From the NCBI RefSeq assembly GCF_007741535.1, contig NZ_CP036525.1, forward strand, positions 3,348,001 through 3,412,000: a stretch of 64,000 nucleotides of DNA, written 5' to 3'. Below, in pieces: positions 1 to 64,000 of the stretch; the stretch's first letter is position 1, and each line of letters begins with the position of its first letter. This DNA comes from Rubripirellula lacrimiformis. Its GTDB lineage: Bacteria; Planctomycetota; Planctomycetia; Pirellulales; Pirellulaceae. Below the pieces are notes generated by a model. The model made no database searches and was not told the DNA's origin. It was given only the letters and a program-made list of their open reading frames with translations. The translations under genes were made by a program, and so were the position numbers.

Positions 1-9
1 AATCAATCG

Positions 10-1803
10 TTATTCGCCGTCGCTAAGCACAGCCATGAAGGCTTTTTGGCTGATTTCGACGTTGCCAATCGCCTTCATTCGTTTTTTGCCTTCCTTTTGT
101 TTTTGCAACAGTTTTCGTTTTCGCGTGATGTCGCCGCCGTAACATTTGGCGGTCACATTTTTTCGCATCGCCGGCACGGTTTCTCGCGCGATCACGCGGC
201 TGCCGATGGCGGCTTGCACGGCCACTTCGAACATGTGCCGTTCGATCTCTGCTTTCAACTTCTTGGCAACCGCTCGGCCACGGCGATCGGCATCGGCCCG
301 ATTGCAAACAATGCTGAGCGCATCGACGCGGTTGCCGTTGACCATGATGTCCATCCGGCAAAGGTCGGCCGGTTCATAGCCAACCATTTCATAGTCCAGC
401 GTCCCATAGCCGCGTGTACAGCTTTTGATTTTGTCGTGAAGGTCGTAGACGACTTCGGCCAAGGGGATGTCGTAGGTCAACATCGCTCGGTTGGCACCGA
501 GGTATTCTTGGTTCTTTTGGATCCCGCGTCGTTCTTGGCAAAGCTTCATCACCGCGCCGATATAGTCGCCCGGCACGATCACGTTGCAGCGGACGATCGG
601 CTGGCGGAATTCTTCGATGTCGCCCGGATCGGGAACATCCTGCGGCTTGTGAATCGTGACGGTCTCGCCACGTTTGTTGACCACTTCGTAGGTCACGTTG
701 GGCGCCGTTTGCACCAAGTCGATGTTGGATTCGTTTTCCAGTCGCTGCTGGATGATTTCCATGTGCAACAGCCCCAGGAATCCACATCGGAATCCAAACC
801 CCAACGCGTCGCTGGTCTCGGGTTCAAATTCGAAGCTGGGGTCGTTCACGGCCAGCCGTTCGAGGGCGTCGCGAAGTTCGGAAAAGTCCTGGCCATCGCT
901 GGGGAACAAACCGCAATACACCATCCGCTTGGGACGCGAGTATCCGGGCAATGCCGGGGCGTGTTTGTCGCCGGTGATGGAAACCGTGTCGCCGATGTGG
1001 ACGTCCCCGAGGCTCTTGATGTTGCAAATCAAATAGCCGACTTGGCCGGCCGAGAGGGTGTCGCAAGGTTCCCGCTGGGGGACGAACTGTCCCAGTTCCA
1101 CCACTTCGTGCTGGCTGCCGGTGCGGATGAACTGAATCTTTTGACCCTTGCGGACGGTTCCCTGCATGACTCGCACATAGGTGATTGCACCTCGGTAATC
1201 GTCATAGTTGGAATCGAAAACCATCGCCTGCAGCGTTGCATCGGGATCGCCCGACGGCGCCGGGATCTTGGCAACGATGGTTTTTAGCAATTCATCCACG
1301 CCAATCCCGGTTTTGGCACTCACACGCACACAGTCGTCTGGATCAGTGCCCAGCGCGTTCATCATTTCTTCGGCGACTTCCTCGGGCCGTGCCATCGATA
1401 GGTCGATCTTGTTGATCACCGGCACGATGTGCAGTTCGTGTTCCATCGCGGCGAACGCATTGGCCACCGTTTGCGCTTCGACGCCTTGGAACGCGTCGAC
1501 CAACAACAGGGCGCCTTCGCAACATGCCAACGATCGCGAAACCTCGTATTGAAAGTCCACGTGGCCGGGGGTGTCGATCAGGTTCAGTTCGTATTCCTGA
1601 CCGTCCTGTTTGTACCGCATCCGGACCGCACGAGCCTTGATCGTGATGCCACGTTGCTGTTCCAGTTCCAGATCATCCAACATCTGCTCTTTTTTGTCAC
1701 GGTTCATCACCGTGCCGGTATGTTCAAGCAGACGATCGGCCAGCGTGCTCTTGCCATGGTCGATGTGTGCGATGATGCAAAAATTGCGAATATTGGCTGT
1801 CAT
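10..1803 (-). CDS. lepA: Elongation factor 4 (LepA), ribosome back-translocating GTPase
   Basis: Translational GTPase that acts on stalled ribosomes in the cytoplasm. The N-terminus reads NIRNFCIIAHIDHGKSTLAD, the G1 P-loop of the family, followed by DTPGHVDF (G3) and NKIDL (G4). The C-terminus has the LepA-specific end with the KAIGNVEIS stretch. From the ATG at 1803 the protein is 597 aa, matching the usual ~600. The open frame runs 15 codons further upstream, but MTANIRNF is the conserved family start. The gene is transcribed leftward, and the upstream ROK kinase on the same strand ends 137 bp away. Identification is secure; only the exact start is a choice. Confidence 0.97.
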   Translation of the reverse strand: MTANIRNFCIIAHIDHGKSTLADRLLEHTGTVMNRDKKEQMLDDLELEQQRGITIKARAVRMRYKQDGQEYELNLIDTPGHVDFQYEVSRSLACCEGALLLVDAFQGVEAQTVANAFAAMEHELHIVPVINKIDLSMARPEEVAEEMMNALGTDPDDCVRVSAKTGIGVDELLKTIVAKIPAPSGDPDATLQAMVFDSNYDDYRGAITYVRVMQGTVRKGQKIQFIRTGSQHEVVELGQFVPQREPCDTLSAGQVGYLICNIKSLGDVHIGDTVSITGDKHAPALPGYSRPKRMVYCGLFPSDGQDFSELRDALERLAVNDPSFEFEPETSDALGFGFRCGFLGLLHMEIIQQRLENESNIDLVQTAPNVTYEVVNKRGETVTIHKPQDVPDPGDIEEFRQPIVRCNVIVPGDYIGAVMKLCQERRGIQKNQEYLGANRAMLTYDIPLAEVVYDLHDKIKSCTRGYGTLDYEMVGYEPADLCRMDIMVNGNRVDALSIVCNRADADRRGRAVAKKLKAEIERHMFEVAVQAAIGSRVIARETVPAMRKNVTAKCYGGDITRKRKLLQKQKEGKKRMKAIGNVEISQKAFMAVLSDGE

Positions 1804-1940
1804 GATTCTTGTGAAATGTTGACCTTGGTGTGACCTCGGGATTTCCACGAAGCCTGCGGGTGCAGAATACCGTTGCCCATACAGAAATGGATGCGGCCCG
1901 CTGCTGTTCTGGACGGCTTGGCGTTTTCAGCCGTCCCGAT

Positions 1941-2978
1941 CTATCCAACCTGTTTGCTCTGTTTTCGGGCGTATCCGGCAACGCCCAGATAGCCGGCATC
2001 GGCACCGAGCGACGCGAATTGAATCGACGTGCCCTCAAAAACGTTCTCGAAGGTTCGGCTTCGAAATTCGTCCGAAATGCCTTTCAAGAAACGTTGCCCA
2101 ACCGGGCAGTTGGCGCCACCAAAATTCATGGCTCCGCCAAACACGACGGCGCCCGGGTCCAGGGTGTGCACGAAAGTCGTCACACCGATTCCCAGCCATC
2201 GCGCGGTTTCGTCGATGATTTCGAGTGCCAGTTCATCGGACTCCACCGCGGCTTCGTAAACTTTCTTTGCCGTCAGTTCGTTGTTTGTGCCGTGCAGGTG
2301 GCCTGCCAACAGGCTGTTGCGGCCCTCGGTTAGTCGTTGACGGGTTCGCCCGACCACGGCACTGGCCGATGCGTAGGCTTCCAGTTGTCCGCGTCCCCCA
2401 CCCCACACGCACAGTTGGGCGGTCGGCGATGAATCAACAATGATGTGACCGCATTCGCCGCCAAAGCTGTTCACCCCGTTGACCATTTCGCCATCCAGGA
2501 TGATTCCGCCGCCGACACCGGTTCCCAGGGTCAACAACAGCATCGATTGATCGTTTTTGCCGCTGCCGAGCCAAAATTCGCCGAAGGCCGCCGCGTTGGC
2601 ATCGTTCAAAAACGAGACGGGGCGTTCCAGCATTTTGGCGACGGTGTCGCGAATCGGGAAATCCCACCACGTTGGCAATTGCGGCGGAGCCACCAGGTAC
2701 CCACGGGGCAAATCCATCGGTCCGGGGGCCCCCAAGCCAACGCGTTTGACTTGGTGTGAAATATCGAATTGTTCTTCGTAGTCGTTGACGACTGCTGCGA
2801 CCCGCTGCATCGCTGCGGTGGGCCCCTCGTTTTCGCGAGTCGGCATCGTTTCGAACGCAAGGGTCTGGCCTAGATCGTCGACCAATCCGATCTTGATCCC
2901 TGTCCCGCCGACGTCGATCCCCCAAAAAAAGGGAGCTTGCGCACTAGAAATCGGCGTGATGTCGGGATTTTGGGCCAT
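1941..2978 (-). CDS. ROK-family sugar kinase (glucokinase-like)
   Basis: Probable ATP-dependent sugar kinase of the ROK family, likely a glucokinase feeding glycolysis. GIDVGGTGIKIG near residue 20 is the phosphate-binding DxGGT motif, NDANAAAFGE contains the catalytic Asp, and LTLGTGVGGG is the second phosphate loop. The usual ROK zinc site CxCGxxGCxE is degraded: the equivalent stretch reads CVWGGGRGQLE, keeping only the first of three cysteines, although the preceding GECGHI histidine region remains. The ATG at 2978 gives 345 aa; a frame extension to 3020 exists but adds nothing conserved. The sugar substrate cannot be read from sequence. Confidence 0.9.
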   Translation of the reverse strand: MAQNPDITPISSAQAPFFWGIDVGGTGIKIGLVDDLGQTLAFETMPTRENEGPTAAMQRVAAVVNDYEEQFDISHQVKRVGLGAPGPMDLPRGYLVAPPQLPTWWDFPIRDTVAKMLERPVSFLNDANAAAFGEFWLGSGKNDQSMLLLTLGTGVGGGIILDGEMVNGVNSFGGECGHIIVDSSPTAQLCVWGGGRGQLEAYASASAVVGRTRQRLTEGRNSLLAGHLHGTNNELTAKKVYEAAVESDELALEIIDETARWLGIGVTTFVHTLDPGAVVFGGAMNFGGANCPVGQRFLKGISDEFRSRTFENVFEGTSIQFASLGADAGYLGVAGYARKQSKQVG

Positions 2979-3173
2979 GAGCCTGTTTGCAGGTCGGTAA
3001 AGTGTGTCTTCGGCTGGCAATCACGCTTGGGTGACTGGTGCCGTGCGGACGAAAAATCAACGCGAAGTATAGGAACGGTCCCGTTTTGTCACAACGAGCA
3101 TTCTTTTTATGGCTGACTTTACCCCCCGGGGTGGCAACGTGGCTGTCAGGCTGGACGCTGTTGAGACGCGACG

Positions 3174-4463
3174 ATGAAAGCTGTTTTTCTGACCGCCGGG
3201 GCTGCCGGGATGTACTGTGGCAGCTGCATGCACGACAACGCGATCGCCCGAGCAATGATCGCTCAGGGCGTCGATTGCTTGCTGCAGCCGGTCTACACGC
3301 CGATCCGGACCGACGAAATCAGTGTCGCCAGCGACGAGGTTTTCTTTGGCGGGATCCAGATTTATCTGCTGCAACAAATGCCGTGGCTTCGTTTTGTGCC
3401 GGGGCCGCTGCGACGAACGCTCGATTGGCCGCCGCTGCTGCGATGGGCGACCGGCCGGACCCATTCGACGGACGCTGCGAAGCTGGGTGATTTGGCGGTG
3501 TCGATGTTGCGGGGCGAGCAGGGGCGGCAGGCCAGTGAAGTCAAACGGTTGGCGCACTGGTTGGCCGACGATATTCGTCCCGATGCCGTGCTGTTAAGCA
3601 ACCTGTTGATCGGCGGATCCCTGCCCGCGATTCGCAGCGCTCTGCCGAACACGCGTTTGGCCGTGATGCTGCAGGGCGACGACATCTTTCTGGATTTCTT
3701 GCCACCCAAACAGCGTCAGCAGGCAATCGAACTGTGCCAGGAGCTGGTCCCGTCGGTGGATCGATTCATCGTGCACAGCCAATTTTATGCGGACAAAATG
3801 CAGCGGATGCTAAACATCCCGGACCACCAATTGGTCGTGACTCCCCTGTCGATCGACGTTGCACCTTTTGCCGAAACGATCACGCCATTGCCGAAGCCGG
3901 CCGACGAATTCCGACTCGGTTACTTGGCTCGAATCGCCCCCGAGAAGGGTCTGCACCATCTGGTGGACGCGTTCACCCGCTTGGCGGCCGACGACGAACA
4001 CCATGACATGACTCTGCACGCCGCAGGTTGGTTGGGCGGGAATCATCAAACCTATTTGGATGATCTGCATGCCAAGATCGAACAAGCGTCGCTGAGTCAC
4101 CGATTTACCTACCACGGCAGCCCGTCGCTTTCGGAAAAAATCGCTTACCTGAGTTCGCTGGACCTGCTTTGTGTGCCCACCGATTACGAAGATCCCAAAG
4201 GGCTATTCGTGCTGGAAGCACTGGCCGCGGGCGTCCCCGTATTGCAGCCCGACCACGGCGCGTTTGGTGAATTGATCACGTCCACCGGCGGCGGGCAGAC
4301 GTATCGACCAGGCAACCTTGACGATCTGATTCGCGCGATCGAGGACACCAAACGCAACCCTCAGCAGCGGTCCCAATGGGCCAAAGCTGGATATGACGCG
4401 GTGCATCAGCGACACTCGGTTCAGCAGTCCGCGGCTGATCTGGCCAAGATTTTGTTCGACTGA
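3174..4463 (+). CDS. GT-B glycosyltransferase (GT4-like)
   Basis: Retaining glycosyltransferase of the GT-B fold, probably using a nucleotide sugar in the cytoplasm. The C-terminal Rossmann half shows RIAPEKGLHHLVDAF and the E-x7-E donor-binding motif in EDPKGLFVLEALAAGVPV. The N-terminal acceptor domain begins MKAVFLTAGAAGMYCGSCMH, a glycine-rich loop with two cysteines. The protein is 429 aa with no signal peptide. It diverges from the ROK kinase across a 195-bp gap. The acceptor is unknown; exopolysaccharide or glycolipid synthesis are guesses. Confidence 0.88.
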   Translation: MKAVFLTAGAAGMYCGSCMHDNAIARAMIAQGVDCLLQPVYTPIRTDEISVASDEVFFGGIQIYLLQQMPWLRFVPGPLRRTLDWPPLLRWATGRTHSTDAAKLGDLAVSMLRGEQGRQASEVKRLAHWLADDIRPDAVLLSNLLIGGSLPAIRSALPNTRLAVMLQGDDIFLDFLPPKQRQQAIELCQELVPSVDRFIVHSQFYADKMQRMLNIPDHQLVVTPLSIDVAPFAETITPLPKPADEFRLGYLARIAPEKGLHHLVDAFTRLAADDEHHDMTLHAAGWLGGNHQTYLDDLHAKIEQASLSHRFTYHGSPSLSEKIAYLSSLDLLCVPTDYEDPKGLFVLEALAAGVPVLQPDHGAFGELITSTGGGQTYRPGNLDDLIRAIEDTKRNPQQRSQWAKAGYDAVHQRHSVQQSAADLAKILFD

Positions 4464-4529
4464 TTTTGGAGAGAGGCGAGGGAGGTAAGTTGCGAGTTGC
4501 GAGTTGCGGACTGGAATCGGCTTTGGAAA

Positions 4530-4592
4530 CTTAAACTCGAACTCGAACTCGAACTTAAACTCGAACTTTCTTTCTTTCCTTCCTTCCTTCCT
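4530..4592. repeat. CTCGAA hexamer tract followed by a TTCC tract
   Basis: Short tandem repeat between the convergent glycosyltransferase and lutC genes. It holds several copies of ACTCGA/ACTTAA-type hexamers, then a pyrimidine run of TTTC and TTCC tetramers. The same CTCGAA hexamer recurs in a longer tract at 43.4-43.6 kb. Confidence 0.8.
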
Positions 4593-4637
4593 CGTCCTTC
4601 CGATCCTGGTCCCACCGCGAATCGCTTGACCGAAACT

Positions 4638-5240
4638 CTAAGGCACAAGAAAAACTTGCAGTTTGCGACAGCCATGCGCCCCCAGGACCAAGCTCTGTTC
4701 AATGTCCGCTGTCTTGCTGGGGCCGGAAACGAAGACGCCGAATCCGGGCTTGGGAGTTCCGATGCGTTGATACGCTTCGTGCATGTTCGAAACGATCTCG
4801 TTTCGTGACACGACGATGGCCAAGTATTGGGGGATGAACAACATCACGCGATGCGGCAATGTCGATCCATCGACCCAGATGGCGCCGTTTTCAGCCACCA
4901 TGAATTCGCCGCGGGCGATCACCCAATCCAACGACGACAATGCGTGCGGGTCATCCACCTGGCTGGCGTCCACGTTGCCCTGGATGGCGGCCGGGACGAC
5001 GGACGCGATTCGGGTCGCATCGGCGAAAACGGGGTTCTTCGATAGGATCTCGCGGACCTCTTCGATCCGGTCCACTTGATGGGCTTCGCCACCGACAAAG
5101 GCCAGCATCTCGGCGAACTTGGCGATCGGGTCCTCAAATGTCGTCAACCGTGATGGGTCGATCGTTGGCAGTGGATTGGCATCGACGACGCGGCTTGTCA
5201 GTCGGTCCAGGATCGCTTGTCGGCTTTCTGTGGTCGCCAT
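4638..5240 (-). CDS. lutC: LUD-domain protein, LutC-type lactate utilization subunit
   Basis: Small subunit of the LutABC-type L-lactate oxidation complex. The family signature GPSKTADIEQ followed by LVLGAHG lies near the C-terminus, and EFMVAENGAIWVDG matches the LUD-domain core. The protein is 200 aa, close to the usual ~200-240. It is last in a leftward cluster, with the LutB- and LutA-like genes upstream in the order A-B-C, as in Bacillus. The ATG at 5240 is the first Met of the frame. Gaps of 95-132 bp between the genes are larger than in a tight operon, but orientation and order support co-transcription. Confidence 0.92.
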   Translation of the reverse strand: MATTESRQAILDRLTSRVVDANPLPTIDPSRLTTFEDPIAKFAEMLAFVGGEAHQVDRIEEVREILSKNPVFADATRIASVVPAAIQGNVDASQVDDPHALSSLDWVIARGEFMVAENGAIWVDGSTLPHRVMLFIPQYLAIVVSRNEIVSNMHEAYQRIGTPKPGFGVFVSGPSKTADIEQSLVLGAHGCRKLQVFLVP

Positions 5241-5335
5241 GGTTGGTTTCTAAGTCGCAGTTTCAATGATGGATGGGACGCGGCGTCACGCTTCGGCAGG
5301 GGGGGGGCTTCGGCGGGGGTGTCTTCGGCGGGGAG

Positions 5336-6718
5336 CTAACCGCGGTTTTTGCGATACCAGTCGCGAAAACTCTCTTTCGGCGGCAGCGGCAATTCGCGAG
5401 CGATCGTCCACTTGTTCAGCCGGTTGTGAGTTGCGAAGTGCGGCAGCCAGCGGAGGGCAGTGCGGCCGGCTTTGCCTGCCAATGCGAACAGCTTGGGATG
5501 CTGGAACAAGTACGATGCCGCCTTCATCGGTACCGTCTTGGATTTGGGCATCCGATCTTGGCCAACCAACTCTTTTCGCCACGCCAACAGTTGGTGGTGC
5601 AGCGGGATTTTGACGGGACAAACGTCGGTGCATGATCCACATAGGCTGCACGCATATGGAAGGCTTTTGTGAGCCTTCGAATCGCGTGCCGGCGACAGCA
5701 CCGATCCGATCGGACCGGGGACGGTGGTGCGATAACTGTGTCCGCCACTGCGTCGGTACACCGGGCATGTGTTCATGCAGGCACCGCAGCGGATGCAGTG
5801 CAGCGCGTGGCGAAACGTTTCACTTTCGCGAAGCTTGCTTCGGCCGTTGTCGACCAACACGATGTGCAATTCACTGTTGGCGTCGCGTGGCCCATGGAAG
5901 TGCGACGTGTAACTGGTGATCGGTTGGCCGGTGGCGCTGCGGGCTAGCAGCCGAGTGAAGATGGCCAGATCCTGATGCCGTGGCAACAGCTTTTCGATCC
6001 CCATGCATGCGATGTGCACTCGCGGCAATGATACGCCAAGGTCAGCATTGCCTTCGTTCGTGCAGACCACGATGCCGCCGGTGTCGGCGATTCCGAAGTT
6101 CACGCCGGTGATCCCGATTTCGCCGGAAAGAAACTTGCCGCGAAGGTGCCCACGTGCTGCTTCGGTCAAATACTGCGGATCGGAAGCACCTTTGTCGGTG
6201 CCAAGGTGCGTGTGAAAGGTTTCACCGACCTCTTCCTTTTTGATGTGGATCGCAGGCAGCACGATATGGCTTGGTGTTTCGTGCCGCAGTTGAACGATCC
6301 GTTCGCCGAGGTCGGTATCAACGACCTCGATCCCGTTGTCCTCTAGATAGTGGTTCAGGCCACATTCCTCGGTCAGCATCGATTTGCTTTTGACGATCCG
6401 CAGAGTGCCGTGATCCTTCAGAATCTGGTGCACGATGCGGTTATGGTCGGCGGCATCGCTGGCCCAGTGCACGGTGGCACCCATCGCGGTCGCATTCTTT
6501 TCGAATTCGACGAGATAGCGATCCAGGTTGGCGATCGTGTGCGTTTTGACCTCGGACGCTTGTTCGCGCAGGTATTCCCATTCGGGTACCGAATGGGCCT
6601 GTTTGTCTCGTTTGCTACGCACGAACCACAACGCTTCGTCATGCCAATGCGACCGTGCTTTGTTGGTCACGAATTCGCGAGAAGCGTCGGGGTGATCGAT
6701 GATCGGTAAAGCGCCCAT
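5336..6718 (-). CDS. lutB: LutB-type iron-sulfur LUD protein, lactate utilization
   Basis: Large iron-sulfur subunit of the LutABC-like lactate dehydrogenase. An N-terminal LUD domain (about residues 60-300, including TGVNFGIADTGGIVVCTNEGN) is followed by two ferredoxin motifs, CIRCGACMNTCP and CSLCGSCTDVCP, which should bind two [4Fe-4S] clusters. The protein is 460 aa, near the 470 of B. subtilis LutB. It sits between lutA and lutC on the same strand. Expected function is cytosolic oxidation of L-lactate to pyruvate together with LutA and LutC. Confidence 0.93.
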   Translation of the reverse strand: MGALPIIDHPDASREFVTNKARSHWHDEALWFVRSKRDKQAHSVPEWEYLREQASEVKTHTIANLDRYLVEFEKNATAMGATVHWASDAADHNRIVHQILKDHGTLRIVKSKSMLTEECGLNHYLEDNGIEVVDTDLGERIVQLRHETPSHIVLPAIHIKKEEVGETFHTHLGTDKGASDPQYLTEAARGHLRGKFLSGEIGITGVNFGIADTGGIVVCTNEGNADLGVSLPRVHIACMGIEKLLPRHQDLAIFTRLLARSATGQPITSYTSHFHGPRDANSELHIVLVDNGRSKLRESETFRHALHCIRCGACMNTCPVYRRSGGHSYRTTVPGPIGSVLSPARDSKAHKSLPYACSLCGSCTDVCPVKIPLHHQLLAWRKELVGQDRMPKSKTVPMKAASYLFQHPKLFALAGKAGRTALRWLPHFATHNRLNKWTIARELPLPPKESFRDWYRKNRG

Positions 6719-6850
6719 CAGGGGCCTTTCATGAGAAAGCGGAGACTAGTTTTGACGGCTAGCAGACAGGTGGCGGGCCGTTCGCCGGTGAACCACGTCT
6801 GGGGATTCAGCAGCCGCGGCAAATCTTTACCGCAGCAAACCACGCTTGGA

Positions 6851-7618
6851 TTATTCGGTCTTGGCTAGTTCTTTGATCGGACGCCCCACCAACACCTGTG
6901 CGATGTGCATCACTTGTGTGGGGTTCTTTTCGCGGCGAATCAAACCCTGCATGTGCATCAGGCAACTCATGTCGGCCGACACGATGACCTCGCTGCCGGT
7001 GGACAGGTGATCAGCGATGCGGTCGCGGCCCATCGATGCCGACAGTTCCGCTTCATCAACCGCAAACGTACCGCCAAAGCCACAGCACTCGTCGACACGC
7101 GTGGGCAACGACCATTCCAGGTCAGCCACCATGTCCAACAGGCTTCGCATCTTGTCCACGCGAGGTGTCATCACTTCGCTGGACGGGCCTAGTCGCAGTT
7201 CCCGCAGTCCGTGACAACTCTGGTGCAGCGAAACTCGATGGGGAAAGCGAACGTCCAATTTGCGGACTTCCAGCACGTCGTACAGGTATTCGCACAGTTC
7301 AAACGTGCGGCTTTTCACATGCTGAAACGCTGTGTCGCCGGAATCAAAGAACTGGTCGTAGTGATTTCGGACCATCGACGTGCAGGACCCCGACGGGCAC
7401 ACGACGGCGTCGTAATCGGCAAACATCGCGACGTTTCGTTTGGCCACCGGCCGGGCATCTTCGGTGCAACCGGTGTTGGCCATCGGCTGTCCACAGCACG
7501 TTTGTCCTTGCGGAAAGACCACATCCACGCCCAGGCGTTCCAGCAATTCCAGCGTCGCAATCGCAACGTCGGGATAGAACTGGTCAACGTAGCAGGGAAC
7601 AAAAAGAGCGACGGACAT
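6851..7618 (-). CDS. lutA: LutA-type cysteine-rich (CCG-domain) oxidoreductase subunit
   Basis: Member of the CCG-domain (heterodisulfide-reductase D-like) family and third component of the lactate oxidation set. Two cysteine-rich repeats are visible, TCCGQPMANTGC near residue 40 and ECCGFGGTF near residue 180, each of which can ligate a cluster. SLHQSCHGLREL lies between them. The protein is 255 aa (LutA is ~240). The ATG at 7618 begins MSVALFVPCYVDQFYP, the typical N-terminus with its first Cys. It is the most upstream of the three lut genes. Confidence 0.93.
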   Translation of the reverse strand: MSVALFVPCYVDQFYPDVAIATLELLERLGVDVVFPQGQTCCGQPMANTGCTEDARPVAKRNVAMFADYDAVVCPSGSCTSMVRNHYDQFFDSGDTAFQHVKSRTFELCEYLYDVLEVRKLDVRFPHRVSLHQSCHGLRELRLGPSSEVMTPRVDKMRSLLDMVADLEWSLPTRVDECCGFGGTFAVDEAELSASMGRDRIADHLSTGSEVIVSADMSCLMHMQGLIRREKNPTQVMHIAQVLVGRPIKELAKTE

Positions 7619-7692
7619 GTTGCAATTCTGGCGGCAAGTCTGGCGGACGAGTAAAACGGCCCCGCCAGTATAGTCGACCGAGGGGCTTTTTC

Positions 7693-8475
7693 TTACTGCT
7701 TGGCCTGCAGAGCCGCGTCGATTTTGGCAATCAGCGCAATCACATCCTCATGAACCGATTCGGTGGTCGACACCACCAGCACCGGTCCCACCATTGTCGC
7801 CGTGCTAGGCCCCCCCAATGTATCCCAGGTATCGGAGACGACCGAATTCTTCAGGGCTTCCATGAAGGGTTGGTCGTAGGAAAGGATCGCCTCCGGCAAA
7901 CGGTACGCCCGGACGGTCAGGCTGTGTTCGGCTGCCTCGATCGTCGTCACCATCAGCACCTCGTCACGGATGACGTACGTCAGTTCGTATTCACGCAGCA
8001 TCAGTTTCAGAATGCTGCGCAGGCTGACGTTCGACAGTTGGACGTTGACAGGTTCTTCCGGGGACAGGCCGATTTCTTCGAGTGACCGCGAATCGATCAC
8101 GATCGGCACGTCAAATTGGGCCGACAGAGATACGACGGCGTCGTTCAGGGGCATATCGACGATACTGACGCTGTCCCGCGAACCGAGTGCTTTCCGGATC
8201 GCTTCATGGGTGGCCGCGGCATCCACTGGAATGGATTCCGCCTTGGGGTACGCAGGTTGCCCTGGATGCGCCGATGACCGATTCCGATTCCGAGCGGGGC
8301 GAACCGATGGATGCCCGGTGTCGGCAGCAGATTTCACGGTCGGCGGCGGCGGGCTAAAAAACGGATCGGGTGAACCGCCGCCCCCGAACGGATCGTCGGC
8401 CGGTGACGCTTGCGCAAATCCAAGCGGAATGGCAAGCAAAAAGCAGGCGGCGACCAAGGTTCGTGATGCAGACAT
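7693..8475 (-). CDS. Secreted protein with an STN/secretin-like short domain, function unknown
   Basis: A 260-aa protein with a signal peptide (MSASRTLVAACFLLAIPLGF, cleavage probably near AQA-SP), then a Pro/Gly-rich segment (GGGGSPDPFFSPPPP). About residues 95-180 resemble the N-terminal short domain of secretins and TonB receptors: PLNDAVVSLSAQFDVPIVID, then SNVSLRSILKLMLREYELTY, ending RDEVLMVTT. There is no secretin pore domain, so it is not a complete secretin. It lies 74 bp upstream of lutA on the same strand, which may be chance. Periplasmic location is inferred; the function is unknown. Confidence 0.75.
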   Translation of the reverse strand: MSASRTLVAACFLLAIPLGFAQASPADDPFGGGGSPDPFFSPPPPTVKSAADTGHPSVRPARNRNRSSAHPGQPAYPKAESIPVDAAATHEAIRKALGSRDSVSIVDMPLNDAVVSLSAQFDVPIVIDSRSLEEIGLSPEEPVNVQLSNVSLRSILKLMLREYELTYVIRDEVLMVTTIEAAEHSLTVRAYRLPEAILSYDQPFMEALKNSVVSDTWDTLGGPSTATMVGPVLVVSTTESVHEDVIALIAKIDAALQAKQ

Positions 8476-8789
8476 GTTTGCAACCTTCGCGAGAAGAAAA
8501 GTGGATCGAACAGAGATCCCCCAGGCCGCAATGAAGTCGATCGTGGGCTCGAGTCTCGGTTCGCCATTGGAAAAGTAGCGTTTCGCAGGCGGAAAAGCAC
8601 TCAGCCGTCATTCTTGACCATCCGGTGGCGCCGATCAAGCAAATCTGTTGCGAACCGGTTGAATCCGGTCCCGGGGGCACCTGCCGTCCATGCCAGCTTT
8701 CCGGTAGTTTGTTGGCAGAATTCAAACGACTTTTGGGATCGCGGATTCGAATGCCCGACCCGCCACTGCGAACTTTCGTCGAGACGTGA
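8476..8789. other. Intergenic region between divergent genes, no gene seen
   Basis: This 314-bp stretch separates the leftward STN-like gene from the rightward sulfatase gene and must hold both promoters. No convincing promoter boxes, hairpin or RNA gene were found. A T-loop-like GGATTCGAATGCC occurs at 8743-8755 without a surrounding cloverleaf. Confidence 0.5.
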
Positions 8790-10271
8790 ATGTTTGTCCA
8801 AAAGCCGACGCCGGAAAACGATGATCGACCCAACATCGTGTTCATCATCACGGACCAGCAACGCTACGACACGATCGCTGCACTGGGGTTTCCGCATGTG
8901 GACACGCCTCATTTGGACCGACTGGTTCGCGAAGGCATCTCGTTTGACCAATGCCACGTCACGGCGGCATCCTGTGCGGCGGCCCGGGCTAGTTTGTTCA
9001 AAGGATACTATCCGCACACCACCGGCATTTTGAAGAACGCCGATACGTGGCGGCGCAGCTGGATCCAACTGCTGAACGATGCTGGCTATTACTGCACCAA
9101 CATTGGCAAAATGCACTCGTGGCCGTTCCAGAGCGAACTCGGATTTCACGAACGGTTTGTGGTCGAAAACAAGGACCGCTATCTGGAAGGTCGTTACTTT
9201 TTCGACGAATGGGACCGCGCACTTCGATACCGTGGTCTGGTCAAACAGCAGCGAGAATCGTATCGGAAACGGGCCGATTATACCGAGTCCTTGGGGGCCT
9301 TTGATTGGGAACTTCCCGACGACACGCACCCCGACGTGTTCGTCGGTGACATGGCCAAGTGGTGGATCGAATCGAAACCGAAGACCGGACCATTGTTCCT
9401 GCAGATCGGTTTTCCAGGGCCTCATCCGCCCTACGATCCGATCCCCCGCTACGCTGAACCGTACCTGAACAAGACGCTGCCGATGTTGGCGGTTTCCGAC
9501 GATGAATTGGATTCGCAACCGGCGGCGTTTCAGGAAATGCGTCAGCACAATTCCGAGGTGGATCACGATTCGGTCGTGATGCCGCTAGCGCCCTCGGACG
9601 CTCAACGCCACCGTCAACGCGCCTACTATCTGGCCAACGTGACGATGATCGATGAAAAGGTTGGCCAGATCATCGACGCGCTGGACGCCAAGGGATATCT
9701 GGACAACACGATCGTGATCTTCACCAGCGATCACGGCGACTGTTTGACCGACCATGGTCAGAGTCAGAAATGGACGATGTACGACCAGATCACTCGCGTT
9801 CCGATGATCGTCTGGGCGCCGGGGAAACGTTTTTCGGATCATCCCGGCGGGTTCGGCCCGGCACGGCGAATCGAGGGGTTGGTTCAACAGATGGACATCG
9901 GCCCGACCATCCTGCAGTGGGCGGGCATCGACGTGCCAAGCGACTGGGAAGCCCAATCGCTCGCCGCCGCCTTTGATCCCACCCAAACGCTAGCCGGGCG
10001 TCCTTACGTTTATTGCGAACAGGTGGGGGACGCTGTCTTGACGGGCGCCAACTTTGTGACCATGGTTCGCGACCGAACGCACAAACTTGTCCACTTCTTG
10101 GACCAGCCCGATGGGCAGCTCTTCGATTTGGTAGCGGATCCGGACGAAGTTCACAATTTGTGGAATCACCCGGCCGCTGCCAACCACCAAGACCGTTTGT
10201 TGACCGAACTTCGCGAATGGCGCATCCGCAGTGGTGTGCACACCAAGGATTGGTGTCAAGATTGGCGCTGA
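8790..10271 (+). CDS. Type I sulfatase (formylglycine-dependent)
   Basis: Arylsulfatase-family hydrolase of sulfate esters. NIVFIITDQQRYDT near the N-terminus supplies metal ligands, and SCAAARASLFKG is the C-x-A-x-R formylglycine motif, where the Cys is oxidised to the catalytic aldehyde. GYYCTNIGKMH is the second sulfatase signature, and TSDHGD completes the Ca-binding site. The protein is 493 aa and shows no signal peptide from the ATG at 8790, unusual for a family often exported. Sulfatases are abundant in marine planctomycetes degrading sulfated polysaccharides. The substrate is unknown. Confidence 0.94.
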   Translation: MFVQKPTPENDDRPNIVFIITDQQRYDTIAALGFPHVDTPHLDRLVREGISFDQCHVTAASCAAARASLFKGYYPHTTGILKNADTWRRSWIQLLNDAGYYCTNIGKMHSWPFQSELGFHERFVVENKDRYLEGRYFFDEWDRALRYRGLVKQQRESYRKRADYTESLGAFDWELPDDTHPDVFVGDMAKWWIESKPKTGPLFLQIGFPGPHPPYDPIPRYAEPYLNKTLPMLAVSDDELDSQPAAFQEMRQHNSEVDHDSVVMPLAPSDAQRHRQRAYYLANVTMIDEKVGQIIDALDAKGYLDNTIVIFTSDHGDCLTDHGQSQKWTMYDQITRVPMIVWAPGKRFSDHPGGFGPARRIEGLVQQMDIGPTILQWAGIDVPSDWEAQSLAAAFDPTQTLAGRPYVYCEQVGDAVLTGANFVTMVRDRTHKLVHFLDQPDGQLFDLVADPDEVHNLWNHPAAANHQDRLLTELREWRIRSGVHTKDWCQDWR

Positions 10272-10342
10272 TGCAACCGTTTGAATCCGACGAAATCCAA
10301 CTTTGTCACGCAGCGATCCTGTACTTCATTAAGGACCCCAAG

Positions 10343-12427
10343 ATGAGACTTATCGTTTTGATTGCCACCTTCGCGTTTGCATTGCTGGCGATGGTGCAGG
10401 ACACAGCCGCATTGGCCCAGGAAGCAACTGCGGGCCAAGACCAGGCATCCAACCAGGGCCAATCCGGTTCAACAGACAAGGTTGCCGGTATCGACCAGTC
10501 GTTGTTCAGCAAGGCCGTTTCACCGGGCCAGAACTTCTATCTGTATGCCAATCAGGTTTGGTTGGATAAGACCGCCATCCCCGGCGACAAATCCGACTAC
10601 GGCACGTTCACGATTCTGGACGACCTGACACGCCAACAGGTCCGTGTGCTGATTGAAACCGCTGCGGAAACCAAGAGTGCAAAAGGATCACCGGCGCAAA
10701 AGGTTGGGGACCTGTATCGCAGCGTCCTGGATGTCGATGCACGCGATCGCGCGGGCGTGGGGCCACTGGCGCCGATGCTGGAACTGATCGACTCGGCAAC
10801 CACCATCGATCAACTGGCCGCCCGCATGGGTCAGCTGAATCGGATGGGCGTCTATGGTCCGTTGGCACCCTACGTCGACGTCGATGCACGCAACAGTGAT
10901 TCGTACGCCGTGATGGTCACGCAAACCGGTCTGTCGCTACCCGATCGCGATTATTACCTGGAAGACGAGACTCGCTACGTCGAACTTCGCCAACAACTGA
11001 AAACCTACATCGCCGACATGTTGGGACTGCTGGGCACCCCGGCCGACCAAGCAACCGTCGATGCCATTTACGGGATCGAACACGCGATCGCTGAAAATCA
11101 GTGGTCCAAAACGGACAATCGCGACCCGGTCAAGACTTACAACAAGAAGTCCGCCGCTGAAATGAAGACGTTGCTGGGCGACTTCGATTGGGCTGCCTAC
11201 ACGCAATCGCTGGGTTTGGGCCAACAGGACGCGTTTGTGGTTCGCCAACCTAGTTACCTGGAAAACATCGGCAAGATGTTCGGCACCACTTCGTTGGATC
11301 ACTGGAAGGCGTATCTGCGACTGCGTGTGATCGATACCTACGGTGACAATCTAAGCGAAGCGATCGAAAAACGACATTTCGAATTTCACCGAACGGCCAT
11401 CAGCGGGATCACTGAACAGGAACCGATGTGGAAGCGCGGCGTCAACATCACCGGCAGCGTGCTGGGCGAATTGGTAGGGCAGCTTTACGTGGAAACTCAC
11501 TTCCGCCCCGAAGCCAAAAAACGCATGAACGAATTGGTCGACAACCTGAAAAAAGCGTTCGCCATCCGAATCGAATCTCGCGACTGGATGGGCGAAGGCA
11601 CCAAGAAACAGGCACTCGAAAAACTGTCGATGTTCACGACCAAGATCGGATACCCCGATCAGTGGAAAGATTATTCCGATCTGCAGATCGATTCGCCCGT
11701 GTTGGCCGATAACCTGATCGCCGCATCTGAGTTTGAAACCGCTCGCGAACAAAAGAAGTTGGGTGGTCCGATTGATCGCAACGAATGGCACATGACGCCG
11801 CAGACGATCAACGCCTATTACAACCCCACGATGAACGAAATCGTTTTCCCAGCCGCGATCCTGCAGCCGCCGTTTTTCAACCTAAAGGCTGACGACGCAG
11901 TCAATTACGGCGGAATCGGCGCCGTGATCGGCCACGAACTTTCGCACGGATTCGATGACAAGGGCAGCAAGTACGACGGCAAAGGCAACCTACGGATGTG
12001 GTGGACCGATTCCGATCGGGAAGAATTTGAACGCCGTGCCACCGGGCTGGTCGATCAATACAATTCTTTTGAACCCATCAAGGGAAACTTCGTCAACGGC
12101 GAGTTGACGCTTGGCGAAAATATCGGTGATCTTGGCGGCCTAAGCGTTGCCTACGAAGCCTATCGCCTGTCCCTGGATGGGAAGGAAGCACCCGTGATTG
12201 ATGGCTTGACCGGCGATCAACGTTTCTTTTTGGGTTGGTCCCAAATTTGGCGACGTTTGTATCGTGAACCCGAACTGCTGAAACGACTGGTAACCGACCC
12301 GCACAGCCCTAGCGAATATCGGGTGAACGGGATCGTGCGGAACATCGATGCGTGGTACGACGCATTCGGGATCACACCGGATTCCCCGTTGTACCTAGCA
12401 CCATCCGACCGCGTTCGGATTTGGTAA
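10343..12427 (+). CDS. M13-family zinc metallopeptidase (neprilysin/PepO-like), exported
   Basis: Zinc endopeptidase of the M13 family, 694 aa. VIGHELSHGFDDKG carries the HExxH zinc site and ENIGDLGGL carries the third ligand (ExxxD). NAYYNPTMNEIVFPAAILQPPFF is the conserved substrate-binding stretch just before it. The ATG at 10343 opens a clear signal peptide (MRLIVLIATFAFALLAMVQD, then an Ala-rich cleavage region); the frame continues 110 codons upstream into the sulfatase gene, and that part is not coding. It acts on peptides in the periplasm or outside the cell. It lies 71 bp after the sulfatase on the same strand. Confidence 0.95.
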   Translation: MRLIVLIATFAFALLAMVQDTAALAQEATAGQDQASNQGQSGSTDKVAGIDQSLFSKAVSPGQNFYLYANQVWLDKTAIPGDKSDYGTFTILDDLTRQQVRVLIETAAETKSAKGSPAQKVGDLYRSVLDVDARDRAGVGPLAPMLELIDSATTIDQLAARMGQLNRMGVYGPLAPYVDVDARNSDSYAVMVTQTGLSLPDRDYYLEDETRYVELRQQLKTYIADMLGLLGTPADQATVDAIYGIEHAIAENQWSKTDNRDPVKTYNKKSAAEMKTLLGDFDWAAYTQSLGLGQQDAFVVRQPSYLENIGKMFGTTSLDHWKAYLRLRVIDTYGDNLSEAIEKRHFEFHRTAISGITEQEPMWKRGVNITGSVLGELVGQLYVETHFRPEAKKRMNELVDNLKKAFAIRIESRDWMGEGTKKQALEKLSMFTTKIGYPDQWKDYSDLQIDSPVLADNLIAASEFETAREQKKLGGPIDRNEWHMTPQTINAYYNPTMNEIVFPAAILQPPFFNLKADDAVNYGGIGAVIGHELSHGFDDKGSKYDGKGNLRMWWTDSDREEFERRATGLVDQYNSFEPIKGNFVNGELTLGENIGDLGGLSVAYEAYRLSLDGKEAPVIDGLTGDQRFFLGWSQIWRRLYREPELLKRLVTDPHSPSEYRVNGIVRNIDAWYDAFGITPDSPLYLAPSDRVRIW

Positions 12428-12615
12428 GTCGTTGGACGTGTCGACTGGTGTCGGTGGACGATGGATCGGTGGACGATCGATCGTCGATTGGGGTTGGCTG
12501 ACATGTTGGCCATCCCAATGCGGGTCAGCGGCACCATCGGTTTGAACGATCAACGGTCCGCGGACGGATTCGCGGGCCAGCGACTCAACACAGCTCTTAT
12601 CCCACTGGGCAATGC

Positions 12616-13992
12616 ATGTCACCCGTCGAAACTGAAGTCAACCAGCGTCCTTGGGAAGAGCTTGCCCGGACGGTTGGAACCGGAAATTCAGAGACTGTCA
12701 AAGCCTATCTGGATACGCTTGCGTCGACCGAGCAGTCGCTAGCCCTGGATCGTCTCAGTGACGAAGAACGGCACGCGGTTTTGACCACGTTGGTTCCCGA
12801 GGATGCGGCGGACCTGGTCGCGCTGCTGCCGGACGTGCAGGCGATCGAACTGATCGAAGACCTGACGCCTGGCGAAGCGGCGGCGATCATTGACGAGTTG
12901 CCTAGCAACTTGAAGGCCGACTTGATCGGCGAACTAGAAGATGATGACGCGGCGGCGATTCTGAATGTGATGGAGCCGCAGGCCGCGGCCGACTGTTTGC
13001 GTCTGTCGGAATACGAAGACGACGAGGCGGGCGGGTTGATGGTGACCGAGATGCTGAAGTATCCGGTCACGTGGACCGGTGCCCAAGTGATCGCGGACCT
13101 GGGCGACAACGCCGACCTGTATCGTGATTACGACGTTCAGTACGCGTACCTTGTCGACGATCAGGAACGGTTGATCGGGGTGCTGCGGATGCGCGATCTG
13201 CTGCTTTCCAAACGCGGAACACCGATCATTGAAAATATGATCGCCAACCCATTGTCGGTCGAAGACAAATCCAAGATCGGCGAATTGATCGACCTGTTCG
13301 ATCGCCATCACTTCTTTGGCGTCCCGGTGGTCACGTCCACCGATGGTAAGCTGATCGGGGTGGTGCACCGCGCGGCCGTCGAAGAGGCGCGAGCCGAGCA
13401 ACATGATTCGGACTTTCTGAAAACTCAAGGGATCGTCGGCGGCGAAGAAATTCGATCGATGCCGTTGATCGTCCGGGCCCGCCGGCGGTTGGCTTGGCTT
13501 AGCGTCAACATCGTGCTGAACATGTTGGCCGCCAGTGTGATCGCGGTTTACCAGGACACGTTGTCGTCGGTGATCGCGTTGGCTGTGTTCCTGCCGATCA
13601 TCTCGGACATGTCCGGGTGCAGCGGAAATCAAGCGGTCGCGGTCAGCCTGCGAGAACTGTCGATGGGGCTGGTTCGCGAATCCGAATGGATGCGTGTTTG
13701 GTTGAAAGAAGTGTCCGTGGGGATGATCAACGGGCTGGCGCTCGGCGTCTTGATCGCCGGAGTCAGTTTCGTCTGGAAAGGCAACGTGTACCTGGGGCTG
13801 GTCGTCGGATTGGCGTTGTGCTTGAACACGATGATCGCGGTATCGATCGGTGGCCTCGTGCCGTTGGTGCTGAAGCGATTCAAAGTCGACCCGGCGATCG
13901 CAGCCGGTCCAATCCTGACCACGGTGACCGACATGTGCGGATTCTTTCTGGTGCTCAGCATCGCCAGTTCGATGTTGGACAAGCTGCAATAG
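12616..13992 (+). CDS. mgtE: MgtE magnesium transporter/channel
   Basis: Mg2+ channel of the MgtE family, 458 aa. The N-terminal MgtE_N superhelical domain carries acidic helical repeats (VPEDAADLVALLP, LEDDDAAAILNVM), followed by tandem CBS domains (about 135-260; MLKYPVTW, DDQERLIGVLRMRDLL, GKLIGVVHR). Five hydrophobic helices form the C-terminal pore, including LPIISDMSGCSGNQA and ITTVTDMCGFF-like segments around the ion path. The CBS and N domains sense cytosolic Mg2+ and gate the pore. The gene stands alone, with 188 bp before it and 243 bp after it. Confidence 0.95.
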   Translation: MSPVETEVNQRPWEELARTVGTGNSETVKAYLDTLASTEQSLALDRLSDEERHAVLTTLVPEDAADLVALLPDVQAIELIEDLTPGEAAAIIDELPSNLKADLIGELEDDDAAAILNVMEPQAAADCLRLSEYEDDEAGGLMVTEMLKYPVTWTGAQVIADLGDNADLYRDYDVQYAYLVDDQERLIGVLRMRDLLLSKRGTPIIENMIANPLSVEDKSKIGELIDLFDRHHFFGVPVVTSTDGKLIGVVHRAAVEEARAEQHDSDFLKTQGIVGGEEIRSMPLIVRARRRLAWLSVNIVLNMLAASVIAVYQDTLSSVIALAVFLPIISDMSGCSGNQAVAVSLRELSMGLVRESEWMRVWLKEVSVGMINGLALGVLIAGVSFVWKGNVYLGLVVGLALCLNTMIAVSIGGLVPLVLKRFKVDPAIAAGPILTTVTDMCGFFLVLSIASSMLDKLQ

Positions 13993-14235
13993 AACTTTGC
14001 TGCAGCTTCGAAAAAATGCGGACACTTATGTTCCTTCGCTGGACAACGCCGCTTTCGCTAGCCGTTTCGGCGCGAGCGGCCTGCTGATTGAGTGAGCCGT
14101 GATCGCGTGAGCGGCCGGGATTCCCCATTCCCCGTGGCCCATTGCCCGTGGCCTGACCGCCAGCGGCTCACCATTGCTGTCCACCATTCGAATGAATCAG
14201 CACGCCGCTAGCGCCACGATAGTGGCACTGTGCAG

Positions 14236-15285
14236 CTAACCGGATTTTGGCAACCACTGGGTCAGCCAGGAGGACAGATCGCCCTCGACGTCCAGGTCGA
14301 TCATGATCGCGGAAAGCGGTTTGCCGCCCAAGCGATCTGATTTCAGTTTGACCAAGTCTTTATGAGTGCAAACGACGCGATCGATTTGGCTTCCCAGGCT
14401 GGCAATCCATTCACGAATTTCGGCGACCGTGTCGGGCGAATAGGGATCGTGATCGCCAAGCTGTTTGGTGGCGATTGGCGTGGCACCGCACTGCCGCACG
14501 GTTTGCTGGAACGCGTCGGGGTTTCCGATGGCTGACAGGACAGCAACGTTCTGGCCGGCCAGCGTTTCGATTGGCAAGGTGGTCTGCGGATACTCACGCA
14601 GCCCGCTGGGGCGGTGCCGAGACCGGAACACAGGCAGCTTGGGATTCACGCTTCGGACGGTGGTTTCGATCGCTTGCAAATCCGATGGTGACACGGCGTC
14701 ACATCGTGTCACGATCACCAGGTCCGCGCGACCCAGGCCGGCGACGGGTTCACGCAGCAATCCGCGTGGCAGCAGGTATCCGAATCCGAACGGACAGGTC
14801 GCGTCGATCACGACGATGTCGGCGTCACGATGCAAACGTCGATGTTGAAAACCGTCGTCCATCAGGATCAGTTCGGCTTCCAATTCATCGACCGCGATCC
14901 GTGCGGCTTCGACGCGGTCAGGATCTTGGATGTGCGGCACGTCGGGCAACCGATCGTGCATCTCCATCGCTTCGTCGTTGACATCGTTTTCGCCACGTCC
15001 GTAACCGCGGCTGACGATCATCACTCGCACGCCCTGGGACCGAAACCATTTGGCCAAGTAGCACACAATCGGGGTTTTGCCCGTGCCACCGGTCGTCAGG
15101 TTTCCGACGCTGATGACGGGCACGCCTGCGGAGTGGATGGTGGTCTTGCCCGTGTCGTAGCCACGGTTTCGCCGGCCGACGACGATCCCGTAGGGGAGCG
15201 ATGCCAATCGCAGTGCGGTGCGGAACAAGCCGGCGGCAGGGCCGCGTCGCTTGCCGCTCATGATTCTTTGATGATCCCAATTCAT
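14236..15285 (-). CDS. lpxK: Tetraacyldisaccharide 4'-kinase (LpxK), lipid A biosynthesis
   Basis: Phosphorylates the 4' position of the lipid A disaccharide at the inner membrane. The P-loop VGNLTTGGTGKTP is diagnostic, and LILMDDGFQHRRLHRDADIV is the second family motif with catalytic Asp. RGLLREPVAGLGRADLVIVTR completes the family core. Length is about 349 aa, with an N-terminal helix (GLFRTALRLASLPYG) that usually associates with the membrane. The ATG at 15285 was taken; a GTG at 15294 is an alternative. LpxK supports an LPS-type outer membrane in this planctomycete. Confidence 0.94.
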   Translation of the reverse strand: MNWDHQRIMSGKRRGPAAGLFRTALRLASLPYGIVVGRRNRGYDTGKTTIHSAGVPVISVGNLTTGGTGKTPIVCYLAKWFRSQGVRVMIVSRGYGRGENDVNDEAMEMHDRLPDVPHIQDPDRVEAARIAVDELEAELILMDDGFQHRRLHRDADIVVIDATCPFGFGYLLPRGLLREPVAGLGRADLVIVTRCDAVSPSDLQAIETTVRSVNPKLPVFRSRHRPSGLREYPQTTLPIETLAGQNVAVLSAIGNPDAFQQTVRQCGATPIATKQLGDHDPYSPDTVAEIREWIASLGSQIDRVVCTHKDLVKLKSDRLGGKPLSAIMIDLDVEGDLSSWLTQWLPKSG

Positions 15286-15407
15286 GGTCGCCACGATAAC
15301 CGGTGGCAGCCGATCGCTACAGGTCGATGCCCGGTGTCAGATCAAGATCGCTGCGGAAACCATACAACCCGGGTATTTTGACTGCGGTGAATGTGTGCAG
15401 GTGCCCC

Positions 15408-15436
15408 GGACGGGCCCAATCGGGACTGTCCCGTCC
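15408..15436. promoter_or_regulatory. Hairpin upstream of icd
   Basis: GGACGGG (15408-15414) pairs with CCCGTCC (15430-15436) around a 15-nt loop, 60 bp before the isocitrate dehydrogenase start. It has no U-tract and so is not an obvious terminator. It may be a 5' leader structure or an operator. The role is speculative. Confidence 0.3.
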
Positions 15437-15496
15437 AGGTATTTCGATGGTACGATTTGCACACTCAGTTTGCATCGCGAATAGAAAGACCCCCAT

Positions 15497-17731
15497 ATGT
15501 CCGATCCGTCCACCAAAATCATCTACACCTACACCGACGAAGCCCCGGCACTGGCAACCCATTCGCTGTTGCCGATCGTGGGCGCCTACTGCGACGCAGT
15601 GGGTGTGAAAGTCGAAACCCGCGACATTTCTTTGGCGGCTCGGATTTTGGCGAATCTTTCGGATCATCTTAGCCCGGACCAGCAACGCCCCGATTCGCTC
15701 GCCGAACTGGGCGAACTCGCGAAAAGTCCGGAAGCCAACATTATCAAACTGCCGAACATCTCGGCCTCGATCCCGCAATTGAACGCTGCGATTAGCGAAC
15801 TGCAGTCCAAGGGATTTCCGATCCCGGACTTTCCGGATGACCCGCAATCGGATCAGGAAAAAACGATCCGGGGTCAATACGCGAAGGTGCTCGGAAGCGC
15901 CGTGAACCCTGTTCTGCGCGAAGGCAACTCGGACCGCCGTGTCGCGGCGCCGGTCAAAGAATACGCCCGCAAACACCCGCATTCGATGGGAAGTTGGTCG
16001 TCGGATTCGAAGACTCATGTCGATTCGATGGCGGACGAAGATTTCTACGGCAGCGAAAAATCGCACGTGATGGAAACGGCCGGCAAAATCCAGATCAAGT
16101 GGATCGGCAGCAACGGCGAGACCGCGGTCCTGAAAGACGGCCTGGCACTGCTAGATGGTGAAGTCATCGATGCGTCGGTGATGAGCAAGGATGCCCTGCG
16201 AGCGTTCTTGGCCAGCGCCATCGATGATGCCAAGAAACAAGACGTTTTGTTCTCGTTGCACATGAAGGCAACGATGATGAAAGTGTCCGACCCGATCATC
16301 TTCGGTCACTGCGTCAGCGTTTTCTACGCCGATGTGTTTGAAAAGCATGCCGCGTTGTTCGATGAAATCGGCGTGGACCCCAGCAACGGTATCGGCGACG
16401 TGTATGACAAAATCCAATCGCTAGATGCCTCCAAACAGGCCGAGGTCAAAGCGGATATCGAAGCGGTTTACGCGAAACGTCCTTCGCTAGCGATGGTCGA
16501 TTCGGATAAGGGCATCACCAACCTGCATGTGCCCAGTGACGTCATCATCGATGCTTCGATGCCTGCGGCAATTCGGTCGTCTGGCAAAATGTGGGGCGCC
16601 GATGGAAAACTGCATGACATGAAAGCGGTCATCCCCGATCGCTGCTATGCCGGCATCTATCAAGCGACGATCGATTTCTGCAAAGCCAACGGTGCGTTTG
16701 ACGTCACCACGATGGGCAGCGTTGCGAACGTCGGGCTGATGGCTCAGAAAGCCGAAGAATACGGATCGCACGACAAGACTTTCGAAATCGCTGGCGACGG
16801 CAAGGTCCAAGTGATCGATCCGGCGGGCAACGTTTTGATGGAACACGAAGTCCGAAAAGGCGACGTGTGGCGGATGTGTCAAACCAAGGACATTCCGATC
16901 CGCGACTGGGTTCGATTGGCCGTCGCGCGAGCACGAGCCACCGGGTCGCCAGCCATTTTCTGGTTGGACGAAAACCGGGCTCACGATGCGAATCTGATTC
17001 AGAAAGTCACCGCGTACTTGCCCGAGCACGACACCGATGGACTGGAAATTTCCATCATGTCGCCCAACGATGCGGCCACCCAGTCGTGCCAGCGTGCGAA
17101 GGACGGCAAGGACACGATTTCTGTCACCGGGAACGTGCTGCGTGACTATCTGACCGATTTGTTTCCCATCCTAGAACTGGGCACCAGCGCCAAAATGCTT
17201 TCGATCGTGCCGCTGTTGGCTGGCGGTGGACTGTTTGAAACCGGTGCCGGCGGATCGGCTCCGAAACACGTCCAGCAATTGGTCGACGAAGGCCACCTGC
17301 GTTGGGATTCCTTGGGCGAATTCTTGGCGATCGCAGTGTCGCTAGAAGACTTGGCCGAAAAGACCAAGAGTGCCGACATCCAGGTGTTGGCATCGACCCT
17401 GAATTCGGCAACGTCGCGGCTGCTGGACGAAAACAAATCGCCTGGCCGCAAAGTTGGCGAATTGGACAACCGCGGCAGCCATTTCTACCTGGCCCTGTAT
17501 TGGTCCGAAGCGTTGGCGGCACAGTCCGACAGCCCTGCCCTGCAGTCCAAGTTCAGTGAACTGGCCAAGACGCTTGCCGAAAACGAAAGCAAGATCTTGG
17601 AACAACTTTCCGCCGCCCAGGGCAAGCCAACCGATTTGGGTGGTTACTACCTGGCGGACGAATCCAAGATTCGATCGGCGATGCGTCCAAGCGGAACGCT
17701 GAACGCAGCCATCGAAACGTTGGCTAGCTAG
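15497..17731 (+). CDS. icd: Monomeric NADP-dependent isocitrate dehydrogenase
   Basis: Converts isocitrate to 2-oxoglutarate with NADP in the TCA cycle. The length (744 aa) and overall sequence match the monomeric IDH type (IDH-II, ~740 aa), not the 45-kDa dimeric enzyme. Recognisable segments are [20 protein letters not shown] at the N-terminus, [28 protein letters not shown] and [13 protein letters not shown]. The ATG at 15497 is the family start. It stands alone, with a 202-bp leader region containing a small hairpin. Confidence 0.96.
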
Positions 17732-17785
17732 TTCCGCCGCAGTGAACGGATTCGTAGCGGCGCGACTCGGCAGCGATCGACGCCG

Positions 17786-20254
17786 CTACTTCGAATTCCG
17801 GCGACCTTCTTCGACCAGGTCGTCGGCTTCACTTGGTGGCTGTGCCAACATCTCGTCGGTGCTTTGAGGGTCGATTTTTCGGCAGGTCTCGGTCAGCCGA
17901 TCGGCCAATTCGTCCAGCGGGTCTTCCCAGGTTTCGACCGTCGTTTCCAGCGGCGGAATGTTGGCCATTTCGTCCAACAACAGGATCATCCGCAGGCAGT
18001 GCCGAAACAGGATCCCTTCTTCTTTTTGCAGTTTGCGGGCGGTGACATATTTGTTGAAGTCGCCGCCGAATTCCATCAATTCGCCCACGATCCAGACCGG
18101 GCGAACGTTCACGTCATGAACGCGTGGGAATTCGTTTCGGAACATCCGCAGGATTTTCTCGCCGATCGTCAGCGGCCAAACCTTTTGCTCTTCGAACATC
18201 ACGCGACCGAATCCTCGGTTCGTGATGTCTTCGTCATCGTTGGGATTCTTGGCACCCAATTCTTCGGATGTTGCCAACCCTAGAGTCAGCAATTGTGGAT
18301 CCAGTCGCGTGGTGGCAAGCGTTCCGGCCGGCATGTCGTCATAAGATGGCATGCGGCAGAACCGGGCGACCGTTCCGGGCACCTCCAGCACGCTTTCCAG
18401 TGCAGCGATGCGTTCGCTGGGATCCGCGATCGCCAACTGGTCCGCCAAGAAGACACCGAACAATGGATTGATGCTGCGGATATGCACCAGTCGTTCCAGC
18501 CGTTCAGTGGGCGTCGCCGTCTTGGGGCGGTAGGTATCGACTTCGTACCCGCGGCTTTCGATCAATTTGGGGTCGGCGTTGTCCACCGGGTCTGGGTTCG
18601 TTTTGTCAGGTTCCTCCACACGCATTTGGTCCAGGATGTCACCGAACAGCCCTGCCGTCTTGGCGGCTTTCTTTTCTTTGTTGGTCGGTGGTGGCGGCTT
18701 CACTTCGGCCGCATGGGGCTTGGGATCCAGTTCCAGATAACCGGCGGTCCACAGCGTGATCAGCATCCGGTTCAGATCGCGCTGGGCTTCCTCGATCCCC
18801 TTGGGAGGCAGCAGGCGGCGGCCGACCATGTCGCGGATCGGTTGCACGTTGGGATCTTTGCCGAACAGGTAGGCCAGCAATCGCCAGGGCAATCGACCGC
18901 GACTTTCTAGGTTGGCCGAATCGGCCTGTTGAAGCTGTTCAAACTGAGCGGCGGTCCAGTAGGATTCGCCAGCCCGCCGTTTGGGCATCTTTTTCTTCAG
19001 CTGTTTCTTGGCCTTCATCAATCCCGGATCTTTGGTGTCCTCGGGGATCGAGTCGTATTTTTCTCGCCATCGGTTGATCTTCACGTCGTCTTCGTGAGCG
19101 AGCGAGAAGACATAGCCGACGTCATCGAATTGCGGACGACCGGCGCGGCCAAAGATCTGTTGCGCCGACGCGATCTCACACAGCTTCTTTTTGTCGCGCG
19201 GCCCTTTCAGCAGGCTCGGCAAGACGACGCTTCGGGCTGGCAGATTGATGCCCGCGGCCAACGTTTCGGTGCAGACGCAATACGCCAATAGTTTTCGCTG
19301 AAACAGTTCCTCGACCATCCGGCGATACCGCGGTAGCACACCGGCATGGTGCACACCGACGCCCCGCATCAGGATCTGTTTCAGTTTGGGGCCGGCGCCT
19401 TCGGACATGTCCGCAGCGTTCAGGTACTCGGCGAGTTCGGCTTGCCGCGTCTTGTCGATCACGCTTTTGCCCTTCAGCATTTCGGCAGTCGTCCAGCACT
19501 GCGAACGGCTGAAACTGAACATCAGGGCCGGGGTGCGGCGGGCCACGGAATCGCCAGCGGCAATCCGTTCGGAAAAATCAGCCAGCAATTCGTCGTCGAC
19601 CCACGAATACTGCAGCGGAACTTTACGCTCGGTCCCGACCACCAATTGCAGTCGACGGTTGTGGGCCCGTGTAAGCCACGATGTGAACTCCATCGCGTTG
19701 CCGACCGTGGCGGACAACAGCAGCGTGCGGATATGGGCGGGCAGCAGACCGAGCGTCAATTCCCAGACGACGCCCCGTTCGCGATCGTTGAACGAGTGGA
19801 ATTCGTCCATCACGACCGACGACACTTCGGTGAAGTCAAACGATTCGGTGTTCAGCAGGCGATTGAGCAAGATCTCGGCGACCACGACCAAGACCGGCGC
19901 GTCGGGGTTCACCGTGCGATTTCCGGTGACCAAGCCGACCTGGTCGGGACTGAACCCCCAGCGGACCGCTGATTGCCGCAGTTCGTCCAGTTTCTGGTCC
20001 GTCAACGCGATCAACGGGGTCGTGTAGTACATCCGCGTTCCGGTCCGCAGAGCCTCGTAGACGGCGGCTTCGGCGATCATCGTTTTGCCCGTTCCCGTGG
20101 GCGCGCAGACCAGGACGCCTTGGTCGCCGGTAAAGTAGGCCAACATCGCCTCTTCTTGGACCGGGTACGGCGCAAAGGGCAACAGGTCGAAATACTCGGC
20201 TGCTAGTTCGTCGCGGTCGGGAACCGTTTCGGATTCGGGGTGCTTGTTCGTCAT
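17786..20254 (-). CDS. Ski2-like DEAD/DEAH-box superfamily II helicase
   Basis: An 822-aa ATP-dependent helicase, probably acting on RNA. Motifs in order: Q-like PYPVQEEAMLAYF, Walker A APTGTGKTMIAEA, motif Ia-like TTPLIALTDQK, box II VMDEFHSFND, SAT motif LLLSATVGN, GVGVHHAGVLPRYR and LAAGINLPARSVVLPSLL of the second RecA domain, and motif VI QIFGRAGRPQFDD. A charged ~400-aa C-terminal region follows. The DEFH box and the HHAGVLPRYR stretch resemble Ski2/Mtr4 and Hel308 proteins. The frame extends past 20254 but then overlaps the divergent glycerate kinase; ATGs at 20254 and 20275 are both possible. Confidence 0.88.
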   Translation of the reverse strand: MTNKHPESETVPDRDELAAEYFDLLPFAPYPVQEEAMLAYFTGDQGVLVCAPTGTGKTMIAEAAVYEALRTGTRMYYTTPLIALTDQKLDELRQSAVRWGFSPDQVGLVTGNRTVNPDAPVLVVVAEILLNRLLNTESFDFTEVSSVVMDEFHSFNDRERGVVWELTLGLLPAHIRTLLLSATVGNAMEFTSWLTRAHNRRLQLVVGTERKVPLQYSWVDDELLADFSERIAAGDSVARRTPALMFSFSRSQCWTTAEMLKGKSVIDKTRQAELAEYLNAADMSEGAGPKLKQILMRGVGVHHAGVLPRYRRMVEELFQRKLLAYCVCTETLAAGINLPARSVVLPSLLKGPRDKKKLCEIASAQQIFGRAGRPQFDDVGYVFSLAHEDDVKINRWREKYDSIPEDTKDPGLMKAKKQLKKKMPKRRAGESYWTAAQFEQLQQADSANLESRGRLPWRLLAYLFGKDPNVQPIRDMVGRRLLPPKGIEEAQRDLNRMLITLWTAGYLELDPKPHAAEVKPPPPTNKEKKAAKTAGLFGDILDQMRVEEPDKTNPDPVDNADPKLIESRGYEVDTYRPKTATPTERLERLVHIRSINPLFGVFLADQLAIADPSERIAALESVLEVPGTVARFCRMPSYDDMPAGTLATTRLDPQLLTLGLATSEELGAKNPNDDEDITNRGFGRVMFEEQKVWPLTIGEKILRMFRNEFPRVHDVNVRPVWIVGELMEFGGDFNKYVTARKLQKEEGILFRHCLRMILLLDEMANIPPLETTVETWEDPLDELADRLTETCRKIDPQSTDEMLAQPPSEADDLVEEGRRNSK

Positions 20255-20332
20255 GACAAACAACTTACCTTGCATGGTCACCCTGGGGCGAGACCGGGCA
20301 TGCGAAGTGCAAAATATCAGGAGCTTTGGCCA

Positions 20333-21751
20333 GTGAACAAACCAAGACAAGATGCGACCGAAATCTGGACCGCGGGCGTCGACAGCGTTCGGGCCGAGGG
20401 GCTTGTCCGTCGGGAAGTCCAGGTCGATGGCGACGTGTTGTCGATTCACGGCCATGCATTTGATCGATCCGATTTCGACCGCATCGTTGTGGTCGGCGCG
20501 GGGAAAGCCGCCGTTGCCATGGCGACCGGTTTCGTCGGATCCGCCGCCGCGTGGCGTCCCATCACCGGGTGGGTCAACGCTCCCGAGGGGACGATGGCGG
20601 ACGCACCGTCGGATCAACAGGTTGGCGGAATTCGACTGCATCCCGCCCGGCCGGCCGGAGTGAATGAGCCGACCCCAGCCGGCGTTCTTGGCACTGGCCG
20701 GATATTGGACCTGGTCGCGGCTGCTTCCCCGCGTGACCTGTGCGTCGCCCTGATTTCCGGTGGCGGCAGCGCGCTGATGCCGGCTCCCGCCGATGGTGTG
20801 TTGTTGGCCGACAAGCTTGCCGTGACGCGATTTCTGAGCTCGGCCGGCGCCGACATCGTTCAATTGAATACCGTTCGCAAACACTTAAGTGCGGTCAAGG
20901 GCGGCGGAATCCTGCGCCGCTGCCGCGCCGGGCATCTGGTCACGCTGGTGCTGTCGGACGTTCTGGGCGACCCGCTAGACCTGATCGCATCGGGACCCAC
21001 CGTTGCGGATACGTCGACCGCGAAAGATGCGATCGACGTGCTGCGCAGATTCGATCCCGATCGCGAATTGCCCGCAGCGATCTATCAAACGCTGGAAGCA
21101 AAACAGCAGGCCGCGGATGCCGTCGCCCTAGACAATGTGGCTGGCGCGGTGACTGATCCATCGATCGGGCGCGAGGTGCCAAATTCCGTGTTCGTGATCG
21201 GCAACAACGCGGTGGCGGTCGACGAAGCGGGGATCCAAGCCGAAAGTCTTGGGTACAACCATGTCATGCAGGTTGCGCGGCAATGCGAAGGCGCCGCTGA
21301 AGATGTGGGCCATCACTTGGCCAAAATGATCGTGGGAATGTTGCGGTCGGATCCCGCCGATCATCGTCTGGATTGTCTGATCACCGGCGGCGAACCGGTG
21401 GTTGCATTGGCCCCGCCGGAAACTCGTGGCCGAGGCGGCCGGAATCAACAACTCGTGCTGGCGGCATACGAAGCGTTGCTGAAAATCGGGCTTCGATCCG
21501 AAGAATGGGACCGGCTTTGCTTGCTGTCGGGCGGCACCGATGGCGAGGACGGGCCGACCGACGCGGCAGGTGCCATTTTGGACGGTGATGTCCATCGCCG
21601 CGCCCAAGCTCTCGAATGGAACGTCGCCGACACGCTTGCGCGGAACGATGCGTATACGTTCTTTGACGCCGCCGGCGGTCTGTTGATCACCGGGCCGACG
21701 GGAACCAATGTGTGCGACGTCCGCGTGGCGTTGGTGTCGCCACCGAACTGA
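20333..21751 (+). CDS. Glycerate 2-kinase (GckA/MOFRL family)
   Basis: Phosphorylates glycerate to 2-phosphoglycerate. The N-terminal DUF4147 half shows VVVGAGKAAVAMA and LISGGGSALMPAP, and the C-terminal MOFRL half shows RGRGGRNQQLVLAAYEAL and LSGGTDGEDGPTDAAGA. The GTG at 20333 was chosen because AGGAG at 20319-20323 lies 9 nt upstream, giving 472 aa. An ATG at 20300 and an earlier frame opening at 20240 lack such a site and approach the divergent helicase. It ends 9 bp before a convergent small gene. Confidence 0.9.
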   Translation: MNKPRQDATEIWTAGVDSVRAEGLVRREVQVDGDVLSIHGHAFDRSDFDRIVVVGAGKAAVAMATGFVGSAAAWRPITGWVNAPEGTMADAPSDQQVGGIRLHPARPAGVNEPTPAGVLGTGRILDLVAAASPRDLCVALISGGGSALMPAPADGVLLADKLAVTRFLSSAGADIVQLNTVRKHLSAVKGGGILRRCRAGHLVTLVLSDVLGDPLDLIASGPTVADTSTAKDAIDVLRRFDPDRELPAAIYQTLEAKQQAADAVALDNVAGAVTDPSIGREVPNSVFVIGNNAVAVDEAGIQAESLGYNHVMQVARQCEGAAEDVGHHLAKMIVGMLRSDPADHRLDCLITGGEPVVALAPPETRGRGGRNQQLVLAAYEALLKIGLRSEEWDRLCLLSGGTDGEDGPTDAAGAILDGDVHRRAQALEWNVADTLARNDAYTFFDAAGGLLITGPTGTNVCDVRVALVSPPN

Positions 21752-21760
21752 TCTGGCCGA

Positions 21761-22138
21761 TCAGTGTCCGTAAACGAATACCGGGACATAGACGCGTCGG
21801 GGAGCGTATCGGCTTTGCGTCATCGGAATGGCGGTCCACTGTGGCCGCAATGGATCCACGCCCAGCCATAGGTTGCGCTCGATCCGCGCCGATCGCTCGT
21901 CTGCCCGGCGGATGGCTCGTGCCAGTCGCAGGTCAGCCATCGCGGGGGCGACCGATTCGGACTGGGATCGTCCCTTCACAATGGTCGGCTTTTCAAGCGA
22001 ATCGAACAGGTCCATGCGATCGATCGCACCGTTCGAAGCGTCGCTAGGCGGCCGCGTTGTGTCTTGGGCGAAACCGACCTGGCTTAGCGCCAATGTGCCA
22101 GAAATCGCAGCAGATGCGAAGATTTGTCGGATGTTCAT
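21761..22138 (-). CDS. Small secreted protein, function unknown
   Basis: A 125-aa protein with a signal peptide (MNIRQIFASAAISGTLALSQ, cleavage near GFA-QD). The mature part is polar, with an Arg/Ala-rich helix (LRLARAIRRADERSARIERN) and an aromatic C-terminus (RRVYVPVFVYGH). No family was recognised. It is convergent with the glycerate kinase gene. Codon usage and signal peptide make it look real, but it could be lineage-specific. Confidence 0.65.
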   Translation of the reverse strand: MNIRQIFASAAISGTLALSQVGFAQDTTRPPSDASNGAIDRMDLFDSLEKPTIVKGRSQSESVAPAMADLRLARAIRRADERSARIERNLWLGVDPLRPQWTAIPMTQSRYAPRRVYVPVFVYGH

Positions 22139-22491
22139 GACGGGTCCAAAGCCAAAGGGCGGTCAAAGTTTGCGTTGTCCAACATTGCGAATCGACGTCC
22201 TAGGCCTGCCGGGTTGAACCGGACCCCAATCGTCTGCGAACTTCGCCGGTGGGGCGATCAGAACTGCGCGTTGTGACGGTTGTGACTTTCCGCGATCCCG
22301 GATCCGCCGCAGGCCGGTGCGTGAAAGTGGCGTTGGTAGGTTTTCCGCCGATAGGTCGGCGTCGGCGCAATCGCACCCCCCTGTATCCCTGTCGAAGCAA
22401 TAAATTCGGGCTGTCGCTAGGAGAAAATGGAATGTTCGGATACGATGAAGAACCGTATTTCCCCCCTAACTGTTCGTGGAGAACCCTCGCC
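22139..22491. other. Intergenic region between divergent small secreted genes
   Basis: This 353-bp stretch contains no supported gene. Reverse-strand open frames here also run through the downstream terminator and look spurious. The only clear signal is GGAGA at 22478-22482, the ribosome-binding site of the next gene. Confidence 0.5.
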
Positions 22492-22716
22492 GTGAAATCC
22501 GTTTTCACCCTTCTGCAAGCCCTGACTGCCGCATTTGTGATGACCTGCACCTTTGGTTGTGCACCACCAGCGCCCGTCGAAGTCAACACTTCCACCGATG
22601 TGACGGAAAGCTCCAACACAACGACCGGTGCCGAAGCGCCCGGCAGCAACACGACCACCGGTGCGGACGCACCTGCAGTTGAAGAACCCGCAGCCGAAGA
22701 ACCTGCTGCAGAGTAG
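22492..22716 (+). CDS. Small lipoprotein with acidic, Ala/Pro-rich tail
   Basis: A 74-aa lipoprotein. The GTG at 22492 has GGAGA 9 nt upstream. The signal peptide (KSVFTLLQALTAAFVMTC) ends in the lipobox TFGC at about residue 23. The mature chain is low complexity: two related segments, TTTGAEAPGSN and TTTGADAPAVE, then PAAEEPAAE. It resembles the small Ala/Pro/Glu-rich lipoproteins common in planctomycetes; the function is unknown. It ends just before a strong intrinsic terminator. Confidence 0.7.
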   Translation: MKSVFTLLQALTAAFVMTCTFGCAPPAPVEVNTSTDVTESSNTTTGAEAPGSNTTTGADAPAVEEPAAEEPAAE

Positions 22717-22764
22717 TCACACGCACCACGCACACGCGTGTGGGACCTTTGGGGTCCATGGAAT

Positions 22765-22824
22765 AAAAAACCCCGATGTCTGGCAGTGCCATCAGCACTG
22801 GCCGGACATCGGGGTTTTCTTTTG
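22765..22824 (+). terminator. Strong bidirectional intrinsic terminator
   Basis: AACCCCGATGTC (22769-22780) pairs perfectly with GACATCGGGGTT (22805-22816), and the inner CAGTGC/GCACTG extends the stem. A-rich sequence precedes it and TTTTCTTTT follows, so it can terminate from both sides. It ends the small lipoprotein transcript and faces the convergent Gfo/Idh/MocA gene. Confidence 0.93.
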
Positions 22825-22909
22825 GCCATCGCTAGGATGGCGTTTTCACAACAGCCAGCGGCACCGGTGGGTGCCGCAATCTTAGCAACGCACTGATCAG
22901 TTCCGCCGA

Positions 22910-24775
22910 CTAGGCGACCGGCTTTTTCATGAACGCGGTTTCCGCGGCAATGTCGCTGCCGTCTGGCACTGCATCGTTATCGATGTCGAACCATTCTTCC
23001 TTGAACTGCAGGTGTCCGCCCTTGCCGGCGTTCGCATTCTTCAGTGCGACGTTGGTCCCCAGCGCGATCACCGCATCGCCCATGGCGACTTCGGGATAGC
23101 ATCGTGGCTGGTTTTCTTTGTCCGGGTTGCGGATGCAGTAGGCCCAGTGTTCGATCTCTTCGCGATAGCCGCGGCTGACCGGCCCCGAGTCTGCTGCCTT
23201 GGCGATTGGCGCGGCGAAGTCGCCACTGCTGCTGGTGTCCAACGCATAGCCACCGGCTTGCTTGGCAACGCCAACCTTGCTGCTGGTGTCACTGTTTCGG
23301 TACAGCAGTGCGTCGGTTTCTTTGTCCAGCACCAAGGTGCCCTTGGTCCCCATGACCACTTCACCCCAGCCGCCGAATCCGTTTCCGTTGATCGACGAAT
23401 AGGTGACGACGACCTTCTTATTCGGGTCGTTTTCATAACCGGGAACAGCCCCGGTGCGTTCCCATTGCTTGCTGGACTTGTTCATCACGCTGGCGGGATA
23501 GTTTTCGATCTGATCGTAATATCCGACGTCGAACGTCTTTTCGTACTCTGGGCCAGGGAACTCGTACATGCAGTAAACATGGTCACCGACGGATCGGTCT
23601 TCCGGCATGATGTGCAGTCCGCCAACGGCGTGAACGCTTAGCGGGTGGACCTTCTTGCCGTCGTTTCGAAGCGAGCTAAGGAAGATGCTGACCGCGTCCA
23701 ATTGGTGGCTGCCGAGTTCAGCCATCAATCCGGCACCGGTTCGGTCGTACAGACGCCAACGGTGCAGTTCTTCCATGGCGGTGACGACTTGGTCACCCAT
23801 GGTGAAATCTTTGTAACCGAAGTCCGCCGGGTTCACGTTCTTGTCCGCATCCCAAGCTTGGAACATGGCCAATTCTTGTTGCAGTCGGACGATTTCTTCC
23901 GGATCGGTTGCTGTCTTCAGACGGCCTTGGCGATTGCGAATGTCGCCGGCGATTTTGTCGAACCGCTTTCCGCCGGCGCCCTTTTCGCCACCGGGCAATG
24001 GCATCTTCCAGCTGTCGGCCCCGGGCACGTTGCTGCGGTGCCACTGGGCACGGATGTGGTGCAGTTGTCCCAGAAGTCCCCAACGGATCAAGTTGATCGC
24101 GTTGTCATACTTGACGTTGTAGTGACGTTGGTGACCGGTCGCCAAGTGCAGGGGATTGCCGGCGGTGTCCTTCAATTCGCCTGCCATCCGCGACATGACT
24201 TTGCACTGGGCCACGTTGTGTGCCATCAGTTTTTCAGTCAACACGTGCAGCCCACGTTCCATCGCTTGGGCAGCGACCGGAGCGTGCAGCCACAGCGGCA
24301 GCGCGATGATGATGGCTTCGATATCGGGATCGTCTAGACAGGCCATGATCCCGCCATTGCTGCCGTCGTAAACCTTGACGTTGCGGCGAGCTTCGGCTTC
24401 GTCTTTATAGCCAGCGACGCTAAGGAGTCCGGGGCGTCGCGCAAGCGCCGATGGGCTGGACCAATCGCCGTGGAAAGCACGGTGCTGGCTGAACGGGCGA
24501 ATGTCACAGATCGCTTTGACTTCGACGTATTCCGGATTGCAGCCGCCGATCAGAACGTTTCCTTCGTCGCCGGTACCGATGACCGCGACGCGTACAGGAT
24601 CGTTGACCTTGCCGTAACCAAAGTACGCGGCGCCCAATCCGGCGCCACTGACGGCTCCCGCCGAAACGATGCCGCGAAGGAAGTCGCGACGGTTGACGTC
24701 GTAATAGCTGCCGACGGCGGAGTAGTAGTTGTGTTCGCCGACTTCGCGTTGCTCGCTGGTGAGTTTATCGACCAT
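22910..24775 (-). CDS. Gfo/Idh/MocA-family oxidoreductase with Tat-type signal
   Basis: A 621-aa NAD(P)-dependent oxidoreductase-like protein. Residues ~29-60 form a Tat-type signal (RRDFLRGIVSAGAVSGAGLG), and VRVAVIGTGDEGNVLIGG is the Rossmann dinucleotide loop. GLHVLTEKLMAHNVAQCKVM matches the EKP-type catalytic region of the family, with EKL in place of EKP. GLMAELGSHQLDAVSIFL carries the usual GxHxxD-like site. Export of a folded cofactor-bound enzyme is inferred. Such proteins are numerous in planctomycetes with mostly unknown sugar substrates. A DoxX-like membrane gene lies 75 bp upstream on the same strand. Confidence 0.9.
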   Translation of the reverse strand: MVDKLTSEQREVGEHNYYSAVGSYYDVNRRDFLRGIVSAGAVSGAGLGAAYFGYGKVNDPVRVAVIGTGDEGNVLIGGCNPEYVEVKAICDIRPFSQHRAFHGDWSSPSALARRPGLLSVAGYKDEAEARRNVKVYDGSNGGIMACLDDPDIEAIIIALPLWLHAPVAAQAMERGLHVLTEKLMAHNVAQCKVMSRMAGELKDTAGNPLHLATGHQRHYNVKYDNAINLIRWGLLGQLHHIRAQWHRSNVPGADSWKMPLPGGEKGAGGKRFDKIAGDIRNRQGRLKTATDPEEIVRLQQELAMFQAWDADKNVNPADFGYKDFTMGDQVVTAMEELHRWRLYDRTGAGLMAELGSHQLDAVSIFLSSLRNDGKKVHPLSVHAVGGLHIMPEDRSVGDHVYCMYEFPGPEYEKTFDVGYYDQIENYPASVMNKSSKQWERTGAVPGYENDPNKKVVVTYSSINGNGFGGWGEVVMGTKGTLVLDKETDALLYRNSDTSSKVGVAKQAGGYALDTSSSGDFAAPIAKAADSGPVSRGYREEIEHWAYCIRNPDKENQPRCYPEVAMGDAVIALGTNVALKNANAGKGGHLQFKEEWFDIDNDAVPDGSDIAAETAFMKKPVA

Positions 24776-24850
24776 GGGATGAACCTACAGAATGAATAAA
24801 TGGTTGAATGGTTGGGGGATTACCGATTTTGGATGTCGCCGGTAACCGAC

Positions 24851-25819
24851 TTAGGTTGCGATTTCTGGTTCATCGCGGTACCAGAATTTGCGAACGATCA
24901 AGTGCAGGAAGAAATCCAGTCCCGCAAAACGACCAGCACCGGTCGATGCCAGCACCAAACAGGCCATGCATTCGATCAACTGATAGTTGCTGGAACTTGG
25001 ACCCGTCGTTGGTGGGTACTGGCTCAAGAACACCGACCCCAAGAATCCGGCTGCGGCTAGCCCCGCGATCGGGGTAAAGAATCCCAACAGTAGGCACAGT
25101 CCGACTGCGATATCGAAGTACGGAATGATCCCGTCGATGACGCTGGTGTCGATCCGTCCAGTGCGTGGTTTGACCAATTTTAGGGACGCGTGGGCGTCGG
25201 CTTGTTCGGGCGTTGCGACGGCGTTTTGCGCAGCCGCGTAGTTGTCCCAGATTTTGTCAATTTGCGACAACGCGGGTGCCGCTTTACCGAGCCATTCGCG
25301 GCGAATGGTGTCCCGTTGGCCACCCAAACTGGCGACTCCATCACGCAGGGTGCGTTCGGATTCGTCCGTTTCCAAAAGTGCGATGCGATCGCGGCCCAGT
25401 TCGAACTCTTCTAGTTCCGCTGAATTCTCGGCGATCACCCACTGGTACTGCTCGACGGCGTCCTTGTAGTTGATCTGTGCCCGACGCGTCTGTGCTTCGT
25501 CGAAACCGTAATGGGCGATGATTTGGTCACGATAAACCGCCCAATAATATTGGTTGGCTGCTTCGTTTAGCCGCAGTTTGCCGTCCGCATCCCAGACCAT
25601 GCCACGAAACTGGCCTGCCATCGGCCCCTTCGCATTGGCGAAAAAGGGGGCTGCACTGAAGTTCCCAGCGGCATACTTATCCATGCCCTCGCTGTAGAAG
25701 TGCCAGCCAACAGAAATACGCAACAGGACCAACATGACCGCTGCTATCAGGCTCAATAGTCGCGGCGAGAAACCCCACCCGACGCTTAAACGAAGCGGAA
25801 ACAGAAATAACTTTCGCAC
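24851..25819 (-). CDS. DoxX-like membrane protein with a large extramembrane insertion
   Basis: A 322-aa membrane protein. The first helix (LLSLIAAVMLVLLRISVGWHFYSEGMDK) matches the start of DoxX proteins. About 150 residues of charged helical sequence follow (residues ~65-215, with DAVEQYQWVIAENSAELEEF). The remaining helices then come (GIIPYFDIAVGLCLLLGFFT, GLAAAGFLGSVFLSQ and a last one near LIECMACLVLAS). The start is a GTG at 25819. It is probably co-transcribed with the downstream Tat-exported oxidoreductase. The insertion splits a normally ~130-aa family. Confidence 0.82.
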   Translation of the reverse strand: MRKLFLFPLRLSVGWGFSPRLLSLIAAVMLVLLRISVGWHFYSEGMDKYAAGNFSAAPFFANAKGPMAGQFRGMVWDADGKLRLNEAANQYYWAVYRDQIIAHYGFDEAQTRRAQINYKDAVEQYQWVIAENSAELEEFELGRDRIALLETDESERTLRDGVASLGGQRDTIRREWLGKAAPALSQIDKIWDNYAAAQNAVATPEQADAHASLKLVKPRTGRIDTSVIDGIIPYFDIAVGLCLLLGFFTPIAGLAAAGFLGSVFLSQYPPTTGPSSSNYQLIECMACLVLASTGAGRFAGLDFFLHLIVRKFWYRDEPEIAT

Positions 25820-26063
25820 GGAACAACTATTCCAAAAACAGGTTGAAGGTGTAGGTGGAAGCGAGAAGGGTGGCGGTGACGCGAATCGGACCCGCTAAGC
25901 CTGTCCAACGAGGTCGTCGATCGAATCCCGTCCGTAGCTTACACGAGAAACCGCCACATTCGCCACTGCGGCAACGAAATCACCGCAAACGATACCGCGA
26001 AGGCGGTCACCGGGTCACTTGGGAACCCAGCCAAAGCTGAAAACGGGTCATCCGGCCGGTGGG

Positions 26064-29000
26064 CTATTCCGTTTGCGTTACCGAAACGGGTCGAGCCTGG
26101 ATTTGACGATCGTCGGCCGCCGGATCGTGATTCCCCTTGGTGCTTGTCGGCACGCCGATCTCGGGTTGGTCACCCTTTGTTGCCACCGCCGAATCGGTTG
26201 ACGACATTTTCCGGGCAATTCCCAGGGGGGCGGCCTCAGCAGCCGAGCGGCGGAATTGCTGGACATCGATCCGCGCAGGATCAATGGTGCTGGCCAACAT
26301 CCCGTACGGGTGATTCGCCGTCCGACTCCGGAACTGTTCCATTTCCGCGTCGGCGAAATCCGGATCGCCACTGTCCGGATCGGCACCGTCCAGGTCGGCG
26401 GAATCTTGGTCGGGGATCTCTTGGTTGGCGGTGCTCTGGTCAGCCAATTTCAGGGCGTCCGGTTCCATCGATTCGGGATCGGGGATCGTTTCGTCTGGCT
26501 GGGGGTCGGCGGGCTGGGGTTCGGCGGGTTGGGGGTCGGCGGGTTGGGGGTCGGCGGGTTGGGGTTCGGCGGGTTGGGGTTCGGCGGGCTGGGGTTCGGC
26601 GGGTTGATTCGTCGGTGCGGACGTCAGTGCCAAATTGCGGTTGCTGCGATAGGTCCAGGACGCTTTCCGGAAGTTCGTCAACCGTCGCTGGATTTCGCCC
26701 CTGAATTCCGGTTGGAAATCGGCGAATGGTTCCGAATCCAATTCGCCCAAGTCGACCGCCATGCGAAGGTTCGACTGCAGCAATTTGGCGACATCGGATT
26801 GCGTCAGATCGCAGCGATGAACAATCAGGCTCTTCAAACCCTGCGACTGGGCAAGCGTGTCGAGTACTCGCGAATCAAATTTGGACTCGGAAAGATCTAG
26901 CACGTCTAGCGATTCGTTCGCCAGCAGATGGCTGATGTCTCGATTGGTCAGATCGACGCCGCGAAGCGACAGACGTGCCAGTTGGCTCATTTCACAAAGT
27001 CCGCTGATCGCTGCCTCGCTAAGCGGGACGCGATTCAAGGACACCGATCGCAACGATTCGATCGAGCTAAGCCAGGCGATCGTGCGGACGTCGACATGGG
27101 TGTCGTCCAGATTGACTTCCCACAACGATTCCAGATTCTGCCAATGGTCGGTGACCGAATCATCCAGGTCGGTGCCCGGTACCACAAGCACGGTCAAGCG
27201 AATCATTTCCCCGATCTTGCGTAGGCTTTCCGTGGATAGCGACGGATAGGCAAGCGTCAGTTGGTCCAGGCCTGGGCACCGCGCCAGTTCCTGGAACAAG
27301 GAATCGTCCAGTTCCGGACCGCCAGCCGAGAACCAACGCAGGTCTCGCAGACCGGACAGCACCGCAGACGGCGGCCACGGATGGGTCACGGCCAATCCGC
27401 GCACCGAACGAGCTTGACGGATTTCAAGCTTCGACAACGGGTGTTCGATGCGTATCGTCAGACACAATTTCGGCTGGTCCTTGATCCCCAACTGATCCAA
27501 CCGGACCAAGGGACCGACGTCTAGGAAACGCAAGTTCGGATGACCCTGCAAGTTGATCTCCGTCAACTGCGTGCCATTGATTCGCAAAAACGATAGCTCG
27601 GGAAACTCCTGAACGAACCACGACAATTGATCCTCGTGGATTTCGCAAAAGCCAAGATCCAACTGCGTCAGGTTTTTCATCGGCTGCAGGTTTTTTACCT
27701 GATCAAACGTGACAGTCGATTCCTTCAAAAGCAGATGCCGGATTCCCGCGTTGTTTGCCAAGCCGCTTAAATCGACATCCTTTAGCGGTAGCCCCGAAAG
27801 CGTCAGTTTGGCTGGAACGCCGCATCGCCCGATCGTATCCAACCAGGTCTGAATGCGTTCGGGCCGGTTCACATTGTCTAGCGAGTCGCCCGCGGACGAA
27901 GTCAAGAACGCGCTCAGTTCCAGTTCACGTAAACGTGGCAGGTCTTCCAGGTCCAGCGTTTGAAGGTCGCCGGCAAAACAGGTCGTTCGAACCAAGCCCG
28001 GCAAATTTTTGAGCGTCAGATTCTGGTACCAAGACAATCCCGGGACCCATCGGTTTTGCGACGACATCATCAACTCTTGAGTCACTTCGTCATCGATCGC
28101 CATCAATCGAGGCAGATTTTCGGCGTGCAAGTTGTGCTTTTGGATCCGGTCGATTCGCAGCGTTTCTAATTTCGGCAAATTTACCAGACGCAGCGTCAGC
28201 GGTTCGTCGTTCAATTGTTCCGTGCGCCGGGTCAGCGTCAAACTTCGCAGTTCTGGCCAACCTTCGATCGTTAACGAATCGCGAATGCCCTGGGCCGGAC
28301 GTGAAAGTTGCAGCGTTTCCACATAGTCAGCCCATTGCGGTCGGCCCAGTTCCGACAACCGCACGTCCGTGTTGGCCAGGCTGATCGTCCGCAAACTGAT
28401 CATCGAACTGGTCCGCGCGATCATCGCGGAATCCACGTCTGTCCGTTTCAGACAAATCGATGACAGCCACGGCAATTGCACCATGACGTCGATGTCCGCG
28501 TTCGACAGACTTTGGTTCGCTAACGTAAAACCGGCTAGGTGGATTCGATCGATCAACGGCGACATCGCCTGACCCTGGAATCGTCCGTAAAACGATTCGA
28601 ACAGATTCAACGTTGGCAACCTGCAAACCGTTCGGATCAACGCGTCATCGGCTGCAACGCACTGAACCCGACGCACTCTGCTGAGACGTTCGACCAATCC
28701 TTTCGGCAATCGGTCAACCATCGGGGCCGGCAACCAAGCCGACATGTAACAGTTGCCGCTGCGATTGACTCGGTTGGCGATCTGTTGGTGTTCCTTCCAT
28801 TCGAAATGCCACCGCGTCAACATCACCGTCGGGACCAAGACGATCAGACAAGCCAGACCGATGTCAAAGATGGTCTGCATTCGGCGCGGGTTGCCTGCCG
28901 ACGCGATCCGCCGCACTCGGATTTGCACGATCGCAAAAACGATTCCACAAACGCCGATCGATACCAGAACGTTGGTCACCAATCCCAACGTCGACCAATA

Positions 29001-29240
29001 ACGCCAACGGTTGCCGTCGGCGGCGTAATGCACGGAATAGCGGTAGGGCCAGCCCGCCATTCGTGGCAGGGCCTGGGATCCAAATCCAATCATTCCGTCG
29101 ACTTCGGCAACACCTGTCCAGTGTTGGTTCGCAGCAACATACTGATACGGAAGGTTCGCCGCGATCAACAGCACCGCTGCGATCGACGCGAGCACGATTC
29201 CTGCAATCACGACCTTGCGGTCGTCTTGGATAGATAGCAT
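26064..29240 (-). CDS. Large membrane-anchored leucine-rich-repeat protein
   Basis: A 1058-aa protein. Three N-terminal hydrophobic segments (IAGIVLASIAAVLLIAANLP, VLVSIGVCGIVFAIVQI, GLACLIVLVPTVML) precede a long leucine-rich-repeat region with units such as NLTQLDLGFCEIHEDQL and LSFLRINGTQLTEINLQGHP, from about residue 190 to 820. A Pro/Ala/Glu/Gln low-complexity segment and an acidic Asp-rich tail follow. The ATG at 29240 has GGGAG 11 nt upstream and was preferred to a GTG at 29279. LRR arrays usually bind proteins; partner and role are unknown. Confidence 0.85.
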   Translation of the reverse strand: MLSIQDDRKVVIAGIVLASIAAVLLIAANLPYQYVAANQHWTGVAEVDGMIGFGSQALPRMAGWPYRYSVHYAADGNRWRYWSTLGLVTNVLVSIGVCGIVFAIVQIRVRRIASAGNPRRMQTIFDIGLACLIVLVPTVMLTRWHFEWKEHQQIANRVNRSGNCYMSAWLPAPMVDRLPKGLVERLSRVRRVQCVAADDALIRTVCRLPTLNLFESFYGRFQGQAMSPLIDRIHLAGFTLANQSLSNADIDVMVQLPWLSSICLKRTDVDSAMIARTSSMISLRTISLANTDVRLSELGRPQWADYVETLQLSRPAQGIRDSLTIEGWPELRSLTLTRRTEQLNDEPLTLRLVNLPKLETLRIDRIQKHNLHAENLPRLMAIDDEVTQELMMSSQNRWVPGLSWYQNLTLKNLPGLVRTTCFAGDLQTLDLEDLPRLRELELSAFLTSSAGDSLDNVNRPERIQTWLDTIGRCGVPAKLTLSGLPLKDVDLSGLANNAGIRHLLLKESTVTFDQVKNLQPMKNLTQLDLGFCEIHEDQLSWFVQEFPELSFLRINGTQLTEINLQGHPNLRFLDVGPLVRLDQLGIKDQPKLCLTIRIEHPLSKLEIRQARSVRGLAVTHPWPPSAVLSGLRDLRWFSAGGPELDDSLFQELARCPGLDQLTLAYPSLSTESLRKIGEMIRLTVLVVPGTDLDDSVTDHWQNLESLWEVNLDDTHVDVRTIAWLSSIESLRSVSLNRVPLSEAAISGLCEMSQLARLSLRGVDLTNRDISHLLANESLDVLDLSESKFDSRVLDTLAQSQGLKSLIVHRCDLTQSDVAKLLQSNLRMAVDLGELDSEPFADFQPEFRGEIQRRLTNFRKASWTYRSNRNLALTSAPTNQPAEPQPAEPQPAEPQPADPQPADPQPAEPQPADPQPDETIPDPESMEPDALKLADQSTANQEIPDQDSADLDGADPDSGDPDFADAEMEQFRSRTANHPYGMLASTIDPARIDVQQFRRSAAEAAPLGIARKMSSTDSAVATKGDQPEIGVPTSTKGNHDPAADDRQIQARPVSVTQTE
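26506..26606. repeat. 15-bp tandem repeat inside the LRR protein gene (PAEPQ/PADPQ)
   Basis: About seven tandem copies of a 15-bp unit (TCGGCGGGTTGGGGT and variants, read on the + strand) encode PAEPQ or PADPQ pentapeptides on the minus strand. The period is a multiple of three, so copy-number change would keep the frame. It probably forms an extended linker between the LRR domain and the acidic tail. Confidence 0.88.
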
Positions 29241-29543
29241 CGATTCGAGTACTCCCGGACTCGTTTTCTCCGGCGTCACGAGGACAACGGATGGAATATT
29301 GATGCGAACGGGGTGCCACAGAGGGCGGGATAAGGACGACGAAGCGGTTAGCGATCGGCGACCAGATCATCCTAGCAGACGCCGAACTGGCAATGTTCTG
29401 TTGTGTCCTGCCAAGATTCGCGATCTGATCACGAATCCAGTTTGGCAGACGGTTTTTTCCAAGCACTAGCTATCATGGATCTACCGCACATCAAGGCGAC
29501 CGGAGCACTCGGCCGTCCAACAAAAATCTACAAGGCAAATCCT
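29241..29543. other. Intergenic region between divergent genes
   Basis: This 303-bp stretch lies between the leftward LRR gene and the rightward SelA-like gene. No convincing gene or promoter boxes were seen. AAGG at about 29532-29535 may be the ribosome-binding site for the ATG at 29544. Confidence 0.45.
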
Positions 29544-30998
29544 ATGGCTATCCCACCCTGGACGATCGATCTGTTGCGACGAGGGCTCAGCGACGTGGCA
29601 AAAAAGGCCCGCGAGCCTGAGGTGATGGAGAAGATCAAGAACCAAGCCAGCGAAATTCTGCAGGATTTCCCGCAGTCCGCCGCTCGCAGCATCGATGCGG
29701 TCATGCGAACCGCCGACACCGGTCGTCGATCGGTCCAACGTTGGGCCCGCCAACATACGACGGTCGCTGTCCCGATGTTGAACGCCTCGGGGACACTGCT
29801 GACCGAGCGAGGTACCGGGGTTCCGTTGGCCGACGCGGTTACCGAGATCGGGTGCGAATTGATCGGCGGCGACACGGTGGGCGGATCCGAGTTTCGCCAA
29901 CGGATTCAGCGTCGACTGGATCGTTGTCTGCCAGATGCGTCAGGGCAATCGGTTGCCATCGCCCACCGGTTGGAGGCCGCGGTGGCTGCCATCACGCTGA
30001 TCGGTGACAATCGCGAAATCGTCATCCATCGCAGCCAAGCGATCGGGCTTGCCGGCGGTCAATCGTTGCCCGATGTTTTGGTGGCGGCGCTGGCATCCGA
30101 TGGTCAACGGAAGTTGTCGGAAGTGGGAAGTTCGAATCGTGCTGTCGAATCCGATTTCGGTTCTCGTGACCATTTCATCACGGTCTTGGCGGACGATGGC
30201 AGCCTGCCGGTGGCCGCCTTTGACTTCGACGGCCGCGACGTCATCCAAGTCGCGGTCCTGCCGATCGCGACGCTAGGACGCAGTGATCGTGATGACCAGA
30301 TTCCATCGGTCGAATCCGTCTTGGCCGCGGGAGCCGACGTTGTCGTGTTTTCGGGCCAGGGTATCGCCGGCGGACCGGCCTGCGGCATCCTGGTTGGACC
30401 CAAGGACTTGGTCCATCAGATCCAGGCTTGCCCCGCGTGGGCATCCTTGGCAGCATCCGAAGCGACCATCGCGATGATGACCGTCGCATTGGAAATCACG
30501 TCATCATCGACGCCTGTATTCAGTTCATCGACGACGATGCCGATCGAAAGCTTGCTGGCGACTTCGGCCGAAAATCTAAAAGGTCGGGCCGAACGCATGG
30601 CGATCCGTCTGACCGCCGACGATGGGATCGCCCATTGTCAGGTGACCGCCGACGATGCCGGTTTGACGTCCGGTGGCCGATGGAAATTCCCCTCTCGGCA
30701 ACTTCGCTTGCGACATCACCATCGGTCCGCCACCGAATGGGCCAAGCGACTTCGCGCCGACATCCCATCGGTGTTGGCAGCGGTCGATGGCGACGATCTG
30801 GTGATCGACCTGCGTTGGATCGCCGCGGCCGACGATGGCAAACTGGCGACCGCGCTCGGGGGCCATGGTGATTCGTCCGCGATCGAATCGCCGACCGATG
30901 ATTCGCAGGGCACCCAGGCACCGCAGGCGGATTCGATTCGCAACAACTCCGACCTCGACGCCGCTACGATCCCCGATCCACCGCAAGCGCCCAGCTAG
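29544..30998 (+). CDS. SelA-like fold-type I protein lacking the PLP lysine
   Basis: A 484-aa protein related to L-seryl-tRNA(Sec) selenium transferase (SelA). Aligned landmarks are LNASGTLLTERGTGVPLADA (SelA has the INATGT region), EVGSSNR (SelA EVGTTNR) and GADVVVFSGQGIAGGPACG followed by ILVGPK. In SelA this last stretch reads FSGDKLLGGPQAG, and its Lys carries PLP. Here DK is replaced by QG, so the Schiff-base lysine is absent, and the upstream DLGSGS region is not conserved either. A true selenium transferase role is therefore unlikely. The ATG at 29544 with AAGG upstream was preferred over earlier Met codons. No selB or tRNA-Sec is in the window. Confidence 0.75.
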   Translation: MAIPPWTIDLLRRGLSDVAKKAREPEVMEKIKNQASEILQDFPQSAARSIDAVMRTADTGRRSVQRWARQHTTVAVPMLNASGTLLTERGTGVPLADAVTEIGCELIGGDTVGGSEFRQRIQRRLDRCLPDASGQSVAIAHRLEAAVAAITLIGDNREIVIHRSQAIGLAGGQSLPDVLVAALASDGQRKLSEVGSSNRAVESDFGSRDHFITVLADDGSLPVAAFDFDGRDVIQVAVLPIATLGRSDRDDQIPSVESVLAAGADVVVFSGQGIAGGPACGILVGPKDLVHQIQACPAWASLAASEATIAMMTVALEITSSSTPVFSSSTTMPIESLLATSAENLKGRAERMAIRLTADDGIAHCQVTADDAGLTSGGRWKFPSRQLRLRHHHRSATEWAKRLRADIPSVLAAVDGDDLVIDLRWIAAADDGKLATALGGHGDSSAIESPTDDSQGTQAPQADSIRNNSDLDAATIPDPPQAPS

Positions 30999-31353
30999 GC
31001 GCGTCCGGCGGAATCCGGGCTACGTGCTCGCCCGATCGATTGGGCAGGTTTGCTTTGATTTGGCTGAATCCAACACCGGTCGGGAAACCTTCTCGGCCGT
31101 GAAACCGAACCATAGCCGACAAGATTTGCCGGTTAAGCGGTTTGGACTGGATGATCGGGTCAGACTGGTCGATACCGAATGAAGGAAATTACGTAGACAA
31201 CGCCAGTCTTCGATGCGCCGCTCGGGGCCTTTGGGCCACGGGACCAAGGTGCTTTGGGCCAATGTGCCTTTCGTTTGGCCAATCGGTCGCGAAACGATCG
31301 GTCACGATCGACGTCTGGTGTGGTCGTTCACGGTGAAACCGTCAGGAAAGATC
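30999..31353 (+). other. Intergenic region, no gene seen
   Basis: This 355-bp gap lies between two same-strand genes. The open frame of the downstream gene extends into it from 31213, but that part lacks conserved features and the AGGAAAG before the ATG at 31354 marks the likely start. A small near-palindrome, GCCCGATCGATTGGGC, lies around 31031-31046. Nothing else was recognised. Confidence 0.4.
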
Positions 31354-32307
31354 ATGGGCAAAAAGGATCCAGTGCCCTCGCGCCGTTATCTGGACATGTG
31401 GGCCTTGCCAGGGATGCATCCCAGCAATGTCGATATTCTGCAGCAGATGAAGACGGCCGATACCAACCATTTCACCACGCACATGGACACCGTCGGCACG
31501 GTCGCTGAACAAGATCTTGAATCCGGTTCATGGGCGACGACCCATATGTTGGGGCTTCGAACCGACGTCTGGAAAGTCGATGGCGCGGAATTGGAAGACG
31601 CGCTGGAAGTGATGCGTGATCAACGTCGTCAAACACTGAAGAAACAGATCAAGAAGACGGGGCGACTCTCCGCCAAGCAAAAAGCGGATCTGGATGCGCA
31701 GCTTGAAGATGACGACGTGATGCAGATGGAACCGGGCGAGATCGAGAAACGCCGCTTGGTTTTGAAGTTGTTCAAGACGTCGACCGATCGAGTGCGTTGG
31801 TGTGGCACGATCGAACAAGTCACCATGACCGAGGTGCACAATTCGATCGGTTCCAAACGCAATCTGCTGACGATGGTGGTGATGCTGCCGCGGTCCGAAC
31901 ACGTGACGTACATCCAACAGAATCACCGCACGTTCCGAATCCCATCAATTTTTACGTTTGGATTCTTCGACGGCCAACAAATGCATCACGTTGCGATCAA
32001 ACGGAAATGGGTTTCGATCGGCGCCGATTTCGAAGTGGAATGCGACGGGGAATCGATTGGCGAAATCGATGGCCGGTTGTTCTCCTTTGGCGCCGATAGC
32101 TATCTCGATATCGACCCCGGACCGCTCAGTGAGAACACCGGGTTCATCGATCTGATGACTCTGTTCACCGCCAGTGTCGGGTACCACAAAGCGATGCGGA
32201 AAAGCGTCGACCGGCGAGTCAAAGCGACTCTCAGCGGCCAGTCGCATTGCCATGTCGTCTGCAACGAAGAACTAAGACTTCGCCACAACGGCCGCGCCGC
32301 CGCCTAG
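31354..32307 (+). CDS. Conserved-looking hypothetical protein
   Basis: A 317-aa soluble protein with no signal peptide or membrane helix. The start is set by AGGAAAG 5-11 nt before the ATG at 31354. A Lys/Gln/Asp-rich helical segment (LKKQIKKTGRLSAKQKADLD, about residues 90-125) lies between two more structured parts, and the C-terminal half is rich in beta-type and aromatic sequence (IFTFGFFDGQQMHHVAIKRK). No family was recognised. It is convergent with pheA, with a solitary hairpin repeat between them. Confidence 0.7.
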   Translation: MGKKDPVPSRRYLDMWALPGMHPSNVDILQQMKTADTNHFTTHMDTVGTVAEQDLESGSWATTHMLGLRTDVWKVDGAELEDALEVMRDQRRQTLKKQIKKTGRLSAKQKADLDAQLEDDDVMQMEPGEIEKRRLVLKLFKTSTDRVRWCGTIEQVTMTEVHNSIGSKRNLLTMVVMLPRSEHVTYIQQNHRTFRIPSIFTFGFFDGQQMHHVAIKRKWVSIGADFEVECDGESIGEIDGRLFSFGADSYLDIDPGPLSENTGFIDLMTLFTASVGYHKAMRKSVDRRVKATLSGQSHCHVVCNEELRLRHNGRAAA

Positions 32308-32351
32308 GGCATCCCTCACGGCGCACGAACACCGCAACACGTCCCACCAGA

Positions 32352-32431
32352 CGTAGCGCAAGTCGCCAAGACTTTCGACGCGTCCCCACCAAGGCTCCAC
32401 CAAGGCCGAAACTCTTGGCGAGTTGCGCTTG
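32352..32431. repeat. Solitary copy of the 58-62 kb hairpin repeat
   Basis: CGTAGCGCAAGTCGCCAAGA at 32352 is identical to the left arm of the tandem repeat units at 58.3-61.9 kb. CCGAAACTCTTGGCGAG at 32406 matches the right arm. The arms are inverted and separated by ~28 nt of divergent loop. It lies between the convergent hypothetical gene and pheA, where it may act as a REP-like transcript end. Confidence 0.92.
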
Positions 32432-32479
32432 CACGTTGGTCCACCCCGTTTCGCTGCGATTGCGGCGAATCTTTGCGAC

Positions 32480-33628
32480 TTACAGCTTGGCTTTGGGGTA
32501 CGCGCCCAACACGGTTAGTCGTTGGGCTTGGGCGGCTAGTTCTTGGATCGCCGCGGCGACGGCTGGGTCATCGCGATGACCGCTCAGTTCGACAAAAAAC
32601 AGGTATTCGTTGGCAGCATCTGGCGACGGGAACGATTCGATCCATGTCAGGTTCAGCGATTGTTTTTTGAACACGACCATCGCATCGGCCAAAGCGCCAG
32701 GGACGTGACTGACTTGAAACAGGATGGCTGTTTTGTCGTCACCGGTGGGGGCTTGGCGTTCTTTGCCGAGCACGGCGAAACGGGTGACGTTGTTCTGGTT
32801 GTCTTCGATGTTGACGTCGATCACATCCAGTTCATATTGCCGGCCCGCTTCCAGGCTAGCGACCGCAGCGATGCCCAATTTCTGAGACGCTAGCTCGGCC
32901 GCCGCCGCGGTACTGCTGATCTCTACCAACTGTGCGGCTGGCAGATTCTTCGTCAACCAGGCTCGGCACTGCGACAGCGCCTGCGGTTTGCTGTAGACGT
33001 GAGTGATCTCGTTTCGTGGCGATTTCGACAACAGGTTGTGGTGGATCGGCAGCAGCACCTCGCCGCAAATCTGCATCTCGCGACGAACAAACATGCCCAA
33101 GGTATCGACGACGCGGCCGTCGGTACTGTTTTCGATCGGCACCATCCCCGTCGCGACGTCGCCGCGTTGGACCGATTCAAAGACCGCTGGGATGGACGAT
33201 ACGGGCACCAGTTCAACGGCATCCCCGAAGTACTTGAGCGCCGCAAGGTGGCTGTAACTGTGCTCGGGGCCCAAGTACGCCACTCGCAGCTCATGCAGGG
33301 ACTGCAAGCAGACACTCGATAGGTGACGCAGCAGTCCAGATACCTCATCGCTGGGCAACCCGCCGGCAAGATCACAGTGCGACGCCACGAGTGAATCGAT
33401 CTGCCGCGCAGCACTGGCGACCCGTCCTACCACGGCGGCATCGTGATCCACGACTTCTGCCCGGACGATCTCTGCCCGCCGCTGGAACAGGTCGATCAGC
33501 TGAAGATCGATGTCCTGGATCAATTTCGGCGCAGCATCCTGTGGTCCCGAATCGCTGGATCCGGACTGCTTGCAACCCGACGGTTGGGGCTGGGACGATT
33601 CAGACGAAGATGGACGCGATTCGGTCAT
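32480..33628 (-). CDS. pheA: Prephenate dehydratase with chorismate-mutase-like N-domain (P-protein)
   Basis: Phenylalanine biosynthesis: prephenate to phenylpyruvate, possibly also chorismate to prephenate. After a Ser/Gln-rich N-terminal ~35 aa, residues ~36-110 resemble an AroQ chorismate mutase helix bundle (DIDLQLIDLFQRRAEIV). The dehydratase domain follows, with YLGPEHSYSHLAALKYFG, GMVPIENSTDGRVVDTL and the catalytic NVTRFAVLG. A C-terminal ACT domain (PGALADAMVVF, IESFPS) follows. The ESRP motif of the ACT domain reads ESFP here, which may alter Phe feedback. The ATG at 33628 gives 382 aa. Confidence 0.94.
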   Translation of the reverse strand: MTESRPSSSESSQPQPSGCKQSGSSDSGPQDAAPKLIQDIDLQLIDLFQRRAEIVRAEVVDHDAAVVGRVASAARQIDSLVASHCDLAGGLPSDEVSGLLRHLSSVCLQSLHELRVAYLGPEHSYSHLAALKYFGDAVELVPVSSIPAVFESVQRGDVATGMVPIENSTDGRVVDTLGMFVRREMQICGEVLLPIHHNLLSKSPRNEITHVYSKPQALSQCRAWLTKNLPAAQLVEISSTAAAAELASQKLGIAAVASLEAGRQYELDVIDVNIEDNQNNVTRFAVLGKERQAPTGDDKTAILFQVSHVPGALADAMVVFKKQSLNLTWIESFPSPDAANEYLFFVELSGHRDDPAVAAAIQELAAQAQRLTVLGAYPKAKL

Positions 33629-34028
33629 GGGCCGGGTTCATGGCGATGGAAGGGAGCAGCGGAACAGTCCGTAGCGTGATCTGCACACTAGGCTACGCGA
33701 GTCTGTCAATTTGACACACCGCACATTGGACCTTTCGAGGGCGAAATTTGAAACCTGTCAAAAAAGTATTGGAGGGATGCCTTTCGCGTGTTTCCGGGAC
33801 GAAGTTGGCTAGGAACGGCCATGTTTTCGAGTTTCCGAGGCTCGCATTCCGACAAATGGCACAAACTTTGCCTTCATTGAATCTCAACGCCAAACGACGA
33901 CGAAATCGACAGTCGCCGGCGACTCAAATTCAACGGACCGCTGTTGCGGTGAACCGAACAAGATAGCGTTCCCAGACAATTCAATCCCACCCGCGCGACA
34001 GAGCGACCTTTTCACGGAGAGACCTAAC
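33629..34028 (+). promoter_or_regulatory. Upstream region of dnaK (divergent from pheA)
   Basis: A 400-bp non-coding stretch that must contain the dnaK and pheA promoters. No CIRCE operator (TTAGCACTC-N9-GAGTGCTAA) is visible. TTGACA at 33711-33716 is a possible -35 box without a good -10 at the right distance. CGTAGC (33670-33675) and GCTACG (33692-33697) can form a small hairpin. GGAGAGACC just before the dnaK ATG is its ribosome-binding site. Confidence 0.4.
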
Positions 34029-35957
34029 ATGGCCCAGGGCGAAAAAATCATTGGCATTGACCTCGGTACGACGAACAGCGTTGTGGCGATCATGGAAGGC
34101 AGCGAACCCAAAGTCATCCCGAATGCCGAAGGCAATCGGCTGACACCTAGCGTCGTTGCATTCACAGACAAGAACGAAACGATCGTCGGCGAACCTGCCC
34201 GTCGACAAGCAGTGACCAACCCCAAACGCACCGTTTATTCGGTCAAGCGGTTCATGGGGCGTCGTCACGCAGAAGTCGAATCCGAAGAAAAGATGGTGCC
34301 CTACGGCGTCGTCGGAAATGCGGACGAATACGTCAAAATCGGCATTGGCGAAGACAACTACACCCCGCAAGAAATCAGCGCGAAGGTGTTGCGGAAATTG
34401 AAGGAATCGGCCGAGTCCTACCTAGGGCACAAGGTCAACAAGGCTGTCATCACAGTCCCTGCGTACTTCAACGACGCCCAACGACAAGCGACCAAAGACG
34501 CTGGCCAAATCGCCGGCCTAGAAGTCGCGCGGATCATCAACGAACCGACGGCGGCCGCGCTCGCTTATGGTCTGGACAAGAAGAAAGACGAAAAGATCAT
34601 CGTCTTTGACTTGGGCGGCGGTACCTTCGACGTTTCCATCTTGGAAGTTGCCGATGCGGGCGACGAAGAACAGGAAAGCCGAGTTTTCCAAGTGGTCAGC
34701 ACCAGCGGAGACGGTCACCTTGGTGGTGATGACTTCGACGATGCATTGATCAACTACGTCGCTGATACGTTCAAAAAAGACAACGCGATCGATCTGCGAA
34801 ACGATCCGATGGCTTTGCAACGGTTGCAAGAAGCATGCGAAAAGGCAAAGAAAGAACTCAGCACGCTGCCTGAAACCGACATCAATCTTCCGTTCATCAC
34901 GATGGACGCATCAGGTCCAAAACACCTGACGATGAAGATTTCACGCAGCAAGTTCGAAGAACTCGTTGACGACTTGGTCGAACGTTGTCGCAAACCAGTC
35001 ATGCAAGCACTGGAAGATGCAGGCATGAAACCGGGCGATATCGACGAGATCGTATTGGTCGGTGGTAGCACACGTGTGCCAAAAGTGCGCGAATTGGTGA
35101 AGGCGATCTTCGGCAAGGACCCACACCAAGGTGTGAATCCCGACGAAGTGGTTGCCGTTGGCGCCGCGATTCAAGGCAGCGTTCTGGCTGGCGATCGAAC
35201 CGACGTTCTGTTGCTAGACGTCACCCCGTTGACGCTGGGCATCGAAACCGAAGGTGGCGTGATGACCGCATTGGTCGAACGCAACACCACGATTCCTGTC
35301 GAAAAGAAGAACGTTTTCAGTACGGCTGCGGACGGTCAAACTGCGGTCACCGTTCGGGTGTTCCAGGGCGAGCGGAAGATGGCGACCAGCAACCGATTGC
35401 TGGGCGAATTCAACTTGGAAGGGATCCCGCCTCAACCGCGCGGAATGCCACAGATCGAAGTCAAATTTGACATCGACCAGAACGGCATCCTGGCGGTGTC
35501 GGCGAAAGAACTGAAAACCGGTAAAGAAGCATCGGTCCAGATCAAGGAAGCCGGCGCGCTTAGCGAAGACGAAATCGAACAAATGCGAAAAGATGCTGAA
35601 TCCAATGCGGATGAAGATCGCAAGCAGTTCGAACTTGTCGAAGCCAAGAACAAGGCTAGCCAACAAGTTTATCAGCTCGAAAAGTTGATGAAAGAAAACG
35701 ACGACAAGCTGACCGATTCGGACAAAGAACCGATGAACAAGGCGATCGAAAAGGTGAAATCCGCCTCCGAAGGCGAAGACGCCGACGCGATCAAACAAGC
35801 GACCGACGAATTGGATGCCGCGTCGCAAGCGTTCAGCAAGGTCTTGTACGAGAAGAACGAAGCAGCCGGTGGCGATGCAGCCGGCGCCGGTGCAGCCGCT
35901 AGTGCTGACACCAGCGACGATGATGCCATCGATGCCGACTTCGAAGTCAAAGACTAG
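34029..35957 (+). CDS. dnaK: Chaperone protein DnaK (Hsp70)
   Basis: ATP-dependent Hsp70 chaperone, 642 aa, full length. The N-terminus [48 protein letters not shown] and [12 protein letters not shown] are the nucleotide-binding signatures. The substrate-binding domain starts after [13 protein letters not shown]. The C-terminal tail is Ala/Gly-rich and ends [13 protein letters not shown], with the EVKD-type acidic end. No dnaJ or grpE follows; instead clpB lies downstream behind a strong terminator, so the two stress genes have separate transcripts. Confidence 0.98.
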
Positions 35958-35997
35958 TTGATCGGATCAACCGCGGCTCCGGCCGCGTTTCAATAGC

Positions 35998-36037
35998 GAA
36001 AGGCGGGCGTTCATTTTTGGACGCTCGCCTTTTTTTA
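35998..36037 (+). terminator. Intrinsic terminator after dnaK
   Basis: GGCGGGCGT (36002-36010) pairs with ACGCTCGCC (36021-36029) with one mismatch around a T-rich loop, followed by seven T residues. It ends the dnaK transcript 45 bp after the stop codon. Confidence 0.93.
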
Positions 36038-36171
36038 TGCGCTAATCGTTTCGGGTCAATGCGCCGTCCATCGATGCTTCTGCGTCGATGTGTCCGCGTC
36101 CTTCCACACCCGTTTGGTTCCCATTGGTCCACCCTTTGCTCTCTGTGGCCAATACAAGGAGATACACTGCC

Positions 36172-38826
36172 ATGACATTTCGATTCGATAAGTTAACTAC
36201 CAAAGCTCAGTCCATTGTTGCCGAGGCTCAGGCCAACGCGGCGTCCACCGGAAACCCCGAGATATCAACGCTTCATATCTTGTCGGCGATGTTGGACGAA
36301 TCCGAAGGGATCACACGTCCACTGTTGGACAAGATGAAGGTCGATGTCGGCCAACTGGTCAGCACGGTCCAAAGCGAACTAGGACGACTGCCCGCAGTGT
36401 CGGGCGGTCGTCAACCGGCGATGGCGTCCGAACTGCAGAAAGCGTTCGACGCGGCCGCTGATGCCGCCGCATCGTTGAAAGACGAATACGTTGCAACCGA
36501 GCACCTGTTGTTAGGGTTGGTTCGTGCCGATGGCAAGGCGCAGCGGTTGCTGAAATTGGCCGGGGTGTCCGAGAGCGATGTGCTAACTGCGATGGCCGCG
36601 GTGCGCGGATCCGCTCGCGTCACCGACCAGAACGCCGAAGATACCTACCAAGCACTGGAAAAGTTCGGCATCGACCTGACTCAATTGGCCGCTAGCGGCA
36701 AGTTGGATCCGGTGATCGGTCGCGACAGCGAGATTCGCCGAGTCATTCAAGTTTTGTCGCGTCGAACAAAGAATAACCCTGTGCTGATCGGGCAGCCCGG
36801 CGTGGGCAAGACGGCGATCGCCGAAGGGTTGGCGCTGCGAATCTTCGAAGGTGATATTCCGCAAAGTCTGAAGGACAAGAAAGTCGTCTCGTTGGACATG
36901 GGCGCCCTGGTCGCCGGTGCGAAGTTCCGCGGCGATTTCGAAGAACGTCTGAAATCGGTCCTGCGGGAAGTCAAAGACAGTGACGGTCAGGTCATTCTAT
37001 TCATCGATGAACTGCACTTGGTCGTGGGTGCGGGCAAGGCGGAAGGGTCGCCGGACGCAGCGAACTTGCTGAAACCGGAACTGGCCCGCGGTGCGCTGCG
37101 ATGCATCGGAGCCACGACGCTGGATGAATACCGGCAACACATCGAAAAAGACGCAGCGTTGGAACGTCGTTTCCAACCGGTCTACGTCGGCGAACCCAAC
37201 GTGGAAGACACCATCGCGATCCTGCGCGGGTTGAAGTCACGCTACGAATCTCACCACGGTGTGCGGATCACGGACAGTGCAATCGTCGCGGCTGCCAATT
37301 TGTCGGACCGCTACATCGCTGATCGATTCTTGCCAGACAAAGCGATCGATTTGATCGACGAAGCGGCTAGCCGGTTGGCGATCGAAAAGGAAAGTGTGCC
37401 AGAACCGATCGACCAGATTCAACGTCGGCTTCGCCAGTTGGAATTGGCGCATCGGCAGTTGGTGGCCGAAGAGGAAGATTCTGCGGTCGCCAAGCGAACC
37501 GAGATCGAAGAGGAAATGGAATCCTTGGGCCGCGATTTGGCGAACCTTCGCGAACAATGGGATGCCGAGAAAATCGGCCTCGACGATGTTCAGACGATCC
37601 GACAAGAAGCAGAAGCGCTGAAGCATCGGTTTGCGACATTGGATGCCGAAGCGAAACAGAAACAACTTCGCGGTGAGAGCCCCGAACAGATCTATCAGGA
37701 AATGTTGGACACCCGTTCCAAGCAAACCGAACTGGAGAATCGCTTGGCGGAACTGGAGTCGCGCGAAGCGGCTCCCGAACCGGACCCTGTGGATTCCAAG
37801 CGTCGCTTGCTGCGCCGCGATGTCACCGAGGAAGAGATCGCCGAGGTCGTCAGTACATGGACCGGCGTTCCCGTCACTCGAATGCTGGAAACCGAACGCG
37901 CCAAGTTGCTGGTCATGGAAGAGCGCTTGCATGCTCGCGTGATCGGACAAGACGAAGCCGTCGCAGCGGTCTCGGACGCGGTACGTCGAAGCCGTAGCGG
38001 ATTGCAGGATCCGAATCGTCCGATTGGTTCGTTCCTGTTTCTAGGTCCGACCGGCGTCGGCAAGACGGAGCTTTGCAAGGCGCTTGCCGAAGTGATGTTC
38101 GACGACGATTCCGCGATGGTGCGGATCGACATGAGCGAGTTCATGGAACGGCACAGTGTGTCGCGATTGATCGGTGCACCGCCCGGATACGTCGGTTACG
38201 AAGAGGGTGGCAAGTTGACCGAAGCGGTCCGGCGTCGGCCCTATGCGGTGTTGCTGCTGGACGAGATGGAAAAGGCTCACCCCGATGTTTTCAACATCCT
38301 GTTGCAGGTGCTCGATGACGGCAGACTGACCGACGGGCACGGGCGAACCGTCAACTTTTCCAACACGGTCATCGTGATGACTAGCAACGCCGGCAGTCAG
38401 GTGATCCAACAGGTCACCGAGGAAGGCGGCAGCGAGGAAGATATGCACGTTGCGGTCAACGAGGCGCTGAAGGCAAGGTTCCTGCCAGAGTTCCTGAACC
38501 GGATCGATGACATCGTGATCTTCCACCCGCTCAACAGGGACGAGATTCGAAAGATCGTCGGTTTGCAACTGAACCACTTGGCCACCCGACTGAAAGAGAA
38601 CGACCTGACATTGCAGTTCAGCGACGCAGCGATCGACGAGATTGCCAAGGTGGGTTACGACCCGACCTATGGTGCACGTCCGCTGAAGCGAGTGATCCAG
38701 CGTGAGATTCAGAACCGCTTGGCCACGGCATTGCTGAAAAATTCGTACCCGGACGGATCCGTCGTTTCGGTGGATTTCGTCGGGGACGAGTACGTCTTTA
38801 CGGGGTCAAGCGAGGTGGTTTCCTAG
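36172..38826 (+). CDS. clpB: Disaggregase ClpB (Hsp100)
   Basis: Hexameric AAA+ disaggregase that works with DnaK to rescue aggregated proteins. The 884-aa protein has an N-domain ([16 protein letters not shown]), AAA1 with Walker [11 protein letters not shown] and Walker B ILFIDELH, a coiled-coil middle domain (about residues 400-530, rich in Glu/Arg/Gln), and AAA2 with [16 protein letters not shown] and [15 protein letters not shown]. The middle domain separates ClpB from ClpA/ClpC. The ATG at 36172 has AAGGAG 9 nt upstream; the frame extends to 36088 without conservation. Confidence 0.97.
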
Positions 38827-38846
38827 CCTGTGGATCCGGTGAACGG

Positions 38847-39359
38847 TCAGTTTTGTTGATTGACCATCACCGGGGCGCGGCCCGGAATGATTCGGACTTC
38901 GATGTCATCGAGACTCTTTTGACGAAGCGTGTCTTCGTTCGGGGTCTCGATGTCATCGAGTGTCCGATCGCGAAGGTAGGGGCGGCGTGGTTCTTCATCG
39001 TCGGTGTTGGGCCCGTCTTCGTCCCAGTTTTCGTTCTCTTGCATATCACCATCGTCGCCACGCTGTTGCTTCTTCAACTGCTGACGCTCGCGGATGATTT
39101 CGTCTGGATGATCGGGTTCGTCGCGATTGGTCAACGCCGCCATCTTGGCGCCACCGGGGTCAAAGACGCTGCCGACGCGTCCCGAATCGCGATTGGTACG
39201 CTGCCAGGCTCCGCCATATGCCGGATAGGCAAGATCTTCGCAGTCGGCGCAAATTCGACATCCGCCAAGCGGCAGTGCGGCGATCATCAGCACCGCGATC
39301 GACCAGGTTTGAACCAGTCGCGGGCGGAGCGATTCCGTACGGTGGGAGATGTTTGACAT
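38847..39359 (-). CDS. Small lipoprotein, function unknown
   Basis: A 170-aa predicted lipoprotein. The hydrophobic segment TWSIAVLMIAALPLGGC ends in the lipobox LGGC at about residue 34, followed by two more cysteines (CRICADCED). The mature part is very polar and acidic (RGDDGDMQENENWDEDGPN) with two similar pieces, TLDDIETPNEDTL and SLDDIEVRIIPG. No family was recognised. It is convergent with clpB, whose stop lies 20 bp away. Confidence 0.7.
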   Translation of the reverse strand: MSNISHRTESLRPRLVQTWSIAVLMIAALPLGGCRICADCEDLAYPAYGGAWQRTNRDSGRVGSVFDPGGAKMAALTNRDEPDHPDEIIRERQQLKKQQRGDDGDMQENENWDEDGPNTDDEEPRRPYLRDRTLDDIETPNEDTLRQKSLDDIEVRIIPGRAPVMVNQQN

Positions 39360-39664
39360 GGTTCAGACTCGAAGCGTATGCGATCTCGCAAGGAAACGTC
39401 GACGCCCTGTGGCATCGATATCAGGTTGTATCGGTTAGTCAGGCAGGTGGCCTGAGTGAAACTGTTCCGGTTGGGCGAAGGTTTTTGTCTCGGCAGATCG
39501 TGCGGCCATCCTGGCAGTCGGGGGGGGGGCGATTTCGTGGAAATTTCAAGGATTTGCTAAAGTCGCCCTTCCGGGGGAACGCCTCTAGATGGCATGAAGG
39601 GACTTGGGCCGCAGGATTCGCGGCCTTCTTATCTTTTAGAACGCGGAAAATGGAGTTTCCCAGC
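39360..39664. other. Intergenic region with hairpin and G10 tract
   Basis: This 305-bp stretch lies between the leftward lipoprotein gene and the rightward small membrane protein gene. TCAGGC-AGGTG-GCCTGA at 39439-39455 is a perfect 6-bp stem-loop. A run of ten G lies at 39520-39529. GGAG at 39652-39655 precedes the GTG at 39665. No gene was seen. Confidence 0.5.
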
Positions 39665-39937
39665 GTGCCTGATCTTCCCCAAATTACAGCCATCATGGAT
39701 GCTATTCTGCTACCGTTGATGGGAAGCGTTGCGTTGGTATTCGCCAAGATGACCCAAGGCGAAGCCGCTAGATGGGCCGAAAAACAGTTTTTCGCCGCTC
39801 TGGTCGTGATTACGATCGTGACCGTCCGTACCGTCATCATGTGTGACGAAACGTGGCTGCTGCACACCGCGACTTTGGCCACCATGATCGTGGGCGCGCT
39901 TGTGGTTCCCGGATACGATTCGTCGCTTGCCACTTAG
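39665..39937 (+). CDS. Small membrane protein, function unknown
   Basis: About 90 aa with three hydrophobic segments: IMDAILLPLMGSVALVFAKM, FFAALVVITIVTVRTVIM and ATLATMIVGALVVPGY. GGAG at 39652-39655 sits 9 nt before the GTG at 39665, favouring that start; an ATG at 39650 would add five residues. The opposite strand is also open here but shows no hydrophobic or conserved pattern. It lies 33 bp before aroA on the same strand and may be co-transcribed. Confidence 0.6.
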   Translation: MPDLPQITAIMDAILLPLMGSVALVFAKMTQGEAARWAEKQFFAALVVITIVTVRTVIMCDETWLLHTATLATMIVGALVVPGYDSSLAT

Positions 39938-39970
39938 ACCGTTGACAATCATTCGCCACCCGACGCTTTG

Positions 39971-41353
39971 ATGCCTGACCCAGATCCCACCGCGATCCCG
40001 TTCGTTGAAATCGTTCCGCCGGGCCGCGTGGATGGTCGCATCCGCCCGCCGGGTAGCAAAAGCCTGACCAATCGAGCCCTGATTTGTGCGGCCTTCGCCG
40101 ACGGGAACTCGATTTTGACCGGGGCGCTGCGGAGCGAAGACACCGAAGTAATGATCGACGCGGTCCGATCGATCGGTATCAGCGTCGATGTCCAGGATGG
40201 CGGTCGGACACTGTCAGTCGATACGTCCGGACGCAGCCGTGGCGGTTCGCCCGATCAACCGACCCAGATGTTCATCGCCAACAGCGGGACAACCATCCGC
40301 TTCTTAACGGCGGCACTGTCTGCCTTTGGTGGTTGCTATCGTTTGCATGGAGTCGATCGCATGCACCAGCGACCCATCGGGGACCTGGTCACTGCCATCG
40401 ACGATGTCATCGATGGATCGATCGCTGCGGTGTCCGCCGGTGGATGCCCCCCGGTTACCATTTCATCCAACGGGTGGAAGGGAGACCGTCTTTCGGTCGC
40501 AGGCAGCGTCAGCAGCCAATACCTGAGCGGATTGATGATGGCCGCGCCAATTGCCAATAGTCATTCGGCCACCAGTGGTCATTCGACTGCCGCGAATTCA
40601 TCCCCCACCAAACGAATCGACGTCGTCGGTGAACTGGTGTCGCGACCCTACGTCGACATGACGGCCAAAGTCATGCAGTCGTTCGGCTCGGACGTCACCA
40701 TCATCGATCACGATTCATCGGTCGCTGTGGAGACGGGCGCGGCGGCATACCAAGGCGTCCAGTACGCCATCGAACCGGATGCGTCGGCCGCCAGCTATTT
40801 CTGGGCGACGGCGGCCATCACCGGTGGCGAAATCACGGTGGACGGTCTGTGTGCGAATGCGATGCAAGGCGACGTGGGCTTCGTGGATGTGTTGGAAAAA
40901 ATGGGATGCCAAGTCCGGCACACCGATGATTCGATCACCGTCATCGGCGGCCCACTGAAAGGCGTCGACGTGGACATGAACGTGATCAGCGATACGGTGC
41001 AAACGTTGGCCGTCGTCGCCCTGTTTGCCGAAGGACCGACTCGTGTTCGCGGAGTGGCGCACAACCGATTCAAAGAAACCGACCGCATTGGTGATCTGGC
41101 GTGCGAACTTCGCAAGCTGGGCGCACGCGTCGATGAACACGAAGACGGTTTGACGATTCACCCGCCGGTATCCCCCACCGCGGCCACGCTAGAGACTTAT
41201 CACGACCACCGGATGGCGATGAGTTTTTCGTTGGCAGGTCTGAAGATCCCGGGAGTCAAAATTTTGGATCCCGCCTGCACGGCAAAGACGTACCCCGAGT
41301 ACTTCGCCGACTTGGAACGATTGATTGGCCACGCGCATCGTTGGTCGCGTTAG
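39971..41353 (+). CDS. aroA: 3-phosphoshikimate 1-carboxyvinyltransferase (EPSP synthase)
   Basis: Shikimate pathway step joining shikimate-3-phosphate and PEP. The PEP/S3P site motifs are present: PPGSKSLTNRALICAAFADG, NSGTTIRFLTAAL, DRMHQRPIGDL, GSVSSQYLSGLMMAAP, RFKETDRIGDLACEL and DHRMAMSFSLAGL. The protein is 460 aa from the ATG at 39971, slightly longer than the ~430 norm. Some extra length lies around NSHSATSGHSTAANSSPTKR, a Ser-rich insertion near residues 197-216. It is convergent with the PhoD-like gene. Confidence 0.97.
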   Translation: MPDPDPTAIPFVEIVPPGRVDGRIRPPGSKSLTNRALICAAFADGNSILTGALRSEDTEVMIDAVRSIGISVDVQDGGRTLSVDTSGRSRGGSPDQPTQMFIANSGTTIRFLTAALSAFGGCYRLHGVDRMHQRPIGDLVTAIDDVIDGSIAAVSAGGCPPVTISSNGWKGDRLSVAGSVSSQYLSGLMMAAPIANSHSATSGHSTAANSSPTKRIDVVGELVSRPYVDMTAKVMQSFGSDVTIIDHDSSVAVETGAAAYQGVQYAIEPDASAASYFWATAAITGGEITVDGLCANAMQGDVGFVDVLEKMGCQVRHTDDSITVIGGPLKGVDVDMNVISDTVQTLAVVALFAEGPTRVRGVAHNRFKETDRIGDLACELRKLGARVDEHEDGLTIHPPVSPTAATLETYHDHRMAMSFSLAGLKIPGVKILDPACTAKTYPEYFADLERLIGHAHRWSR

Positions 41354-41381
41354 CAGATTCGTAGGCGTGCCGATCGGCTGG

Positions 41382-43226
41382 TCAGTGGTCGATGCTGACC
41401 GTTTCGGAATAGGCCAGTTCGCCGGTGCGGCCGTCAAAGTATTGAAAGATGACCTGGGGATGCGGGAACGCCACCAACCGTTTGCCGCCTAGTTGTTGCG
41501 GCATGTTGAACACATTGTTGATCTGCACGACACAGTAGTGCGGGTACATGCGTTCCATCCGTGGCAGGTCGGGCAACAGATAGCTGCTCCAGCGGATGTC
41601 CATTTCCCGTGGACCGAACTTCCATTTGCCGGTTGCCGGTCGGCCGCTTTCGTCCAGGTCGGGGACGTGGTTGACGCTGTTGTGCGGCCCACAGCAGAAC
41701 TCCCACACGTTGTCGGTCACCTTGATCGCAAAACTATTGTGCAGGTCGCCCGTCATCACGAACACTTTTTTGCCCATCGCATCCCACGCATTGATCAATT
41801 TTTCGCGTTCGTCAAAGAAACCGGTCCAGGCTTCTTCTTTGTTGGCCGAATCGGCTTCGAAACCGCCGGCCCCGCTGTGGGGGATCATGAAGGGAACCGA
41901 GGAAATCACAAAGTGAAAGTCGGCGTCGCTGACCTTCATCGTCTTTAGCAGCCAATCGTGCTGAGCTTGTCCGAGCATGGAAACGCCCGGTTTGTCACGC
42001 TGGGACACATCGTGCATGTCACGGTGGCCGCGAGTATCAAGGATGTAGAACTCGCAATTCGCCACACGATAGTTGCCATAGCTGCGTCGACCGATCGAAT
42101 AGCTGATCGATTCGTCATCTACTTTGGCTGGCATGTGCAGTCGCAAACGATGCGGGTCGATCACTTCGACGATGTCGTAGACATAGGAATTGGCGGCGCC
42201 GGAATCGTCATCGAAAACCATGTCGTTCACGCCGGCTTCGGGCGTGCCCCAGTGGACATGCAAGTTCGACATTTCATGAATCGGCATCGCGGAAAAATCG
42301 GCTTCGGCATCGTACAAGACGTCGCTGCCAGCCTTCATCGCGCCGGTGCTGAAGTGAACTGGGTGGTCGAACGCCATCGGGTTTGCCCAGCCCAGGTAGT
42401 CGAACCAACCCTGAGTTCCGATGTCACGGAAAACCGTTCGGCGATGTCGTTTCCCGGCTTCACCGGATCCCCAGATGTCGTTCACCAATTCATGGTCATC
42501 GAACGTGAACATGCTAGGCACGTGACGATGCCATTTGGCCAGTTCGACGCCGCGGCTGAGATACAATTTGTAGTTTTCCCAAACGCCGACAATGGTGGGG
42601 GCAACCTCGACCACTTTGGGGTTTTCCTGGACCCCTTGGATCAATCGCCATGCTTCGGCGGGGAAGGTGCGAAGTTCTTCGTACAGCCAATCGCCGTTCA
42701 TGATGTGAAAGTGGACTTTGTCCGCCCAGTCGGCGTTCAAGTGTTCGTAGGTGGTCATCCGGTGCCCGGCGCCATGCAGCGGGTTTTGGTTAGCACAGGA
42801 CCCGATCTGGAATCGAAAATTGAACAGTCCCGCCGGGTTGTATTCGGCGTTGCGTGATTCTTCTTTGCTGGGCAGGGTGATGAAACTGCCGGGCAATCCA
42901 TGCGGCCGCTGGTTGACCCAGATTTGATAGTGGTATCGGGTGTCGGCCTGTAACCCAGTCAGAGTCAACCATCCGGTAAGGTCGTGATCGATCGACGTCG
43001 TGCCGGGCGAGCTGATCTGGTTCAGTTTGTCAGCGGCGGTTCCATAGTGAACCTCGAATTCGCCCGCATCGGATGTCCGCGCCCAAACCCGAACCGTGCT
43101 ATCGGTCGGGACCCCTAACATCGGACCGTGCGTCAATCGGATGGGATCACGGTGGGCCGTCTGCGCCATACTTTCCAAATTGGCAGAAAGGCACACGAGG
43201 GCCAGCAGGCAAAGTCGAAACGTCAT
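41382..43226 (-). CDS. PhoD-type alkaline phosphatase/phosphodiesterase, exported
   Basis: A 614-aa metallophosphatase of the PhoD family. The signal peptide is MTFRLCLLALVCLSANL with cleavage near MAQ-TA. An N-terminal fibronectin-like PhoD_N domain (GPMLGVPTDSTVRVWARTSD, then GLQADTRYHYQIW) precedes the catalytic domain with SCANQNPL, MNGDWLYEE, MFTFDDHELVNDIWG and VFVMTGDLHNSFA, which supply metal ligands. It probably releases phosphate from organic esters in the periplasm. A frame extension of five codons before 43226 is possible. Export by Sec is inferred, though PhoD of Bacillus uses Tat. Confidence 0.9.
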   Translation of the reverse strand: MTFRLCLLALVCLSANLESMAQTAHRDPIRLTHGPMLGVPTDSTVRVWARTSDAGEFEVHYGTAADKLNQISSPGTTSIDHDLTGWLTLTGLQADTRYHYQIWVNQRPHGLPGSFITLPSKEESRNAEYNPAGLFNFRFQIGSCANQNPLHGAGHRMTTYEHLNADWADKVHFHIMNGDWLYEELRTFPAEAWRLIQGVQENPKVVEVAPTIVGVWENYKLYLSRGVELAKWHRHVPSMFTFDDHELVNDIWGSGEAGKRHRRTVFRDIGTQGWFDYLGWANPMAFDHPVHFSTGAMKAGSDVLYDAEADFSAMPIHEMSNLHVHWGTPEAGVNDMVFDDDSGAANSYVYDIVEVIDPHRLRLHMPAKVDDESISYSIGRRSYGNYRVANCEFYILDTRGHRDMHDVSQRDKPGVSMLGQAQHDWLLKTMKVSDADFHFVISSVPFMIPHSGAGGFEADSANKEEAWTGFFDEREKLINAWDAMGKKVFVMTGDLHNSFAIKVTDNVWEFCCGPHNSVNHVPDLDESGRPATGKWKFGPREMDIRWSSYLLPDLPRMERMYPHYCVVQINNVFNMPQQLGGKRLVAFPHPQVIFQYFDGRTGELAYSETVSIDH

Positions 43227-43427
43227 GGTGTGGCTTGGCAAGAGAAGATCAGAAGGGAAGCGAGCGCTTCGTCAGAATCTGATTTTAGAGTATCCAACCC
43301 CGGTCAGGGGCCTGTGTCGACCAAGCCAATCATGGACCGCGTGTTCATTCCCGTCACAGGCCCGCCACCAAGCCACCCACCAACGTCCCGAATCCGCGCC
43401 CTCGCCCTCGCCCTGCCCCTCGTAGTC

Positions 43428-43575
43428 GAACCCGAACCCGAACTCGCCCTCCCCCTCGAACCCGAACCCGAACCCGAACTCGAACCCGAACCCGAACCCG
43501 AACCCGAACCCGAACCCGAACCCGAACCCGAACTCGAACTCGAACTCGAACTCGAACTCGAACTCAAACCCAAAC
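43428..43575. repeat. Hexamer microsatellite (CCCGAA/CTCGAA)n
   Basis: About 22 hexamers in a 404-bp gap (43227-43630) between phoD and the ankyrin gene: first CCCGAA with a few CTCGAA, then six consecutive CTCGAA. It is open in frames on both strands (Glu-Pro/Glu-Leu or Ser-Gly/Ser-Ser dipeptides), but no gene start or conserved sequence supports translation. The rest of the gap holds nothing recognised. Confidence 0.93.
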
Positions 43576-43630
43576 GCGCCTCCACCGCAACCCAAAACCA
43601 ATCCATCAACTCAACCGACCAACCTTCCGC

Positions 43631-44401
43631 CTACGGCAGCAGATCGGCAACCGCGGTTTTCCCCGCATTGTTGGCATGATCCTTGGCCGTGTCATTGTCG
43701 GCATCGACAACCGATGCGTCCGCGCCGGCGGCCAACAGTGCTTGGACCACTTCGGCTTCACCGAGCGCCGCGGCCGTCATCAGGGCCGTGAATCCTTCGG
43801 TCGTTTCGGTGGCGTTCACGTTGGCTCCCGCTTCGATCAGCGTTTGGACGGTTTCCACGTAGGGTCCCGACGATGCGTGCATCAGAGGCGTTTTGCCCTC
43901 GAAATCTCGTGCGTCAACGGCGGCTCCTTTTTCCAACAGCAGTTTGACGACGTTGGCGTGGCCGTTGTAGGCCGCCATTAGCAGCGCCGTGTACTTGCGA
44001 TCGGGATCGGCCGAATTGACATCCATGCCCGAGGAAAGAGCCCGGCGGACGATGTCGATGTTTCCGTCGTGGGCGGCGACCCGGAATGCTTCGCCGCTGT
44101 ACTGGACCGTGGACGAATCGCTGGTCGATTTCGGACTGCCGGCGTCCGATGCGGCATCTTCGCTGGCATCGCCATGGTCGTGATCCTGCTGGTGATCATG
44201 GTCGGCGGACTTGACATCCACTTCGTCAGCCGATGGCTTCGACGTCTCTCTGGCAGCATCGGGCGTTGCGGAGCTGTCCGCAGTGGGCGACACCGATCCG
44301 CCACAACCGGCCGTCAGCGCGACAACCATGACAATGTTGGTCCAGATGCTAATCGTCAACTTGCGGACCCCGGGCAGTTGATTTGCAGAGTTTCTATTCA
44401 T
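43631..44401 (-). CDS. Ankyrin-repeat lipoprotein
   Basis: A 256-aa protein with an N-terminal hydrophobic segment (ISIWTNIVMVVALTAGC) ending in the lipobox LTAGC near residue 33. A polar His/Asp-rich linker (DHDHQQDHDHGD) could bind metal. At least four ankyrin repeats follow from about residue 105: AAHDGNIDIVRRALSSGMDV, KYTALLMAAYNGHANVVKLL, GKTPLMHASSGPYVETVQTL and GFTALMTAAALGEAEVVQAL. It probably mediates protein contacts at a membrane surface. The partner is unknown. Confidence 0.88.
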   Translation of the reverse strand: MNRNSANQLPGVRKLTISIWTNIVMVVALTAGCGGSVSPTADSSATPDAARETSKPSADEVDVKSADHDHQQDHDHGDASEDAASDAGSPKSTSDSSTVQYSGEAFRVAAHDGNIDIVRRALSSGMDVNSADPDRKYTALLMAAYNGHANVVKLLLEKGAAVDARDFEGKTPLMHASSGPYVETVQTLIEAGANVNATETTEGFTALMTAAALGEAEVVQALLAAGADASVVDADNDTAKDHANNAGKTAVADLLP

Positions 44402-44636
44402 GGGCTCCAGCTTACCGGATCTTCGCCGATCCGATCAGTGGATCCCCAGCCGATCAGCGGCCTGTGAGTCGATGAGGAATTGTTTTCGATTTTTGGGCGA
44501 TTCGAAGAAACCAAGTTTCTGGGCAAGTGTTTCAAATGAGTCGGAAACGCAATCAACAGCCCCCCGATGCGACTTCAGACCGTTCGCACTCACGGTCAAC
44601 GACGTCTTGGCCCCATTTAGGCGAGCCCATCTACCC

Positions 44637-45476
44637 ATGTCACTGCTACAAAAACTGTTCCTTGGTTGTGTCGTGATCCCTGTCGGATTCACCACTTTGA
44701 CGCCCGCGATTTCCGCCGATGATTCCGTCGTAGCGAAGCGTCGCGTCGGCTACAGCGAAGTCCGTCCGGACTGGTCACGATCTTGGGTGATCGTTTCCAA
44801 GGCCGCATTCTGGCCTCTGTGCTACGAATCGATGGAACAACTCAACAGCGCCAAAGAACTGATCGGAAGCGGCAAGAACGAGGAACTGGCGACGGCACTT
44901 GAAAAGTGCGAAGCATGGCTGAACCTTTCCGCTTCGGCGTCGATGACCGATGGCAAAGGTGGGATTCAGGATGCCGCTAGCATCTTTGGAATGGCCGCTG
45001 ACGAACTCCGCTCTGGCGAAGCACCATTCACCGACGATCAGCTGAAGTCATTGATCGACCTCGGGTTTGTCTCCACCGCCAAGTCGCACGTGATGCGTGC
45101 GAAAGCCTTCGATGCGGGCAGCGGCAATGCCGACGATAGCAAACAGAAAGAGAACACGAGCACTAAAGTTCTGAAGGAAACAGCACGCGAGATCGCGGCC
45201 GAAAACCTGGATCGCGCCGCCGCACAGTATCGCTTCGATACCGTTCAATCCTTTCGTCACCTGGTCGTTGCGCAGGCCTACGTAGAGGGTGCGGTTGTCA
45301 GCGGCAAGGTAAAGGTTAGCGAAGAAATGTTGGCCACGATCCCAGAATTAGGTGCCCAAGCATCTCCTTGGGAAATGGGCGACTACACGGTGCACGAAAT
45401 TCGTACACGTATCGATGCGATGCTGCCGGCCCTTTCCGCGATGCAAACCGTGCTGAAAAAAGGTCTGCCCGAGTAG
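44637..45476 (+). CDS. Secreted alpha-helical protein, function unknown
   Basis: A 279-aa protein starting MSLLQKLFLGCVVIPVGFTT with a probable signal cleavage near ISA-DD. The mature chain is mostly helical and charged (SAKELIGSGKNEELATALEK, KVLKETAREIAAENLDRAAA). The open frame runs upstream to 44400, but that part overlaps the divergent ankyrin gene. No family was recognised. The 235-bp gap before it shows no clear promoter. Confidence 0.7.
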   Translation: MSLLQKLFLGCVVIPVGFTTLTPAISADDSVVAKRRVGYSEVRPDWSRSWVIVSKAAFWPLCYESMEQLNSAKELIGSGKNEELATALEKCEAWLNLSASASMTDGKGGIQDAASIFGMAADELRSGEAPFTDDQLKSLIDLGFVSTAKSHVMRAKAFDAGSGNADDSKQKENTSTKVLKETAREIAAENLDRAAAQYRFDTVQSFRHLVVAQAYVEGAVVSGKVKVSEEMLATIPELGAQASPWEMGDYTVHEIRTRIDAMLPALSAMQTVLKKGLPE

Positions 45477-45523
45477 TCTGACGACCACTCTGGCACCGTC
45501 ACCGCCCAGATCCAATCTCCCGT

Positions 45524-47419
45524 TCACCGATCTCGCCTGAGATCGGATCGGGTTGGATCGGCGGATTCGCTTGACACTCGGCTCAACGCAACCGGGACCG
45601 TTCTCTCGGTCGATTGCTGGTCGGATTGGGCAACCAATTGGTTGCGAATACGCGTCAATGCTTGGACCAGTCGATCGGGTTCGAACGCAGCTCGGTGAAC
45701 CAAATCGGCTTCCAATGCTTTGGGGTAGATGAACTGTTCGCGTCCGGACGGCAGCGCCGCTTCCACTCCGGTCACGGATGCGACACCCAGGTCAGCGATC
45801 TGTTTCTCGATCGCTGGATCCAGTGGCGAACCTTCGCTGCGCAATTCGTCTGCGATCGTTTGCACAGCCCACACGACTTGGCGTGCGGAATCGTAAGTCA
45901 GCATCCGTTGCTTGGGTGTTCGAGTCAGTCCCAGCAACATTTGTTTGGCGATCCGCTCGGTGACCGGTTTTCGTTCGACTTGCTCGATGGCCACTGCGAT
46001 CTGACGGCGAAGTTGTTCCGCCACACCGCTGACCCGATCTGGATCGCCGAAGGGGCGGTCCGCGAACAGCCCGGTCAATTGGTTCTGGTTGGCACGCACT
46101 TCGTTGACAGGTTCCTTCGTTCCGGCCGCGTAACCATAGAACTGAAGAGCCAGGGCCAGCAGTGTGTCGGGCCATTCGTTTTCGCGGGGACGTCCGGGGG
46201 CGCCCGGAAACCCACGCCGCTGGCGGTCGCTGTTGCTGGCCAATTCATGATGGCAGGCCGCGCAATCGTACAGCGAATAGTCTGCCCACTGGTGCGAGTT
46301 CGCCGATTCGATGTACAGGTCCAATGCCTGGGCACGGGCGACCAAGGCGCCGACCAACATCTTGCGTGTGTTCCAGAAAATTTTGTCGGCATCAACCGTC
46401 TGGGTCAGTCCCGGATAGTTGGTGCGGAAGTACTCGTCGCGCCCGGCGGAATCTTTCAGCGAAGACGACAATTCCGATGGGGTCTGCCAGTGTTGTGGCA
46501 TCTCTTTACAGAACGCCTGCAGTTCGATCGACGGAATCGGTGGATGTCCGGCGGCGTACATTTCGTGGGTCACAAACATGTTCTTGGATCGATTGCCGAC
46601 GTGACAATCGAAACAGAGTTGTGCTTGGTTGGATGTGTCGACAAGATCTCGCATGCCGGCCGCGGTTTTTTGATCAGGCGGCAGCATTCGCCACTCAGAC
46701 GCCGTCGTCAGCGAGGCGTGATCGCTGACCCATTTTTGATTGTCACCGATTTGGTGGCAGTACAAACAATCGATGCCCAGTTGTGAATCGTCGTGGGACG
46801 ACAGATCAAAGCCTTGGTCGCCCTTCTGGTAGCCGCCGTGACAGGTCAAACACTGGTCGCGGAACTTTTGGTAACCCGCCTCTGTCTTGACGCTTCCCGA
46901 ACCCCACAGCTTGTCGCAGATTCTGCGGCTAAGAATGTTGCTCTCACCGATCCATTGTTCCGGGACCTTGGTGAATCCGATCTGGCTGAGATCGACCGGG
47001 CGATTGTTTCTTTGCAACGCTTCGATCGCGACGCCTTGTTGGCGTTTGACCCGAGCCATCAATTTCATCAGTTCGTCTTCGCTTTGCTGGTCCGCGAAGG
47101 GCTCGATTCGACGGCGGGCGATCGTGTGCTTGTCGTTGGTCAGCCATCGATCCATTTCGATACGACGCGCAAAGTCGACAAACAATCCGGCGATCAGTTC
47201 CTCGTCCGTGGGCCCCCGGAAATGGCAACTGACACAACCTTCGACTTTGGCGGAGGTGATCCATGTCAAATAGACCGGGTCGCTTAGCCGCTGTTCCAAC
47301 GTCGGCCCGGAATCTTGGGCCGAAACCGACACGGGGCTGGATAGGGCCAAAGCAACGGCCAAGGCAGTCGCGGCGCACGCCAACGGCGCCGTCATTCGAG
47401 CGGTCACGATCCGATTCAT
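45524..47419 (-). CDS. Exported pentaheme cytochrome c
   Basis: A ~631-aa periplasmic cytochrome with five CxxCH motifs: CVSCH, CLTCH, CLYCH, CFDCH and CAACH. The signal peptide MNRIVTARMTAPLACAATAL with cleavage near VSA-QD supports the ATG at 47419; two in-frame upstream ATGs (47446, 47491) are possible. HEMYAAGHPPIPSIELQAF echoes NHDIIAAGHPALRY in the neighbouring cytochrome, so the two are paralogs. The C-terminal ~280 aa after CAACHHEL is heme-free and helical. It lies 44-115 bp (depending on its start) downstream of the next cytochrome gene on the same strand, probably the same operon. Confidence 0.9.
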   Translation of the reverse strand: MNRIVTARMTAPLACAATALAVALALSSPVSVSAQDSGPTLEQRLSDPVYLTWITSAKVEGCVSCHFRGPTDEELIAGLFVDFARRIEMDRWLTNDKHTIARRRIEPFADQQSEDELMKLMARVKRQQGVAIEALQRNNRPVDLSQIGFTKVPEQWIGESNILSRRICDKLWGSGSVKTEAGYQKFRDQCLTCHGGYQKGDQGFDLSSHDDSQLGIDCLYCHQIGDNQKWVSDHASLTTASEWRMLPPDQKTAAGMRDLVDTSNQAQLCFDCHVGNRSKNMFVTHEMYAAGHPPIPSIELQAFCKEMPQHWQTPSELSSSLKDSAGRDEYFRTNYPGLTQTVDADKIFWNTRKMLVGALVARAQALDLYIESANSHQWADYSLYDCAACHHELASNSDRQRRGFPGAPGRPRENEWPDTLLALALQFYGYAAGTKEPVNEVRANQNQLTGLFADRPFGDPDRVSGVAEQLRRQIAVAIEQVERKPVTERIAKQMLLGLTRTPKQRMLTYDSARQVVWAVQTIADELRSEGSPLDPAIEKQIADLGVASVTGVEAALPSGREQFIYPKALEADLVHRAAFEPDRLVQALTRIRNQLVAQSDQQSTERTVPVALSRVSSESADPTRSDLRRDR

Positions 47420-47534
47420 GGCGGTTCGATCGGTTGCCTTTCCCATCAAGCCGGCGGCCCAATCGGAGCGGTGGTTTGGTGTCTGTCCCATCGTGCGTTT
47501 GTTTTCGCGATCGAGGTCGTCCGACGATGGCTCG

Positions 47535-49427
47535 CTAGGGACGAGCCTGTTGACGTTTGCGTTGCTCTTCCAGCAACTGTTCGTCGGATTTGATTATGCG
47601 TTTCGGTCTTACCGTTTCCTTGGCCTTCGTTTCGGTGGGCATCGCTTCGGCGTTTGGATTGGTCTGTTCAAACTGTCGCTTTCGTTCCGCTTCGGATGCT
47701 GTCCAACGTGCTTCGATCCGTCTTAGGATCGATTGCAGTTCGATTCGCATCGATTCCGAAATCGTTTCGTCGTTGGTGCGATCGCCGACCGCTGATGTCA
47801 GCGGGTGTCCAGCGTCCAGGGACACCGGTCCCAACCAGCCCGCGATTTCGATTCCCAATCGCATCGTGTCGTTGACCGAAAGAGTCGGCTTCACGCCTGC
47901 GGATCGTTTTGCGTACCGGCTGACGTCGATCATTTCCGGATAGCGTAACCCATTCCGCATCCGGTCCGCACTGTTTTTGATGGGGCCATTCCACCCGCCG
48001 GGCCAGCTTTCCCGGGCGGCAACGGCCGCCAAGTAGAACTGGACGGCTGATTCCCACGTTTGGAACGTGTTTGTTTTTCCTGCGGCCGAAGCGACCACGC
48101 GGCCAAGCCGATCGCTGCGGAATATTTGCCGTTCTTGGATCCCGGCCGTCCCGTCGACCCATCGTGCCAGCGCCTGGCGGGCGGCGGCGGCCTCACCGGC
48201 GACGTGCGACGCATCCGGTGCAGGCCCCGATTCCATTTGGTCACGAACCTGGTCCAGCGCGGCCAGCAACTCGAAATCTTGTTGCGTGCCCGCACCGGTT
48301 TCCATTCGATAGTTGATCAGCCAACGTAGACCTGCGTCATTCCATTGGCTGTATCTGCCGACGGCTTTGCGAGTATCGGTGATCGGGCCTCGCTGGTTAT
48401 CCAGCCCAAGGTCATGGTGGCAAGATGCGCAGTCCAGCGAAGCGAGTTCCGGCCATTGGCTCGCGGTATGCCCATCCATCGCACGGGTCTGCAACAGCGA
48501 TAGCGATGCGTCGGTTGCGGCAACCTGACCCGCCAACCACAACTGGGCTTCGTATCGGGTCGAGTCCGCCGCTTCGTCGTCACGCCAGTGTTTGGGTTGC
48601 CAAGCATGGAAGGTCGCAAATTCGTATCGCAGTGCCGGATGCCCTGCCGCGATGATGTCGTGGTTCATGTCACGATCTTGATCGCCGATATGGCAGGATG
48701 CGCACATGCGAGCCCGGACGTACAGATCGCCGGCTTCGACAAATCCTTGTCCGGTGGCGTCCTGGGACGCCCAGTCATTCGCGAAATGGGTCTGGATCCA
48801 AATTTCGCTGGGGCCGTGGCACGCCGAACAACCGACTCCTTCACGTTGGAATCGATGGACGTCGTCTGGCATGCTGGCGATCGGCTGGTCGCGACAAACG
48901 GCACCAGCGACTTCGTGGGTGTTCGCGTGGCCACTGGTTCGTGGTTCGTTGTACCGACGAGTTGAATTATGGCAGGACAAACAGTTGTCAAAGCCAGCCT
49001 GGTCAACGATCTGGTCCCCCACCATGATCTTCAACCGCTTCATCATGTCGACGCTTTCATCGCCACAGATGGTTCGCCAGCTATTGGCGTGCGGATCGTT
49101 CTCTAGCCACAGCGAGTATTCCGATCCGCGGCTTGCCCAGGGCTGGGCAATGCCCGGTCGAGGCCCCGCGTGGCAGCTAGCGGTGGCGCAGGACTGTGCA
49201 CCGTTGATCTTTAGGTCTTGCCGCAGCAGTGGGCCATGCCACCGGTCCAAGGTGCCCGGAATGATTGGCGAAACAGGGACGAATCGACCATCGTCAATGC
49301 CAGCGATGTCAGCCTGCGGGAATGATGGGTACTGGCCCATCGCCGGTGGTTGTCCGATCACGAACAGACCGAGCGCAAAGAACGCCTGGAAGGTTCGAGC
49401 AAATTGATCGGATCGGATGAACCACAT
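47535..49427 (-). CDS. Exported pentaheme cytochrome c with a CX4CH first heme site
   Basis: A 630-aa cytochrome c, c554-like in organisation. The signal peptide FARTFQAFFALGLFVIGQ precedes five heme sites: CATASCH (four residues between the cysteines), CLSCH, CSACH, CASCH and CASCH. RDMNHDIIAAGHPALRYEF is a conserved segment shared with the cytochrome starting at 52394 and supplies potential distal His ligands. The C-terminal ~290 aa carries no heme. It diverges from the rightward electron-transfer cluster across 342 bp. Role in a periplasmic electron wire is inferred. Confidence 0.91.
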   Translation of the reverse strand: MWFIRSDQFARTFQAFFALGLFVIGQPPAMGQYPSFPQADIAGIDDGRFVPVSPIIPGTLDRWHGPLLRQDLKINGAQSCATASCHAGPRPGIAQPWASRGSEYSLWLENDPHANSWRTICGDESVDMMKRLKIMVGDQIVDQAGFDNCLSCHNSTRRYNEPRTSGHANTHEVAGAVCRDQPIASMPDDVHRFQREGVGCSACHGPSEIWIQTHFANDWASQDATGQGFVEAGDLYVRARMCASCHIGDQDRDMNHDIIAAGHPALRYEFATFHAWQPKHWRDDEAADSTRYEAQLWLAGQVAATDASLSLLQTRAMDGHTASQWPELASLDCASCHHDLGLDNQRGPITDTRKAVGRYSQWNDAGLRWLINYRMETGAGTQQDFELLAALDQVRDQMESGPAPDASHVAGEAAAARQALARWVDGTAGIQERQIFRSDRLGRVVASAAGKTNTFQTWESAVQFYLAAVAARESWPGGWNGPIKNSADRMRNGLRYPEMIDVSRYAKRSAGVKPTLSVNDTMRLGIEIAGWLGPVSLDAGHPLTSAVGDRTNDETISESMRIELQSILRRIEARWTASEAERKRQFEQTNPNAEAMPTETKAKETVRPKRIIKSDEQLLEEQRKRQQARP

Positions 49428-49769
49428 AATGACTAACGGGGCGTCCGCGGATAGTTGGATGGGGTGGGCATCACCCCGATGTCCCCCACATCAGTCCCTA
49501 TCGGCACCACCGTTGGCTGCAGCATGACCATTCCCGCATCGTTACGAGTGTCTAAAGCGTTTCCAGCCAATGAATCGGACTAACCGGAATAGATTGACAT
49601 CCGCGATCTTTGCGATGTAGCTAGTTTGACTTGCCCACCGATTGGGATTAAACATGTCGCACGAACGGGTGGGAGAAAAAGAGACGCCGGGTAGCGGTTT
49701 TTGTTCACGATTGCTTCCTGTTCGGTCGCAATATCGAAACGCTGATTCCGAGCCGAAGGGCCAATAAAC
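49428..49769. promoter_or_regulatory. Divergent control region of the cytochrome cluster
   Basis: A 342-bp gap between the leftward and rightward cytochrome operons. GGGGTG-GGCAT-CACCCC at 49461-49477 is a perfect 6-bp stem-loop. TTGACA at 49594-49599 followed 18 bp later by TAGCTA (49618-49623) is a weak promoter candidate pointing right. AAGGG about 10 nt before the GTG at 49770 is the ribosome-binding site. No CRP-like TGTGA-N6-TCACA palindrome was seen. Confidence 0.4.
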
Positions 49770-50738
49770 GTGTTGATCAATCGCGGCCAATCCAGACTAC
49801 ATCTGATGTTCGGAATTCCGACGCTGTTGGTGACCCTTGGCCTGATCGTCATCTATGTTCGCGAATCCATTTCGGCAGGTCAGTGGGTCGGTGGCGGCAG
49901 CGGCAGTGGTTTGTTGTGTGGAATCGCTGCGGGATTGGTCATCGTGTTCGAAATGTTGCTTTGGCCACGCAAAGCACTTCGTCGGCTCCGGTTGATCCCC
50001 GCCAAGTACTGGTTGGCTGCTCACCTCTGGTTTGGTTTGGCTTCATTGCCGCTGGCCATTGTTCATTGTGGGTTTCATTTGGGCGGATGGCTGCCGACCA
50101 CGTTCATGGTGTTGTTCGTGTTGTGCATTGTCAGTGGCATCTACGGGATGATTGTCCAGAACGTGTTGCCCAAGTGGATGCTACGCAACCTGCCATCCGA
50201 AACGATCTACAGCCAGATCGATTACGTGTCCGAGCAGGCGGTCGAGGACGTTCGGCAGTTATTGATCAGCGCTTGTGGTCGAGTAATGTCGGCCGACGAC
50301 CGGTTGACCGATGAACCTGAAATCGAAGCTGCCAAATCCACGGCGGTGATCGTGGGCGCTTTGCGTCAAGCGGGCAAAACCAGCGGTCGGACGTTGCAGA
50401 CCCGACGCTTCAAATCGGCAACGGCCGATCGCGACACGCTTTGGACGGCATTCGAAGAGATCAAGCCGTTCTTGCTGACCGGCCGCTTGGCAGAAACTCC
50501 GGTCACCGACCAACGCAATTCGTCACAATGGTTTTCGCGTCTGCGAGGGGTGTGCGGGGAAGAGAGCGAATCGATCATCGACGTGCTCGAAAGCACCTGC
50601 CAACAGCGACGTCAATTCGATGTGCAGGGCACCGTCCACCGCTGGTTGCATGCGTGGATCCCCATCCACGTCGGCCTTGCGGTCGCTGTCACCGTTCTGT
50701 TGGCGGCCCATGTTTGGACCGCACTGAAATACTGGTAA
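49770..50738 (+). CDS. Multi-histidine membrane protein, cytochrome b-like
   Basis: A 322-aa integral membrane protein starting at GTG 49770. Hydrophobic helices lie near residues 10-30, 46-65, 81-103, 108-133 and 296-320. Histidines cluster where b-heme ligands are expected: His85 (AAHLWFG), His99 and His103 (IVHCGFH), and in the C-terminal helix His290, His294, His300 and His314 (VHRWLHAWIPIHVG, AAHVW). About 150 soluble residues separate helices four and five. This pattern suggests a cytochrome b561/ferric-reductase-like quinol or b-heme protein. It is the first gene of the rightward cluster, 30 bp before the ten-heme cytochrome. Confidence 0.75.
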   Translation: MLINRGQSRLHLMFGIPTLLVTLGLIVIYVRESISAGQWVGGGSGSGLLCGIAAGLVIVFEMLLWPRKALRRLRLIPAKYWLAAHLWFGLASLPLAIVHCGFHLGGWLPTTFMVLFVLCIVSGIYGMIVQNVLPKWMLRNLPSETIYSQIDYVSEQAVEDVRQLLISACGRVMSADDRLTDEPEIEAAKSTAVIVGALRQAGKTSGRTLQTRRFKSATADRDTLWTAFEEIKPFLLTGRLAETPVTDQRNSSQWFSRLRGVCGEESESIIDVLESTCQQRRQFDVQGTVHRWLHAWIPIHVGLAVAVTVLLAAHVWTALKYW

Positions 50739-50768
50739 CGTTCGTATTGGCAACGGCGAAAGAATCTG

Positions 50769-52397
50769 ATGGCTCGCGAAACCGGCAAGCAACGATCTCA
50801 ACGAATCCAAATCGACTATTTTCGTCGCCGCGGTGGTCTGCAGACCTTTCGCACGGTCTGCATTGCGATCGGACTTGTCGGTGCGGGGCTGTACGCTGCC
50901 TTTGTCCTAGCCTGGGGCGGCGGTTCGCAGGTTTCGACCGGCCAAATCGCTCGTCCACACGCCGCGTTTCAAAACGATTGCCAACTGTGCCACGAAGATT
51001 TTACGCCCATGGATTCCGAGGCGATCCAGCTTGACCTGACGATGGTCGGTGTCAAACGCGAAGCATCGATCGGACGTTTGGAAGCGGCTTGCCAGGCCTG
51101 TCACCAAGTGGGCGACCACTATCGCAATGCGATGACATCATCGTTCCGGCTGCAAGACCAAAACTGCGGTGCCTGTCATTCGGACCATCAAGGTTTAGGA
51201 CATGATCTTAGCGCGGTCGCCAACCAAAAATGTGCGGTCTGTCACGCCAAGCTCGCTGACACCTGCAAGGCAGCCCCGACCATCAAACCGGATGTGGCAT
51301 CGTTCACCAAAGCTAGCCACGGGGACTTTGCGTCCCTGATGACTGATGACATTGGAACGATCAAGTTTGATCACCACCAACACCTGATGCCCGGTCAAGT
51401 CGACGATGGTCAAAAGGGGGCGTTTACCATTGAAATGTTGGACGCCGCGCTACGTCCGCGATACCGGAAAACGGGCCAGTCGGATTCCGATGCGGTGCAA
51501 CTGGACTGCGCCAGCTGCCACACCTATGCCGGCAATCCCGACGATCTGGCGCGTTACCCTGAACGATCCTTGATCGCTGATCACGAATTGGGACGCTACA
51601 TGGCGCCCGTTTCGTATCGCCAGCACTGTGCGGCTTGTCATGCGATGAACCCAGGCATCGCGACCGCCGACACGACTCCCATTCCCCATGCGGTTGCATG
51701 GTCCCAAGTGGATCTGCTGATCGCGGCCGACATCGTTGGCGTGCGATCAACCGGCCAAGCGCGCGGCGCCGGGGATGACACACAATCCACCCCGCAGCCG
51801 GGCGAAGGGATCGGCAGCCGGATCGACCGCGACGAAGCTATCTCGGCGAAGTTGGTTGCTGCTAGAAAACAGATCGAATCTCAATGTCTGAAATGCCATG
51901 ACGATGCGTCGATCAGTGACACGGCGATCACTGCGGCATTGGATGGCACTGCCGCTCCGATGATTCCGCCTCGCTGGTTGATGCATGGGCTGTATGATCA
52001 CGCCGCCCACCGTGACATCGATTGCCGATACTGTCACCAAGCTGCCTACCCGGTCGCCGGATCGCCCCCCCGACCAGCGATCGATCATACGATTGTGATG
52101 ATCTCGGGGATCGAAAGTTGCGACGGTTGCCATCGCTCGGCAACGACCCCGACGCCCGCTTCGTTAGCCAACCCAAGTGTTGCCAACATGCTGCGCGGAC
52201 AATCCACTTGGGCGGCCGACGATTGCACGATGTGCCATCGATATCACACCTCGGGTGCGCCGGCCAACCAGACCGAATCAGCCAACCTGAACGAATCGGC
52301 GATCAGTGATCTCGGCAACGAGGCCAGCGTCCACGCTGATATCCACGCTGATTTGCGAGACGCCATTTCCGCGGTCTCTGCGGGGGCGACGCCATGA
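50769..52397 (+). CDS. Membrane-anchored decaheme cytochrome c
   Basis: A 542-aa protein with ten CxxCH motifs in order: CQLCH, CQACH, CGACH, CAVCH, CASCH, CAACH, CLKCH, CRYCH, CDGCH and CTMCH. One N-terminal helix (VCIAIGLVGAGLYAAFVLAWGG, residues ~36-57) preceded by a basic stretch anchors it with the heme domain in the periplasm. Extra His residues (KFDHHQHLMPG, YDHAAHRDIDC) can be distal ligands. Its last four bases overlap the next gene (ATGA), so the two are translationally coupled. It probably receives electrons from the adjacent membrane b-type protein. Confidence 0.93.
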   Translation: MARETGKQRSQRIQIDYFRRRGGLQTFRTVCIAIGLVGAGLYAAFVLAWGGGSQVSTGQIARPHAAFQNDCQLCHEDFTPMDSEAIQLDLTMVGVKREASIGRLEAACQACHQVGDHYRNAMTSSFRLQDQNCGACHSDHQGLGHDLSAVANQKCAVCHAKLADTCKAAPTIKPDVASFTKASHGDFASLMTDDIGTIKFDHHQHLMPGQVDDGQKGAFTIEMLDAALRPRYRKTGQSDSDAVQLDCASCHTYAGNPDDLARYPERSLIADHELGRYMAPVSYRQHCAACHAMNPGIATADTTPIPHAVAWSQVDLLIAADIVGVRSTGQARGAGDDTQSTPQPGEGIGSRIDRDEAISAKLVAARKQIESQCLKCHDDASISDTAITAALDGTAAPMIPPRWLMHGLYDHAAHRDIDCRYCHQAAYPVAGSPPRPAIDHTIVMISGIESCDGCHRSATTPTPASLANPSVANMLRGQSTWAADDCTMCHRYHTSGAPANQTESANLNESAISDLGNEASVHADIHADLRDAISAVSAGATP

Positions 52398-53845
52398 CGT
52401 TGAATGCCGTCGGCGTGAAACCATTTCCATCGCCGCCGTTGCTGGTTGTCGGTTGGTGGGGCGCCGGGATTCTGGCGATCGCGTTGTGGACATCCACGAC
52501 AAATGCCGCGGAACCGATCCGATGGGTGGGCAGCGATTCCTGTGCTACGTCGACATGCCACGGCAACGTCGAGGGCCGTGGCCCGGCATGGAACCATGCG
52601 ATGTCGACTTGGATGGCCAACGATCCGCATGCCGGCGCAGGCGACGTGCTGCGAAGCCAACTCTCACGCCGAATCGTGTCCCGGCTGAACCCGGCCGCGT
52701 CGCAGTCGCCGGATGAATTGGATCGCACACTTCGAAAACGTTGCATCAGTTGCCATTTGACCGCGACCCCCCAGGACTGTGACGATGACGCCCTACTGCC
52801 GCCCGACTTTGTGGCGGCCGGCGTATCCTGCGAAGCCTGTCACGGACCGGCCGGGCAATGGTTGACGGCGCACACGGGCCGTGACTGGGTGGGGGATTCT
52901 CGATTCAGCAATGGGCTGGGAATGCGAGACACCGAGTCGATCATCGGTCGGTCGGACACGTGTGTTCGTTGTCACATCGGTTCGCGCAGCGAAGATTCGA
53001 TGGTCCGCGACATGAACCACGATTTGATCGCCGCCGGTCATCCCGCGCTGCGGTTTGATCTGCTGATTTACAACCAAAATCTGCCACCGCACTGGGATCC
53101 CCAAGGGGAACCCGAGCGACCGTTCATGGAATCGCCGATGCGAGTTCGATCGGTCAGCCGTGCAATCAATTTGGCCACCGCCGCAACGTTGTCGGCACAG
53201 CGGGCCACCGCTTTCGTTGCCGACCACAGCGTGCCATGGCCAGAGTTCGCTGATTACGACTGCTTTGCCTGTCACCAATCACTTTCGATCGAAGAATTCA
53301 AATTGCCGCCACGTGATCGGACCAAGTCGCCACTGCATGTCAGCGACGGTTTGCCGGTTTGGAATTCATGGCACACCGTCCGGCAACTGGAACTTCGCGA
53401 TTCACCTGACTTGCTACAGAAACTTTCGCCGCATCAAAGTGATCCACCGCAGATTGCCAAAAGTGGTCTTTCCTTGGCTCAAAAGTATCGCCAAGTTGCC
53501 AAGTCCAAGCTGACCGAGACCGCCAAGCCCTATGATTCGATACGCGATGTCCTGCGATTGATACGGACTCGGCAACCCGTGGATTGGCACGAAGCGGCGA
53601 TTTTGTATTTGGATCTCGACGCGGCAGGGCGTCAAATCGCATCCCAAGATGATAGCGCTGATGCCGGCCGCGAAATCCTGTTGGGATTAGAGGATGTGGA
53701 ACGCATGCTTCGGTTCGACCCCGATCGGAGCGTCGACCAACCGTCCGTGATCCATTCACCGGCGGCCTTTGATCCCGCCATGTTCGGCCCCACGCTGGAC
53801 AAGATTTTTACCGACAAGCTGCCCACCAACCTTGAATCGCCATGA
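52394..53845 (+). CDS. Exported pentaheme cytochrome c (paralog of the 47535-49427 product)
   Basis: A 483-aa cytochrome with five heme sites: CATSTCH (CX4CH), CISCH, CEACH, CVRCH and CFACH. RDMNHDLIAAGHPALRFDL is nearly identical to the matching segment of the leftward paralog, and SCEACHGP matches its GCSACHGP. A signal peptide is present (PPLLVVGWWGAGILAIALWT, cleavage near NAA). The gene starts inside the stop of the decaheme gene and its own stop overlaps the next start (ATGA at 53842), so three genes are tightly coupled. Confidence 0.92.
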   Translation: MTLNAVGVKPFPSPPLLVVGWWGAGILAIALWTSTTNAAEPIRWVGSDSCATSTCHGNVEGRGPAWNHAMSTWMANDPHAGAGDVLRSQLSRRIVSRLNPAASQSPDELDRTLRKRCISCHLTATPQDCDDDALLPPDFVAAGVSCEACHGPAGQWLTAHTGRDWVGDSRFSNGLGMRDTESIIGRSDTCVRCHIGSRSEDSMVRDMNHDLIAAGHPALRFDLLIYNQNLPPHWDPQGEPERPFMESPMRVRSVSRAINLATAATLSAQRATAFVADHSVPWPEFADYDCFACHQSLSIEEFKLPPRDRTKSPLHVSDGLPVWNSWHTVRQLELRDSPDLLQKLSPHQSDPPQIAKSGLSLAQKYRQVAKSKLTETAKPYDSIRDVLRLIRTRQPVDWHEAAILYLDLDAAGRQIASQDDSADAGREILLGLEDVERMLRFDPDRSVDQPSVIHSPAAFDPAMFGPTLDKIFTDKLPTNLESP

Positions 53846-55611
53846 TCATTCCGGCCCTTTATGAACGGCAAAAGAAACGTGGCGGCTACCTAACCGACGC
53901 TGATATGAATTCGGTGGCGGAAGAACTTGGCGTTCCGCTGCACCGGATCCATTCGCTGGTGACGTTCTTTCCACACTTCACCACCACGCCTCCGCCCAAG
54001 GTCGAAGTTCATGTCTGCCGCGACATGAGTTGTCACTTGAACGGATCGGTACCGATGACGGGCGAAGTTGCCGATTGGGCCAAACAGAAATTTGGATCCG
54101 ACGTGCACGTATCGGGGGTCTCTTGCCTGGGACGATGCGATCGCCCACCGGCGGTGATGATCAACGAGCAACTGATCGCGTCCACGTCCGCCCAGGACTT
54201 GAAGGATGCGATCGACGCTGTGATGGACGACCGGCCACCCAATCTAAATAGCGACTGGGAACTGGCGCAGGCCAAAGTCGGCCAGTGGGACATGGATGTC
54301 TACGACGGCAAAGGTCGCTACGACATGGTCCGTGACTATGTCAGTGGTGGCGGTGATCCCGACAAGGTTTTGTCGGCACTCGAAAAAGCAGGGCTACTAG
54401 GGATGGGCGGTGCCGGTGGTCGTGCCTATCTGAAATGGGGCGACGTGATGCGTGCCGAGGGCACGACGGGTGAAAAATTTGTCGTGTGCAACGCCGATGA
54501 AAGTGAGCCCGGTACGTTTAAAGATCGCGAGATCCTGCTTGCCGCACCCCACCTGACGATCGAAGGGATGATCATCGCGGCGCTGGTCACCGGTGCGACG
54601 CGAGGCTGGATCTACATTCGCCACGAGTATCCCGAACAGATCCAGAAGTGCCGCGAAGAAATCGACCGTGCCGTCGCATTGGGGGCCTGCGGTCGCAATA
54701 TCTTCGGCAGCAGTCGCTCCTTCGAATTGGACGTCTTCCCCAGCCCCGGTGGTTACATCTGTGGCGAACAAACGGCGCTGATCGAAGCGATGGAAGACAA
54801 ACGGGCCGAGCCCCGGAACCGCCCGCCCGAATTGATGACCAACGGTTTGTACGATCAACCGACGCTGCTATCCAATGTCGAAACCTTCGCCTGGGCACCG
54901 GCGATCCTGAAAGACGGCGGCCAGTGGTTTGCCGATCAAGGCATCAAAGACGGCCCGTTGACGAAGGGATCCAGCGAACGGATGACCGGGAAACGGTTGT
55001 TTTCGATCAGCGGTGATTTGAATCGACCGGGTGTCTATGAAGTTCCGACCGGGACGACGCTGGGGCAATTGATCGATGACCACTGCGGTGGCATGAAACA
55101 GGGCAAATCGATTGCGGCCGTTGCACTCTCGGGGCCGTCCGGTGGTCTGCTGCCAGCAAAGATTCCCGTCCAATATCTCAATCGCCGTTTCGTCGAAGCA
55201 AACGTTCCGGCCGACGTCAAGGAAATCGACATCCGCGACCTGCCACTGGACATCAATGTCTCCCGTGCGGTCGGATACATGTTGGGCGCTGGGATCGTCA
55301 TCTATGGCGAAGGTTGCAACGTGCTGTCCGAAGCCGTCGCGAACAGCAACTTCTATCGCAAGGAATCTTGTGGGAAGTGTGTCCCCTGTCGCATCGGGTC
55401 GGAAAAAATCACCGAGATGGGCAAACGACTGCTCGACGGTGACGTCGACGAATCCGAACTGGCGACGATGCAGCCGATTGCGATGCAGTTAAGCGGTGTG
55501 ATGCAGGCGACCAGCATTTGCGGGCTGGGGCAAGTCGCCAGCAACCCGTTCCAGACCTTTCTGACGTATTTCCCCGATGCCGCTCGGGCGGCGTGCAAGA
55601 AAAAGTCCTAG
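53842..55611 (+). CDS. NuoE-NuoF fusion: NADH-oxidising flavin/iron-sulfur module
   Basis: A 589-aa fusion of the two diaphorase subunits of complex I or bidirectional hydrogenases. Residues 1-125 are NuoE-like with the thioredoxin-fold [2Fe-2S] ligands Cys59, Cys64, Cys95 and Cys99 (CRDMSC, CLGRC). Residues ~165-589 are NuoF-like: GMGGAGGRAYLKW (NADH/FMN), CNADESEPGTFKDREIL, GGYICGEQTALIEAMED, and the [4Fe-4S] ligands SCGKCVPCRIGSEK plus CGLGQ. It is cytoplasmic and should oxidise NADH or reduce NAD+. It sits between exported cytochromes and an iron-sulfur partner, with no complex I membrane genes nearby. Confidence 0.94.
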   Translation: MIIPALYERQKKRGGYLTDADMNSVAEELGVPLHRIHSLVTFFPHFTTTPPPKVEVHVCRDMSCHLNGSVPMTGEVADWAKQKFGSDVHVSGVSCLGRCDRPPAVMINEQLIASTSAQDLKDAIDAVMDDRPPNLNSDWELAQAKVGQWDMDVYDGKGRYDMVRDYVSGGGDPDKVLSALEKAGLLGMGGAGGRAYLKWGDVMRAEGTTGEKFVVCNADESEPGTFKDREILLAAPHLTIEGMIIAALVTGATRGWIYIRHEYPEQIQKCREEIDRAVALGACGRNIFGSSRSFELDVFPSPGGYICGEQTALIEAMEDKRAEPRNRPPELMTNGLYDQPTLLSNVETFAWAPAILKDGGQWFADQGIKDGPLTKGSSERMTGKRLFSISGDLNRPGVYEVPTGTTLGQLIDDHCGGMKQGKSIAAVALSGPSGGLLPAKIPVQYLNRRFVEANVPADVKEIDIRDLPLDINVSRAVGYMLGAGIVIYGEGCNVLSEAVANSNFYRKESCGKCVPCRIGSEKITEMGKRLLDGDVDESELATMQPIAMQLSGVMQATSICGLGQVASNPFQTFLTYFPDAARAACKKKS

Positions 55612-55730
55612 CAACATCGACGCTGGGCCAGACCCCGTACTTTCCAGCGTGCTGAAACACCGCGTCACCCCACTGCCCGCCGCATTCCAACGGCTCCTGT
55701 TACTTGTTCTTACTTTGTTAAGTAGATCCC

Positions 55731-58241
55731 ATGAGCAACGCGTCCGACCCCAGCGACAAGCCCGTTAGCTTTGACGTCACCGATTTGGTCGAAGGGACAA
55801 GGCCGGATGACGAAGGGTTGTTCGCGCGGGACGTCGACGGCCAACTGATCCGTGTCGAACGGGCCACCGCGTCGGAATTGGACGAAGACGTCGCGCTAAC
55901 GATCGACGGGCGGGCGATCACGGTCAAAAAAGCGGTCCCCACCCGGGACGCACAAGGCAACATTATCCGTGACGACAACGGCGCGCCCAAGCCGCGGTTC
56001 ACGACCATCTACGATGCGGCAAGCGAAGCGTTTGTTCGCAAACCGGGCGACCCGCATCCGATCCCCGCACTGTGTCACAAAGAACACTTGCCCCCGGTGG
56101 GCGTGTGCCGAGTTTGCGTTGTCGAAGCGACTGAAATGACACGGCGTGGACCTCGCAAAAAACTGGTCCCATCCTGTGTGCAACGGGTCAACGCCGGGAT
56201 GATCGTCAACACGATCAATAGCGAAGCGGACCCCGATGCGGCCGAACGCGTCAAAGCATCCTGCCAAACAGTCGTTGAACTATTGGTTGCCGATCACCTG
56301 CCCGATTCGCAACAACACACCACGGGCAACGAATTGGCAGCCATCGCACAGCGGATGGGTGTGACTCAGTCGCGGTTTGCTGGTCGATCGATCCAACGTG
56401 GGCAAGACAACAGCAGCAAGATGATCATGGTCGACCATGACCAGTGCATCATGTGCGGCCGGTGCCAACGGGGCTGCAACTGGGTCAAAGGCAACAACGT
56501 GATCGGGCGCGCCGAGAAAGGTTACGAGTCGCGGATTGCATTCGACTTGGATTCACCCATGGGGCACAGTCACTGTGTTTCGTGTGGCGAATGCGCTGTC
56601 AGTTGTCCGACCGGTGCGATGCAGTTTCAGCCCTCGTTCATCGAAACCCAGATCAAACGTGTCCAGGACGACATGGTCGCCGAAAAGAAGGACGGCGAGA
56701 TCGTGACGGCGGACGAGCTTGTCAAAATCGACCTGTTTTCGGGGATTCCGTACAAGTTTTTGCAGTTCAATGGTGCCGCGGTGGTTCGCCGTATGATGGC
56801 GCCCGGCGATGTCCTTTGCCGCGAAGGCGAATACGGATCGACGGCCTTCATCATCCTAGATGGCGAGTTCGAGATCTTTCTGAACACGACTCGTGGCGCC
56901 GTTCGAAACGAAAAGGCCAGCGGCCTGGCCGGTCTGTTGGGCGGACTGAAAACGGTCGTCGAAAAGGTGGGCGGCCGGGCGCGATTGGCCGACGTGGGCG
57001 CGGCACAGCTTTTGGACAACCAACGTATCCTGCGTAACAAAGAAGATGTCGTCCTTGGCGAAATGACGTGCATGAATCGCTATCCCCGTAGCGCCACCGT
57101 CGTCGCCACCCAGCCGGCCGAAGTGTTGGAAATCAAACGCAACGTGCTGTACATGTTGCAGCGAAATGCCGTCAGTCGCGAAATCTTGGATCGGGTCTAC
57201 CGTGAACGATCGTTGCGAGGCCAATTGGCATCGTTGCCGATCTTCGATTCGCTTGATGAAGCCAACCGTAACCTTGCCGCCGACTACCTCAGCAACAAAG
57301 CCGATCTGGTGTCCGTGGATCCCGGACAAACCATTTTCAAGCAAGGCGATCTGGCAGACGACTACTACATCAACAAACTTGGCTTCGTCAAAGTCACGCA
57401 GGCCTACGGTCGTGACGAACGCGTGCTGAACTACTTGGGCCCTGGAAACGGGTTTGGCGAGATTGGTTTGTTGAGCAGTCTTGGCAACACGTTGAAAGAA
57501 TCGCTGGGCGGCGAAATTCGACCGGGGGTCCGAACGGCAACCTGTTCGGCCCTGGATCACGTCGAATTGATTCGAATCCGTGGCGACGACTTTCGTGCCC
57601 TGCTGCAACAGTTTCCTGAATTGAAACAGAACCTAGCGGCGAAGGCGAAAGAGATTCTGCAGCGTGACCAGGAAGCCCGCAGCCGGCTGCAGGCTGTCGA
57701 AGCAGATGAATTCTTGGACCAGGGTTTGTACCTAGCCCAAAGTTTGTTGGTTCTGGATCTAGAACGCTGCACTCGGTGTGACGAATGCACCAAAGCGTGT
57801 GCAGACACACACGATGGCGTCACTCGGCTGGTTCGTGACGGGCTACGATTCGACAAGTTCCTGGTCGCCAGCAGTTGCCGATCCTGCATGGACCCGTATT
57901 GTCTGGTGGGCTGCCCCGTCGATGCGATCCACCGCGGCGGTGACTCGTTAGAGATCGAGATCGAGGACTACTGCATCGGCTGCGGCCTGTGTGCGGAGAA
58001 TTGCCCCTACGGCAATATCAACATGCACGGGTTCGACAAGCAGGAAGTCGATGCCAAGGGCAAACTCCGCAGCGTCTATCAGGAAGTCGACGGAAAGAAG
58101 TTGCCAGTGGTTCAACAGCGGGCAACCACCTGTGACCTCTGTCGCAGCGTCGACGGAAAACCCAGTTGCGTGTACGCCTGTCCCCACGAAGCGGCGTTTC
58201 GGATGACCGGAAAGCAACTGATGGACATGGTCAGCCGATAA
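55731..58241 (+). CDS. Multidomain iron-sulfur protein with two cyclic-nucleotide-binding domains
   Basis: An 836-aa cytoplasmic protein. Residues 53-150 form a NuoG/HoxU-like [2Fe-2S] domain (Cys115, 126, 129, 149) with a 23-residue insertion at 68-90. The following His-Cys [4Fe-4S] site of NuoG has lost its cysteines (VADHLPDSQQHTTGNEL, 186-201). Two [4Fe-4S] motifs follow (Cys239-249 and 282-292). Two cyclic-nucleotide-binding domains follow (about 335-480 and 503-640) with phosphate-binding-cassette stretches PRSATV and RTATCS. A 16-cysteine DmsB-like ferredoxin module (680-817) follows. It is the likely electron partner of the NuoEF fusion upstream, gated by cAMP or cGMP. Confidence 0.88.
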   Translation: MSNASDPSDKPVSFDVTDLVEGTRPDDEGLFARDVDGQLIRVERATASELDEDVALTIDGRAITVKKAVPTRDAQGNIIRDDNGAPKPRFTTIYDAASEAFVRKPGDPHPIPALCHKEHLPPVGVCRVCVVEATEMTRRGPRKKLVPSCVQRVNAGMIVNTINSEADPDAAERVKASCQTVVELLVADHLPDSQQHTTGNELAAIAQRMGVTQSRFAGRSIQRGQDNSSKMIMVDHDQCIMCGRCQRGCNWVKGNNVIGRAEKGYESRIAFDLDSPMGHSHCVSCGECAVSCPTGAMQFQPSFIETQIKRVQDDMVAEKKDGEIVTADELVKIDLFSGIPYKFLQFNGAAVVRRMMAPGDVLCREGEYGSTAFIILDGEFEIFLNTTRGAVRNEKASGLAGLLGGLKTVVEKVGGRARLADVGAAQLLDNQRILRNKEDVVLGEMTCMNRYPRSATVVATQPAEVLEIKRNVLYMLQRNAVSREILDRVYRERSLRGQLASLPIFDSLDEANRNLAADYLSNKADLVSVDPGQTIFKQGDLADDYYINKLGFVKVTQAYGRDERVLNYLGPGNGFGEIGLLSSLGNTLKESLGGEIRPGVRTATCSALDHVELIRIRGDDFRALLQQFPELKQNLAAKAKEILQRDQEARSRLQAVEADEFLDQGLYLAQSLLVLDLERCTRCDECTKACADTHDGVTRLVRDGLRFDKFLVASSCRSCMDPYCLVGCPVDAIHRGGDSLEIEIEDYCIGCGLCAENCPYGNINMHGFDKQEVDAKGKLRSVYQEVDGKKLPVVQQRATTCDLCRSVDGKPSCVYACPHEAAFRMTGKQLMDMVSR

Positions 58242-58275
58242 TCGCTAGGCCAACCGCCCAGTCCAAACACGCAAA

Positions 58276-58772
58276 CGTAGCGCAAGTCGCCAAGACTTTC
58301 GGCGTCCCCAGTATCCAGGGCCGAAACTCTTGGCGAGTCTCGCTACCAAGACTTTCGGCCATCCCCACCATCCAGGGCCGAAACTCATGGCGAGTCTCCC
58401 TACCAAGACTTTCGACCAACCGCATCGTCCCGTAGCGCAAGTCGCCAAGACTTTCGGCCATCCCCCATCATCCAGGGCCGAAACTCTTGGCGAGTCTCGC
58501 TACCAAGACTTTCGACCAACCGCATCATCCCGTAGCGCAAGTCGCCAAGACTTTCGGCCATCCCCCATCATCCAGGGCCGAAACTCTTGGCGAGTCTCGC
58601 TACCAAGACTTTCGGCCAACCGCATCGTCCCGTAGCGCAAGTCGCCAAGACTTTCGGCCATCCCCCACCATCCAGGGCCGAAACTCTTGGCGAGTCTCGC
58701 TACCAAGACTTTCGACCAACCGCATCATCCCGTAGCGCAAGTCGCCAAGACTTTCGGCCATCCCCCATCCAG
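58276..58772. repeat. Tandem repeat array, left part (~100-bp hairpin units)
   Basis: Unit starts (CGTAGCGCAAGTCGCC) lie at 58276, 58431, 58531, 58631 and 58731, so the period is exactly 100 bp for most. The first unit is 155 bp because it carries an extra half unit. Each unit has an inverted repeat: GTAGCGCAAGTCGCC...TTTCGG against CCGAAACTCTTGGCGAG...GCTAC, 22 of 26 positions complementary, around a ~21-nt loop. A spacer containing CCAAGACTTTCGACCAACCG follows. The last unit is cut in its loop by the IS element. Confidence 0.96.
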
Positions 58773-58838
58773 CCCTCTGTGCCAACATGCGTGAGACAAC
58801 TTTGAATTTCATCAGAGTTGAGGGCATGGAGCATTCGC

Positions 58839-59222
58839 ATGACCGATACCGCCAACAAAAAAATTGAAAAAGATCCCGAGGTGACACAGAAAGCGGCCCG
58901 TCGCCGCTTCACCGCCGACTACAAACGCCGTATCGCCCTGGAGGCCGAAAGCTGTAGCGAGCCCGGAGAAATCGGGGCGTTGCTCAGACGCGAGGGAATT
59001 TACTCCTCGGTCCTGGCAAAATGGCGTCGTCAATTGCGGGAGGAATCATTGTCATCATCGAAAAAGTCTAACGGCAAAACTTCACCAGCCGATCAACTCA
59101 AACGTCTTGAACGTGAGAACGAGCGGCTCAAGGAGAAGCTCCGCCACGCCGAGCTGATCATTGACGTCCAAAAAAAAGTCTCGGAGATGATGCAGATACG
59201 ATCACACGAGAAGGACGACTGA
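58839..59222 (+). CDS. IS3-family transposase OrfA (helix-turn-helix subunit)
   Basis: A 127-aa DNA-binding subunit. The helix-turn-helix region (RRRFTADYKRRIALEAESC, then IGALLRREGIYSSVLAKWRR) is followed by a leucine-zipper-like helix (DQLKRLERENERLKEKLRHA) for multimerisation. The run of eight A at 59170-59177 near its 3' end allows ribosomes to slip into OrfB. The ATG at 58839 was chosen as the first one preceding conserved sequence. Confidence 0.88.
   Translation: MTDTANKKIEKDPEVTQKAARRRFTADYKRRIALEAESCSEPGEIGALLRREGIYSSVLAKWRRQLREESLSSSKKSNGKTSPADQLKRLERENERLKEKLRHAELIIDVQKKVSEMMQIRSHEKDD
59170..59177 (+). other. Candidate programmed -1 frameshift site (A8)
   Basis: Eight consecutive A residues read as CAA AAA AAA in the OrfA frame. 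A -1 slip here enters a frame with no stop from 59174 through to 60433, giving one OrfAB transposase. This matches the expression mode known for IS3-family elements. Confidence 0.75.
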
Positions 59223-59275
59223 CAGCCGCCAAACAACTGAGTGAAACAGTCGGCGTCGCGGCTGCTTGCCGTGCG

Positions 59276-60433
59276 ATGAATGTGTCGCGTGCGACGTTCT
59301 ATCGTCGCCGCGACCCCGATCGACAAGCCGCGCCGAGGCCGGCGCCCGCTCGAGCTCTATCACCGCAAGAACGCCAAGAAGTACTTGATCAACTCAACAG
59401 CGAGCGTTTCGCTGATCATGCACCACGACAGGTCTACGCCAAGTTGCTCGACGAGGGCGACTACCTGTGTAGCGTGCGAACGATGTATCGCATCTTGGCC
59501 GACAATCAAAGCACACGCGAACGACGAAACCAGCTGAAGCATCCCGAGTATCGCAAACCAGAACTGCTCGCCACCGCGCCCAACGAAGTCTGGTCTTGGG
59601 ACATCACCAAACTCAAGGGCCCCGAAACATGGACGTACTACTACCTCTACGTGATTCTGGACATCTACAGCCGCTGCGTCGTTGGCTGGATGCTGGCCGA
59701 TAGCGAGAGCGCCGACTTGGCCAAGCAGCTGATTGAAACCACGATCGACAAGCAGAACATTCCACCCGAACAACTGATCATTCACAGCGACCGGGGACCT
59801 TCGATGACATCTCACAGCGTAGCGCAGCTACTCAGTTCGCTGGGCGTCACCAAATCACACAGCCGACCGCACGTCTCCAACGACAATCCGTTCTCGGAAA
59901 GCCAATTCAAAACGATGAAGTATCGACCTGAGTTCCCCAAACGCTTTGGCTGTTACGAAGACGGCTTGCAGTTCTGTCGCACGTTTTTCACCTGGTACAA
60001 CAACGAGCACTATCACAGCGGCATCGGGTTGCTAACTCCATCATCGTTGCACTTCGGCCGCGCCGAGGAAGTAACTGCCGCTCGCACGCAGACTCTTCAT
60101 GGTGCGTGGAAAAAAACACCCGAGCGTTTCGTTCACGGAATTCCCAAGCCAGCAAGTGTTCCCCAAGCCGTCTGGATCAACCCTCCCAAACCAATCGATG
60201 AACGCAAAAGGGAAGCCCCCGAGCCAACCTGCCCGGGAGCTTCCGAAGAAACGTCTTTGACGCACCCTCGATCCGATTATCCCTTGGACGGTTGCGTCCC
60301 CGCAGAGCCGCCTTCCGTTTCACCGGACGAATCAACCTTACCACCGAAAACACCTTTGAACACCCGAGCGATGCCTGAAAAAATCCCGGGGGTTTGGGGG
60401 CTGGCCCCCAAGTGCGCTGGCATCAATCACTGA
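59276..60433 (+). CDS. IS3-family transposase OrfB (DDE integrase core)
   Basis: A 385-aa catalytic subunit in the -1 frame relative to OrfA. After NVSRATFYRRRDPDRQ the integrase core shows the first Asp in WSWDITKLKG, the second in IHSDRGPSMTSH and the Glu in NPFSESQFKTMKYRPEFP, about 35 residues later. The frame is open upstream to the A8 slippery site, so the real product is probably an OrfAB fusion. The C-terminal ~90 aa after WKKTPERFVHGIPKP is Pro/Glu-rich and extends beyond the usual IS3 OrfB end. Confidence 0.88.
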   Translation: MNVSRATFYRRRDPDRQAAPRPAPARALSPQERQEVLDQLNSERFADHAPRQVYAKLLDEGDYLCSVRTMYRILADNQSTRERRNQLKHPEYRKPELLATAPNEVWSWDITKLKGPETWTYYYLYVILDIYSRCVVGWMLADSESADLAKQLIETTIDKQNIPPEQLIIHSDRGPSMTSHSVAQLLSSLGVTKSHSRPHVSNDNPFSESQFKTMKYRPEFPKRFGCYEDGLQFCRTFFTWYNNEHYHSGIGLLTPSSLHFGRAEEVTAARTQTLHGAWKKTPERFVHGIPKPASVPQAVWINPPKPIDERKREAPEPTCPGASEETSLTHPRSDYPLDGCVPAEPPSVSPDESTLPPKTPLNTRAMPEKIPGVWGLAPKCAGINH

Positions 60434-60473
60434 ACCGTTTAGAAAGTTGTCTCAATGTCGTTGACACATTCCG

Positions 60474-61885
60474 CAGGGCCGAAACTCTTGGCGAGTCTCG
60501 CTACCAAGACTTTCGACCAACCGCATCGTCCCGTAGCGCAAGTCGCCAAGACTTTCGGCGTCCCCCATCATCCAGGGCCGAAACTCTTGGCGAGTCTCGC
60601 TACCAAGACTTTCGACCAACCGCATCATCCCGTAGCGCAAGTCGCCAAGACTTTCGGCCATCCCCACCATCCAGGGCCGAAACTCTTGGCGAGTCTCGCT
60701 ACCAAGACTTTCGACCAACCGCATCATCCCGTTGCGCAAGTCGCCAAGACTTTCGGCCATCCCCCATCCAGGGCCGAAACTCTTGGCGAGTCTCGCTACC
60801 AAGACTTTCGACCAACCGCATGATCCCGTAGCGCAAGTCGCCAAGACTTTCGGTGTCCCCATCATCCAGGGCCGAAACTCTTGGCGAGTCTCGCTACCAA
60901 GACTTTCGACCAACCGCATCATTCCGTAGCGCAAGTCGCCAAGACTTTCGGCGTCCCCCATCCAGGGCCGAAACTCTTGGCGAGTCTCGCAACCAAGACT
61001 TTCGACCAACCGCATCATCCCGTAGCGCAAGTCGCCAAGACTTTCGGCGTCCCCAGTATCCAGGGCCGAAACTCTTGGCGAGTCTCCCTACCAAGACTTT
61101 CGCGCAAACGCATCATCCCGTAGCGCAAGTCGCCAAGACTTTCGGTGTTCCCATCATCCAGGGCCGAAACTCTTGGCGAGTCTCGCTACCAAGACTTTCG
61201 ACCAACCGCATGATCCCGTAGCGCAAGTCGCCAAGACTTTCGGTGTCCCCATCATCCAGGGCCGAAACTCTTGGCGAGTCTCGCTACCAAGACTTTCGAC
61301 CAACCGCATCATCCCGTAGCGCAAGTCGCCAAGACTTTCGGCCATCCCCCATCATCCAGGGCCGAAACTCTTGGCGAGTCTCGCTACCAAGACTTTCGAC
61401 CAACCGCATCATCCCGTAGCGCAAGTCGCCAAGACTTTCGGCCATCCCCCATCATCCAGGGCCGAAACTCTTGGCGAGTCTCGCTACCAAGACTTTCGAC
61501 CAACCGCATCATCCCGTAGCGCAAGTCGCCAAGACTTTCGGCCATCCCCATCATCCAGGGCCGAAACTCATGGCGAGTCTCGCTACCAAGACTTTCGACC
61601 AACAGCATCATCCCGTAGCGCAAGTCGCCAAGACTTTCGGTGTCCCCAGTATCCAGGGCCGAAACTCTTGGCGAGTCTCGCTACCAAGACTTTCGACCAA
61701 CCGCATCATCCCGTAGCGCAAGTCGCCAAGACTTTCGGCCATCCCCCATCATCCAGGGCCGAAACTCTTGGCGAGTCTCGCTACCAAGACTTTCGCGCAA
61801 CCGCATCGTCCCGTAGCGCAAGTCGCCAAGACTTTCGGCGTCTCCCACCATCCAGGGCCGAAACTCTTGGCGAGTCTCGCAACGA
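60474..61885. repeat. Tandem repeat array, right part (~14 units of 96-100 bp)
   Basis: After a partial unit, CGTAGCGCAAG starts lie at 60532, 60631, 60730 (CGTTGCG), 60827, 60925, 61021, 61119, 61217, 61315, 61415, 61515, 61614, 61712 and 61812. Period differences of 96-100 come from small indels in the loop (CCATCCCCCATCATCCAGGG versus shorter forms). Arms are almost invariant; loop and spacer carry the substitutions. The array ends at CGAGTCTCGCAACG near 61882. Open frames through it change repeat phase every unit and are not genes. Confidence 0.96.
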
Positions 61886-62494
61886 AATTCCGCAACGAAA
61901 TTCCGCCAAAATCGCCGGCTCGCACTGCCGCCGGATCGCTGCATTCTCTCCGGATAACCGGGACGACCGGGCGACCCGCTCAAACGCCCCTGCCCTACCG
62001 GGCGATCGACCGAAGCCAGCAACCGTGGCTTCATTTGGGTGCGTCTCGGGGACGGCCAAAATATAGTGGGGAACACGAGGGCTGGTCGGGGCGTCGAAAG
62101 CCTGACCGGTGGAAGACTCGGGAATCGGCTGATTTCGTGCCATCGCAGGCCGATTTGCAGCGGTTGACCGGGCCGATCCGTCCTCGTCTCGTCGCCACTT
62201 GCACCCGTCTGTCGCGGATAATTGGTTCCGGCACTGTTGAAACGATCGCGTTTTGGCCCCTATCGAATTGGGGGAAATGCAGCCCCTTGGCAGCAAATGT
62301 TAAATGGTAGGGACTACAGCGGATTTGTTTGTCCTGCCGCTTATGCGGTGCCGATTCAACCCGATGACTACCCGACCTGAGCCGGATTCTGCGTCCTTGC
62401 AGACGGCAAAACGTCATCCATCGTGCCCACCAGAGAATGCTGGTGGACCACGTTCGTCAAAAATGCTCAATCGCTCGAAATTCTGAGATTCCAG
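61886..62494. other. Intergenic region, no gene seen
   Basis: A 609-bp stretch between the repeat array and the large exported protein gene. It starts with a short direct repeat (CGAAATTCCGC twice). No supported open frame, RNA or terminator was found. It should hold the promoter of the downstream gene. Confidence 0.45.
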
Positions 62495-64000
62495 ATGCGT
62501 TCTTCCCAAGCTAAGTCAGATTCCTCGGCCTCCACCGGCGGTGTTCGTCGCTTGCTCGAAAAATTCATCCTCGGCCAGTCCAGCCCTCCCAACCCCAAGA
62601 AGGGACGACTGCTGCTGGAATCGCTTGAACAGCGACAATTGATGGCCGGCGACATGGATCTGCTATTCACCGATGGCGACGGCGTGGCAGCCGCGGCGAT
62701 GGATAGCCAAACCAGTGTCCAGAGTTCCAGCAGTGGCCTGCAAACCACGACCACCGCCGAGGGTGAATCGGCCCCGGACCTGGTCCAGTTTGCCAAAGAC
62801 TTGGCCGATGCAGGCGTCGTTTTCTATGGTGCCGGTTGGTGCCCGGCATGCACGTCCCAAAAACAACTCTTCGGTGACGGGCAGCACAGTTTGCCGTTTG
62901 TCGAAGTCACCAATCCGGACCGCAGCCTGAATGCGACCGGGACCGCCGAAGGGATCAGCGAGTTTCCGACCTGGGATTTCCCCAGCGGAACGCGTTTGGT
63001 GGGCGTCCAGAGTTTGGCGACGCTAAGCCAAACGGCGAACGTCCCGATTCCGCAAAGCGATACGCCGTCGTTTCAACCGATCGGCAATTTGACGGTCCAG
63101 ACCGGCAGCCCAATGCACATTCCCATCGATGCCTATGACCCCGGCGATGGCCCGTTGACGGTCACCGTCTCGGTTGCCGATCCGACTCTGTTAGAAGCGT
63201 CGGTGTTGTCGGGCAACCGGTCGATCCGAATCGACCTGCAAGGGTACGGCGACATGGTGTTCGAACTGTTCGAACAGCGTGCACCCACGGCATCGGGACG
63301 AGTCGCCGACTTGGCCGAATCGGGATTCTATGACGGGATCATCTTTCACCGTGTCGTTGACGACTTTGTCATCCAAGCTGGTGATCCCACCGGCACCGGC
63401 ACCAGCGGTTCGACCCTGGGCAATTTCGATGACGAATTCCATCCCGAACTGCAACACAATCGCGAAGGCGTGCTGTCGTTCGCCAAAAGCGCCGACGACA
63501 CCAACAACAGCCAGTTCTTTATCACCGAGACACCGACTCGGTTCTTGGACTTCAACCATTCGATCTTTGGCCAGTTAGTCGAAGGGTTTGATGTCCGTGA
63601 AGCCATCAGCGAAACCGCTGTCAACAATAGCTCTCAGAACAAACCGATCAACGACGTCATCATCGACACCATCGATGTGTTCAATGACACCGAAAACTCG
63701 GTCGTGATGCTGAAACCGATCGGGAATAAAACGGGGACCACCACGGTCACGTTTACCGTGACCGATGCAGACGGAAACACATTCAGCCAGACCAGTACCG
63801 TCACGGTCACGGCGGATTCCGAGAACAGCCAACCGTTCCTGAACAAGATCACCTCGCCAATCACCGGCACCGCTGGCCAACCCGTTACGCTGCAACTCTC
63901 CAGCGTCGACGTCGAAGGCGATTCGGTCTTCTACACCGCACGATCGGCTTCGTCGACCGCCAATGGGACCGTTTCGGTGGACTCGTCCACGGGCTTGGTC
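62495..64000 (+). CDS. Large exported protein with thioredoxin-like and cyclophilin domains (3' end beyond window)
   Basis: The first 502 codons are visible from the ATG at 62495. Residues 38-52 (GRLLLESLEQRQLMAGD) match the L-E-x-R-x-L-[LM]-A motif seen near the N-terminus of large planctomycete exported proteins. Residues ~95-185 resemble thioredoxin, with the redox pair in FYGAGWCPACTSQKQLF (Cys116, Cys119). Residues ~243-396 are a cyclophilin peptidyl-prolyl isomerase: IIFHRVVDDFVIQAGDP and NNSQFFITE include the catalytic Arg286, Phe291 and Gln294. Cadherin/Ig-like segments (TVTFTVTDADGNTFS) follow. An extracellular or surface location is inferred; no stop is reached. Confidence 0.85.
   Translation, partial: MRSSQAKSDSSASTGGVRRLLEKFILGQSSPPNPKKGRLLLESLEQRQLMAGDMDLLFTDGDGVAAAAMDSQTSVQSSSSGLQTTTTAEGESAPDLVQFAKDLADAGVVFYGAGWCPACTSQKQLFGDGQHSLPFVEVTNPDRSLNATGTAEGISEFPTWDFPSGTRLVGVQSLATLSQTANVPIPQSDTPSFQPIGNLTVQTGSPMHIPIDAYDPGDGPLTVTVSVADPTLLEASVLSGNRSIRIDLQGYGDMVFELFEQRAPTASGRVADLAESGFYDGIIFHRVVDDFVIQAGDPTGTGTSGSTLGNFDDEFHPELQHNREGVLSFAKSADDTNNSQFFITETPTRFLDFNHSIFGQLVEGFDVREAISETAVNNSSQNKPINDVIIDTIDVFNDTENSVVMLKPIGNKTGTTTVTFTVTDADGNTFSQTSTVTVTADSENSQPFLNKITSPITGTAGQPVTLQLSSVDVEGDSVFYTARSASSTANGTVSVDSSTGLV

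Follow-up and report, generated by a model that had tools for sequence, protein, structure and literature searches.

To what end would an NADH-oxidising module be encoded together with multiheme cytochromes c and an iron-sulfur protein carrying cyclic-nucleotide-binding (CNB) domains? The question is raised by a cluster of seven genes in Rubripirellula lacrimiformis, located in a 64,000-nucleotide stretch of contig NZ_CP036525.1 (hereafter the window). An earlier note had read the cluster as a cyclic-nucleotide-responsive conduit linking the NADH pool to a periplasmic or extracellular acceptor or donor. An ORF check of the interval 45524-58241 found all seven reading frames where that note had placed them. 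The genes and the modules of the last one are (window coordinates):

45524..47491 (-), pentaheme cytochrome c, 655 aa, five CXXCH motifs, N-terminal hydrophobic export signal (by eye), cytochrome c554-related family
47535..49427 (-), pentaheme cytochrome c, 630 aa, four CXXCH and one CX4CH, of the family common to all three pentahemes
49770..50738 (+), membrane protein, 322 aa, GTG start, predicted di-heme b (H85/H99 and H300/H314)
50769..52397 (+), decaheme cytochrome c, 542 aa, ten CXXCH, N-terminal membrane anchor or signal (by eye)
52394..53845 (+), pentaheme cytochrome c, 483 aa, four CXXCH and one CX4CH, ATGA overlap at both ends
53842..55611 (+), NuoE-NuoF fusion (NuoEF), 589 aa, 2Fe-2S, FMN/NADH domain, SLBB and 4Fe-4S
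55731..58241 (+), CNB/Fe-S protein (CNB-FeS), 836 aa, HoxU/NuoG-like N-terminal module, two CNB domains and C-terminal DmsB/HycB-like 4Fe-4S module
56058..56642 (+), HoxU/NuoG-like Fe-S module of CNB-FeS, aa 110-304 (NCBIfam/PDB comparison)
57057..57098 (+), phosphate-binding-cassette motif of its first CNB domain, aa 443-456
57309..57611 (+), its second CNB domain, aa 527-627
57738..58205 (+), its C-terminal 4Fe-4S electron-wire module, DmsB/HycB3-like, aa 670-825

The ATGA overlaps reported among three of the genes were confirmed, each of 4 bp, at the decaheme/pentaheme (52394-52397) and pentaheme/NuoEF (53842-53845) junctions. Among the seven genes, Pfam identified no partner of the hydrogenase, formate dehydrogenase or complex I kind. 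Just 3' of the cluster, an apparent IS3-type transposase pair (58818-60433, by eye) is flanked by tandem arrays of a 98-100 bp repeat, in ∼4 copies at 58290-58769 and ∼14 copies at 60474-61880. A CGAACC hexanucleotide, repeated ∼25 times at 43427-43575 of the window, yields low-complexity reading frames.

The conservation of the cluster was examined by a protein search, in which 2181 relatives were found at E≤1e-60 among 7996 scored candidates; the source names among the best 120 of these relatives include Rubripirellula, Novipirellula, Roseiconus, Aporhodopirellula and Rhodopirellula. At least 383 relatives were confirmed in a scan of GTDB species genomes, and the 80 best of them were carried forward. 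Judged by record title, Planctomycetota and Acidobacteriota account for most of these 80, the rest being Verrucomicrobiota, a few Rokubacteria and others; titles such as Kuenenia, Akkermansia or Rhodanobacteraceae on single contigs are doubtful. Gene maps were drawn for the best 80 loci and 21 further loci (101 in total), with the cultured species Granulicella aggregans (L118) and Tautonia sociabilis (L068) among the sources.

Two recurrent gene orders were distinguished. In the planctomycete-type order, which the window has, pentahemes are divergent from a series of membrane protein, decaheme, (pentaheme), NuoEF and CNB-FeS. In the acidobacterial-type order, a pentaheme is divergent from NuoEF, CNB-FeS, membrane protein and decaheme. 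Among 31 relative loci with at least 8 kb on each side, NuoEF is present in 30, the membrane protein together with a decaheme in 28, and a pentaheme likewise in 28. All four components occur in each of the 15 acidobacterial-title loci of at least 20 kb, and loci with the core set come from records with Planctomycetota, Acidobacteriota and Verrucomicrobiota titles. The linkage of the genes, on which the earlier reading depended, holds across Planctomycetes on this evidence; a Rubripirellula-titled MAG contig (L049) has the window's seven families in identical order. In 31 of 101 loci, 25 of them among the best 80, the stretch examined was without a membrane-protein gene; many of these loci lie on short contigs, unlike L036, L037, L041, L059 and L088.

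Within Planctomycetota, CNB-FeS was detected (E≤1e-80) in 19 of 294 genomes, and the membrane protein (E≤1e-60) in exactly the same 19. The latter cut-off was chosen after viewing the list, in which the next genome, G216, stands at 6.4e-51; at E≤1e-6 the profile matches 81 of the 294 genomes. It should be noted that this profile was built from sequences adjacent to CNB-FeS genes, with 9 of the 19 genomes contributing, which favours the complete overlap. Two genomes of the same family (G121 and G205) gave no match to CNB-FeS, the membrane protein or the LVIVD-type decaheme described below, at the cut-offs used. The seven-gene cluster belongs to a conserved but patchy system, present in 19 of 294 genomes.

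The identification of NuoEF as a NuoE-NuoF fusion was borne out by Pfam matches exceeding the cut-off for 2Fe-2S_thioredx, Complex1_51K, SLBB and NADH_4Fe-4S; the NCBIfam scores (nuoF_fam, 335.4 bits; nuoE_fam, 70.5 bits) were both under the curated cut-offs. No second homologue of the window's NuoEF was found in the 8.54-Mb genome, which is a single contig. This genome gave no match to the 49-kDa complex I subunit NuoD (PF00346), for which the control was positive in 11 of 14 genomes, and NuoEF is therefore unlikely to be part of complex I. An NqrA match is present, pointing to Na+-NQR. Given these two results, NADH oxidation in aerobic respiration of the host is likely to proceed via Na+-NQR, and NuoEF probably serves another role.

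The partner of NuoEF is suggested by the N-terminal part of CNB-FeS. Similarity to HoxU, to NuoG and to the N-terminal regions of both [FeFe] hydrogenases and NADH-linked formate dehydrogenases was found for residues 110-304 (NCBIfam, PDB), with a HoxU model score of 117.8 bits against a model cut-off of 333. The nine sequences compared that have this module share, without exception, C115, C126, C129 and all eight cysteines of its two CX2CX2CX3C motifs; C149, the fourth cysteine of the 2Fe-2S motif, is also common to them (by eye), and the NuoG-type His-Cys3 motif is absent from the window protein (by eye). The module was found in 86 of the 101 mapped loci, 81 of which also carry NuoEF, the five others comprising three at a contig edge and two that are apparently one contig counted twice (L030, L059). 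NuoEF occurs in none of the 14 loci without the module, a count in which L052 was dropped as incomplete, L038 and L124 are apparently the same contig, and L048 and L126 are placed because their motif matches are cross-matches to other Fe-S motifs. Since 81 of 86 loci with the module and 0 of 14 without it carry NuoEF, the HoxU-like domain and the separate NuoEF gene act as one unit across loci. At least 12 relatives (L038-L048, L126) and a paralogue in the same genome (L028) lack both, so NADH is not the universal donor. This second, diverged core (L028, G000:C1:5896000-5915000, 9453-14506, i.e. 5.905-5.911 Mb of G000:C1) encodes a 623-aa CNB-FeS without the HoxU module, a 296-aa membrane protein and a 742-aa decaheme, and no NuoEF.

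The remainder of CNB-FeS agrees with its earlier description as a CNB/Fe-S protein: Pfam found cNMP_binding in three stretches and many 4Fe-4S matches, and assigned the C-terminus to 4Fe-4S, the region from ∼670 onward resembling DmsB/HycB-type proteins (NCBIfam, PDB).

On balance, the cluster probably specifies a path by which electrons from NADH cross the inner membrane, under cyclic-nucleotide control. The earlier proposal of a conduit joining the NADH pool to a periplasmic or extracellular partner is supported by the conserved linkage, by the co-occurrence of CNB-FeS with the membrane protein and by the lack of a complex I 49-kDa subunit match. Building on computed results (the gene set and its conservation, the histidine pairs, the Fe-S, heme and CNB motifs, the co-occurrence, and cyclase neighbours in some relatives), we infer the direction of flow, from NADH outward, as well as the carrier order, the surface acceptor and the gating. 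NADH would be oxidised by NuoEF through its FMN, 2Fe-2S and 4Fe-4S centres, and electrons would be passed to the HoxU-like module of CNB-FeS. From the C-terminal DmsB/HycB-like module of the same protein they would enter the five-helix, putative di-heme b membrane protein, then the decaheme and the periplasmic pentahemes. An LVIVD-type decaheme and a porin-fold barrel, encoded elsewhere in the genome, would most likely bring the electrons to the surface of the cell. Lying between the Fe-S modules for input and output, the pair of CNB domains would most likely switch or tune the flow on binding of cAMP or cGMP.

The gating step has the most serious competitor. Many CNB-fold domains bind no cyclic nucleotide, and those of CNB-FeS might be structural and bind nothing, leaving an unregulated conduit that otherwise agrees with the reading given above. 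The absence of a cyclase from the window (the three cyclases of the host genome are located elsewhere) is in line with this; the conserved residues speak against it. The first CNB domain has G443, E444, R453, A455 and T456 without variation in 19 of 19 sequences; in CRP and PKA, a cassette with these residues holds the cyclic phosphate, and we take the CNB-FeS motif to be its equivalent. The corresponding G, E and R of the second domain are kept in 19, 17 and 17 of the 19 sequences. The 20 Pfam families matched by CNB-FeS up to E 1 include no DNA-binding domain and no C-terminal helix-turn-helix. CRP-type operator sites occur at chance level, with none standing out, which counts against the preferred reading.

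Cyclase genes in the neighbourhood also speak against purely structural CNB domains. Of 101 mapped loci, 21 have a class III cyclase ORF (L030 and L059 being apparently one contig), and all 20 scanned cluster-linked cyclase ORFs contained PF00211. The background density, 31 PF00211-type genes in 67.3 Mb, was taken from 15 genomes (14 with acidobacterial titles and one Rhodanobacteraceae) chosen in the knowledge that nine of their loci had a neighbouring cyclase, so that it is too high if anything. Under a different rule, covering all acidobacterial-title loci of at least 20 kb (L110 does not fall under it), a cyclase was observed in 8 of 15 loci compared to ∼0.15 expected from this density, in a comparison of related and hence not independent genomes. 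Cyclase genes are enriched beside acidobacterial CNB-FeS clusters. In four genomes, the cluster's cyclase was the only one found; in three other single-cyclase genomes (G298, G299, G305), none was present in the cluster stretch examined. In one contig (L030, G058:C272:34600-54500), a cyclase at 7764-8678 lies 34 bp upstream of a second CNB-FeS copy without adjacent NuoEF. The cyclic-nucleotide-responsive character claimed by the earlier note thus gained an intact phosphate-binding-cassette motif and cyclase neighbours in some relatives, binding itself being a prediction, and we regard domains that bind nothing as the unlikelier case, although one to be taken seriously.

The same wire might also run inward and deliver electrons to NAD+ from a donor of low potential in the periplasm or outside the cell. 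NuoEF-type diaphorases are reversible, and the outer-membrane unit would suit either direction. Reaching an acceptor at -320 mV would, however, oppose the membrane potential unless the donor were very reducing, a consideration that weighs a little against uptake, and we think electron uptake improbable. Flow from cytoplasm to periplasm should be electrically downhill, and the outward conduit could therefore act as a reductant overflow valve or in respiration on external acceptors, e.g. Fe(III) or humics.

The four cytochromes of the window contain 5, 4+1, 10 and 4+1 heme sites, and the 25-heme set described earlier is reached only when both CX4CH motifs are included; they can reasonably be counted, since C, C and H at this position never vary among the 19 aligned members of the pentaheme family, the motif in some being CX2CH. 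Two loci (L029, L077) encode a decaheme-pentaheme fusion, a single protein with 14 CXXCH and one CX4CH, which fits joint working of the two cytochromes. In L031 (G044:C5:47900-67800), 17-heme and 12-heme cytochromes around NuoEF/CNB-FeS replace the usual decaheme and pentahemes.

The pentaheme family is related to cytochrome c554 (1bvb, E 1.7e-12) and, more weakly, to NrfA-type nitrite reductases (E 0.0009 or worse). This relationship would suit a soluble periplasmic acceptor, with one pentaheme as the terminal reductase and the outer-membrane unit as a separate system, as would the location of the LVIVD-type gene outside the window. Against such a reductase, every CXXC in the four window cytochromes precedes H, so none of them has a CXXCK catalytic site (motif counts), and the LVIVD-type decaheme follows the core. 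The gene for this protein was found in 32 of 294 genomes, namely 17 of the 19 with CNB-FeS versus 15 of the 275 without (Fisher p 5e-17, a guide only, as the genomes are related), using an acidobacterial query protein and a cut-off of E≤1e-60 set beforehand. The two CNB-FeS genomes in which it is missing at this cut-off, G044 and G076, count in favour of separate systems.

No outer-membrane genes lie within the window. In the same genome, an LVIVD-type decaheme, a porin-fold barrel and an HbpS-type gene are clustered ∼325 kb from the window cluster (L132, G000:C1:3722000-3741900), and in a number of relatives the decaheme/barrel pair adjoins the core (gene maps). The large cytochrome scanned contains LVIVD repeats. 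The barrel has ∼18 strands, with AlgE/OprD-type porins as the best fold matches among the 50 listed and no PDB match by sequence at E≤0.1; MtrB is not among these 50, an absence that excludes nothing. An outer-membrane barrel is here linked to multiheme cytochrome genes, the arrangement by which porin-cytochrome systems are recognised, and the L132 pair is probably part of the wider system. Of the periplasmic or extracellular acceptor left open before, the extracellular one is now favoured, because a gene for a porin-fold barrel next to one for a large multiheme protein is found both in relatives and in this genome; a soluble periplasmic acceptor has a low probability. Some short ORFs labelled as LVIVD-type (e.g. 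L060, L074, L083, L093, L121, L126) have 0-1 heme motif, are doubtful and were not relied on. An ORF family near the barrel/LVIVD pair was seen in 30 loci (321-1400 aa, some cut or over-long; e.g. L095:3437-5065) and also at L132:16563-19199; its L095 member, the one scanned, carries an HbpS-like domain (residues 331-506). The gene at 8025-10484 of L133 (G000:C1:1690000-1709900) encodes a protein of 819 aa that contains 12 heme motifs and is weakly related to the LVIVD-type decaheme.

The link between the cytoplasmic and periplasmic parts would be the membrane protein, whose multi-His character was upheld by an alignment of 34 sequences. Four histidines, forming two pairs with a spacing of 14 residues in each (H85/H99 and H300/H314), are invariant in 34 of 34. 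Histidines paired in this way on two helices are characteristic of membrane-spanning cytochromes with two b hemes, and the protein is predicted to be a putative di-heme cytochrome b. Five membrane helices were read from the predicted structure (pLDDT 88.6), and hydropathy counts in relatives mostly gave 4-5. The sole Pfam match was DUF4405, below the cut-off, with no match to NrfD; no PDB relative was found by sequence, nor by Foldseek at E≤0.001. The protein may have a quinone site. Di-heme b proteins often act with quinones, yet an NADH:quinone oxidoreductase, in which this protein reduces quinone and the cytochromes are mere neighbours, is the least probable alternative, given that the genes for the membrane protein and the decaheme adjoin on one strand in 66 pairs (median gap 6 bp) and that the genome already has Na+-NQR.

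The outward, cyclic-nucleotide-controlled conduit is the reading we prefer, although the patchy distribution, the location of cyclase and outer-membrane genes outside the window and the relatives devoid of NuoEF weigh against it. Its most specific form, a ligand-gated wire, is put forward tentatively: CNB domains between the input and output clusters would give post-translational control, NADH would feed a new di-heme b family and, through it, a new conduit of AlgE-like barrel and LVIVD decaheme, and the NADH input could be lost together with its docking domain.

The input side has clear counterparts. HoxEFU, NADH-linked formate dehydrogenases (alpha/beta) and complex I NuoEFG likewise combine NuoE-NuoF with a HoxU/NuoG-like Fe-S module. 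In contrast to these diaphorase modules, the HoxU part is here fused to CNB domains and a DmsB/HycB-like module, and the hydrogenase, formate dehydrogenase or complex I partner of those systems has no equivalent among the seven genes. CNB-FeS shares with CRP/FNR regulators a CNB domain with an intact phosphate-binding cassette, and unlike them has no helix-turn-helix. The Hmc, Tmc and Qrc complexes of sulfate reducers wire Fe-S proteins to periplasmic multiheme cytochromes via NrfD-type membrane subunits; the wiring proposed here is likewise transmembrane, from Fe-S to multiheme, using a membrane protein without a Pfam NrfD match. In Methanosarcina, MmcA is linked to Rnf, and we know of no CNB part in that system. 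A multiheme cytochrome able to reduce outside acceptors is coupled there to electron transport in the membrane, MmcA being an archaeal heptaheme of the tetrathionate-reductase group (PMC11024163).

A close architectural parallel for the membrane step is CbcL of Geobacter, which joins a di-heme b membrane part of six helices to a multiheme c periplasmic part with nine c hemes (PMC9129911). The likeness is one of architecture: a predicted di-heme b also stands beside a multiheme c here, as two separate genes instead of one chain, with five helices (from the model) and ten c hemes, and with a cytoplasmic NADH/Fe-S input encoded alongside. MtrABC, Omb-Oma-Omc and OetABI (the last from PMC10553843) likewise combine genes for an outer-membrane barrel and multiheme cytochromes, the present pair differing in its ∼18-strand barrel of AlgE/OprD-like fold and its cytochrome with LVIVD repeats. 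Within the same superphylum, a verrucomicrobial porin-multiheme cluster with eight-heme periplasmic cytochromes was also hypothesised to serve extracellular electron transfer, with no NADH or CNB component in the portion of that report consulted (He et al. 2017, PMC5615132). The seven-gene set was not found described in those parts of the literature on extracellular electron transfer that were at hand. Cluster genes occur in Planctomycetota, Acidobacteriota and Verrucomicrobiota, groups of poorly known redox physiology, and the proposed conduit would, if true, provide a testable gene set for extracellular electron transfer in those genomes and place electron flow under direct post-translational control by a cyclic nucleotide. 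The well-studied routes of electron exit in Gram-negative cells start from quinol; an NADH-fed route with a second-messenger switch in the wire would, if true, be a different design.
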